The notes beneath the pieces are model-generated. The model was given only the letters and a program-made list of their open reading frames with translations, had not been told where the DNA came from and did not search any database. From Ailanthus altissimus (lineage: Eukaryota; Streptophyta; Magnoliopsida; Sapindales; Simaroubaceae), in NCBI GenBank assembly GCA_946807835.1, contig OX327702.1:7936001-8000000 (forward strand): DNA of 64,000 nt, given 5' to 3'. The translations under genes and the position numbers were made by a program. Shown here piece after piece: positions 1 through 64,000 of the stretch. Positions within the stretch are counted from its first letter, which is position 1. Every line of letters begins with the position of its first letter.

Positions 1-1198
1 TGAGACCTTGTCCGTTAGTGTTTATCTTTTTTTTTTACAAATTTTTTTTAACAACTTAAAATTATAATTTTAGTTTTGTACCATTACATGTATATTTAAT
101 AAAATATTTAATTAATTAAAATTTTTATTTTGCCTTTATTTACTTAAGAAAAATTAAAAATACCCTTATCTTCTTCTTTAATCTCTATTCTTCTTCTTTT
201 TTTTAAAAAAAACTTATTTTATCCTTCTTAAATTCACTCGTCCCTTCCAAAGAGATAAATATCCAATAAATAAAGACTATACATATTAGATTTGCAACAA
301 GATACATACTGTGATCTATCTTCTTTGACAATATTGCATTGCCTCATCTTTTCCCACAAATAAGCAAGCTCCTATAAATAAATAGAAATTAAAAAAAAAA
401 AAAGCAGGTCACCATAAATTCACCCTGTTAGCTTCTCTACATGTTTCAATCAACTCCAACACAAAATGCTAAAAATTGCTTTTACCATTAATACACTAAG
501 GGGTCAACTCTAATAAAAAATAAAATGAACAAAACTTAGGCAAGACATGTTCCAAATCATAATGCCTCTTCCTCTTCATGTTCCTGGCTAGAAATAAAAA
601 TATAAGAAATGTAAAACTAGATGCCGGCTCAATTGAACACGTATAAATCTCTCAAACAAACACTTTAAAACTGAAATAAGAAAAATCAAAATAGATCTCT
701 GAACAAGAGTAAAACTAAAAAAAATGTAATCATGATACAAACTAATTATAAAACAAAAAATTCCATTAACAAATGCTTAATCCTAGCAATAAGAACACAT
801 ATAAAAATGAAAAAATTTACCAAAACAATTATAAAAAAACCCTTAGCATGAAGACGACACTCGTTTCGTTAACGGCTGTTTTGTCTCTTTGTTATTGTCT
901 GACTTCTTGAACTTGAATTTTAATGGTTTTTGTTTTGCACGATTAAAATTTGAGGGAACAAGTGAACTTGAAGATGACAAAATAATTTTTTTTTTAGAGA
1001 GAAGAATAGAGATCGAAGAATGAAGTGAGGGTATTTTGATTTTTCGTGAATAAATAAGGATAAAATAGACTTTTTTTAACTAATTAAAGATTTTATTAAA
1101 TGCCCGCGTAACAATATAGAAGCAAAATCATAAGTTTGGACTATTAAAAAAAGATTTTGTTAAAAGAAATAGTAAATACTAACAGATTAGGGTCTTCA
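1..1198. mobile_element. Non-autonomous DNA element with long terminal inverted repeats (foldback/MULE-like)
   Basis: Positions 1 to about 247 match the reverse complement of about 953-1198 along their length, with small gaps. Recognisable paired blocks are the outer ends (1-26 with 1170-1198), the 'aatacccttatc' block near 162 with its partner near 1030, and the 'attcactcgtccc' block near 233 with its partner near 955. The interior of about 700 bp is AT-rich and has no open frame of note. Long TIRs with a short non-coding interior fit a Mutator-like or foldback-type non-autonomous element. The left end lies at or beyond the window edge, so no target-site duplication can be judged. Superfamily is an inference. 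Confidence 0.6.
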
Positions 1199-1975
1199 AG
1201 ATTTTTTTAAAAATAATTGAGTATTTTAAACACTTAGGTCAAACTAAAAGGATCTATCAATACTTCTCTCCTTTCTATACTGTAAATATAGTAGTGAACA
1301 ACATGTGTTTTGGTGCAACATGTAATTTATATTTGTAGTCAATATTTTTATATATTAGATTAAATTATAATCCTATTAATCATAATTTAACTAGTATTAA
1401 GTTTTCACATACAAGTTCATATCGAATTAGATGTCTCTAGAGTATAATATGAAATAGTTCAAATAAATCATTTAAATTGACTCTTATTTAAGATAGTCCA
1501 TAATATATGTCATCTAAAAATAATTATACATTATAAAGCTTAGTGCACGTAATAAATAATATTTTATCTTGAAACATCTCCTTAAATATAATATGATCCA
1601 TTAGCTATATCAATATGGAATCAAAACAGCTTTCATTACACATATTCACAACTATACTCATTTATGGTTACCATACTAACATAATCAATAATATAGATCA
1701 AATATGGATATATAACATAGAATTTACATGAAATATGATCCCAAACATTTTTATTTCTAACTGGTCGTATTTTATAATTTCAATGAGTTAAATACTTTTT
1801 AAACTTTATGCAAAATTATTGTAGAAAGTGCAACTTTATTTTAGAGTTTCAACAAATAATCTATCAAATTTTATTTGTATAGAACATAAAATATAAATAT
1901 GTTGTAACCAAATAAAACATAAAAAAAATAAACTCTCACTATTCATTCATATTATCAAATAACATAACTCCCATA
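1199..1975. other. AT-rich spacer, nothing recognised
   Basis: About 780 bp of AT-rich sequence between the long-TIR element and the first recognisable copia sequence. I see no coding frame, RNA gene or clear repeat in it. It may contain decayed transposon sequence. Confidence 0.5.
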
Positions 1976-2327
1976 TGAGTATTATGCTCACAAAACACAT
2001 TGAGTAGATTACCTTTAGTGAGCGGTAATCCTTTAGTGAGCGGATCCGTAATCATAGAATTTGTATTAATATATTCTATAAACACTTGTTAACTTTGAAC
2101 TCTTTCTTTAACAATTAGAAACTTGATATCGATGTGCTTAGACTTCAAATAGTTTTTGTTGTTGTGGGAATATATCACTAGGGCTTTATTATCACAATAA
2201 ATTTTTAATAGTCTTTCAATACCATTGATAATGCGCAACCTCAAGATAAAGTTATACAACTATATCCTATGATTTGATGTCTTAAAATAAGTTATAAACT
2301 CAACCTCATAGTGGAAGAAGCTTTTGA

Positions 2328-3376
2328 TAGGGGCTTAAATACACTAGTATATTTAGTACGTGTGACTTGGTTATTGTGCTCTAATTTATAAATATTTGGC
2401 TATTTAATCATGTTGTTTGATCATAAATAGGTACAAAAGGAAAAATGTGACAAATAGGAACAAATAATCAAAGATCAAAGTCAATATTAAAGAGTCATGA
2501 TCAAGAATCAAGCTTTAAGTCAAGATTGAAAAAGAAGCAACCTAAAGAATCACCTTGATTAGTTTTTCTTCATTGTTCTTATATTGTGTTCTTGATTATG
2601 ATGTCTTTGTATTATTACTTTGATATTCTTGAGTTTGTGATGAGCTAAACTTATTTATCTAAGGTTAGACTATTGAACCTAGTATGTAGTTGAATTTCAT
2701 TAGTTATTAATTTATGAACTTAATACATATAATTGATTCATTCTATCTTAAGTTTAATGTTTTTATTATATTTGACTAATATTTTGAATGATTGAGGAAC
2801 CATGATGAACTCAATGGATGGATTCATGTGTTTAGCCTAAGATAGTTTGATTCATGATCATATGGTAACAACTATGAGTTTTATATAGGATAGACATATA
2901 CTTAGATGACATATATAGTATGATTTAGACATAATCTTAATGAATTACATTCTCATCTAATTATCATAGACATATAGGTAGTTGTTAGATTGTGTAATAT
3001 AGTCACTTAACCATCGATAGAGGTTTATGACGAGATTAAAGTCTAGTTAATCAATATGTATTAAGGAATTAACTAAGAGGTTAATAAATCTAATAAACTA
3101 TTAAAGGATAAGTCTAAACTCTATATTCTTATCAATTAGTGAATTTAACTCTTTGTTTTTTTGCAGTTTAGGTTTAGTTTAATTGATAGAACTAGGTTAG
3201 TTAATTAAATATCAAATTTTGGTTTTCTGAATAAAAGTTAAGTAGATATAATTTTAGTACTTGCTTGATAGAGTTTATTGTATAGTCTATGTTGGAATGA
3301 TATCTAAACTTAAATCTCATATTACTTGATACGATGACATGCACTTGCACTTAACTACTAGAGCATACAACCAGCT
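2328..3376. mobile_element. Insertion in copia copy A, probably a solo LTR of Ty3/gypsy type
   Basis: This ~1.05-kb block interrupts pol copy A: the sequence before it ('gtggaagaagct') and after it ('tgagtgtttgctt') is continuous in copy B. It begins TGATAGGGGC and ends ...GCATACA, a TG...CA pair. Near its right end it reads 'attacttgatacgatgacatgcacttg', split here as attacttgatacgatgac then atgcacttg, which resembles the ends of Tat/Ogre-type gypsy LTRs. A possible imperfect target-site repeat (agct) flanks it. It has no coding frame. The gypsy assignment is from resemblance only. Confidence 0.4.
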
Positions 3377-4775
3377 ATGAGTGTTTGCTTCGCACTCTTC
3401 TAGAAAATAGCTCTATAGGCCAAAGTGTATATATAATCTGACGTGGATATCTTACTATCTAGGCATCTAACAAAATTGGAGTCAAAATACCCCATAAGTT
3501 TTAATCTATCAGATCTCTTATATGTGAACATGTTGTCTTTTATTCTCTGTAAATATTGCATAACCCATTTGGCTACTTTTTAATGATCTATCATAAAGTT
3601 ACTTAAATATATACCTAGTATTTTAATAATATACATAATATCTAGATGCGTACACACTTGAACATACATAAGATTTTCTGCTACTCATCTTGGGGCGTTG
3701 ACCGAGATTGAGCTTATCAACCTTAGTAATAATTATATCTCCTAGAACATAATTTTTCATGTCATACTAAATAAGTGTCTTATTGATATATTTCTTTTGT
3801 GATAACCCAAAGATACCTCGAGTGTGATCTCAATGTATTTGAATTCTAATATAAAAGATGCATCTCCAAGATCACAGTGGCTTTATTAACATAATAAAAT
3901 TTTAATGGTCTTTTAATACCATTAACAATGCATAGCCTAGTAATAAAATTTCAAAACCATATCCTATGATTTGATATCTTAAAATAAGTTATAAACTTAG
4001 CCTTCATAGTGGAAGAAGTTAAGAGTGTCTGCTTAGTACTTTTTTAGAAAATATAATTGTAGGCCAAAGTGTATATATAGCCTAACATAGATCTCTTACT
4101 GTCTAGGCATCCAACAAAATTATAGTTGAAATACCTTATTATTTCTAATCTATCTGATATCTTATATATGAACACGTAGTCTTTTGTTCTTTGTAAATAT
4201 CGCATAACCCATTTGGCTGTTTTTTAATGATCCATCCTATAGTTACTTTATTTATCTACCTATCATTCTAATAATGCACATAATATCTAGATACATACAC
4301 ACTTGAGTATACACGAGACTCCATACTGCTCATTCTTAAGGCATTGACCAATATTGAATTTATCACCACTTAGCAATGAGTATATCTTATAGAGCACACT
4401 TTTTCATGCCATACTAAATAAGCGCTTTATCGATATATTTCTTTTATGATAATCTAAAGATATCTCGAGTGCGATCCTGTTGTATTTAGATTCTAATACA
4501 AAATATGCATCCCCAAGATCACTGCACCTTTGTTATTACAATAAATTTTCAGTGATCTTTCTATACCATTGACAATACGTAACCCTATACTAAAGTTCCA
4601 CAACTATAACCCATGAATTGATATCTTAAATTAAATTATAAACTCAGTCTCCATAGTGAAAGAAGTTATAAGTGTCTACTTAGCACTCTTTCAAATAATA
4701 GCTCTGTAGGCCAAAGTGTATATATTGCCTGACATTGATCTTTTACTATCTAGGCATCTAGCAAAATTAGAGTCA

Positions 4776-7109
4776 TTTTTTTAAAATTGTGCTCACGTGT
4801 CATCCTCAACTGTGTGAATATTTAATTTTGTAATATTTATACAATACATATTTTATTAAATTACTAAGTATATTAATTAAATGGTACAATGCTTGTAACG
4901 CTATAGAAATTGTATGATCTAAAAGAGTTCAGATCTGGTCTAAAGAAGTTTATATCAATGCTAAGAGTTAGCGTCGCTGAGAATTATAAATGCTAAAGAG
5001 TTAGCAGGTTATAATAATCAGTGAAATTTAAAGAGTTAAAACCTTGTCTGTAACGGGATAAAGACCTAAGAGTATATTAGTAATAACATATATGTAAGGA
5101 GTTGTAATAGGTACTAAGAAATGTTATCATGCAAGTTTATTCTCAAATATAATATTCTTGATCTAATTCACCGATGTGGGTTATCGGTGGAATCCTTTCA
5201 CATAGATCAGTATATAACTATATCTGGATGGTCTAGATGGTTATTCTTAACTGACAATGGGTTTAACAGAAGCTCGTATAGGATATGGGTCTTCAGTAAG
5301 GATTGAATACTGAACAGACTTAACGAGGACCCTAATAGACATTTTATAAAGCTGTCAATAGTAGGTCATCTCGAATTGAGTAGTATTCATTGTCTTTTGA
5401 CCTGAGCGTCACGATGGGCTTGTAAGTGATCTATCATAATTTGGTTTCACATTTGTTATAGACCTTTCATAGTCTGACCGCTACGTATTGTTAGGTATAG
5501 TTCGATGCTCATGAACTTTGGTGTGCACAGATATAGGATCCGTCAGCTTACAAGGGTAAGTTATATATCCGGATGCTCTAAGACTGTATCTCAAAAAGTC
5601 TTATAGCCATAAGTAATAAACCCATAAAAGAGTTTCCCACAGGGTTAAACAATATCGTAAAATTATTTGTATATATTTTTTTTATCAAAATACGTGTCTA
5701 GAGATAAGCTCATGAATGAGTAATTGGGAATTTGACAGTGATGATCTATATCCCTACTCTTTCAAGTTATAATTGACAGAAATATTATATGTATGCACTA
5801 TGATCTCAACTTGTATGGTCTAACGTGTTGATTTGTAATAGCTGTGACGTATGCATAGGGTGTCGATCACGAACTTATGGAACAATTCTATTTAACAAAT
5901 TGGGAGTAGACCTAGGGAGTCTCGCAATATGAAGTATACTTATTGTGCATTAAGGCAGTGTACCGGATTAAATAGTTCAATCCAGTAAATTCTAGCAAAA
6001 TGGACATTTGCTTCAATATCTCTCGGGATGTACATATGTCAAGACTTAAATGTTAAGTACATCAATTAGTTAACAATAGTTATTGATCAATAGGATGATG
6101 ACACGTGGCATATTATAGGCCACTTATTGTTTGACTTAGAAATTATCAAAATTACCTTACTTATTTGACAAGTAAAATCATTATTTTATTCATAAAATAA
6201 CAATAATAATATTTGATATTATTTTTTGTAAATCAAACAATAATTTTTTATTGCACTAATGCATTTGTTTCAATTTGTATTTGATAATGATTAAATAAAC
6301 ATTTATGAAACACTAAAGCATGGCCATGATAATTATAGGGGCCGAATTGTTTTTGTTTCAAAATGAGAAATTGTTTCTCATTTGGCCAAGTAGTTGGTCA
6401 AATGCATCCATGCATCTTGTTCTATTTGTTTATTGTGAATAAATGGATAAAACAAAGGAAAATGGCTTAAGTGTTCTAAGCCATACCATGTGAGGGCCAT
6501 CACTTGATCAAAAGAGGGAAATGATTGAAGCAAATAAGAAGAGTAAATTTGCTCAATTTTGGATAGAGAATTCAGCCACATAAGAGAAAGAGAGTGAAGC
6601 TCTAAGATTCCAAGTGTTAGAAATGTTCAAAGAGTTAAACTTCTTCTTCTTCCTTTTTTTCTAAGTGGCCAAAATTACTACAAGCTACAATTAAATATTT
6701 TTGTTTTTTAAATGTTAAACTTAAACAAGAAACATTCATAGTTTTGTAATAGTCACATAGCTTAAAGTGTTAAGCAATTAGTTTAAGTGTTAAACTAGGG
6801 TTTAAAGTGTTAAACCCTTGATGGAATTAAGCTATCATTCTAGCTTACCCAAGCCCACCAAGTTGGGTGCTAGAATTGGAAACAAGTTCACTTCGGGTGG
6901 GAACTCTAACTAAACCAATTCAAAAGGCTTGTTAAGGTGATTGCTCAATACTTGCAAATTTATTTATGTGATAATATGAAAAATGTATTGTGTTTATCAG
7001 CCTAGAAAATTAGATTTTCGGACCTCCAATGCGCATAAAATGTATATGTTACATGATTATATAATGATGAACACATCACCCACTTGCATGTACCTTAAGA
7101 TAATCAACA
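4776..7109 (+). mobile_element. Solo LTR of the long-LTR copia family (diverged)
   Basis: This ~2.33-kb block splits pol copy C, and its internal landmarks match in order those of the 2188-bp LTR at 27265: 'gtgctcacgtg' near 4790, 'aaagagttcagatctggtctaaa' (quoted here as aaagagttcagatctgg) near 4922, repeated 'aagagttagc', 'gagtagtattc' near 5378, 'gatctatatccctac' near 5743, and a terminal '...caaca' at 7109. No internal retrotransposon sequence adjoins it, so it is a solo LTR or a fragment. The extreme 5' end (poly-T at 4776) has lost the usual TGTTGG start. A 61-codon frame at 5121 and a 67-codon minus frame at 6378 are chance frames inside the LTR. Confidence 0.65.
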
Positions 7110-7479
7110 ATTAACAGAAATACCTTATGATTTCTAATATATTTGATATCTTATTTATGAATAGGTTGTCTTTTGTTCTCTGTAAATATCACATAACCTA
7201 TTTGACTACTTTTTAATGATTTATCCTAGAGTTCTTAAATATCTTCCTAGTATTCTAATAATGTAATATCTAGATGCATACACATTTGAGCATACATAAG
7301 ACTTTATTTTGCTCATTCTTGGAGCATTGACCAAGATTGAACTTATCAACCTTAACAATAATTGTATCTCTTAAACCATAATCTTTTATACCATACTAAA
7401 TAAATGCCTTATCGATATACATTTTTTGTGATAATCTAAAGATACCTCGAGTGCGATCCCAATGTATTTGGATTCTAAT

Positions 7480-7770
7480 ACAAAAAATGTGTCCCTAAAA
7501 TCTTTCATCTCAAAATTCATTGATAAAATTTTTTCTTAATTTCATACAATAAGCATATATTATTGTTTGTTAGTTGTATGTCATCAACATATGAAACCAA
7601 TAAGATAAACTTATTCCTATTAAACCTATGATATATACATTTATCAATTGCATTTTTCTTAAAGCCAAATAAGGTAATTACTTGATAAAACCCTTTGGTA
7701 CCATTGAAGAGATACTTTTTTAAGATCGTAGATAGACTTTTTTAATTTATAGACTATTCTTTAGATTTTC
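7480..7770 (-). pseudogene. Copia reverse transcriptase fragment
   Basis: On the minus strand this stretch encodes a recognisable RT core: a Phe-Lys-Lys region, then LLVSYVDDI (the Y-V-D-D active site of copia RT) around 7575-7600, followed by a KKILSMNFEMKD-like segment near 7530. Stops and frameshifts occur on both sides. It joins pol copy C on its left and belongs to the same decayed element as the integrase fragment at 8685. Confidence 0.6.
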
Positions 7771-8199
7771 ACACACAAAGTTATTTTGTTGCACCATATT
7801 TATCATTTTCTCAACATTATTATTAAGAAATATAGTCTTTACATCTATTAGATGTAACTCTAAATTAAAATGAGCTATTAGTGCTATAATGATATGATTC
7901 TAAAAGAGTCTTTCATTGATACTAGATAAAAATTCTCTTTGTAATCAATACCTTCCTTATAATTGAACCTTTGGCAATGAGAAGCGCTTTATATCTTTTG
8001 ATGTTGCTTTGTAATCCCTCTTGGTTTTAAATATCCATTTGTAATTAATGAGTTTCACACTTTTAAACAGCTTGACAAGATCCCAAGTATCATTATCTTT
8101 TATGGATTTCATCTCATCTTTTATGGTCTCAATCCACTTATGAGTATTAGAACTTTGTTTAACTTGATTGAATCATTTTTCATGCCTATATCAAATTCA

Positions 8200-9060
8200 T
8201 GTTATCGGAGACAGATGACATAGTCATTCAAAATCGCACTTCTCTATCCTCTAGTAGATATTTTCAATAGCACTTATTTTTTAGGTTGCTCTTCATAAAT
8301 TGAAGCAAATTATTCATTTTTTATTAGGAGCTCTATAAATTGTCTTGTATTTCTAGATCTAAATCTTGAATAATGTAAAAACAAAGTTTGATCATTTTTA
8401 ATAGTAACTATAAGAAAAGAAATAAATTTATCTTCAAAGACAATATTTTTAACCTTATCTCTTACCCTGCCAACTTAACATCCTTAAGAAACTTAGTATG
8501 GCTTGTCATAAAAAACTTTACTTGAGGGATCATAAAACTTGAAATCTCTCGTTCTTTCAAAGGACCCAACAAAATAACAACTGATTGTTCTTGATTCCAA
8601 TTTCTTTTCATTAGACCTATATAGCCTAACCTTAGCTAGACAACTTTAAAAATGTAAGTGCTTAATACTAGGCTTCTTGCTAGTCTATAACTCATATAGA
8701 ATTTTAGATACTGCTTTACTTGGAACTTTATTAAGGACATGTACTGTAGTCTTTAGTGTTTCTCCCCATAGTGGTTCAAGTAATAAAGAATGACTAATCA
8801 TACTTCTCGCCATGTCTTTAAGTGTATGATTTCGTCTCTTAGCAATACTATTCATTCTTGGTTTCTTAAGCATTATGTATTGTGGGACGATGCCTTACGC
8901 CTCTAAGAATTTCATAAAAGGTCCTGGATGTTATTCACCTAATCTATCATATTTGTTATAGTATTCATTACCACAATCTAATTAGATGGCTTTAATTTTC
9001 TTGCCAAGTTGATTTTCAACTTTAGCTTTGAAAACCTTAAACATATCCAGATATTGAAAC
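8200..9060 (-). pseudogene. Copia integrase fragment
   Basis: The clean minus-strand piece at 8685-8873 (62 codons) contains AKRRNHTLKDMARSMISHS followed by LWGETLKT and NKVPSKAVSK. These correspond to the 'AERRNRTL...W.EA...A.Y..NR.P' block at the end of the copia integrase catalytic core, with the catalytic Glu of 'AERRNR' replaced by Lys. To its right (8880-9060) the minus strand gives the preceding 'RSDRGGEY'-type region in broken form. Multiple stops make it non-functional. Confidence 0.7.
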
Positions 9061-9654
9061 TTCTCATAAATTAAAGTGCCTATAATGAGAATAGTTGTCA
9101 ATGAACGTAATAAAATATTATTAGCCATTCTAAAAAGTCATTGAAAATGGTCCACAAATATTAGTATGTATTAGTTTTAAGATGCTAGAGCTCATTTTGG
9201 CACCTAACTTTTTATTGTTTGTCCATTTTCCCTTAAAGCACTCAACATAGATTATAAAATCTATTAAATTAAGGGAATTAAGAATCTAATTTGATAGAAG
9301 TCTTTCAATTCTCTATTTAGAGATATGTTCTAATGCTTATGCTATAACATAATGAAATTCTCTTTAGTTAACTTTCACTTTGTATTACGTTTACTAATAT
9401 TCAAGTATTCATTAAAAGAGGTATGAGTATCTAATTAAAATTATCAACCAAAAAACTAATACCATCAAGGCTTAAATTTTAATAGAGACTAAACTTCTTA
9501 TTTTTGAATAAACAAAAATATCATGATTTGTCCAAACTAAAAATATATATTGAATTCCATTTAAATGACGATACATAATAAGTCTCATCTAAATCTAAAT
9601 AATATCTAGTCTCTTATTGTAATATAAATAATCCTATGGTCTCTATAGAAGTTG

Positions 9655-11805
9655 TGTTTATTAGATCTGGTGCTTACATGTCATTCTAATATTATATGAA
9701 TATTAATTGTTTAATATTTATACAATAAGTATTTTGATTAAAATCATTAATATTATATATATATGGTAAGATACTTGTAACATTTTAGACATTGCATGAT
9801 CTGAAAGAGTTCAAATTTGATTTAAAACAGTTTGGACTAGTGCTAAGAGTTAGCTATACTGAGAGTTATAATTGCTAAGAGTTAGCACTGCTAAGAGTTA
9901 GCATGTTATAAGAGTTAGTGAAATCTAAAGAGTTAGAGCCTTGTCGAAATTGGGACAAAGACCTGAAGGTATGCTAGTAATGACATAATTGCAAAGAGTT
10001 ATAATAGGCATTAAAAAATATCATTATGCAAGTATGTTCTCAAACCCTATGTTCTTAATCTATTTTCATTAATTTGGGTTTGTCAATGAATCTCTTTTAT
10101 ATAGATTAGTGTATATATATATCTATATGGTATAGATGGTTGTTCTTAGCTGACCATGAGCTTAGTGGAAGCTTGTGTAGACATGTAGGTATTTAGTGAG
10201 AACTGGGTACTGAACAGGATCAATTAGGACCTCTAATAGACTTTCTATAAAGCCATCAATGAAATGTCCTTCCAAGTTGAGTAGTACCCGTGGTCCTTTG
10301 ACTTGAGCACCATGATGGGCTTGTAAGTGATCCACCATACTTAAGTTCCACAAATATTAAAGACCTTTTATGGTCTAACCGCTGGATGTCATTGGGTATG
10401 GTCCGATACTTATAGAGTCTAGTGTGTGTAGATATGGGATCTATCAACTCATATGAGTGAGTAGTATATCCAAATACTTTAAGATTGTATTCATAAAAGT
10501 CTTATGGCCATAAGCAATTCACCTAAGAAATATGTTTCCTGTGTAAGAAACAATATCGTAAAAGCGTTTGCGGATATTGTTTATGAGAATATGAATCAGG
10601 AGATAACTTCTAGAGTTAAGCATATAGAGACTTGACGGTGATGATCTATGTCTCCGCTCTTCTAAAATATAAATGATAGATAGATTATATGAATATGTAT
10701 TAACCTTAATTTGTATGGTTCAACACGTTTTTTTGTTATTTTCATAATACGTGTGTAGGGCATCATTATGGACTTACGGAAGAGTTCTGCAAGATGAAAT
10801 GAGTGTGAATTTAGGAAGTTTCACTATCTGAAGTGTACTCGTTGTACATTGGGGTAACGCATCGAATTGAATAGTTCAATGTAGAAAGTTCTTGAAAAAA
10901 TTGAAATTTTTTTAAGGTCTCTATGAGAGATTATAGAGTTTAAGTGTTAAGTCCGAGATCTTAGCAAGTAAAACTTACCACTTTATCATTTCTATTAGAT
11001 ATCACATTTTATGTCATTGATTTGTTAGGGTATGACACATTATATGATTTTATTAACTTTTTTAATTATTAAGTGTTAATAATTTTCTTAATTAAACCAA
11101 AGTGTAATAAACATTTGATGGCCGGTTTAATTGTTAACTAAATGAATTGATTTTCAAATGGACCAAATATTTGGCCAATAAGTAAGCAGCAAAAGGTGGC
11201 AAATTCTATTTATTTCATTTACAAGTGTTGCCATTATAATCAAATTGCTTTTATTTGTCATGCTTTTTCTAAGTATGAGCTGTAAGTTTCTAAAGCATCA
11301 TTTGGTCACTAATTTTGATGATATTTGGCCAAGTTTTTTCTTTATCTTTTTTATGTTTTTCAACATGAGAAGGCAAAATTCGTACATTGTCATGCTTCTT
11401 ATCATTAAAATCTTTTGAATATTGATTGGCTGAATGTAAGGTTTGTAAGGCTATAAATAGCTCACTTAGCTCAGTTTAATAAGTACAAGTGAAGTGAGTA
11501 AAATAAGTACATGTGAAATAAAAGAAAAATATATAGCTTATAATCGAGATACTTACAAGCAAGAGTTGTTTCAAGTGTTTTATTATTTCAATGAAAATAG
11601 GAAGTTATCGTTCAAACTTGAAGGATTCCACCGAGTCTTAGATTAGAATTGAGCAAAATACATTTCTAAGATGAGTTCTCTAATATTTTCTTAGTGTAAT
11701 GAAATATTTATTTATAGTTTATTTTTCACTGCGTATTTATGCATGTGATGTGTAAATTAAAAATTAAAAAATATACACGCTCACCCAATGCACAGCGCAC
11801 TTTCA
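9655..11805 (+). mobile_element. Solo LTR of the long-LTR copia family
   Basis: This ~2.15-kb block begins TGTTTATTAGATCTGGTGCT and follows the order of the 27265 LTR: 'ttaatatttatacaata' near 9708, 'gatctgaaagagttca' near 9800, several 'aagagttagc', 'ttgagtagtac' near 10275, 'gacttgacggtgatgatc' near 10630. It ends near '...cactttca' at about 11805. It lies between the integrase/protease side and the gag zinc-knuckle side of the minus-strand copia element. Short flanking matches (gttg) may be the worn target-site duplication. Exact 3' boundary is uncertain by a few bases. Confidence 0.65.
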
Positions 11806-11989
11806 ATGTTGTCATTTCCCACATAGATGCATCTTTCAGCATCAATGGCAACCGGCTCCTTAAAATACCTTGCACATACACATTTATGTGAGTTTTTACA
11901 CTTGTATCTATCTACAAAATATGTTTAGGTACAGAAGCTAAATTCACTTCAAAATAAATGAAGTTGAGAATTATATATTTTTTAACTCG

Positions 11990-12830
11990 TTATTGATAGA
12001 TTGAGAATAGTCATTCTTCACATGACCAGCCTTCTTGCATAAAGAAATAAGTAATGATCGTATCTTTTTTTTTGTATCTTATTATGTAAAGTCTCCAATG
12101 CAGTTTTCTTTCCTTTATCCATTTTTCTTTTCTTATCGATACTTTATTCTAAGAAGTATTTGCTAGATGAGCATTTTTAGGCTTTTTTGCTTTAATCTTT
12201 TTTGTTCCTATACAATATATAAAATAAGCTTATTAAGAGTCAATTTATCCTTTTGGATGTTATAATTTACTTTAAATTAACTATATTGTGCATGAAGAGA
12301 AATTAAAACTAAATGTACAAGCAAGTTATGAGACAGCTCTAATTTTAGTACCTTTAGTTTAGAAGCGAGATTAGACATATGCATTTATGTACTCCTTTAT
12401 ATTCAATTTACCATTATACCTCGTTGAAATAAGGTTATCCACCAACGTACTTGTTTCAGCTTTTTTATTTTTGGTAAAACATTGTTTAATTTTTTAAAGA
12501 AATTTCTTAGCCTTTTTCTCTTAAAAAATAATTCTCTTAAATGTTTCCAAAATGACACGTTTTATGATCATAAGACACATGTGATTAAAACTATCCTACT
12601 TCTCTAAATCTCTTTTATCTTTAGTAGAACTTAGATCAATGAGAATAGCAGATTGTTCCGTCCAAAGTGCAAGGTTAAGATCCATGCCACCGATAACAAT
12701 CATAATGTTCTCTTTCCAATTCTTAAATTTTATGCCATTTAGCAGATGAATGAAATTTATATTTGTAAATATAAAAAAAAAGAAAAAATTTATAGAGAAC
12801 ACACAATAAAATAACAAGCTCATAATTAAT
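11990..12830 (-). pseudogene. Copia gag remnant with zinc-knuckle trace
   Basis: On the minus strand around 12005-12045 the sequence reads (S/L)CKKAGHVKND followed by Tyr, a CCHC zinc knuckle whose first or last Cys has been lost. Beyond it (12100-12830) the minus strand is AT-rich with scattered gag-like pieces and many stops. A 75-codon minus frame at 12596-12823 is open but I cannot match it confidently. The fragment is separated from the rest of the element by the solo LTR at 9655-11805. Confidence 0.5.
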
Positions 12831-14035
12831 TATCATATCATTACCTAAGGCATATATAACTTAAATAATGTAATACATGTATATACATGACAAAAGTAAA
12901 TATATAAAGGTGGGTCCCATTATGAGATACCTAGCACAATATTGATATTTAGTATTTTGGATAAAAATGTTAACTATAAGTGGTACTCTTAATGCAGGAA
13001 TCAAATATTGATAATAAATCATACCAATAATAAGTCTTTCTTTTAGACCGACTTATTGCATGCATGAAAAACTTGATAATTATCACACATTTATTATCGT
13101 AAATATGCCTATTGTTTAGCTAAAAAAAAAAAAAGAATCTTTATTTGAGCCGATTATTTTTTACACAAACAATAAATATATTCATCTTGATATCCTAAAA
13201 TAAATAAATGTACATAATAGAAGTTACTTTGATAATATATTATTTCATTTAATTTATTTCAAATATAAGACAAGTAATGTAAAAAAAAATACCTACAAAC
13301 AAAAAAATTTAGTTTTTCTTTTGCGCTAGAATGATGTTAAAGCACCAAGGCCGCTGAATTTACAGAACAACTAATGGTTCATAACAAGGTCAATGATGAT
13401 CAGATCAAATCTAAATAAGTCAAGTTTCGGGTCAAATCTCTATGAATCAAGTCAGATTGACTCAATCTTTGCAAAAACAAAACTCTAAAGTTTTAACGGA
13501 CTTTTATTTAAAATAATTTATAATATATAATTATAATTAATATATAAACTCACATAAAAATAATAATAAATTTTTACGGTTATTCCAGTCATATATATTA
13601 CAAATTTTATAATAATTGCATTATTCCAATCATATATATTACAAATTTTATAATAATTGTATTATTCCAGTCATATATATTACAAATTTTATAATAATTG
13701 CATTACTAACTATTTAATATTTAGAATATATGTAACAAAACGTCATTTTAGTACTATACAAGAAGTGTCTATGTAAAATTTATCACTTTTGTATTTAATG
13801 TGTTTAGAAATAAAATAACATTATTACCGTTTGCGAGTGTCTTATTCTATGGAAATGGTTAGGTTATTTTTAAACCCCCAGATGAACGCTAAGAATGGGT
13901 TATCATTTGGACACTTGGTCCCTTGAGAATATGGAGGAGCCGAACAAGCACCATGGTATGGGACTTGGTCCCTATGAGCCTTAATATTCATTTTTAGGTA
14001 ATTAGGTTCATCTTAATCTATTATTACATGAAAAT
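12831..14035. other. AT-rich spacer
   Basis: No coding frame, RNA gene or transposon domain recognised. It contains the 3 x 41-bp tandem repeat at 13581-13703, listed separately. Confidence 0.5.
13581..13703. repeat. Tandem repeat, three copies of a 41-bp unit
   Basis: Units start at 13581, 13622 and 13663, each beginning 'tattcca' and ending 'aataattg(c/t)a'. The units differ at one or two positions. The unit is AT-rich and non-coding. This is a small local expansion, not a satellite array. Confidence 0.85.
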
Positions 14036-15108
14036 TAGTGAAAAAGTTTTGTTAGCCCTTGATAAATATTAAAATTACCAAAAAAGTCACTTATTTCTTA
14101 AAAATACTAAAAATGTCCATACCTTTAAGACGGTTTTGTTAAAGTTTTACTCCTTACGTGCTTTTATTATAATACCCTTAATATTCCAATTGAATAAAAC
14201 AAAAAAGTTAAATGTATTTTTAATATTAAAATATTTTTATTTAAGTCTAATCAATTTTTAATATTAAAATACTTTTATTTGTATCATCGTCATCGTCATC
14301 GTCGTCATCATCATCGGACTCCCACTTCCAACAACATCAAAATTGGCACTGGCATTGCATTCTTATCTCTTAATTTGATTTTTAAGTCAAAATCATATCC
14401 TCAAGTAAAACAATAAGCATGCAAATAGAATTTGGATAAAACGGGGGGCAGAAAGAATTATTTTTCTGCATATAATCAAAAGTAAAAAAATAATGGTGGG
14501 TGATATTGGTAAGTCGAACCGAGCATGAACTTTTCTTCTTCCAACGACACAAAACAAAATAAAACCACCCAGATGTGTCAGTCTATTATCTATGCATATA
14601 ATCAACTATGATACAGGAATCATTATCAATATTCATAACCAAGATTTCATGCTCAATCCAATGCTCCAAGAAGTATGCTTATAAAAACACCCAAGATTCT
14701 CTCTTATTGGTTGGTTGCTACACACCCATGAAGAAAATAAAATTTTGAAGGAGATAAAAAGAGAAAATCAAGATAGAAAATAAAAAGGAGCAAAGGATTT
14801 ATTTTTTTGAGTTCTTTCGGGAGAAGATGAAGATAGAAAAAAAAAATAGAGAAGATCAAGATGAAATTGTGGATTTTCATTTTTGCGGGAAATGAAAAAT
14901 GAAACTTTATATTTGGGAAGAAATAAAATTTATTAATATTTTAAAAAAAATTAAAATATGATGGTCAAAATATATTTTTGCCCTTAAAAAATAAAATTTT
15001 AACGGAACATCTTAACAGCAAAGAATTTTTTTATATATTTTTAAGAAATGAGGGACTTTTTTTAATAACAATTTCAATATTTATGAGGACCAACAAGACT
15101 TTTCCCTA
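14036..15108. mobile_element. Second long-TIR non-autonomous DNA element
   Basis: The left arm from 14036 pairs with the reverse complement of the right arm ending at 15108: 'aaaagttttgttagccc' with its partner near 15090, 'catttcttaaaaata'-like blocks at about 14090 and 15040, and 'aacggttttgttaaa'-like blocks near 14135 and 15000. Arms are about 200 bp and diverged. The interior has a (TCATCG)-type microsatellite at about 14283-14317 and no convincing gene. Structure resembles the element at 1-1198, though the sequences are clearly not close copies. The minus-strand frame at 14393-14605 (70 codons) is not recognised. Confidence 0.55.
14283..14317. repeat. ATC/TCG trinucleotide microsatellite
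   Basis: Imperfect run of atc, gtc and tcg triplets inside the second long-TIR element. Confidence 0.8.
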
Positions 15109-17340
15109 AAAATTATTATGAAATTACAAGCCAACTGAATATCTTTTATAATGTGAAAATGGTCCACGAGTATTTTTTTTTTAAAAAAACCCTCCAAAAT
15201 TATAGTAATTTCGCCTAATTTGGATCTCAAATATTCTAAGGACCATCAAGATTTAATGTGAAAAAGTTTTAGATGAGAATGTCTTTTTATGTCATTATGA
15301 GCACGTTTTGATACATACTATGGTAGTAGATAATATTATATACATATATATATATAATGACACCATTGCATTTATATTATTTGATTTCACTAACACAATA
15401 ATACAATATCATTTCTACCTAACTTAAACAACATTAATTTATCAAAAACATATTTAAAAATAAAAAACACCCAACATTCAAATGATAGACTATTAGAGTT
15501 ACTGAATGACCAGTTGGGGCAGTTACCTCAAAGTGGAAATTAAAAAAAATCTCTCACTTATAATTAAAAATAATATATTTTGTAGAATAAAAATGACGTC
15601 TTTATCCTGTCAGTTTAGTATAATTCTCAATTTTATTTTACGAGTTTTAAAAATATTAATTTTATCATAATTCGTTAGTAGAATTTTATTAATTTTGATA
15701 AAAAAAAACTAATTTTTCTATAATAATATTATTTTATATTAAAATCATCTCTTTTATAACAAATATTAAAATTTTAAATTATTTTCTACAAATTTAATAT
15801 AATCATGCATCAAACATATTACAGTTTATTTTTATATATTGTTAGATGCTATACAATGTTGTATCAACTACATTATATCATTTGACATAATACTAAATAA
15901 TGTAATAAAATACAATAAAATGCAATGCAATTTAATTACATCAATTTAATATCATATTAAATGATGCACAAAATGTGGTATATCTTATATAATACCGTGT
16001 GTCTGTTATTAAATGCGAAATAATTATAGATACAATATGTATATGTATATAAAATAACACATGATATGATATTATATGATTGAATAATAATTGTATAGCT
16101 GTGGTGTAATGAGAGGATCTCACCCTAAAGTTTATTGAATGTTAATGTAGCCACCTTGACTGCTGCACGTACCTAGGATAGCAGCTTTTAGTGAGAAAGA
16201 ATTATACCCCAACTGTTATCATCGGCTACCAAAGAAACCCATTTGATTTGGGTGTTAATTGATACATGTTTATCCTCAGCAGCTTGGGCAATGTAAATAT
16301 TGTAATCCAATTTTTAACAGGAAAGATTTTGTGTCACTTGAAAAGGAAGTGTAAATCGTTGATTCCTTGTTGGCGTGACAAGGGTTGAAGTTGGTACAAC
16401 TACAAATTCAGTCCTGTAAGCTTGAAGAGTGCATGAGAGATTATGATCACTGGGACCTGATCATTGCCAGCATTTTAATCAAAGCATAATTAATAAACTT
16501 GCAATTTTGCTTTTTTTGTCTTTCATGTGTGGCTTCGGTTAATCCGCATTACAGATTGACACTCCTTCACTTGCGTAAGAACTCCTGAAAGATCGATTAA
16601 TTGTCCACCGAACGGATGGTTCTCTGACTAGTCTTGTAATACATCTCTTTCATGATAATGAAAAAGCTACTATTGATGCAAGACTTTATAACAACAGCTT
16701 TTGAGAGGAACAATTCCCTGATGCTCTCTTGCTTCATCACCAAGATTAATATTAGAGAAATATTGTTGCATGAAAACACTGTTTAGCCATGTTATTACTT
16801 TCAGTTTTTGTTGCACCAACTACCCTATTTTGGCCTATATGGTTTTGGATAACATAATCATGGAAAATGTCTCAACTTTAATATGCGCAGAGTGCATAAA
16901 ATCCTCCTACTGTTATTTAGCTGAAGTGCTTTCACTTCACAACAGTTGCGACTTCAAGATTAAAATATTACAATACCAAAGGGATGAGCCTGTGACTGAT
17001 ACAAAGATGTCACTTAATAATTTGAAACTTTCAAAACATGAAAAATCTATGAGAGCACTGCACCTCTTTACTTACTAAGGCAAAGTATTACCAACAACAG
17101 TAACTATGGCAAAAGGAAATTCCAAATAGCGAAATCACTTCTTCATGCATTAGAAATAAGGTCAAAATCAGTGCTAATAATTGGTTTGTATACACACACT
17201 AGTACTAATATAAAGGAAATATTTGACACGAAGTCAAGTGGGGGTCAGATAGAACATATAGATTGTCTTTGACAACACTCTAGAGTTGTTCAAACTAGAA
17301 TTTGTCCACATCAAAATAGCTGAAGCTTTGTTACTCTCAG
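15109..17340. other. Intergenic region upstream of the first laccase
   Basis: AT-rich to about 16130, then more mixed composition up to the laccase promoter. Two short open frames exist (16770-17078 plus, 102 codons; 16597-16779 minus, 60 codons) but neither resembles a family I know and neither has supporting context. No TE domain seen. Confidence 0.45.
17271..17285 (+). promoter_or_regulatory. Promoter block shared by both laccase genes
   Basis: The 15-mer GACAACACTCTAGAG lies 188 bp before the laccase ATG. A one-base variant (GACAACACTCTAAAG) lies at 62319-62333, 251 bp before the ATG of the second laccase. Since the surrounding sequence is much less alike, this block may be a conserved regulatory site of the duplicated promoter. 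The binding factor is unknown. Confidence 0.45.
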
Positions 17341-17358
17341 AAAATTCAATCGTCTGTC

Positions 17359-17374
17359 ACCTAATCGACCAAAC
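17359..17374 (+). promoter_or_regulatory. Paired AC/SMRE-type MYB elements
   Basis: ACCTAAT (17359-17365) and ACCAAAC (17368-17374) both match the secondary-wall MYB-responsive consensus ACC(A/T)A(A/C)(T/C). Such sites are bound by MYB46/MYB83-class and lignin MYB regulators in plants. They sit about 20-30 bp before the TATA box. The match is seen; the function is inferred from the family of the downstream gene. Confidence 0.5.
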
Positions 17375-17390
17375 ACCCTTCCTTCAGCTC

Positions 17391-17400
17391 AATATATATA
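17391..17400 (+). promoter_or_regulatory. TATA box of the first laccase
   Basis: AATATATATA lies 58 bp before the start codon at 17459. It is the only TATA-like run close to the gene, and it follows the AC elements directly. Confidence 0.55.
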
Positions 17401-17458
17401 CATTCACTGAAGCTTGAAGCTACTCAAACCAGAACTTGCTTTTTAGCAAACACTGAAA

Positions 17459-19795
17459 ATGGGTGCTTCTCTTTTTCAATCACCAGCAACTTTTCGCGTT
17501 CTGTTATTCTCATTAACAACATGGCTTCTCTTTCCTGGGTTTGCTCTAGCTAGCATAACCAGGCACTACAAGTTCGATGTATGTGTCATGTCATCATATA
17601 TATCCATATATAGCCTTTGCATGGAATGTTGGAATTTCAATTTTTATACAAAGCACTTTTTAATGCACTTAATTTTATTTATTTACTATTATTATTATTT
17701 TTTGTAGATTAAGTTGCAAAATGTGACACGACTGTGCCACACCAAAAGCATAATCACAGTAAATGGGCAGTTTCCAGGGCCTCGCATTGTTGCTAGAGAG
17801 GGTGATCGTGTTATTATCAAAGTGGTTAACCATGTCCCAAACAACATCTCAATCCATTGGTATCAATAATTCTCTCAACCTTATCTTTGTTGTTACAAGC
17901 GTTTTAAATCAAATTCCCAAAAAACAAAAATCTGCTTCTTGTTTATGATTTTCTTTGATTCAGGCATGGAATTCGACAGCTACAAAGTGGGTGGGCTGAC
18001 GGGCCTGCATACATAACTCAATGCCCCATACAAACAGGCCAATCTTATGTGTACAATTTCACCATTATTGGACAAAGAGGGACTCTATTTTGGCACGCCC
18101 ATATATCATGGATTAGAGCTACTGTTTATGGCCCCATTGTCATTCTCCCCAAGCGTGGCGTGCCTTACCCATTTCCCAAACCATACAAAGTAGTCCCTGT
18201 CATATTTGGTAATTATCACTTATCAAATCAACAGGCTAATTGAAATGAAGTAACTGTAATCAATTTTGCCTCTTTCGCATGGCATTTAATTACTGATAGA
18301 TGCTATACTACATGCTGAAATTGCAGGAGAGTGGTTTAATTCAGATACTGAAGCAATTGTCAACCAGTCTCTGGCAACTGGGGCAGGCCCAAATGTATCT
18401 GATGCTTATACCATCAATGGACTCACAGGCCCTTTGTATAATTGCTCAGCCGAAGGTATTGCCCTGGTTTTGCAGCAGCTTATTAATTACTATGTACAAC
18501 ACGTTGAATTTAACATACATATTCTACTGACCAATTGGTTATGCAGATACATTCAAGCTCAAGGTGAGGCCCGGAAAAACTTACCTTCTGCGTTTGATCA
18601 ACGCAGCACTCAATGATGAACTTTTCTTCAGTATCGCAAATCACTCTGTTACGGTTGTTGAAGTAGATGCCATTTACATTAAACCTTTTGAAACTGACAA
18701 ACTTCTCATCACTCCTGGACAAACCACAAACATTCTTCTAAAAACCAAACCCTCTTACCCAAACGCCTCTTTCTTCATGCTTGCGAGGCCATATGCAACT
18801 GGGCAAGGCACGTTTGACAACTCCACTCTTGCTGGTGTCCTTGAATATGAAGCACCCTCAAAATTTTCCCATTCTCATCCAATCTCAACAAAAAGATTGC
18901 CGTTGTTTAAACCAACACTGCCTGCTCTTAATGACACTGCTTTTGCTTTCAATTACACAACGAGACTTCGTAGCTTAGCAAATGCTCAATACCCAGCTAA
19001 TGTTCCTCAAACTGTAGATAGGCACTTCTTCTTCACAATAGGCTTAGGATCAAACCCCTGCCCTAAAAATCAAACCTGCCAAGGACCAAATAATAGAACT
19101 AAATTTGCAGCATCTGTGAACAACTTTTCCTTTATACTTCCATCAACTGCACTTCTCCAAGCTCATTTCTTCGGACAAAATGGTGTTTACACCACAGATT
19201 TTCCAAGCGCTCCCTTAATAAAATTTAACTACACCGGCACCCCACCTAATAATACAAACGTTATGAATGGAACCAAAGTTGTGGTGCTTCCGTTTAATGC
19301 AAGTGTAGAGCTGGTAATGCAAGATACTAGCATTCTTGGCGCTGAGAGCCATCCTCTCCATTTGCATGGTTTCAATTTCTTTGTTGTTGGACAAGGATTT
19401 GGAAACTTTGATCCCAACAAAGACCCAGCAAACTTCAATCTCGTCGACCCTGTCGAAAGGAACACTATCGGCGTGCCTTCCGGCGGCTGGGTTGCCATCC
19501 GTTTCCGGGCAGACAACCCAGGTGAGAAACACTTTCATTTTGGAAACTGGCAAAATCATTTTTGGTAGTTATAGTAAATGCAGTTACAACGGAAGTTTTT
19601 AAGACATTTGCAGAGAAACAGAAGAATTAATTACTAAAGAAATTTTTTCATGTTAATTTCATAGGGGTGTGGTTCATGCATTGCCACTTTGAAGTACACA
19701 TCAGCTGGGGTTTGAGAATGGCCTGGGTTGTTTTAGATGGAAATCTTCCCAATCAGAAGCTGCCTCCTCCCCCGGCGGATCTTCCCAAGTGTTAG
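17459..19795 (+). CDS. Laccase (secreted multicopper oxidase), six exons, intact
   Basis: Exons: 17459-17578, 17708-17859, 17964-18208, 18327-18455, 18547-19521 and 19665-19795, all with GT-AG introns, giving 1752 nt (583 residues plus stop). Internal exons of 152, 245 and 129 nt are the plant laccase pattern. Residues 1-31 form a signal peptide. Copper ligands: HWHG (90-93), WHAH (134-137), HPLHLH (484-489) and [12 protein letters not shown] (546-557), with the T1 Cys at 547 and Leu at the axial position. Many N-glycosylation sequons fit an apoplastic glycoprotein. Plant laccases oxidise phenolics such as monolignols with reduction of O2 to water; the closest group by resemblance is the LAC17/LAC4 lignin class (inference). 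No lesion seen. Retrotransposon arrays lie on both sides, and a decayed paralogue lies 43 kb downstream in the same direction. Confidence 0.93.
18596..18616 (+). promoter_or_regulatory. Candidate miR397 target site in laccase exon 5
   Basis: This 21-nt segment, over codons for LINAALNDE, is complementary to miR397a as I know it, with two mismatches: target position 1 (miRNA nt 21) and target position 10 (miRNA nt 12). miR397 control of lignin-class laccases through this conserved site is established in several plants. The miRNA itself is not in the window. Confidence 0.6.
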
Positions 19796-19843
19796 ATTAA
19801 TTTTGTCCCTCGTCGTCGCCGGTGCGGCTTCTCCGCCGAGAGA

Positions 19844-19849
19844 AATAAA
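19844..19849 (+). terminator. AATAAA polyadenylation signal of the first laccase
   Basis: A canonical AATAAA lies 49 bp after the stop codon at 19793-19795 and is followed by T-rich sequence. Plant polyA signals are loose, so this is the best candidate, not proof. Confidence 0.5.
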
Positions 19850-22800
19850 TTTTCAAATGTAACTTATTGGCCCTTTCAACGGCCCTTTCCATGTTTTCAT
19901 TTCACGCATTCTTTTGTTTAAACTTTACAGAAGATTGTTTCTTTTCTTATTTTTTGTTGTGAGTTTGTAATAATAACGTCTCAAGCGTAAACTTTTTCAT
20001 GAGATGATGATCATTGCCCTTCGGAAACACACACAATTCTTGCTAACGTAATTGAGTAACTTGGAAATTTAAAAAATGGAATTGTAATTGCTGGTTAAAT
20101 TCTTAACAACTAATTAATATTTTTAAAAAAATAATAAAACAACCTCTCCAATTAGTTAAATATTAAATATCAAAATGGCATTTATTCATACTTACCACAT
20201 ATGTTAGCTGAATGACGTAAATACCAAGACATTATTAAAAACTGTCTCAAATGGACAATTTCTTCTATTAAATAAAAAGGCCAATCGAAGATATAATATA
20301 TTTTCTTGTTTTAAACAATTATAGATTTTTTTTTTTTGATGAAGATGAGAAATTTTCACTTATCAAACATTAATTTTTATTTTCTATTTAAATTTTGGAA
20401 GATGAGAAACTTTTTATTCGTAAAATACTAACTTTATTTTATTTTTTTTATTCAAACTCGATTGATGACTACGTCAGGGACACATGAACCAACAGATCTT
20501 GATCTTTAATAATATTTATAAATATTTTAATCATGTGACACATCTCACCTCTTCCTAATTCCACCACGAAAAATGTTGTGGTGGTATCTTTGATGACAAG
20601 AATTTGGTTGACGCACCGCATTATCCATACATTTGTATAATAAAATTTCGTCACATATTTATTACAAAATGAACCGACAATATTAATGATAGTGACAACT
20701 AAAAAATATATTTAATTTAATGAAAAAGATAAGCTTTCTTTTCACTAAATTCCTTAATTTCTCATTTATTTAGTCATAAAGGAGCTTTGAGGATAATTAT
20801 ACCCTCTCCTTTCAGCAACGCATTTAAAATATTTATAAAAGAAAACCAAAAAAAAAAAAAGCTTAAGTGATAGATAATATATCTATCATAAATATAATTT
20901 TGTAATATATTTATTATATCACCTAAAATTATTTTATAAATCTGTAATATATATTTTTTATTACAAATCTGTAATAGATAAATTTTGCAATAGATTTATT
21001 CTATCACAAATTTATAATTTATAATTTTGATAGGTGATATATACACGTCATATGGCTTATTATTAACACGTGTAGAATTATGTGACAGTCGACATGGCAC
21101 ATAATTTAATAAATGATGTTATGATAAGATAAGCATAATGACATCATAATATGTAATGATGTCATAATATATTTTTCGTTGACATTATGATGAAGCTAGG
21201 CAAAAATATATGATAACGCCATTGCATTGCATGTATTTTATTACAGTTTTGTAATAGATGTGTATTACTATTTTATGATAGATGTCTATTACAAAATTAT
21301 AATAGATTTGTATTTTTTTATTTGTAAATTTATTTTTTTTATTATATATACAATTAATTAATATATATTAAATTATATTATGTTATTTAATATATATAAT
21401 AATAATGATTTAAAAATATTCTACAAATTGATATATGCATTAAATCAATAATATATCATTAGTAATATAAATCCCACAATTAACATCTTAATTTCTCATT
21501 CTATAAAATTTAACAACCAAATAATGTATATCCAACATAAGTAAGGTAAATTCTACATTCAAAGCCAACATCAATCCACAATAATTCAACAAATTATAGA
21601 GACTACAAACATTCAACAACAAGTTATATGCTTCCTTATCAATGCTTCGATCTAGTCCAATAATTACAAAATTCAACAGCTCTAATACATCAAATGGTAT
21701 GTATTTTCAAAGCCAACTTGCATTTTTAAAAAATTCAATACATTTCTTATGTTTGAAGTACAATGTTCACAAATAAACTTAAATTTAGATACAAAATGTT
21801 GATAGTAAAAATTATAAACCTACCATAATTTAAATTTTGCTAGATACAAAATATGTTCATTCAACACATACTTCATCTATCTCTTTTTCAGTATACGTTA
21901 TCGTTCCTATAAATTTGTAAGATATAAATTGTGGAAAAAAAATGAAGTTGTAAATTGAACATATATACTTTTCGGTCGTGCATTAATTGATAAGCAAACT
22001 TAAAATAACTTGCATTTCTGAAAGTATTATGGCATCATTTATAATATCTCTCATGTACGTCATGACATAAAAGTCACATCCCACAATTCTTAGGTGAATC
22101 AGGGCCTAGGAAGCAATTTAAAAAAATTAAATTTTTGAATAATTAAAGGCATCTAGTTAAAATCTAAAAGTATTATGGCATTGTTTATAATATCTCTCAT
22201 GTACGTCATGACATAAAAGTCGCATCCCACAGTTCCTAGGTGAATCAGGGCCTAGGAAGCAATTTAAGAAAATTAAATTTTTGAATAATTAGAGGCATCT
22301 AGTTAAAATCTGCATATAAATGGCATTTTTATCTTAACTTGAATTTAATTGATTGTTGATCGCTTTCTATCGACATGCTCTTGAGCAAAATGAATGCATA
22401 TGCTACTGCAATGTTAAATTTTAAATTAATTTATCACTAATTGAAAGTTAAATATAAATTATTAATATTTTGCTTTGAAAAAAATATAATAAAACACCAC
22501 AACTCACTTATTTAAGATGGTGTGTAAGTTAGTATATATTTGATTTCCCAAATGATCAATATAGTAAATAGTTTTACTAGATAAGTCAATTACCATAAGA
22601 ACCCAATGGAAACTATATCCATGAAAAAATTAAAAAATAATAAATCTCAATAAAACATAAATTGCATTATGTGAAAAGGTCATACTTGAGATTATAAGGG
22701 ACTAGTCAAAGCTAATTGCGTGATGTATTTTTAATGCGGTCAATAATTGCACGTGAACACTAATTGACAATTGTCCTTACTAATGAATTTTTTGCTAGGG
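19850..22800. other. AT-rich intergenic region downstream of the laccase
   Basis: No coding frame recognised. At about 20860-21310 the motif 'TGTAATAGAT' and close variants recur in both orientations; this could be the subterminal repeat zone of a non-autonomous DNA transposon, but I could not define its ends. The 146-bp tandem duplication at 22021-22312 is listed separately. From about 22690 the sequence passes into the truncated leader of a copia element. Confidence 0.4.
22021..22312. repeat. Tandem duplication, two copies of a 146-bp unit
   Basis: Copy 1 is 22021-22166 and copy 2 is 22167-22312. Both begin 'aaagtattatggcat' and contain 'gaatcagggcctaggaagc'. Only a handful of substitutions separate them, so the duplication is fairly recent. 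It has no coding content. Confidence 0.9.
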
Positions 22801-22816
22801 AGACTACAAATGGATC

Positions 22817-23112
22817 AATGAATTTTGTTAAAGCGTGAGGGATAGGTTGGTGTAATTTGTATTATGCCGGTTAAATATAAGATGAGACAAATATAAGTAA
22901 AAGTATTATCCAATATTACTAAAACGTGAGAATAGTATCAGTAACTTGTATTTGATTATTAGCAAGTTAATCTGGAACACATTTATCCAATATTGCTATA
23001 GCGTGAGGATAAAATGTGTTTAGGATTAGTAGTAAGAGTTGCATAAGATATAATTGACAAGAACTGTCTACCTTTTAGATTTTACAAAGATCAATATTGC
23101 TAAAGCGTGAGG
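22817..23112 (+). repeat. Four copies of the leader motif in the outer copia element
   Basis: Copies at 22817-22840 (degenerate), 22911-22931, 22988-23008 and 23092-23112 share the core AATATTGCTWTAGCGTGAG. The same four-copy arrangement occurs in two related elements (30220-30513 and 43516-43809). The motif lies in the leader before gag, outside any coding frame. Confidence 0.8.
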
Positions 23113-23336
23113 CCCGAGTAGAATGTTGATTAGATCTACTTCTCACTATAAAATTTAAAATGTTTAAATTTATATTTTTTTTGTTTGAGAGGTTTATGGG
23201 AATATGTAAAGTAGCAAAATGGCACTTTTAGATTAAAAAAAATATATACTATTTATATTCATAATCTAAAGCGTTATTAATTGACGTTTTTAAAATATTT
23301 TCACTAACATTTCTTATTTTTTCTAATAAAGATAAG

Positions 23337-24180
23337 ATGGCTTCAATCAACCCATTGGTACGTATACTTGATGCTAACCCGCTAAAAGGTGCCGATAACT
23401 ACTCATACTGGCTAATGAATCTCAAAATTATTTTGAATTCATAAAAGCTTTGATACATAATAGATCAGAAAATACCTAGAGATGTTTTTGAAGCTGCCTC
23501 TAATGAAAAGTTGCAGACTTATCAGATATGGGTCAATGACGATTTGAAAGTCAAGTCGTACATCATCGCCTCAATGTCAAATGAGCTTCGAAGGGAGCAC
23601 GCGCACATGGATAGTGCGAGTAGCGTAATGCTCCATCTGAATTAATTGTTTAAAGATAGATCACAGGTAGAACTGTATAAGATCTCTAAAGCATTTTGTC
23701 AGCTTAAGTTGATTGAAGGTGATTCGGTAAGTCCCTATGTACTTAAGATGATTTTCTACATCGAAAAGTTAAAAGATTATAGATGTCTCTTTGAGTAACA
23801 ACTTAAGGAATAACTTGATTCTCTAGTCTCTGTAAGGGTATTTTGTACAATTCATTATGAACTATAATATGCAATGACTGACTCCAACTTATGCTGAGCT
23901 GCATAACAAGTTACAGACAGCTGAGGATGGTATTAAAAATAGAGGTACGACCTTCATAGTTCAGACTGATGCTTCATCTTTTGTCCTAAAGACTTCTAGG
24001 AAGTATAAAGGGAAAAAGAATGTGAAAAAGACATCATATTTAGATCCTTAGAGATAGGTTGTATTTAAGCAGAAAGATCATAAAAAAAGCAAGGAAAAGT
24101 GTTTCCACTGCAATGATGATAGACACTGGAAACATAACTGTCCGAAGTATATTGCCACATTAAGAAGAACCCATCAGGTA
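23337..24180 (+). pseudogene. Gag of the outer copia element, disrupted
   Basis: The frame opens with MASINPLVRILDANPLKG, the N-terminus typical of Angela/BARE gag, and runs through the ASMSNELRREHAHMDSA segment near 23570. In-frame stops interrupt it, for example in the 'ILNS' segment near 23442 and after 'VMLHLN' near 23645. A CCHC zinc knuckle of the form CX2CX4HX4C is intact at 24100-24141. This is the most complete gag in the long-LTR nest: the other two members have lost its central part. Confidence 0.75.
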
Positions 24181-26219
24181 TTTTTTTATACCTATTATTG
24201 ACATTTTATTAGTATGTGATCCTTCAAGTAGCTAGGTATTAGATATTGCATGTTCTTCTCATATTTAAAATATGTTGCAAGGTTTGAAGAAAATTAGGTA
24301 GCTGCAGTAAGGAAAAGTCCAGCTTTGTATTAGAAATGGTGATTTTCTACAGGTCAAAGCAGTTAAAGATTTTGAATTGATTCTCTCATGTAATCAAATT
24401 TTAATGTTGTATAATTTAAATTATGTACTAAACATTATCAGAAAGATTATATCCCTCCCCGTGTTAGACACTGAAGGCTATCATGTTTTTATTCAGAATT
24501 GTTCCTTGTATTTATGTGATGCAAATAATATTTTATTAGCTGAGTGTCAGTTAATGAATGGTCATTATATTTTGAATACAACAAGAAATATCTTAAATGC
24601 ACAGGTAACAAAAGTAGTAGTTTAAAAACTTTGAATAACATGAGATTGAGGCAAATGAGATTATGTCATATAGGTGTAAAACGTCTAACCCGTCTAGTTA
24701 GGGATGATCAGATATGTGGTCCTACCATAGAACCCTTACTAATTTGTGAATCTTGTATTTGAGGGAAGATAACTAAATCTCTTTTTATAGGTGTTAGACA
24801 CTAAGCCACAGATTTATTAGAACTAGTATACAGTTATGTATATGGTCCAACGAATAACACTGTTATGGGTGGATTTCGATACTTTATCATCTTTATCAAT
24901 GATTTATCACGAGATATAAACATATGTATCTTATAAAACACAAGTCAGAAACCTTTGAAATATTCAAAGCATTTCGACAAGAAGTAGAGAAACAAACTGA
25001 TATATATATATATCAAATGTCAGGCGGTGAATACATGAGCAGTGAATTCACAGCTTATTTAAAAAAGAATAAGATTCTCGCTCAATACAGTCCTCTAGGT
25101 ACTCTTTAACACAATAGTATTTTAGAGATAAGAAATCGGACTTTATTAAATGTGATCTAATCAATGATGAGCTTCACTGATCTTCTGAAATATCTATAAG
25201 GCTATGCTCTAGAAACCATTACTCACTTATTGAATAGAGTTCCATCGAAAGCCATATCTACTACTCCGTATGAGATATAGATTAGCAGAAAATTGAGTCT
25301 TAAGTATGTTAAGATTTGGAGCTGTCTTACTTATGTAAAAGTTATACAACAAGATAAACTTGTACCAAAATGGTATAAGTATTGATTTATTGGATATCCC
25401 AAACATTCTATGGGATATTTATTCTATGATTCAGAAAAATTAAACGTGCTCATTGCTCGTAATGCCACATTCCTAGATAAGCAGTTTCTCATAGGCTATG
25501 GAAATTATAGAAGGATTAAACTTGATGAAGTCAATCAAGATATTAATGAACCAACGATGGAATTTTAGACTCAATCAAGTGAAATACCTTTAATACACTC
25601 TCCACGTAGGTCAAAATGATGTCAAGACCACCTATCAGGTATGAAATGATGCCTAAAGGTATTTTTGACATTTTCTTAGTTGAATAAAAAGATCCTATGA
25701 CCTATAGAGAGGCGATGTTAGACATCGATTCAGAAAAATGACAAGAAGCCATGAAATCCAAAATTGACTCTATGTATGTCAATTAAGTCTAGGACTTGGT
25801 TGAGCTTCATAAAGAAATTGTTACTATTAGTTGTAAATAAGTTTACAAGCGAAAACATGGGTTCGATGGAAAGGTAGAGACATTTAAAACCTAATTGGTA
25901 GCGAAAGGTTATACTCAACGATCTGGCATTAACTATGAGAAACTTTTCCACTAGTTGCCATGCTAAATTTGATTTATATTCTATTGGCTATTACTGCATA
26001 CTATAATTTTAAGATCTGATAGATAAATGTAAAGACGGATTTCCTAAATAAAAATCTTGAGGAAGAGATTTACATGAAGCAGCCTGAAGGTTTTACATCT
26101 AGCCTGACTTCTAATCTGGTATGCAAATTGAAGAAGTATATTTGTGAACTTAAGTAGGTTTTCCGAAGTTGGAATCTTTATTTTGATGAAGTAATCAGAG
26201 GATCTAATTTTATCAAAAA

Positions 26220-26246
26220 GAAGAAGAAGAAGAAGAAGAAGAAGCG
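26220..26246 (+). repeat. (GAA)n microsatellite inside pol
   Basis: About eight perfect GAA triplets between the RT 'FDEVIRG' and 'NGS' equivalents. It probably arose after the element lost function. Confidence 0.85.
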
Positions 26247-27259
26247 TGTGTGAACAAAATGATCAATAAGAGCATAATTATCTTTCTTGTTCTTTATGTA
26301 GATGAAATACTCGTTATCGAAAATAATATTGGTATGTTACAATTAATCAAAACTTATTTAAGTAAGAATTTCTCCATGAAATATTTAGGAAAGACTTCCT
26401 ATATACTGGGTATAAAACTTTATAGAGATTGAGCTAAGAGGCTGATAGGACTCTCTTAATTTTGTACATAAAAAATATTCTTGAAAGGTATAACTTTGCT
26501 AATTGTAAAATAGTTAATGTATCTTTCAAATATGGCATTCATCTTTCTAGGAGAATGTCTCCTAAGACGAAAGATGAAATAGTTAAAATATCTAACATAC
26601 CATATGCATCAGTTGTAGGCAACCTAATGTCCATCATGTTATGTATAAGATGTGACATCAGTATCGCTATAAGTGTTACGAGCCAGTATCAGTCTGATAT
26701 AGGCAATGACCATTGGATGGTCATGAAATATATCCTAAAATATCTTAAGAGTACAAAGGATAAATTTTTGATTTATGGAGAAAGTGACTTACAAGTGAGA
26801 GGATATATTGATTTAGACCTCTAATCTGATTCAGGTGATAGAAAACGTGTTTCTTATTTGGATATGTGTTTCTTCTTAATAATGCCATAATTAATTGAAA
26901 ACGTGTCAAGCAAGCATCCACAACTAATTCTACCACAAAGGCAGAATATATTACAACTTAAGAAGCTGTAAAGAAAGCAGTATGGATATGCAAATTTGTC
27001 GTAGAGCTCGAAGTAATCCCAAGTTTAGTAGATCCTATCTTGCTATTTTGTGGCAACAATTGGGTAATTGCTCAAGTAAAAGAGTCAAGTGCATACCAAA
27101 AGTCTAAGTATGTGGAGATAAAATACAACATAATTAGAGAAATCTTGGTTAGAAGAGATGTAATAGCTTATAGAGTAGATTCTATGGATAATATAGCAGA
27201 CCCGCTCACTAAAGCTTTAACTCCTAAGGTGTTTGAGAAATATATAGAGGTCACGAGTA

Positions 27260-27264
27260 TTAAA
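27260..27264. repeat. Target-site duplication, left copy (TTAAA)
   Basis: TTAAA directly precedes the TGTTGG start of the 5' LTR and is repeated at 36838-36842 directly after the CCAACA end of the 3' LTR. A perfect 5-bp duplication is typical for copia integration. Confidence 0.95.
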
Positions 27265-29452
27265 TGTTGGAGCTGGTGCTCACGTGCCATTCCAATATTG
27301 TATGAATATTAATTGTTAATATTTATACAATAAACATTTCGAATAAAGATTGTTAATATCATATTAATATGGTATAATGCTTGTAACATTACAGACATTG
27401 TTTGATCTGAAAGAGTTCAGATCTGGTCTAAAGGAGTTTAGATCAGAACTAATAGTTAGCAAAGCTGAGAGTTATAAATGCTAAAAGTTAGCACTGTTAA
27501 GAGTTAGCAGGTTATAAGAATCAGCGAGGTCTAAAGAGTTAGAACCTTGTCTATAATGGGACAAAGACCTGAGAGTATACTTGTAATGATATAGTTGCAA
27601 AGAGTTGCAATAGGAGTTAAGAAATATCATTATGTAAGTATGTCTCAAACATAATGTTCCTGATCTATAATCACTAATGCGGGTCTATCAGTGATTCACT
27701 TTATATAGATTAGTGTATGTCTATATCTGACTGGTTCAGATGGTTGTTCTTAGCTGACCATGAGCTTAGAGCTTGTATAGGCATGCGGGTATCCAGTCAG
27801 GACTGGATACTGAACAGACTTATGAGGACCCCAATAGATATCCTATGACACCGTCAAAGGAAGGTCCTCTCGAGTTGAGTAGTATTCGTGGTCCTTTGAC
27901 CTGAGCGCCACGGTGGTCTTGTGAGTGATCCATCATGCTTTGGTTCCACATATGTCAGAGACCTTTCATGGTCTGACCGCTATGTGTCGCTGGGTATGGT
28001 CCGATGCTCATGGAGTCCGGTGTGCGTAGATACGGGATCCGTCAGCTTACGTAGGTAAGTTGTATATCCGATGCTCCGAGATTGTATTTCATAAAGTCTT
28101 GTGGCCACAAGCATAAACCCGGGAAAAGAGTTTCCCACAGGGTTAAACAATATAGCAAAAGTGTTTGCGTATATTGTTTATCGAGATACGAATCTGGAGA
28201 TAAGATTATGGATGAGCAAATAGGGATTTGACGGTGCTGATCTATATCCCTGCACATCCAGGATATAAATGATGGAAGGATTATACGTATACGTTATGAC
28301 CTCAACTTGTATGGTCTGACACGCTGATTTGTAATATTCGTAACGTGTGCGTGGGGCATCGATTACGGATTAATGGAACAGTTCCATTTGACAAATCGGG
28401 TGTAGACCTAGAGAGTCCCAATATGAAATGTACTCTTTGAGCACTTGGGCAGTGTACCGTATTGAATTGTTCAATACAGTATAATTCAGCAATTACTAAG
28501 GTTACGTTAACTAAAGTATGTGGTTAAATTGGTGGGACCCACTTTAGGTTAACTTGGTAACCGAGTAAGGATATAGTAGTAATTTCACTTTATGATTATT
28601 TAATTGTTAAATAATTAAAATAAATATTTATTTATTTAATTGTTAAATAAATTAATTTAACATAACTAAGGTTAAAAGTTAACCAAGTGGTTAAGTTAAG
28701 TTAACCTTACTTAAAGGTTAAGTAAAGGTTAACCTAACCATGGTTAAGTTAGTTAACTATGGTTAAATTAATTAAATATTTATTAACTTAAAGGTTAAGT
28801 TAAAATAATCTAACTAAGGTTAAATGTTAACTAAGGTTAGGTTAAGCCAAATGAAATGCAAATGAAATTCAAATTAGTTTGGAATTAATGCATTAGTATA
28901 TAAAGTGAAATGAAATTCAAAATTCATAATTGATTTAGTTTTTTAGGTTTTGCATTTTGGGAGCCAATTCAATTTGAGAAATTGAAATTGTTTGTTTTGT
29001 GTTTTAAGTGTTAGAACAACAAAACAAATTGAATTAATGGTTACTAAATGTAATAACTAAAAACAAGATTTGTTTTATTTATTCAAGAGTTGAATAAAAG
29101 GAAAAACAAATTTAATTAAGTTAAATGGTTTAACTTTGTAAAATGTTTAAGAGTTAAACACAAATGCTGGATTAAGATGCTGCCATTCTAGACAATCAAA
29201 CCCACCCTTGTTGATTGCTAGAATTGATCAAAGATTCATTTCATGGTGGACTTCAAGAAAATTAATCCAAAGGCTTCATTGGTGATATTTCTCAATCTCG
29301 AATTTCAGATTAATCAAATGTTATTTTCTGTGTTCATTATATGTAATCTTCCGCTGTGCACATGTATGTATGAGATATGTATATTGTTTGTATGATGAAC
29401 ACAACCCACATGCAAGAGCACACTATAGTAAATCCCCCCATATAACCCAACA
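27265..29452 (+). repeat. 5' LTR (2188 bp)
   Basis: Starts TGTTGGAGCTGGTGCTCACG and ends ATATAACCCAACA, the TG...CA ends of an LTR, with a short inverted repeat TGTTGG/CCAACA. The offset to the 3' copy is 7385 bp throughout. The 71-codon minus frames at 28042-28257 and 35427-35642 are the same chance frame in the two LTRs. A GGTTAA-rich segment lies at about 28667-28845. Confidence 0.95.
28667..28845. repeat. GGTTAA/TTAACC-rich segment in the LTR (also at 36052-36230)
   Basis: About 180 bp crowded with GGTTAA and its complement in both orientations, for example 'aaggttaaaagttaacc' at the start. Copies are irregularly spaced and can pair with one another. The segment lies in the central to distal LTR, and the same block recurs in the 3' LTR. 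Confidence 0.75.
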
Positions 29453-29454
29453 AA

Positions 29455-29466
29455 TGGTATCAGAGC
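29455..29466 (+). other. Primer-binding site (initiator tRNA-Met type)
   Basis: TGGTATCAGAGC begins two bases after the end of the 5' LTR. It is complementary to the 3' end of plant initiator tRNA-Met and is the usual PBS of copia elements. Confidence 0.93.
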
Positions 29467-29579
29467 AATTTGTGTTGTTATGGGTGATTTTTTAGTGTTA
29501 GCTAAGTGTTGGCTAAGTTGTATGACAAGTTCCGGAGCTGTTGGGATGCATTTTAAGTGTTAAAAATGCAAACCAGTGA

Positions 29580-29870
29580 AAAACAGCACCTGGAACGCTG
29601 CAGCGCTAAGGTCCAGCGCGGCAGCGTTCATATGAACGCTGGAGCGCTGGGTGTATGACGCCCCAGCGCTGGATAGGCGCAGGGGCGCTGGGTGTTTGGC
29701 GCCCTAGCGAGGGAAGCACTGCTTCCAGCGCCCCAGCGCTGGTAAGACAGCGCCGCAGCGCTGAGGCTTGTGAAGCCCTAGCGCGGCAGCGCTATGAGAC
29801 AGCGCCGCAGCGCTGAGGCTTATGAAGCCCTAGCGCGGCAGCGCTACAAGACCAGCGCCGCGGCGTTCTT
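29580..29870 (+). repeat. GC-rich AGCGCT-repeat block in the leader
   Basis: In otherwise AT-rich sequence this block is strongly GC-rich and holds eight copies of the palindrome AGCGCT, plus many CAGCGCCGCAGCG and CTAGCGCGGCAGCGCT variants. A 52-bp unit is repeated in tandem at 29745-29796 and 29797-29848. It follows the PBS and precedes gag. A smaller related block lies in the same place in the element at 40799 (42995-43095), and related sequence lies inside the LTRs of the unrelated Tork-like element (56065-56200). Confidence 0.85.
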
Positions 29871-30219
29871 ACACTAAAAAAAAAAAAAGAGTAAAATCTT
29901 TTTATTTTTCCGCATGTGGGGGTTTATGAGATGTAATAATAAGGGTTATTAGTTTACATGATAAACCAAGAAAATAATATTTTTATTATTTTATTTATTT
30001 TTGTAACCACAATGGGGGCCCCACTGGTGGGGTTTAGTTGTGCTTGTGCAAAAATGAATAATTGATTGAGAATAACCTCTCATGTGATGAGAGCATATAA
30101 TATGAAAGCCTGTAATTAAAATCTCTCTTAATTAGATTGAAATTTATTATATTATGTGATAATATTTTAAATGGTCCGTCTTGTCAATACGGTGTGAGAT
30201 GGGTCACTATGGTCTTTCC

Positions 30220-30513
30220 CAATATTGCTTTAGCGTGAGGGATTTGGTCGGTGTGACTTGGTCTAATGCCGGTAAAACATAAGATGAATCAAATATATGC
30301 GAACATATTATCCAATATTGCTTTAGCGTGAGGATAGTGTCAGTAACATATATTTGAGGATTGATGAGTTAATCTGAAATACAGTTACCCAATATTGCTT
30401 TAGCGTGAGGGTAATGTGTATTTAGGATCAGTAGTAAGAGTTGTATGAGATACAATTGACAAGAGTTGTCTATCTGTTGGATTTATAAAGGCCAATATTG
30501 TTTTAGCGTGAGG
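30220..30513 (+). repeat. Four copies of the leader motif in the complete element
   Basis: Copies at 30220-30240, 30313-30333, 30390-30410 and 30493-30513. The core AATATTGCTTTAGCGTGAG is perfect in the first three; the fourth has one change (TTTT for CTTT). Start-to-start spacing is 93, 77 and 103 bp. The same spacing pattern (about 92, 77 and 104) is seen in the element at 43516-43809. Confidence 0.9.
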
Positions 30514-30719
30514 CTGGAGTAAAACCCCAATGGGATCCACTTCCCGCTGTATAGTTTAAAATATTATACTATCTTATCCCGTTTGAGAGATTAAAGGGAT
30601 TAAGTAAAGCAGTGGGAGGGCGTTTTTTAGATTAAAAAATGTATAACAGTTATACCCATGATCTAAAACGTAATTTATTAACGATAAAGAAATGTTCTGC
30701 TACGCATCTCCTATTTTGT

Positions 30720-30798
30720 CTTATAGAGATAAGATGATTATCTTATAGAGATAAGATACTTGTCTTATAGAGATAAGATTGTCTTATAGAGATAAGAT
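30720..30798 (+). repeat. Four copies of a 16-nt self-complementary unit before gag
   Basis: CTTATAGAGATAAGAT occurs at 30720-30735, 30742-30757, 30764-30779 and 30783-30798. Each copy has CTTAT and ATAAG arms that can pair. The last copy overlaps the gag ATG at 30797-30799. The related elements have only a single 'gataagatgg' or similar here, so the array is an expansion private to this element. Confidence 0.85.
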
Positions 30799-31020
30799 GA
30801 GTACGAGCAATCCGTTACTAATCTTGAACAAATACCAATAACTATAGGGTACTGAATAAAATATGTAAGGCTTGCTTATGAATCTAAGAATAGTTCTAGA
30901 TTCAATAATATTTGATATTACTAAACCACATATAGAGAAAAGTCATAATGGAAAGTGTTTCCACTGTTATAAGGTTTGAAATAGTAAATGTTACTATTCA
31001 TCGCACCTTCACTTAAGAAA
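30797..31020 (+). pseudogene. Gag remnant with large internal deletion
   Basis: The frame starts MSTSNPLLILNK, matching the N-terminus of the outer element's gag, but breaks within about 15 codons. By about 30945 the sequence already reads KCFHCYK, the zinc-knuckle start. In the outer element the same two points are about 760 bp apart; here they are about 150 bp apart, so roughly 600 bp of central gag is missing. No capsid could be made. Confidence 0.7.
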
Positions 31021-34000
31021 GATTGACTCATTAGATATCTGTTTGACCAAAAAATTAACATTTCATTAGCATTTGATGTTAACTCTGCAAGAGTATGAGA
31101 TACCGCTTGTTATTATCATATCTGCAAGATGTTGCATGATTTGAGAAATGCTTGATTACTAAGAAATGAGAAGTTCAGCTTCACGTAGGTAATAGAGATT
31201 TCCTGAACGTGGAAGCCGTTAAGACTTCACAGTTACTTCTTATTTCTAGTAACAGCATTAATGTTGTATAATTACTATTACGTGCCAAACATTATTAGGT
31301 AAATCATATCACTCCCTGTAGTTGACAGAGAGGGTTATCATAAATATATTGGAAATAGTTCCTTGTGATAATGATACTGATTTACTAACTGAATGTCAGT
31401 TAATGAATGGCTGTTATATCTGATATACAACAGGAAATGTTATAAATGTAGATGTGAACAGAATATATAGTATTTCAGCAACTTAAATAATAATGAACAG
31501 TGGTATATATAAGATTAGGTCATGTAGTCGTGAGACGACTATCCTAGCTGGTTAAGGATGGTCAGATATTTGATCTGACTATAAAACATTGACTAGTTTA
31601 TGAATTATGAATTCAAAAGAATATGACCGAATCTTTATGTAGGTGTAAGACGCCAAGCCACTGGTTTATTAGATCTGGTACATATAGATGTATTTAGTCC
31701 AATAAATCTTACTGTTATAAATGATTTCGATACTTCATTGTCTTTATAGTGATTGTCACTATATGGACATGTGTTTCTAGGAAACGTAGGTCAGAATAAT
31801 TTCGAAGTGTTCAAAATGTTCTGACAATGAAAGTAAAGAAACAAACCCTTATGTATATTGAGTACTTGCGATTAGATCGAAGTAGTTTATACATAATCAG
31901 TAAATTCATAAATTATTTAAAGAGAATATGATTCTCTCTCAGCATAGTCCTCCAAATACTCCTCAACATAAAGATGCTTAGGAAATGAGGAATCGGACTA
32001 TATTAGATACAGTCTGATTGATATTGAGAATCGCTGATCTTCTAAAATATCTATGAGGTTATACTTTAGCATCTGCTACTCACTTATTAAATAATTCCAT
32101 AATCGTTCCTACTACTTTATATGAGATATAGACTAAATAGGAAATGAGTCTTAAGTATGTTAAGAATTAGTGTTATTCTGTTTTCATAAGAGTTATGCAA
32201 CAGAATAAACTTGTATCCAACGGTACAAGTATCGGTTCATTTAGTATCCTAAGTGTATAATGGGATACCAATTCTATAATTCAGATGAACGAAATATATT
32301 CGTTTCTCATGATGTCACATTCCTAGAGAAAGCGTTTCTCATGGATTGTGGAGATTATAGAAAGATTGAACTTGATGAAGTCAATCTAAATATTGATGAA
32401 CCAACGATGGAATCTTAATTTTAAATGAGTGAAATACCTTTAACACACTAAGTTCATAAGTCCAAAAGGATATCAAGGCCATCATTTAGGTATGTTTGAT
32501 ACTTGAATGTACCCTTGATATTTTCTTAGTTGAAGAAATGGATCCTTTAACTTATGGAGAGATGATGTTTGACATCGATTCGGAAAAATAAAAAGATATC
32601 ATAAAATTTGAAATTGACTCAACGCATGACAATTAAGTCTAAGACTTAGTTGAGCTTCCTGTAGAAATTGTTTCTATCAGCAGTAAATCAGTTTACGCAG
32701 CGGAAGCAGTGTGGGCCCTATCTGAAGGAATGGTCCTTCATGGCCTGACTAATGTTGAAAGGTTACACTCACAGATCTAGGATCTATAATGAGGAAACCT
32801 TTTTCATCAGTAACCATGCTAAAGTCAATTTAGATTTTGTTGATGACAAGATACCATAAAATTCGAATTTGACTCTAAGTATGACAATTAAGTCTAGGAC
32901 TTAGTTGTGCTTCCTGTAGAAACTGTTTCTATCAGCAGTAAATCAGTTTACGCAGCGGAAGCAGTGTGGGCCCTATCTGAAGGAATGGTCCTTCATGGCC
33001 TGACTAATGTTGAAAGGTTACACTCACAGATCTAGGATCTATAATGAGGAAACCTTTTTCATCAGTAACCATGCTAAAGTCAATTTAGATTTTGTTGATG
33101 ACAAGATACCATAAAATTCGAATTTGACTCTAAGTATGACAATTAAGTCTAGGACTTAGTTGTGCTTCCTGTAGAAACTGTTTCTATCAGCAGTAAATCA
33201 GTTTATGCAGAGGAAGCAATGTGGGCCCTATTTGAAGGAATGGTCCTTCATGGCCTGACTAATGTTGAAAGGTTACACTCAGAGATCTAGGATCAATAAT
33301 GAGGAAACCTTTTTCATCAGTAACCATACTAAAGTCAATTTGGATTATGTTGGCTATTGCTGCATATTATGATAATGAGGACTGGCTTATAAATGTAAAT
33401 AAGGTGTTCTGGGAAGTATATCTCCAACAAGAGATATGCAGAGAACAACTTGATGTTTTTGCATCCAAGCCTAACTTCTAGTATAATGTGCAAACTGAGG
33501 AAGTCCATTTATGGACTTAAGTAGATTTTTCCAAAGGTGGAATCTTTGTTTATATGATGAAATCAGAAAGTCTGGTTTTATCAGGAATAAAGAGGAAGCG
33601 TGTGTGTTCAGAAAGGGCAGTGGGAGTATAATTATCTTTTTAGTTCTCTAAAGTGGAAAGTATATACTCAATATTGGAAACGATGATTGGAGTATAGCAA
33701 GTAAATCAGATAAGTGTTATCTGTGTTAAGAACTTCTTCATAAAAGATTTGAGAGAGACTTCCTATATACTAGGTATAAAGCTTTATGGAGATATAGCTA
33801 GGAAGCTAATAAGACTCTCTCAAACTTCGTATATAGAATAAGTCCACGAAAAGGTACAACTTCATTGACTGTAAGACAGTTAAAGTCCCTTTTAGAAGTG
33901 GCATTCATCTTTCTTAGAGGAAGTGTCCTCGGGAAGAAGATGAGAGAGTTAGAGTGTCTAACATCTCAGATGCATTAGCTAGAAATAGATTAATACATAC

Positions 34001-34630
34001 CGTCTAATGTACGAAATCTGGATTTAGATGGTTGTAAGTGTTACAAGCTGGTATCTGTTAAATCTAGATCATGACCATTAAATGGTTGTGAAACATATCA
34101 ATATATACTTGAGAAGTATATAGGATAAGTTTATAAAATATGAAGAAAGTTTCTTACAAAAGAAGGGATACACATTCAGACTTACGTCTGAATTGAATGG
34201 TAGAAAGTCTACATCTAGTTATGTGTTTCTCTTTATCAGTACCGGAGCTAGTTAGATGTGTGTTAGTAAATGTCCATGGGTAATTCTGTCTTGGAGGTAG
34301 AATATGTTGCGGCTTGAGAAGTCAGCAAAGAAAGTACTATGGATATTCAAAATTAATTGCAGAGCTTTGAATAGTTCCAAGCTCAGTGGATCCTATCCCA
34401 CTATATTGCAAAATAACGGTAATTGCTCGAGCCGAGAAGCCATAAGGCACACCAGTATTCTAATCATGTGAACTCTGAAAATCACATAATTAGAAAGTTC
34501 TTGGCAACAAGAGTTGTAATAAAAATCTAGGGAATAATCCTTGGATGTAGCGAACCCCCCTAAGCCTAAACTCCTATAGTGTTTGAGAAACACGTGGAGT
34601 GTATTGATATGAGATACCAGTACGAATGGC
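31021..34630 (+). pseudogene. Pol remnant of the complete element, non-coding
   Basis: Collinear with the outer element's pol: protease/GAG-pre-integrase about 31060-31700, integrase about 31700-32420, RT about 32590-33990, RNase H about 34050-34630. Stops occur every few dozen codons; the longest recognisable clean piece is 60 codons at 33299-33481, the start of RT (IWIMLAIAAYYDNEDWLINV). The YVDD region near 33640-33700 is not recognisable. RT also carries a 255-bp tandem triplication (32596-33360). Confidence 0.7.
32596..33360 (+). repeat. Tandem triplication, 255-bp unit, at the start of RT
   Basis: Copies begin at about 32596, 32851 and 33106, with 'gtgggccctat' at 32711, 32966 and 33221, exactly 255 bp apart. 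255 is a multiple of three, so the repeat would keep the frame (85 codons), but the surrounding frame is already broken. Copies 2 and 3 are closer to each other at their 5' ends than to copy 1. Confidence 0.9.
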
Positions 34631-34634
34631 ACTG

Positions 34635-34649
34635 AAGCAAGTGGGAGTT
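34635..34649 (+). other. Polypurine tract
   Basis: AAGCAAGTGGGAGTT lies directly before the 3' LTR. The same AGCAAGTGGGAG sequence precedes the 3' LTR of the element at 40799-49416 (47262-47275), and a close variant precedes the outer element's LTR (36861-36875). It is the plus-strand primer site of reverse transcription. Confidence 0.85.
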
Positions 34650-36837
34650 TGTTGGAGCTGGTGCTCACGTGCCATTCCAATATTGTATGAATATTAATTG
34701 TTAATATTTATACAATAAACATTTCGAATAAAGATTGTTAATATCATATTAATATGGTATAATGCTTGTAACATTACAGACATTGTTTGATCTGAAAGAG
34801 TTCAGATCTGGTCTAAAGGAGTTTAGATCAGAACTAATAGTTAGCAAAGCTGAGAGTTATAAATGCTAAAAGTTAGCACTGTTAAGAGTTAGCAGGTTAT
34901 AAGAATCAGCGAGGTCTAAAGAGTTAGAACCTTGTCTATAATGGGACAAAGACCTGAGAGTATACTTGTAATGATATAGTTGCAAAGAGTTGCAATAGGA
35001 GTTAAGAAATATCATTATGTAAGTATGTCTCAAACATAATGTTCCTGATCTATAATCACTAATGCGGGTCTATCAGTGATTCACTTTATATAGATTAGTG
35101 TATGTCTATATCTGACTGGTTCAGATGGTTGTTCTTAGCTGACCATGAGCTTAGAGCTTGTATAGGCATGCGGGTATCCAGTCAGGACTGGATACTGAAC
35201 AGACTTATGAGGACCCCAATAGATATCCTATGACACCGTCAAAGGAAGGTCCTCTCGAGTTGAGTAGTATTCGTGGTCCTTTGACCTGAGCGCCACGGTG
35301 GTCTTGTGAGTGATCCATCATGCTTTGGTTCCACATATGTCAGAGACCTTTCATGGTCTGACCGCTATGTGTCGCTGGGTATGGTCCGATGCTCATGGAG
35401 TCCGGTGTGCGTAGATACGGGATCCGTCAGCTTACGTAGGTAAGTTGTATATCCGATGCTCCGAGATTGTATTTCATAAAGTCTTGTGGCCACAAGCATA
35501 AACCCGGGAAAAGAGTTTCCCACAGGGTTAAACAATATAGCAAAAGTGTTTGCGTATATTGTTTATCGAGATACGAATCTGGAGATAAGATTATGGATGA
35601 GCAAATAGGGATTTGACGGTGCTGATCTATATCCCTGCACATCCAGGATATAAATGATGGAAGGATTATACGTATACGTTATGACCTCAACTTGTATGGT
35701 CTGACACGCTGATTTGTAATATTCGTAACGTGTGCGTGGGGCATCGATTACGGATTAATGGAACAGTTCCATTTGACAAATCGGGTGTAGACCTAGAGAG
35801 TCCCAATATGAAATGTACTCTTTGAGCACTTGGGCAGTGTACCGTATTGAATTGTTCAATACAGTATAATTCAGCAATTACTAAGGTTACGTTAACTAAA
35901 GTATGTGGTTAAATTGGTGGGACCCACTTTAGGTTAACTTGGTAACCGAGTAAGGATATAGTAGTAATTTCACTTTATGATTATTTAATTGTTAAATAAT
36001 TAAAATAAATATTTATTTATTTAATTGTTAAATAAATTAATTTAACATAACTAAGGTTAAAAGTTAACCAAGTGGTTAAGTTAAGTTAACCTTACTTAAA
36101 GGTTAAGTAAAGGTTAACCTAACCATGGTTAAGTTAGTTAACTATGGTTAAATTAATTAAATATTTATTAACTTAAAGGTTAAGTTAAAATAATCTAACT
36201 AAGGTTAAATGTTAACTAAGGTTAGGTTAAGCCAAATGAAATGCAAATGAAATTCAAATTAGTTTGGAATTAATGCATTAGTATATAAAGTGAAATGAAA
36301 TTCAAAATTCATAATTGATTTAGTTTTTTAGGTTTTGCATTTTGGGAGCCAATTCAATTTGAGAAATTGAAATTGTTTGTTTTGTGTTTTAAGTGTTAGA
36401 ACAACAAAACAAATTGAATTAATGGTTACTAAATGTAATAACTAAAAACAAGATTTGTTTTATTTATTCAAGAGTTGAATAAAAGGAAAAACAAATTTAA
36501 TTAAGTTAAATGGTTTAACTTTGTAAAATGTTTAAGAGTTAAACACAAATGCTGGATTAAGATGCTGCCATTCTAGACAATCAAACCCACCCTTGTTGAT
36601 TGCTAGAATTGATCAAAGATTCATTTCATGGTGGACTTCAAGAAAATTAATCCAAAGGCTTCATTGGTGATATTTCTCAATCTCGAATTTCAGATTAATC
36701 AAATGTTATTTTCTGTGTTCATTATATGTAATCTTCCGCTGTGCACATGTATGTATGAGATATGTATATTGTTTGTATGATGAACACAACCCACATGCAA
36801 GAGCACACTATAGTAAATCCCCCCATATAACCCAACA
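34650..36837 (+). repeat. 3' LTR (2188 bp)
   Basis: Same length, ends and order as the 5' LTR. I compared the two block by block and saw no difference. It is followed directly by TTAAA (36838-36842). Confidence 0.95.
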
Positions 36838-36842
36838 TTAAA
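36838..36842. repeat. Target-site duplication, right copy (TTAAA)
   Basis: Matches 27260-27264. After it the outer element resumes with ATCATCATAAATGATACTAG. Confidence 0.95.
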
Positions 36843-37554
36843 ATCATCATAAATGATACTAGAGCAGGTGGGAGTTGCTAGAAATTGTGCTTATGTGTCA
36901 TTCAAATTGTTGTATGCATTTTTATTTATTTAATATTTATACAATGAACATTTATTTTATTCGTCAATTAGTATTATTATTTATATGATAAGAGACTTGT
37001 AACTTTTCGGACTTTATAGGTCTAAAAGAGTTTAGATCTAATCTAAAAGAGTTTAAGTCAATGCTAAAGATAGCAATTCTAAAGAGTTAGAACTTGTCTA
37101 AAATAAGGATAAAGACCCGAGAATACTATAGTAATGACATAGTTACAAAGTATTACAAATGGTGCTAAAAAATGTCATTGCATAATATATTCTCAAAAAC
37201 CTCGTTCCTAATCTATGGTTACCAATATCACTCGATCGGTATTCCTTTAGGATTAATGTATATCCATATATGAATTATTTATATGGTTAGTCTTAGCAGA
37301 CCATGGGTTTAGCAAAAGTTCGTATGGGCATGTAGGTATCCAGTAAGTACTAGATACTAAATAGACTTATAAGGAACTCTAATAGATATCCCATGAGGCC
37401 GTCAATAGAGGGTCTTCTCAAGTTGAGTAGTATTCGTAATCCTTTGACCTGAGCGCTACAGTGGACTTGTGAGTGATCCACCATACTTTGGTTCTATGCA
37501 TATCAGATACCTTTCATGGTTTGACTGCTGGGTGTCGTTGGGTGTGGTCCGATG
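36843..37554 (+). mobile_element. Outer copia element resumed: polypurine tract and 5' part of its 3' LTR
   Basis: AGAGCAGGTGGGAGT (36861-36875) is the polypurine tract and TGCTAGAAATTGTGCTTA from 36876 is the LTR start. The order of LTR landmarks (aagagtttagatctaatc near 37028, 'gttgagtagtattcg' near 37419, 'ggtccgatg' at 37546-37554) follows the family. At 37555 a minus-strand element begins and the LTR stops. A piece that could be its distal end is at 49417-49921. Confidence 0.7.
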
Positions 37555-39618
37555 TGTAAAGAATCAACTGTGTACAAGTGTATGCATGTGGTAGTGTGTT
37601 TATTACAAAATACGCATCTAATACATATTTTAACGCAGAGAAATTATAAAATGTACAATTAACACACTAATCATATATTAATCAAATTAATATATAAATA
37701 ATAAAATTGAGAAATTACCAATACGTGTAACGTTTTACACGTTTTCTTTTGGAGTCCGCCTAGAGTTATACACGTTGTTAATTCTAGTTATCAACTTGGT
37801 GAGCTTGATAATTTAGAATAACAACTCCTTGATCCAACATATGATTAACTCTTTAATCCCAAATGGTCGAGTGAACCTTTTGCTCTTTCTTTCTCGCAGT
37901 AATGAAGAGAAGAAATAGAAGCAACAATTGCTTCTCTTACTGTTTAGAGCAAAAATAGAAATCAGAAATGAAATAACCCTTTAAATTTCCTTTTGTTTTT
38001 GTTTCAATTTCTCTCACCTTTCCGTTTCAACAATTTCACACATATATCTCATTTCATTAAAAAATTAATATTATAATATAATATTCATATAAATTCCATA
38101 GTGGCAAAAAATAATAATAAACAAAAAAAATAATATTATATATATAATGCATGACAACTATCATACATTATATATATTATATTATTATTATAATATTATA
38201 AAATAATATATTTTATTAGTGATATTTTGATTATTTAACATTTAAATAATCAAAGTATAAAATGACCATTTTACCCCTTATGCATAGTTACTAAGTATAC
38301 CCTTTAGCGGGTCTCACTAAATCCCACACTTAGGTAAACTCAATCGAGGGTCTACAATGCGTCATGTGTCACTTTACAATTAGTGAATAATTATTATTAA
38401 CTAATCGTTGTATTTAACACTTAAATACGCATATACACGTATTTTCGTGGTAACGTTGGATGTTACTGGATTAAACAATTTAATCTAGTACTCTACCCCA
38501 GTGTACAACGAGTACACTCCATATCGCGGGACTTCCTAAGTCCATGCCCGATTCGTCAAATGGAACTATTTCATAAGTCCGTGAGCAATGTCCTACGCAC
38601 ACGTCACAAGTATTACAAATCAGCGCGTTGAACCATACAAGTTAAGGTTACAACGCATACGTATAATCCTTCCATTATATATATCTTGGATGTGCGGAGA
38701 CATAGATCCACACCGTCAAATCCCATATGCTCATCCATAAACCTATCTCCAGAATGATATCTCAATTGAACAATATGAGCAAAACTCTTTGCTATATTGT
38801 TTAACCCCATAAAAACACCTTTTTCAGGTTAACTGCTTACGGCCATAAAACTTTTCTGAGATACTATCTTGGGGCATCTAGATATATCACTCCCTATGAA
38901 AGTTGACAGATCTCATATCTGCATACAACAGACTCCATGAGCATCGGATCATACCCAACAACACTCAGCTGTCAAACTATGAAAGGTCTATGACAACCGT
39001 AGAACCAAAGTATGGTAGATCACTCATAAGCCCACCGTGGTGCTTAGGTCAAAGGACCACGTATACTACTCAACTCGAGAGTACCTTCCATTGACGGTAA
39101 CATAGGATGTCTATTGGAGTTCTTATGAGTCTGTTCAGCACTCAGTCCTAATTGAATACCTGTATGCTTATACAATCTCCAAGATCCTGGTCAGCTAGGA
39201 ATGACCAACTGTACCCTACAGATATAGACATACATTGATTTATATAAATTAATAAGATCTACTAACAGACCTGCGTTAGTAGAAATAGATCAGAAACTAT
39301 ATATTTGAGAACATGCTTGTATAATGACACATCCTAGTAACCTATTGCAACTCTTGCAACTATATCATTATTAGCATATTCTGAGGTCTTTGTCCTGTTA
39401 CAAATAATGTTCAAACTTTTGGAATATTTGCTATTTCTTAGCACTAATCTAAACTCATTTAGACTATATCTGAACTTCTTCAAATAGTACAGAGTCTGTA
39501 GCATAACAAGCATTAAACAATATAATTAAAAGGTAATTAGCGATATAATAAAATATACTATGTATAGATATTAAATATTTATACAAAACTGGGATGGCAC
39601 ATAGGCACAACCCTAACA
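37555..39618 (-). repeat. LTR of the minus-strand element (2064 bp)
   Basis: TG...CA ends on the minus strand. Family landmarks appear as complements, for example 'actactcaactcgagag' at about 39063 and 'accgtcaaatccca' near 38712. Frames at 38613-38810, 38903-39094 and 39464-39685 are chance frames in the LTR. Confidence 0.8.
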
Positions 39619-39632
39619 ATCTCTCACTTGGC

Positions 39633-40798
39633 CTAGTGCTAATCACTGTGGTATCTAATACCCATAGACTCCGCGTGTTTCTCAAACACCTTTGGAGTTA
39701 AGGCTTTGGTAAGTGGGTCCTCTGTATTATTTACAGAATCTATTCTCTAAATAACTACATCTCTAATGGCCACAATTTCTCTAATGATGTGGTATTTTGC
39801 TCCACATGCTTAGACTTATGGTGTGTTCTTGGCTCCTTTGCTTGTGCTATGACCCTATTGTTGTCACAAAATAATGGGATAGGATATGATGAACTTGGAA
39901 CTATTCCAAGCTCAGCGAAAAACTTACAAATCCAAACAGCTTACTTTGCAGCTTCAGAACCTGCAATGTACTTTACCTTTGTGGTTGAGTCAGCTATGGA
40001 CCCCTGCTTGGTACTCTTTCAGCTCACTGTGCCTCCATTGAGAGTAAACACATATCTAGATGTAGACTTTCTATCATCTAGATCAGACTAAAAGTCTGAA
40101 TTCGTGTATTCTCTCACTTGAATATCATTATCTCCATAAATGAGAAACTTATCCTTCGTACCATTAAGCTATTTTCGGATATGTTTAACTGCCATCCAAT
40201 GTTTGTCACCTGAATCAGATTGATACCGGATTGTAACACTTATAGCCATACTGATATCAGGACTCATGTACATCATAGTATACATCAGGCTACCAACAGC
40301 TGATACATATGGTATGTTAGACATTCTAACCCTATCATCTTTCGTCTGAGGCAACATTCTCCTAAAAAGATGAACACAATGTCTAAAAAGTACATTTATT
40401 GTCTTACAATTAGTAAAACTGTACCTTTTTAAGACGCTATCGATGTATGATGTCTGAGAGAGTCCAATTAGCTTCCTAGCTCTATCTCTATAGAGTTTTA
40501 TACCTAGTATATAGAAAGCTTCTCCCAAGTCTTTCATAAAGAAATTCTTATTCAGATAGCTTTTCGTGGATTGCAACATACTAATATCATTCCCAATGAT
40601 CATTATGTCATCCACATAGAGAACTAGGAAGACGATCATGCTCCCATTGACCCTTTTGTACACACAAGCTTCGTCCTCATTTTTTATGAAACGAGACTTT
40701 CTGATTATCTCATCAAAAAGATGATTCCAGCTTTAAGAGGCTTACTTAAGTCCATAAATGGACTTCTTCAGCCTACATATCAGACCAGAAGTGTACAT
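39633..40798 (-). pseudogene. RT and RNase H of the minus-strand copia element
   Basis: The clean frame 40169-40663 (164 codons) holds FLVLYVDDIMIIGND, so the YVDD active site is intact, then KDLGEAFYILGIKLYRDRA, LSQTSYIDSVLKRY and SAVGSLMYTMMY...PDIS, the C-terminal half of copia RT. Upstream on the minus strand (40664-40798) the 'YGLKQASRSWN' region has two TAA stops. RNase H (about 39640-40090) has a KSKHVE motif and stops. This is the best preserved RT of the long-LTR nest, though truncated on its N-terminal side. Confidence 0.8.
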
Positions 40799-42886
40799 TC
40801 CTCAATGTACATATACTTTACGTGTCATCCCTCAATGTACATATACTTATGTATTTATATAAGTGTACATTCTCATTAAATCGTTAATACCTATTTATAT
40901 AGTACTATGCAATGTAACATTACAGACATTGTATAATTTGAAGGAGTTCAGATCAAATTTAAAGGAGTTTAGATAATAGCTTATAGTTAGCCTACTGAGA
41001 GTTATAAATGCTAAATGTTAGCACAGCTAAGTGTTAGCTGGTAATAATACTTAGCAAAGATCCAAGAGTTTGAGCCTTGTCTGTAATGGGACATAGACCT
41101 GGGAATATACTAGTAACTGCATAGTTGCAAGAGTTGCAATCGGGTGCCAGGAAATACTAGTTGCGCAAGTATATTCTCAAATAATTGTCCTTGATCTATT
41201 TCTACCGATGCAAGTCTGTCGGTGGATACCTTTATATATAGATCATATATATCGTACCTATAGGGTATAGATGGTCGTTCTTAGCCGATCGTGAGCTTGG
41301 AGCTCGTATTGAGATAGAGGTATTCAGTTAAGACTAGATATGGGACAGACTCACGAGGGCCTAAGATAGACACCCTATGTAAGCCGTCAATAGAGGGTTC
41401 TCTCGAGTTGAGTAGTATACGTGGTCTTTTGACTTGAGTACCACGGTGGACTTGTAAGTGATTCATCATACTTTGGTTCCATACATGTCACAGACCTTTT
41501 ATGGTGTATGGTCCGATGCTTATAGAGTCTAGTGTGTATAGATATGGGATCCGTCAGCTAGCATAAGAAGTTAGATATCCAGATGCTTCGAGACTGTATT
41601 TCAAAAAGTCTTGTGGCCACAAGCATTAATCCCAGAAAAGAGTTCCGCTAGGGTGGAACAATATTGCAAAGGAGTTTGCACATATTGTTCGGTGAGATAC
41701 AAGTCTAAAGATTTAACATGGATGAGCTCTAGAAGATTTGACGGTGATGATCTATATCCCCGCACATCTAAGATATCATGACAGAAAGACTATACATATG
41801 CGTTGTAACCTCAACTTGTGTGGTTCAAGGTACTGATTTGTATATTTGTGACGTGTGTATGGGGCAATGTTCATAGACTCATAGAATAGTTCTATTTGAC
41901 AAATCGGGCGTGGACCTAAGGAGTCCCGCAATATGGAGTGAACTCATTATGTACTAGAGTAGCATGCTGAATTAAATTATTTAATCTAGCAATATCCAGC
42001 ACTATCATAGAAATACGTGCGTGTCTGTACTTAAGTGTTAAATACAATAATTAGTCAATAATTGTTATTTACTAATTGTATAATGACACACGGTGCATTG
42101 TGGACCCTCAACTGAGTTTATCCAAATGTGAGATTTGGTGGGACCCACTAGAGGGTAGACCTGGTAACTATTTATGAAAGATAAAATAGTCAATTCACAC
42201 ATTGATTATTTAATTAATATCTTATAAATAATCAATTATATCTTATTATAATATATTATTAATAGTGCCAAATAGTTGGCATCCATTATTATTATTTTAT
42301 ATTATTATTAATATTATATTATTATTTTATTTATATTATATATATATGTAACGAGATGTGTGTGTGTGTGAAGTTAAGTGTGTGTTTTGTGTGTTACGGG
42401 AAAAGGAGGAGAAGAAATGAAAAGGTTCCATTTCTTTCATTTGTCCCGAGAAGAAGAAAGAAAAAAAAAAAGAAAGGGAAAAATGAAATTGTTTCATTTT
42501 TTTTCATAGTACCAAAAGAAGCAATTGTAAATTGCTTCGAATTTTGATTTCCTTTTCTCTAAAGAAAAGGAAAAATACACACACCCAACCATTTTATGAG
42601 TTTAAGAGTTAAACTCAGTGCTGATTATAGGGCTGTTGTTCTAGCTTGCCAAGTCCACCGAGTTGGTGACTAGAACTGCTGACTAGTTGGTCTCTATGTG
42701 GACTCCGATGATATATATGTATAACTATACACGTTCAAGGGATTTCTCAACCTTTCTAATATACTAATGTGATTAATATATTTTATTTATTATTTTTATT
42801 GTATGTTTAAATGCTTTCGCCATGTTTAATTTTAGGCAATAAACACAATTGCACATGCGTATACCCACATATATTATTTCTCAACA
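40799..42886 (+). repeat. 5' LTR of the second element, 5' end lost
   Basis: From about 40823 the sequence follows the 3' LTR ('gtcatccctcaatgtac' onward) to its end TCTCAACA at 42886. The first ~20 bp (TGTTAAGGCTGATGCTTA in the 3' copy) are absent. Instead the stretch 'CTCAATGTACATATACTT' appears twice (40801-40818 and 40831-40848). TA-rich simple sequence lies at 42240-42350. Confidence 0.8.
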
Positions 42887-42890
42887 AAAA

Positions 42891-42902
42891 TGGTATCAGA
42901 GC
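42891..42902 (+). other. Primer-binding site of the second element
   Basis: TGGTATCAGAGC, four bases after the LTR end CAACA; initiator tRNA-Met type, identical to the PBS at 29455-29466. Confidence 0.92.
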
Positions 42903-42994
42903 CATTTAGGATATATTTTAGTGTTGTTTGAGTGAATAGATGCAAAAGGCCCAATGAAAATGGCGCATTTCAAGTGTTGAAACAGGTATGCCAA

Positions 42995-43095
42995 AGAGGG
43001 AGCACTGGGCGCTGCAGCGCCAGAGGGCTGGTGCCGCGGCATTGGAGGTTTGACCTCTCAGCGCTACAGCGATGTAATCTGGCGCTGCGGCGGTA
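42995..43095 (+). repeat. GC-rich patch in the leader of the second element
   Basis: Short GC-rich stretch with GGCGCTGCAGCGCC, GCCGCGGC, CAGCGCTACAGCG and GGCGCTGCGGCGG. It occupies the same place after the PBS as the larger block at 29580-29870. It lies in an 88-codon frame (42932-43198) that is not a known protein. Confidence 0.75.
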
Positions 43096-43515
43096 TACCG
43101 TTCACTTGAATAGTAGCATTGAACAGTGTTTTACTGTTCACAACTACAGTGATTTTAAACAGTGTTTCAAAATTAATTTTACATGTGTAGATTTATGAGA
43201 TATAGTGATAAAATTTATTAGTGTACATTATAAATCAGGGTTTATAAGATGCAAAATAAGAGTTATCAGTCTGTATTATAAACCAGAATTAATTTTTCTA
43301 TGTTAGTAACCACAATGGGAGCTCTACTGGTAGAGGTTAGTTGTGTTTGTATAGAAAAATTAATTAATTGAGAATCACCCTCTCCATGGCATAGAGACCA
43401 ATGATATAAACAAAAATATCTCTTAATCAGATTGAAAAATATTACATTATGAGATAATATTTTATTCTAATTTGTCTTGTCAATACGGTGTTAGACGAGT
43501 CACGTCGGCCTTTTT

Positions 43516-43809
43516 TAATATTGCTATAGCGTGAAGGACTTAGTCTGTTAGGCTTGGACTACATCGATTAAACAAGAGGTGAGGCAAATATATACGAAAG
43601 TATTAACCAATATTGCTACAGCGTGAGGGTAGTATCGGTAGCATATATTTGATCATTGACAAGTTAATCTGAAATACACTTACCCAATATTGCTACAGCG
43701 TGAGGATAAGGTGTATTCAGAATCAAGTGGTAAGAGTTGCATGAGATGCAATTGACAAGTGTTGTCTACCTATTGGGTTTACAAAGGTCAATATTGCTAT
43801 AGCGTGAGA
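43516..43809 (+). repeat. Four copies of the leader motif in the second element
   Basis: Copies at 43516-43536, 43608-43628, 43685-43705 and 43789-43809 with core AATATTGCTAYAGCGTGA. Spacing is 92, 77 and 104 bp, within one base of the spacing in the complete element, although the intervening sequence has diverged. Confidence 0.88.
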
Positions 43810-44026
43810 CTCGAGTAAATTTTAATGGGATCTATTTCCTACTGTATAGTTTAAGAGTTTAAATTATCATCTTCTCATTCGAGAGATTATCGAGATTATG
43901 TAAAACAGTGGGAAGGTGTTTTAAATTGAAAATGTATAATTAGTATACCCATGATTTAAAATGTTCTATTAGCGATTTAATAACTATTCCGCTTACATCT
44001 CCCGTTATCTTGGCTTGTTAAGTATA

Positions 44027-44440
44027 ATGGCCACTACGAACCAGTTGGTGTGCATAGTTAATGCAGTCCAACTCAAAGGTACTAGAAATTATTCTGACCG
44101 ACAGATGAATCTCAGAAATGTTCTAGATTCAGAAAAATCTTGGACTTATTGTTAATCAGAGTTTGCCGAAAGGTATTTCTAATTACATCTCTTTAGAGGA
44201 TATGAATAGAGAGGGTGTGACGTTCTTTATTCCGGGTGCTTCATCTTCTACTCCAAATATATCTGGTGAGACTAGATGTGTGAAGAAAAGAAGATGAGGC
44301 AGATACCCAGCATTAATCCTCAGAGGCAATATTTATCCAAAGATCAACAAGAGAGCAGTATAGATGGAAAGTGTTTTCACTACAATAAGGTTAGGTATTG
44401 GAAATTCCTCTACCATAGAAGCCTTATAAATGTCAAGAAG
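44027..44440 (+). pseudogene. Gag remnant of the second element
   Basis: The frame starts MATTNQLVCIVNAVQLKG, parallel to the outer element's gag, and breaks near 44150. A zinc-knuckle-like KCFHYNK begins at 44369, only about 345 bp after the ATG compared with about 760 bp in the outer element. Central gag is therefore missing here too. The 76-codon frame 44276-44506 covers the knuckle remnant. Confidence 0.65.
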
Positions 44441-47260
44441 ACTCCCATAAGTTTGCGTTTGACAAACATAGACATTTCTGTGGCATATGATGCCAGTTCA
44501 AGCTAGGTAATCGCATGTCCCTCTCATATCTGCAATATGTTGTGGGGGACTGAGAGAGACCATAATATAAGAGCTTGTAGAAGTAATATTAATAGTAGAA
44601 AATAATGATTTCTTGCAAGTCCAAGTTGTTGGGCAGTTTAACTTACTTCTTGTATGCGATACAATAGTTGTATTGCATAATTGGTATAATATCCAAAACA
44701 TCATTTGACATATTGTGTCCTTTTCTATACTGGATAGTGAAGGTTATCATATGAATGTTAGGAATAGTTCCTTATGTTCATGTGATGTGAATAATGTTTT
44801 ATTAGCTGAATGTCAATAAATAAATAGATATTATATACAATTAAAAATGTCTGTAGATCAGAATCTTTAAACCATACGAAGCTGTGGTATATAAGTTTTG
44901 GTCATTTAGGCGTGAAATGCTTATCTGTCTGGTTAAGGATGGTTGGATTCCTAATTTGACCATAAATTCTTAACCAGTTTATGAATAATGTATTCATGGA
45001 GATAACCATTCATACCAGAGTGTACATCACATCCCTTCGATTAGTTTGAGGTAGTGAATACATTAACAGCAAGTTTTTTGTTTGTTTAAGGAAAAATGAG
45101 ATTCTCACTTACTATAGTCCTCTAGTTAATCCATAATATAATGATGATTCAGAAATGAGGAATTAGACTTTATTAGATATGGTCTGATCAATAATGAGTG
45201 TTACCGATCTATATCTGTGAGAATATGCTCCAAATATAACTGCTTATTAAGCAAAGTTCTATCAGAAGTTGTTTCTTCTATTTTGTATAAGATATAGAAA
45301 GAAGGAAAACTGTACCTAAAATATTTTAATACTTGGGGCTATCCTGCTGACGTAAGAGTTACGCAGCAGGGTATCTTGTTTTGTAATAGTTACTCAATAG
45401 GATAAATTAGCTCCTAAGAGGTACATGTACAGGTTCATTAAATATCCTATGAATTTAATAAGATACTTGTTCTATGATTCAAATAAGTGAAATGTGTTCG
45501 TTTCTCGATATACCATTATTTAAGAGAAAGAGTTTTTTATAAATCGTGAGAATCATAGAAAGATTGAACTTGGTGAAGTCAATTTAGAAATCAATGAACC
45601 AAGGATGAGAACTCAGGCTCAATTAAGCAGTGGCCTTTTAACACACTTTCCAATAAGGTCGAAAAGAATGTCTAGGTCACCTATTAGGTATGTTAGATGC
45701 CTAAAGGTGAACTTGGAGTTTTCTTGGTAAAAGAAAATAATCCTTTAACCTATAGGGAGATGATGTTAGACATCGATCCTGGAAATAGTAAGAAGCTATA
45801 AAAATAAAAATTGACTCTATACATCATAATCAAGTCTAAGACTTAGTTAAGCTACCCGTGAGAATTATTCTCATTGGTTGTAAAAGGTTTACAAAGAGGT
45901 AGTGGGAGCCAGATGGAAGGTAGAGACTTCTAGGCCCTATAATGGTTCTAAAAAGGTAATCCTCAATGATTTAGCATCAACTAAAAGAAAACTTATGGAC
46001 CAATATTGATGTTAAAGTCGATTAGAATGTTATTGGCTCTTGCAGCATATTATGACCTTGAGGTTTGGCAGATGTATGAAAAGATGGCATTTCTAAATAG
46101 ATACCTTAAGTGAGAGATATTCATGGAATAACCTAAAGATTTTATGTCCAACTAGACTTTTAGTCTAGTATGAAGGCTCATGAAGTCCATTTATAGGCTT
46201 AAACAAGCCTCCCGAAGCTGGAATCATTGTTATGATAAGATAATCAGATTGTCTAGTTTCATAAAAAAAATGATGAGGAAACTAGTATGCATGAAAGGTC
46301 AGTTAGAGTATAATAGTCTTCTTGATGCTCTTTATTGATGACATACTGGTCATTGGAAATTATGTCAGTATATTATGATCGATCAGAAGTAACTTATAAG
46401 AATTTTTCTATGAAGGATTTGGGAGAGGCTTCTTTTATACTAAGTATAAAGCTTTATGAGATAGAGCTAGGAAGCTGATAGGACTCTCTCAAATCATTTC
46501 AAATCAATAGCGTCTAAGAATGGTACGATTTATTAACTGTGAGTTAGTTAACATATCTTATAGACTTAGTGTTCATCTTTTGAGGAGAATGTCTCTTCAG
46601 ATGAAAGAGTTAGAATGTCTAACACATCAAGTATATCAGATCTTGAGAGCTTAATATATGCTATGATATATTTGAGACCTGAGATCAGTTTGGCTGTAAG
46701 AGTTATAAGCCGATTTCAATCTGATTAAGGTGACCACCATTTAATCGTAGTCAAACATATCCTGAGATACCTTAAGGGTACAAAGGATAAGTTTCTCAAA
46801 TATGGAGAAAACGGCTTACAAATGAAAAAGACGCACAAAGTCAGACTTTTAGTTTGACATTGATGATAGAGAGTTTACATCTCAGGAATATGCTCATTCT
46901 TAATAGTACTAAGTGAGTTGAAATTGCACCAAACTGGGATTCACTGCTAATTTATATTGGCGCAACGGAAGAGACAGTGTGAATTCGTAAGTTTATTGCT
47001 TGACTTGGAAGAGTTATCCTATAGTTATGCGATAAAATTAAGCTGTTGTACATATCGAGGTACTAAGAGGACACCAATACTCTAATTATATTAATAGGAG
47101 TCTCACATGACTAGAGGGATCTTGGCTTAGGGAGATGTGATTATTTGTAGAAGTATTCTATAAATAATTTAGCGAACCCACTTTCTAAGGTCATGACTCT
47201 ATAAGTGTTTATGAAACACGTATAGTCGATGTGTATGAGATACCATCAGGAATGACACTA
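44441..47260 (+). pseudogene. Pol remnant of the second element
   Basis: Collinear with the family pol: pre-integrase segment about 44700-45000, integrase about 45050-45600, RT about 45990-46760, RNase H to about 47260. Stops and indels are frequent in all frames and no open piece is longer than about 70 codons. The RT active-site region near 46330 reads as a broken 'LFIDDILVIGN'. Confidence 0.65.
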
Positions 47261-47261
47261 G

Positions 47262-47275
47262 AGCAAGTGGGAGAT
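47262..47275 (+). other. Polypurine tract of the second element
   Basis: AGCAAGTGGGAGAT directly before the TGTTAAGG start of the 3' LTR. Confidence 0.85.
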
Positions 47276-49416
47276 TGTTAAGGCTGATGCTTACATGTCA
47301 TCCCTCAATGTACATATACTTGTGTATTTATATAAATGTACATTCCCATTAAATCGTCAATACCTATTTATATGGTACTATGCAATGTAACATTACATAC
47401 ATCGTATGATCTAAAGGAGTTCAGATCAGATCAGATCTAAAAGAGTTTAAATAAGGGATCATAGTTAGTCACGCTGAGAGATATAAATGCTAAATGTTAG
47501 CACAGTTAAGTGTTAGCTGATTATAATACTCAACGAAGATCCAAGAGTTGGAGCCTTGTCTGTAATGGGACATAGACCTGAGAATATACTAGTAATTTCA
47601 TAGTTGTAAGAGCTGCAATCGGGTGTCAAGAAATGCTAGTTGTACAAGTATGTTCTCAAATAATTGTCACTGATATATTTCTATCGATGCGAGTCTGTCA
47701 GTAAATACCTTTATATATGGATTAGCATATGTCGTACCTATAGGGTATAGATGGTCGTTCATAGCTAACCATGAGCTTAGAGCTCGTATTGACATATAAG
47801 TATCCAGTTAGGACTGAATATGGGACAAACTCACGAGGGCCTCCGATAGACACCCTATGTAAGCTGTCAATGGATGGCCCTCTTGAGTTGAGTAGTATAC
47901 GTAGTCCTTTGACCTGAGTGCCATGGTGGGCTTGTAAGTGATACACCATACTTTGGTTCCACGCATGTTACAGACTTTTCATGGTGTGACCGCTGGGTGT
48001 CGTTGGGTATGGTCCGATGCTTATGGAGTTTGGTGTGTATAGATATAAGATCCGTCAACTCGCATAAGGAGTTAAATATCCAGATGCTTCCAAACTGTAT
48101 CTCAAAAGGTCTTATGGCTATAGGCATTAATCCCAAAAAAGAGTTCCGCCAAGGTGGAACAATATTGCAAAGGAGTTTGCACATATTGTTCGGTGAGATA
48201 TAAGTCTGAAGATTTGACATGGATGAGCACTAGGGAATTTGACAGTGATGATCTATATCGTCGCACATTCAGGATATCATGATGGAAGGACTATACGTAT
48301 GCGTTGTAACCTCAACTTGTGTGGTTCAACGAGCTGATTTATATATTCGTGACGTATGCGTGGGACAATATTCACGGACTCATGAAATAGTTCCATTTGA
48401 CAAATCAGGCGTGGACCTAGGGAGTCCCATAATATGGAGTGTACTCATTGTGCACTGGGGCAGCGTGCCAGATTAAATTGTTCAATCCAGCAATATTTAG
48501 CACTACCACGAGAATACATGTATGTCTGTATTTAAGTGTTAAATACAACAATTAGTCAATAATTATTATTTACTAATTGTATAAGGACACGTGGCGCATT
48601 GTAAACCTTCGGTTGAGTTTATCCAAGTGTGAAATTTGGTGAGACAGACTAGAGGGTAGACTTGGTGACTATTTATGACAGGCAAAATAGTCATTTCACT
48701 TATTGATTATTTAATTGTTAAATAATCAATTATATCTCATTATAATATATTATTATATTATATAATATTATTTTATTAATGGTGCTAAATAGTTGGCATC
48801 CATTATTATTATTTTATATTATTATTAATATTATATTATATATTATATAATTATTTTATTTATATTAGATATATATATATAATGAGATGTGTGTGTGTGA
48901 AGTTAAGTGTGTGTTACGGGAAATGGAGGAGAAGAAATGAAAAGATTTCATTTCTTCCATTTGTGCCGAGAAGAAGAAGAAGAAAAACAATATATGAAAA
49001 AAATGAAATTGTTTCATTTTTTTTCCATGGTACCAAAAGAAATAATTGTGAATTGTTTTAAATTTTCATTTCCTTTCCTTTTAGAGAAAAGAAAAAATAC
49101 ACACACCTGGTCATTTGAGGGGTTTAAGAGTTAAACCCAGTGTTGGCTATAGGGCTGCTGTTCTAGCTTGCCAAGTCCACTGAGTTGGTGACTAGAACTA
49201 CTGACCAGTTGGTCTCCATGTGCACTCGAGGATATACATGTATAACGTTACACGTTCAGGAGATTTCTCAACCTTTCTAATATATTAATGTGATTAATAT
49301 ATTTTGTTTATTATATGTTTTAATACTTCTGTCACGTTTAATATGTATATGATACGTATTTTAGGCAATAAATATAATTGCAAATGTATACACCCACATA
49401 TATTAGATCCCCAATA
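47276..49416 (+). repeat. 3' LTR of the second element (2141 bp)
   Basis: Starts TGTTAAGGCTGATGCTTA and ends ATCCCCAATA, a mutated CCAACA end. It matches the 5' LTR in order and length with many substitutions and small indels. Chance frames at 47722-47949, 47867-48220 and 47997-48203 lie inside it. Confidence 0.85.
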
Positions 49417-49921
49417 ATGTAGCCACTTAAGGAGTCTTTGGCTTCTTATAACAAATGAGATGGTTTTCATTTATTGCAGAATTGATTTGTGAAATAAAAA
49501 AAATAAAAAAAATTCGTGCAAAATTTGAGAGAAAAAAATGAAACTTTTAAAATCTTGCATTTAGGTCCCTAAAACACATTTTTGTGCATTTGATGCTTAA
49601 ACCAATTCAAGAGTTAAGTTTTTGTTAATTGCTGTACAAAATTATAATCATTAGCTACTATTCTAGCTGCTTCAATGCCACCAGCTGTTGGAGTCTAGAA
49701 TTATTCAAGGGTAGATTTCATTGTAAGCTCAAAGGCTTAAAAGTTCAATAATTTTCACCGAATCATCTATAAAAGTATGTATACAATTCTCATACTTTTT
49801 TTTTTCAGTATATGTTACATGATTATAAGTTATTTCCCTGTGTAATGTATGTTGGATATGCATTTTGAAAATTTTCAACATGTACACAATTACATGCATG
49901 CACCCTAAAACACGTTTAACA
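49417..49921 (+). repeat. LTR end fragment, possibly the distal part of the outer element's 3' LTR
   Basis: Shows the family's LTR end plan: 'ctattctag...gtctagaatt' near 49660-49700, 'aaaggcttaaaagttcaata' near 49731, and an end near CACGTTTAACA at 49921. It follows the second element directly. If the minus-strand and second elements inserted into the outer LTR, this would be its remainder, but about 1 kb of LTR between would be missing. Placement is inference. Confidence 0.5.
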
Positions 49922-55950
<6,029 letters not shown>

Positions 55951-56064
55951 TGTGAGAATATTGATTAAAAATTATCGAAATATGATTTGGAGATCAAGCC
56001 AAGTGCGTAGGGTGCGCACGGATCGAAGACGGACGCGAAAGGAGGCAAAAAAAGAAGAAGGGCA

Positions 56065-56200
56065 CACCAGGCGCCAGCGCCGCTACGACCAAGCATGGAC
56101 GCTGCGGCACCCAGAACAGAACCTGAGCGCTGTAGCGCTCAGCAGAAGCGCGCCAGCGCTGGAGCGACGAGATTCCAACGCCGCAGCGCTGGATGCAGGA
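56065..56200 (+). repeat. GC-rich AGCGCT block inside the Tork-like LTR
   Basis: Holds four AGCGCT palindromes and words such as GGCGCCAGCGCCGC and CGCCGCAGCGCTGG. It lies upstream of the TATA box, that is in U3. The 3' LTR keeps only one AGCGCT (60908-60913) because about 70 bp of the block is missing there. The words are shared with the leader block of the long-LTR elements. Confidence 0.8.
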
Positions 56201-56305
56201 ACAGTATCCTGAAATTATGAAACTTCCTAATTTCGTCTCTCATTTGCTTCAAGACTCCCTAATACGACTCCCACACTTATAGGGAAAACCTAGGACATCC
56301 CAAGG

Positions 56306-56317
56306 CCTATATAAAGG
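56306..56317 (+). promoter_or_regulatory. LTR promoter TATA box
   Basis: CCTATATAAAGG, repeated in the 3' LTR at 61031-61042. Transcription would start shortly downstream, before the CTTTGTGA-rich segment. Confidence 0.65.
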
Positions 56318-56339
56318 CTATCAATTGGCTTGTAAACAC

Positions 56340-56500
56340 ATCTTTGTGATCAAGTAAGAGATCTTTGTGATCAACTAGAAATCTTGACAATCTTTGTGAT
56401 AAACAAGAGATCTTAGTGGTTCTTTGTGAGAGACAATCTCTAAAGTGAAAGAGAGAGTTTTCTTTGTGATCTTTCTTATAAAAGGCATACTTTGTGAGTG
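56340..56500 (+). repeat. CTTTGTGA-rich segment of the LTR
   Basis: At least six CTTTGTGA words, several inside 'atctttgtgatcaa', in 160 bp downstream of the TATA box. Also present in the 3' LTR at about 61064-61225. It would lie in the 5' untranslated part of the element's RNA. Confidence 0.75.
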
Positions 56501-56692
56501 CCTTAAGATTCATAGTAAGAGAAGAGTGTGATCTTAATCCGCCGTGAACGTAGGCAAGTTGCCGAACCACGTAATTCTTTGTGTGTTCTTCTTCTATCCC
56601 TTTCTCTATTTATTTCTTAATAACTTATTTTGCGTTATTATATTACTTAGGTGAATTGTTTTGCTTATTTGTGTGCTTCCACTTCAACAAAC

Positions 56693-56703
56693 TGGTATCA
56701 GAG
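56693..56703 (+). other. Primer-binding site of the Tork-like element
   Basis: TGGTATCAGAG, three bases after the LTR end, complementary to initiator tRNA-Met. Confidence 0.9.
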
Positions 56704-56721
56704 TTTTGGTTTTAAGCAGAC

Positions 56722-57454
56722 ATGGCTACACCCAAGTATGAGGTAGAGAAATTCAACGGTACGAATGACTTCAATCTATGGAAGATGAAGGTTAGGGCGT
56801 TATTGGTGAGCCAAAGGCTTGGTTCGGCATTAGAGGAGACTGCAGCTCCATTTAGTGATGAAGAGAAAATGTCAGAGTCATTTAGAGCTGAAGTAGAAAG
56901 AAGGGACATTCAAGAAAGAGCTTATAGCATAATCGTTCTGTCATTGAGCGATGAAGTATTAAGGGAAGTAGCAGGTGAGACAACGGCAATAGGTCTTTGA
57001 AGGAAGCTTAACTCTCTTTATATGAGAAAATCATTGGCCGACAGATTACATATAAAGAAGAAGCTATATCAGCTGTCCATGTCAGAGGGGACGCCGATGA
57101 AAGATCATATAGACGCCTTCAATAAGATCATCATTGATCTTGAGTCTATCAACATCAAGATAGAAGATGAAGATAGAGCAATTATCTTGCTGAGTTCACT
57201 CCCCAAGAGCTATGAGCGTTTTGTTGATACACTACTCTACAGCAGAGAGAGTTTAACGATGAGTGATGTGAAATCATCATTAAACTCAAAGTTATTAGGA
57301 AAGCAGACCGAGGGCAATGCAGAAAGTCTATCTGTAAGAAGAAGACTCTCATATAGAGATGGGAAGAAAAAAGGCTCAAGGTCAAAGTCTAGGACTCCTA
57401 GGAAGTGCTATTACTGTAAGAAAGAGGGGCACTTCATAAAAGGACTGTCCTAAG
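56722..57454 (+). pseudogene. Gag of the Tork-like element, two lesions
   Basis: Frame from ATG 56722 through the retrotran_gag/UBN2-type capsid domain to a CCHC zinc knuckle (CYYCKKEGH... at about 57406). An in-frame TGA at 56998-57000 stands where related elements have Trp (GL-W-RKL). At about 57441 one extra A shifts the frame inside the knuckle, so the fourth ligand Cys is only read in another frame. Otherwise all 240 codons align with the family. Both lesions are single-base. Confidence 0.85.
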
Positions 57455-59353
57455 AAAAAAGCACAGGATAAGAAGAAAGCAGATGCTGCGCTTGCCTATG
57501 ATGATAGCTATGACAGCGCAGAGACACTCGTCGCTACTGAGGGTATGAACTCTGAACAATGGGTTCTTGATTCTGGTTGTACTTTTCACATGTGCCCGCA
57601 CAAGTCCTGGTTTACAAATTTTCAGCCCATTAGTGGTGGTAAAGTGTTAATGGGTAATGACATTGCATGTCAGATGATAAGAATTGGTAGTGTTAAGCTT
57701 AGGCTGCATGATGGGCAAGTGAGAGAGTTGATAGATGTTAGGTATGTTCCTGACTTGAAGAGAAATTTGATTTCACTGGGGAATTTAGACCAGAATGGGT
57801 GTTCCATCAGGATCGACGGAGGGATTTTAAGAGTTTTGAAAGGTTCCATGGTGGTGATGAGAGGAGAGAAGCACAAAGGTGTTTATGTGCTTAAGGGTGA
57901 AGTCATTAGTGGTTCTGCACTATTCTCTGTAGATGATGAGAGTATGCAAACTAAGTTATGGCATCTTAGATTGGCACACCTAGGTGAGAGAAACCTAAAG
58001 GAGTTATATAGTCAAAAGGCATTTGGAGAGGATAAGCTCAAGCCCTTAGAATTTTGTAAGCATTGTGTGCTAGGGAAAGCACATAGAGTGAGGTTCAGTA
58101 CCAACGAGCACAAGACTAAAGGGACTCTTGACTACATACACTTGGATCTTTGGGGACCAGCTCAGACAGCTACTCGTGGTGGTGCCAGGTATTTTCTCAG
58201 CTTGGTTAATAACTATTCGAGGAAGCTGTGGGTCTATGTGTTGAAGAGCAAGGATTAAGCTTTTGAAGTATTCAAGACTTGAAAGATTCTTGTTGAGAAT
58301 CAGACTGGAAAAAGAGTGAAGAGGTTGAGAACTGATAACGGCCTCGAATTTTACAACAGAGAGTTTCATGGGTTTTGTGTCAAGCATGGGATTGTAAGGC
58401 ATAGAACGGTAAGATCAACACCGCAGCAGAATAGGGTAGCTGAGAGAATGAACAGAACCCTGCTTGAAAGGGTTAGATGCATGCTTACCAATGCAAAGAT
58501 GTCCAAGACATTCTGGGGAGAAGCTATGGTGACTGCAGCTTACTTGATTAATAGAAGTCCCTCCTCAGCAATTGACTTCAAGATGCCAGAAGAGAAATGG
58601 TCTGGCAATCCTCCGAAGTATGACCACCTCAGAATATTTGGTTGCCCTACCTTTGTACATGTTAAGGAGGGGAAGTTGGAACCTAGAGCTATCAAAGGGG
58701 TATTCATAGGATATCCCGAAGGAGTAAAAAGATACAAAGTGTGGTGTAAAGACTTGACACCACCAAGGAGTATCATAAGCCGTGATGTGACATTCGATGA
58801 GATGATGATGCTGAAAACCTCTCATGAAGATGAGAAAGAAGAACCTTTGACCAAGGAAGACTCAGCACCCGAGTCAATAAAAGTTGAAGTAGCACCTGAA
58901 AATGGATCTGATATGCCCCCAGATCAACACTTCAATAAGGAGATCCTTGAAGATGAACCAAGAACACCGGCGAGTTTCTCTAAGTCCACCCAAAAGAAGA
59001 CTAGAACTCCTGAGTTGGAACTTGAAGAGTACCAGCTTGTTAGAGATAGGCTAAGGAGAACGATCAACCCACCAGTCAGGTATGCACAAGCAGACTTAGT
59101 TGCTCATGCATTGAATTCTACTTACACTCTTGAGTATGATGAGCCTAGGACATATGGTGAGGCTATGAAGAGTGAAAACAAGAAAGAATGGCAGCAGACC
59201 ATGGAAGAAGAAATTTGTTCTCTTAGGAAGAACAATATCTGGAAGTTGGTGAAGAGATCTCAAAAGAAGCTAGTCGGGTGCAAGTGGATGTATAAGGTGA
59301 AGGAGGGGATACCGGGGATTGAGCCTACGAGATTTAAGGTTAGGTTAGGTTAG
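57454..59353 (+). pseudogene. Protease and integrase of the Tork-like element
   Basis: Protease: VLDSGCTFHM at about 57563-57592 keeps the D-S-G active site. GAG-pre-integrase with an HLRLAHLGERNLKEL motif follows at about 57961. Integrase core: HLDLWGP near 58140, RTDNGLEFYN at about 58327 and AERMNRTLLER near 58440 keep the D, D and E positions. The frame is broken by TAA at 58256-58258 and TGA at 58280-58282, both single-base changes, and ends at 59351-59353 after a 5-bp tandem duplication ('ttagg') at about 59340. Confidence 0.87.
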
Positions 59354-59383
59354 TAGCACAAGGTTTTACTCAGAGAGAGGGAG

Positions 59384-60679
59384 TTGATTTTCATGATTAT
59401 GATTTTGTTAGCCATGTGTGCAAACTTTGATTTACATCTAGAGCAGATGGATGTAAAGATAGCTTTTCTACATGGAGAGCTTGAAGAAACAATATACATG
59501 GCACAGCCGCAAGGGTTCGAGGAGCCCAAAAAAGAAAATCATGCTTGTTTGTTAAAGAAGTCATTGTACAAGTTAAAGCAATCACCTAGACAGTGGTATA
59601 GGAGATTTGATGAGTTTATGATGGCTTGTGGTTTTAGTAGGAGCAAGTATGATGGATGCGTGTACTTCAAGAACATGAGTTGTGGGATGATATATTTGCT
59701 TCTATACGTCGATGATATGTTGATCGCATGCAAGAACATGGAAGAAATACAGAAGCTCAAGAAGCAGTTGAGTGGTGAGTTTGAAATGAAGGATTTTGGA
59801 GCAGCGAAGAGAATTTTGGGTATGGATATTGTGAGGGAAAGAAGAGATGTTATCTTCTTGTCCCAACAGCGATATATAGTCAAAATTTTGGAGAAGTTTG
59901 GTATGTCAAACGCGAAGGCTGTCTCTACTTCTTTGGCCATGCATTTCAGACTTTCAGTAGCACAGTCGCCGACATCCGATAAGGAGAAACTGCAGAGGAG
60001 CAAAGTACTGTATGCAAGCGCTGTGGGGAGTATCATGTATGCAATAGTTTGCACAAGACCAGACATAGCACAGGCTGTGAGTGTGGTGAGTAGATACATG
60101 ACGAATCCAGGTAAAGATCACTGGCTTGCAGTAAAGTGGATTCTGAGATATCTCAAGGGAACGTTGAATCACGGGTTGATGTATAAGAGGGATGAGGACA
60201 GCAATGAAATGGTAAGAGGGTACGTAGACTCAGATTATGCAGGTGATCTTGACAAGAGAAGATCGTTAACGGGCTACGTATTCACAGTGTTTGGGTGTAG
60301 TGTGTGTTGGAGATCTGTTCTACAACATGTGGTTGCACTATCTACCACAGAGGCAGAGTACATAGTTGTTGGAAAAGCTATCAAAGAAGCCGTGTGGTTA
60401 AAAGGCATATGCGCGGAGGTATTGGCTAGTGAAGATGTGAACACCGGTGTGTATTGTGATAGCCAAAGTGCCATATACCTAAGCAAGCATCAAGTATTCC
60501 ATGAGAGGTCGAAACACATTGATGTAAGGCTCCATTACATTCGTGAGATTGTCCAAAGTGGTAAAGTTAGTATAACAAAGATAGCGTCATCTAAAACTCC
60601 TGCTGATATGTTGACTAAGCTACTATCCTCAGTTAAGTTCGTCCTATATAAGGACTTAACCGGAGTTACTACTTTGTGA
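59384..60679 (+). pseudogene. Reverse transcriptase and RNase H of the Tork-like element
   Basis: A 431-codon open frame. RT: QMDVKIAFLHGELEE (first catalytic Asp), SLYKLKQSPRQWYRRFDEFM, LLYVDDMLIA (YVDD at about 59706-59717). RNase H: GYVDSDYAGDLDKRRSLTGY at about 60217, STTEAEYI near 60350, CDSQSAIYLSKH near 60455, SKHIDVRLHYIRE near 60508, ADMLTK near 60603. A few dozen bases around 59395, covering the 'FSPVV' segment before LLAM, are missing compared with relatives. The open length and intact catalytic residues make it the best preserved TE gene in the window. Confidence 0.9.
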
Positions 60680-60734
60680 AGGTGACTGAAGATGTGAAAA
60701 TGAGAGATCGAGTTACTTTGTGGATGATTTTAAA

Positions 60735-60748
60735 TCAAGGAGGGGATT
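60735..60748 (+). other. Polypurine tract of the Tork-like element
   Basis: CAAGGAGGGGATT-type tract directly before the 3' LTR start TGTGAGAATATT at 60749. Confidence 0.85.
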
Positions 60749-61415
60749 TGTGAGAATATTGATTAAAAATCATCGGAATATGATTTGGGGATCAAGCCAA
60801 GTGCATAGGGTGCGCACGGATCGAAGACGGACCCGAAAGGAGGCGAAAAATGAAGAATGGCGCACCAAACGCCAGCACCGCGGCGACCAGGCGTGGGCAC
60901 CGCGGCGCTAGCGCTGGATGCAGGAACAGTATCCTGAAATTAGGACACTTCCTAATTTCGTCTCCCACTTGCTTCAGGACTCCCTAATACGACTCCCACA
61001 CGTATAGGGAAAACTTAGGACGTCCCAAGGCCTATATAAAGGCTATCAATTGGCTTGTAAACACATCTTTGTGATCAAGTAAGAGATCTTTGTGATCAAC
61101 TAGAAATCTTGACAATCTTTGTGATAAACAAGAGATCTTAATGGTTCTTTGTGAGAGAAAATCTTTAGAGTGAAAGAGAGAGTTATTTTTGTGATCTTTC
61201 TTATAAAAGACATACTTTGTGAGTGCCTTGAGATTTATAATAAGAGAAGAGTGTAATCTTGATCCGTCGTGGACGTAGGCAAGTTGCCGAACCACATAAT
61301 TCTTTGTGTGTTCTTCTTCTACTCTTTTCTTTATTTATTTCTTAATAACTTATTCTGCGTTATTATATTACTTAAGTGAATTATTTTACTTATTTGTGTT
61401 CTTCCGCTTCAAACA
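60749..61415 (+). repeat. 3' LTR of the Tork-like element (667 bp)
   Basis: Matches the 5' LTR with scattered substitutions. It is about 70 bp shorter, the difference falling in the GC-rich AGCGCT block. End is CTTCAAACA at about 61415. Confidence 0.92.
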
Positions 61416-62318
61416 CAATTAGATTACAAAATAGTTACTTATTTTCAATTAATGATTAGTACTTTTATTCCACATGGCAATATCAAACAGATCCTAAATT
61501 ATTGTGAGTTTTTATTTGTTGGCTGAATTATTTCATAATGCTTTCCAAGACTCTGCCTCCAAAAACTAAGCAACCATCTATTCATTTCAAATTTCAGTAA
61601 TGTGGTAAAGGATCTGCAAGTTTAGGCAATCTTGCTATATACATGGCAATTCACTAAACAGCTAATTAGTTAGTGGTGTTTCCAACAGCAGCTTATTGTG
61701 TTTCTCAAATGTTCTAAACGTTTTAGACCAATAAAAAAATGTCCAAACTCAAGCTGCTGTTGCAATTTAGGCATGATAATTAGGGCTAGAGAAGTAGGAT
61801 TTTTCTCTAATCAGTAAGCAAGAACAAATGGGTACACATCAAGTTCTGTTAGAAGCATATGAACAGTGAATAACAACAGCTTAGCTGACAAATTAAGATG
61901 CTGTAACATGCACCTTCCTTTATTGGCTTGATTATCAAGCATCAACGGTTGCAGAGATGAGAGATAGATTTAAGACTAGCAAGCAAACCTGCGCCCACAA
62001 TTTTCCCTAATTATTCTCAAACCAACCAATCAAATACCTTTGTAGTGAATATAGTTATTTTATTTCTCACTCGATCAATCGATAATATTACTTCTATTTT
62101 ATTGGAGCTAGCTCTAGGGACAATATAGTTGTTCCTTTTCAATGACAATAACATCCTCACTTCGCCTTCAAGTTAATCACAAGTGTAAGTAGCTAGTTGA
62201 CACTGACCTCGGTGCATATTGTTATTTTTAATCTCAATCATTGCATTGATGTTAGTTTATAGAGCTGACGAAATTAAAAAACCGTTAAATTTTGATTAAG
62301 ATAATATTATCTGGCTTG
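61416..62318. other. Intergenic region upstream of the second laccase
   Basis: Mixed AT-rich sequence without a frame or TE domain I recognise. It leads into the laccase promoter blocks at 62319-62459. Confidence 0.45.
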
Positions 62319-62333
62319 GACAACACTCTAAAG
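62319..62333 (+). promoter_or_regulatory. Promoter block shared with the first laccase
   Basis: GACAACACTCTAAAG differs by one base from 17271-17285. It lies 251 bp before the ATG. Confidence 0.45.
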
Positions 62334-62414
62334 TAATGCATGACCAGCAGCAGCTAGTAGTCGGATCAAAATTGCAATTTGTTGCAGTCTCCAAAATTAT
62401 CTCAATATTCAGTC

Positions 62415-62421
62415 ACCTAAT
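62415..62421 (+). promoter_or_regulatory. AC/SMRE-type MYB element
   Basis: ACCTAAT in the context GTCACCTAAT, the same as at 17359-17365 (GTCACCTAAT). The neighbouring second AC element of the first gene is not kept here. Confidence 0.45.
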
Positions 62422-62451
62422 TATTAACAATACCCATCTTTTGTTTCTTAC

Positions 62452-62459
62452 TATATAAA
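62452..62459 (+). promoter_or_regulatory. TATA box of the second laccase
   Basis: TATATAAA, 111 bp before the ATG, followed by a pyrimidine-rich leader. Confidence 0.6.
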
Positions 62460-62569
62460 CACCCCTTTTGCTCTCTTCCTCTCCATCCAATTATCTTTGG
62501 GTCATTCTCTTACTATCAATTTCTCCATCAGCTCAAAATTATTAGAAAAGAATTAACAAAGCCATCGAA

Positions 62570-64000
62570 ATGGGTCCTAGCCTTCTTTTGCCTTCTGCCT
62601 TTTTGAGGGCCATGCTTCTTGCAATATTATGTGCTTTGTGGATTTTGCCAGAGCTGGCCATGGCAAAGCATCCTGGCATTACTAGGCACTACAAGTTTGA
62701 TGTAATTATACATGCTTATTGTTTTAACCGTTGCTTATGTGCATGAGTGCATTCAAAGTTCATTTTTTGACTCACTGATTTGTTTCTCTTTCTTTTTTCG
62801 ATCTATTACAGATCAAGATGCAAAATGTAACAAGATTGTGCCAAAAGAAGAGCATCGTGACTGTAAATGGGCAATTTCCGGGACCTCGAATCATAGCAAG
62901 GGAAGGCGATCGACTCTTAATCAAGGTGGTAAACCAAGTCAAGTACAACATGACTCTTCATTGGTAGGAACTCTATCTTCTCTTCAACTCCAATGGTTTT
63001 GGTTCATTAGAATTTTATCATTAAATAACTTGACTTGGGAAATTAATTAAAACAGGCATGGAATTAGGCAGCTAAGAAGCGGATGGGCAGATGGGCCTGC
63101 ATAGATCACACAGTGCCCAATTCAAACAAGACAATCCTATGTATACAACTTCACAGTTACTGGACAAAGAGGGACATTGTTTTGGCACGCTCACATCTCA
63201 TGGCTTAGAGTGACTCTCTATGGACCAATTGTTATCCTCCCCAAGCGACATGCCTCCTACCCATTTCCCCAACCCTTTAAAGAAGTCCCCATCATTTTTG
63301 GTACACAACAACAACGTCTTCTTTCTTAATATGATTGAAATTATACACTTTAATTTGTCATCTTCTTATTATTTTTAATGAATGTATATAAACTAATGAG
63401 TTTTGCCTTGAATTTTATAGGAGAATGGTAGAAAGCAGACACCGAAACAATCATCAACCAAGCTTTGCAAACAGGAGGAGCTCCAAATATTTCTGACGCT
63501 TTCACCATCAATGGTCTCCCTGGACCCTTGTACAATTGCTCAGCCAAAGGTACATATCAATAATAAAGCCACTTTTTTCGCAACATTTGTGGAAATTTAT
63601 ATATCTAATTGACTACGTGCATTTCATGCATGCAGACACATTCAAGCTGAAGGTGAAGCCTGGAAAAACCTATCTCCTCCGAATGATCAATGCTGCACTC
63701 AACGATGAGCTTTTCTTCAGCATCGCTAACCACACTTTAACCGTAGTTGAAACCGATGCAGTTTATGTGAAACCCATTAAAACCCAAATTGTACTCATCA
63801 CCCCAGGACAAACCACTAATGTTCTTCTCAAGGCCAAATCTAAAGCCCCTAGTGCCACCTTCCTCATTACTGCTAGGCCTTACCACCGGCCCGGCGGCCT
63901 TCGACAACACTACAACCGCCGGCATTCTTGAATACGAACAACTTTCTTCTGTCACCAAGAACAAAATCAAGAATCTCCCTCTCTTCAAACTTGTATTGCC
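62570..64000 (+). pseudogene. Second laccase, disrupted by two stops and a frameshift; runs off the window
   Basis: Exons by homology: 62570-62701, 62812-62963, 63056-63300, 63421-63549 and 63636 onward, with the same 152/245/129-nt exons and GT-AG introns as the first laccase. Residues 1-32 form a signal peptide, and LHWHG and WHAHISW copper motifs are present. Lesions: TAG at 63102-63104 (codon 111, a Tyr in the paralogue, inside [11 protein letters not shown]); TAG at 63429-63431 (GEW-W-KADTE segment, TGG to TAG); and a 2-bp deletion at about 63883 after ARPY that shifts the frame. Translation would stop before the second copper motif. The last exon and the rest of exon 5 lie beyond 64000. 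A run of assembly errors is possible but three independent ones are unlikely. Confidence 0.88.
63685..63705 (+). promoter_or_regulatory. Degenerate miR397-type site in the second laccase
   Basis: Equivalent to 18596-18616. Compared with the miR397a complement it has a mismatch at target position 1, a G:U at position 7 and a mismatch at position 19, which faces miRNA nucleotide 3 in the seed. Recognition should be weaker than in the first gene. Confidence 0.45.

What the first reader, a model, noticed from the sequence alone, without database searches (positions are those of the whole stretch)
22817..43809. A ~20-nt motif kept four times, at constant spacing, in the leaders of three copia elements
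The core AATATTGCTWTAGCGTGAG occurs at 22817/22911/22988/23092, 30220/30313/30390/30493 and 43516/43608/43685/43789. Spacing is about 93, 77 and 103 bp in each element. The coding regions of the same elements have decayed and the sequence between motifs has diverged, yet the motif is nearly unchanged. It lies between PBS and gag, where packaging, dimerisation or translation signals of LTR elements are found. I know of no described function for this motif.
Basis: partly seen in the sequence, partly recalled or inferred. Interest (0 to 1): 0.75.

Follow-up and report, generated by a model that had tools for sequence, protein, structure and literature searches.

The report
Four-hairpin RNA signal in retrotransposons
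A family of plant-type jumping genes carries, just ahead of its first gene, four RNA hairpins that show the same 18-letter tip, and a young branch that can no longer make proteins has kept these tips almost unchanged, so they are probably the tag by which the element's RNA is picked for copying.

Summary
The motif is real: 12 sites in the window against 0.03 expected, and 11,271 in the genome against 6 for the reversed pattern. Each site is the tip of a predicted RNA hairpin; stems differ in sequence but pair, with compensatory changes (clear at sites 2-4, weak at site 1). Between lineages the 64 core letters show 0.2-0.7% net divergence, linkers 9.5-13.2%, flanks 12.5-34%. Inside one lineage, core and linkers of inserted copies decay alike. 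So the replicating RNA needed the motif; the host did not keep it. Element 2 is the key case: its LTRs are identical over 2188 bp and it has a target-site duplication, yet its gag-pol is broken by stops and frameshifts, while its core has 1 change in 64. This disfavours a role in translation and favours a cis signal used when the RNA is mobilised in trans, most likely Gag packaging or dimerisation. New beyond the finding: the two loop letters match at all four sites and switch together between lineages (TT, AA, AC); genome-wide, 1165 TT-TT neighbour pairs stand against 1 TT-A pair. Function is inferred, not shown.

The parts
22821..23111 (+). Element 1: four motif sites (22821, 22912, 22989, 23093); loop letters AA/AA/AT/AA
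27260..27264 (.). Element 2: 5-bp target-site duplication TTAAA, left
27265..29452 (+). Element 2: 5' LTR, 2188 bp, identical to the 3' LTR
29455..29466 (+). Element 2: primer binding site TGGTATCAGAGC
30217..30242 (+). Element 2 hairpin 1: core 30221-30238 on a 4-bp stem
   Evidence: site 1 stem is no better than a control slid by -1
30305..30340 (+). Element 2 hairpin 2: core 30314-30331 on a 9-bp stem
30379..30421 (+). Element 2 hairpin 3: core 30391-30408 on a 12-bp stem with a one-base bulge
30482..30523 (+). Element 2 hairpin 4: core 30494-30511 on 4+5 bp around a 3x3 internal loop
   Evidence: weak in 50-nt context
34650..36837 (+). Element 2: 3' LTR
36838..36842 (.). Element 2: target-site duplication TTAAA, right; element 1-like sequence resumes after it
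24100..24141 (+). Element 1: CX2CX4HX4C zinc-knuckle-like stretch in gag
   Evidence: found in 1 of 4 stretches scanned
42891..42902 (+). Element 3: primer binding site
43517..43808 (+). Element 3: four motif sites (43517, 43609, 43686, 43790); loop letters AT/AC/AC/AT

Best explanation
The array is a cis-acting RNA element of a Ty1-copia retrotransposon family. In the genomic RNA, between the PBS and gag, four hairpins show one invariant tip (AAUAUUGCUWNAGCGUGA: mini-helix U6-G15, G7-C14, C8-G13 under a UWNA loop, above an AAUAU/UGA internal loop) on stems of free sequence. Most likely the element's Gag reads these tips to select, and perhaps dimerise, the genomic RNA for virus-like particles. 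Relatives with broken genes such as element 2 keep the tips because they must be packaged in trans by Gag from a coding relative. Shown: the array, paired stems, selection confined to the replicating lineage, retention in a young gene-less element, lineage-wise switching of the loop letters.
For: Array and counts. Hairpins: all four tips in the minimum-energy fold of window 30180-30640, z -3.9; pairing 0.86, 0.93 and 0.95 at sites 2, 3, 4 against at most 0.47, 0.47 and 0.57 in slid controls; double changes such as site 2 third pair C-G 45 / U-A 35. Conservation: net divergence core 0.2-0.7%, linkers 9.5-13.2%; equal decay inside lineages; commonest base equals the motif at all 64 core positions in 4 of 4 groups. 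Young and gene-less. Loop letters uniform within an array and different between lineages. Precedents: BARE2 without Gag packaged with BARE1 (PMC3735527, passages); GACG-tetraloop hairpins in retroviral packaging (PMC516450, passages).
Against: No binding or packaging data. Site 1: 0.64 paired over the six pairs counted, against 0.63 when slid by -1, and only 4 of the 6 pairs form. Crossing 5' and 3' flanks of different sites (53 of 62 arrays, 8 ungapped pairs) favours the own partner clearly only at site 2, weakly at site 3, and not at sites 1 and 4. Alone in short context only site 3 folds better than shuffles. Site 4 does not form in 50-nt context in the 5 TT copies tested, and several of the other 10 copies fold poorly at some sites. 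30 of 86 arrays have a C-A mismatch in the site 3 stem. The zinc knuckle pattern was found in element 1 only, not in L019, L011 or L018.
Confidence: 0.58

Rival explanations
1. RNA export or stability element read by a host protein, like the retroviral constitutive transport element (recalled), letting unspliced element RNA leave the nucleus.
For: Also needed by gene-less copies; repeated identical tips fit a host RNA-binding protein; nothing here separates it from Gag binding.
Against: The tips' loop letters differ between lineages living in one host genome, which fits an element-encoded reader better than one host reader.
Confidence: 0.15
2. Signal for priming or strand transfer of reverse transcription, for instance by long-range contact with the PBS region.
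For: Lies 766 bp after the element 2 PBS; also needed in gene-less copies.
Against: Four equal tips at fixed spacing are more than priming is known to need (recall); no contact with the PBS was tested.
Confidence: 0.12
3. Translation signal for gag (internal entry, shunt or repression).
For: Position just upstream of gag.
Against: Element 2 and its copies have broken genes, inserted recently, and keep the core.
Confidence: 0.06
4. DNA-level enhancer: four binding sites for a transcription factor in the leader.
For: Repeated short motif; a leader enhancer of Drosophila copia is cited in PMC2829016 (reference title seen).
Against: Flanking stems pair and show compensatory changes; all four sites keep one orientation.
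Confidence: 0.06
5. No function: shared descent and exchange between repeats keep the motif alike.
For: Unequal exchange happens: a five-site array (L031) and 3 motif pairs at short spacing. Exchange could also explain why all four loops agree.
Against: Linkers between the same sites have 9.5-13.2% net divergence, stems are not made alike, and inserted copies do not protect the motif.
Confidence: 0.03

Closest known systems
BARE1/BARE2 of barley (PMC3735527, passages)
   Same: Ty1-copia family with a member that cannot make Gag, is packaged in trans, and is said to keep conserved dimerisation and packaging signals
   Different: The passages seen give no array of four equal tips; element 2 here has broken gag and pol, not only gag
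GACG-tetraloop hairpins in leaders of alpha- and gammaretroviruses (PMC516450, passages)
   Same: Hairpins with a fixed loop in the leader, said to act in packaging and to help dimerisation
   Different: Other tip sequence and structure, other element class; no lineage-wise switching of loop letters in the passages seen
Large retrotransposon derivatives (LARD; name seen, content recalled)
   Same: High-copy LTR elements without usable genes
   Different: Element 2 still shows ruined gag-pol
Conserved non-coding motifs of Sireviruses (PMC2829016, abstract and passages)
   Same: Short conserved non-coding motifs in plant Ty1-copia elements
   Different: Those are CGG-CCG palindromes in LTRs, PPT copies and junctions; no PBS-to-gag hairpin array in the passages seen

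Membership tests
Ty1-copia LTR retrotransposon | LTRs, PBS, copia-type gag and RT | tested here: met
   LTRs and PBS of element 2; relative L019 matches Retrotran_gag_2, gag_pre-integrs, Pol_BBD, RVT_2 (one of the two RVT_2 pieces is below the Pfam cut-off)
Retroelement packaging signal (psi) | Structured RNA in the leader between PBS and gag | tested here: met
Retroelement packaging signal (psi) | Kept in elements mobilised in trans | tested here: met
Retroelement packaging signal (psi) | Bound by Gag and needed for RNA in particles | not testable with these tools
   needs biochemistry
Dimer initiation site | Self-complementary sequence exposed in a loop | tested here: inconclusive
   AAUAUU in the core is self-complementary by reading, but lies in an internal loop and one pair of the fold; kissing was not modelled
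Non-autonomous LTR element | Recent insertion without usable genes | tested here: met
   Element 2: LTRs identical over 2188 bp, TSD, broken frames; 7 of 9 similar copies gave 2.2-kb LTR pairs at 98.9-100%
Sirevirus repeated motif | Palindrome with CGG-CCG core in the LTR | tested here: not met
   motif letters and place against PMC2829016
Known RNA family (Rfam 15) | Match at the gathering score | tested here: not met
   0 in the window; with E up to 1 on 29440-30800, 9 weak hits, none over the motif sites

The most novel reading that the evidence does not exclude
The two loop letters are a recognition code. Each lineage writes the same pair at all four tips (TT, AA or AC), loop and Gag change together, and the code limits packaging of other lineages' RNA, while gene-less parasites such as element 2 live by carrying their helper's code.
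Probability: 0.3. Interest if true: 0.86.

Novelty: new variant of a known kind. Interest (0 to 1): 0.7.

Why it matters
How plant LTR elements choose their RNA for particles, and how gene-less relatives are served in trans, is little known. Here the candidate tag is short, repeated, separable from stems and genes, and comes in natural lineage versions that differ by two letters, so recognition and cross-packaging could be tested directly. The approach (a young element whose own genes were long broken as the neutral yardstick) could find cis signals in other retrotransposons.

Tried and rejected
Known RNA family: none (the 9 weak hits lie upstream of the motif sites, most of them in a GC-rich tract). 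Motif in other collections: no two-site match in viral contigs or prokaryote genomes; no other plant genome could be searched, so distribution is untested. Both neighbours with G or C at loop position 10: 0 in the genome. Motif pairs with a shorter gap (25-55): 3; longer spacings than the normal ones were not searched. The first divergence estimate was set aside because its A-type copies had been picked for an exact motif. The RVT_2 family search (150 of 39,352 candidates scored) was not used further. A short-context fold and the flank-crossing test support the hairpin only in part, as told in the Against line.

Literature: searches listed no paper on this motif; (two exact strings) listed 3 papers holding both, unrelated by title, not read. 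Papers opened: PMC2829016 (outline with abstract, passages), PMC3735527 (passages), PMC516450 (passages).

Rows dropped: one search used 53 of 62 arrays; one search used 86, 90, 86 and 81 of 92 at sites 1-4 (more than 3 core mismatches left out); one search shows 58 of 92 (arrays with a lost site, and 18 TT copies left out by hand). Samples: 20 of 40 places, 20 of 40, 10 of 40 (in each, one of the 40 is the query itself). Those 40 are the best of 1649, 2263 and 3563 candidates, so they lean to copies like the query.
Full report
What is there. One search finds exactly the 12 sites (0-3 mismatches) against 0.03 expected. Spacings are 91/77/104, 93/77/103 and 92/77/104. With the loop letters free, the next best window sites have 5 mismatches.

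The elements. Element 2 spans 27265-36837; its LTRs (27265-29452, 34650-36837) are identical over 2188 bases and TTAAA flanks it on both sides. It lies in the 3' end of element 1, whose sequence resumes after it. Element 3 has LTRs 83.2% identical. PBSs lie at 29455 and 42891. A relative, L019, has open frames that match copia gag, protease-region and RT models; its gag frame is not intact, and no intact helper was looked for.

A young family without genes. Element 2 matches L019 proteins only in fragments, in changing frames, with many stops; its close copy L021 is 72-74% identical to L019 in two pieces that cover the coding region, the second running on into the LTR. Nine TT copies picked for intact motifs (L020-L028) have no forward open frame of 150 aa or more in 9 of 9; 7 of the 9 gave an LTR pair of about 2.2 kb, at 98.9, 99.5, 99.95, 99.95, 100, 100 and 100% identity; L020 gave none and L028 one of 200 bp. 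These copies inserted lately although their genes were broken before, so the proteins came from elsewhere. Element 2's core has 1 change in 64.

Copies. The genome has 5666+5605 matches at up to 2 mismatches, 3+3 for the reversed pattern. The 20 regions fetched around exact hits hold the array in 20 of 20, 19 with four sites, 1 with three. Samples anchored on neighbouring sequence: TT copies, 18 of 20 with four sites in register, the other 2 with three; AA copies, 14 of 20 with four in register, 18 of 20 with two or more; AC copies, 9 of 10 with four, 1 with three. Pairs with a shorter gap: 3 in the genome.

Hairpins. The minimum-energy fold of window 30180-30640 puts all four motifs at tips (z -3.9). 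Of 12 single sites folded in short context only the three copies of site 3 stand out (z -3.8, -3.9, -2.3; the rest 0.43 to -1.46). In 15 copies folded with 50-nt flanks, the tips of the 5 TT copies form at sites 1-3 with probability 0.89-0.97, and 0.01-0.11 when the flanks are shuffled; site 4 does not form there; in the other 10 copies results vary from all four sites formed (L038) to one or none. Pair counts: paired fraction 0.64, 0.86, 0.93, 0.95 at sites 1-4, best slid control 0.63, 0.47, 0.47, 0.57. Site 2 has nine pairs, each in 91-98% of arrays; site 3 twelve with a bulge that I placed after seeing folds; site 4 four plus five; site 1 four. Double changes: site 2 third pair C-G 45, U-A 35; site 3 third pair U-A 44, C-G 10 (and 30 C-A mismatches); site 3 seventh pair C-G 55, G-U 10. 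Crossing flanks between sites supports site 2 clearly, site 3 weakly, sites 1 and 4 not.

Selection only in the replicating lineage. Net divergence over six comparisons of four groups: core 0.2-0.7%, stems 4.2-18%, linkers 9.5-13.2%, upstream 13-25.7%, downstream 12.5-33.8% (the AC group has little flank). Decay inside lineages, matched by base: AA lineage, A/T columns 1.3% core and 1.6% linkers, G/C columns 13.2 and 11.4%; AC lineage 0.2 and 1.0%, 10.4 and 11.8%; TT lineage 0 and 0.5%, 2.3 and 2.1%. Of 81 core changes, 74 are C:G to T:A. So inserted copies do not protect the motif; replicating lineages do. The gene-less TT group was picked for intact motifs; element 2 was not.

Loop letters. 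TT at 78 of 78 readable sites of the TT sample; AA at 64 of 69 of the AA sample; AC at 33 and AT at 6 of 39 of the AC sample. Of 92 arrays 10 are mixed when AC and AT count as one class: 5 of the 50 anchored ones by a single GA or AG, 5 of the other 42 (L011, L015, L032, L039, element 1); none mixes TT with A-type. Genome-wide neighbours: TT-TT 1165, TT-A 1, A-A 616, AA-AA 128, AA then AC or AT 4; the reverse orders were not searched. In a tree from leaders with the motifs masked (58 arrays, support values not read), TT forms one clade, most AA copies another, and AC-type copies two groups; one AA-times-four copy (L045) lies among AC-type copies, and L011 and L032 look half-way. Short exchange between sites, or selection for four equal tips by a reader that changed, both fit.

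Mechanism. A gene-less, lately inserted family keeps the tips, so translation is disfavoured. Stems covary, so a DNA-level role is disfavoured. What remains is an RNA signal needed for mobilisation in trans: packaging or dimerisation by Gag (preferred), export by a host factor, or a step of reverse transcription. Element 1 keeps a zinc-knuckle-like CX2CX4HX4C at 24100; the same pattern was not found in L019, L011 or L018.

Known relatives. BARE2 with BARE1 (PMC3735527, passages) is the nearest system; GACG-tetraloop hairpins (PMC516450, passages) the nearest kind of signal; Sirevirus motifs (PMC2829016, abstract and passages) are other motifs elsewhere. The searches named under Tried and rejected listed no paper on this motif.

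Limits. One genome; no helper shown; function untested; site 1 and site 4 stems less sure than sites 2 and 3.

Noticed in passing
29560-29870 (also 42960-43100 and L019 2480-2690): GC-rich tract with many AGCGCC/GGCGCT-like units between PBS and the motif array, in an AT-rich element; it drew the weak Rfam hits.
   Followed up: no
32588-33352: A 255-bp unit in the RT region of element 2 stands three times in tandem; other copies show two (L021, L022, L024, L026, L027) or three (L023, L025).
   Followed up: no
G000 C14:19650896-19673390: Four gag matches spaced 7424, 7445 and 7425 bases on one strand, which looks like a tandem run of elements sharing LTRs.
   Followed up: no
L031 (G000 C2:846694-847594): An array with an extra 77-bp unit, so five sites, a sign of unequal exchange between hairpins.
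   Followed up: partly
4784-5998, 9656-10909, 38070-40795: Further LTR-like pieces of related elements, the last inverted.
   Followed up: no
22017-22332: A 146-bp tandem duplication upstream of element 1.
   Followed up: no
55947-61412: Repeated pieces about 4.7 kb apart (162 and 503 bp at 88-93% identity) with a PBS-like word at 56696: perhaps the LTRs of another element.
   Followed up: no
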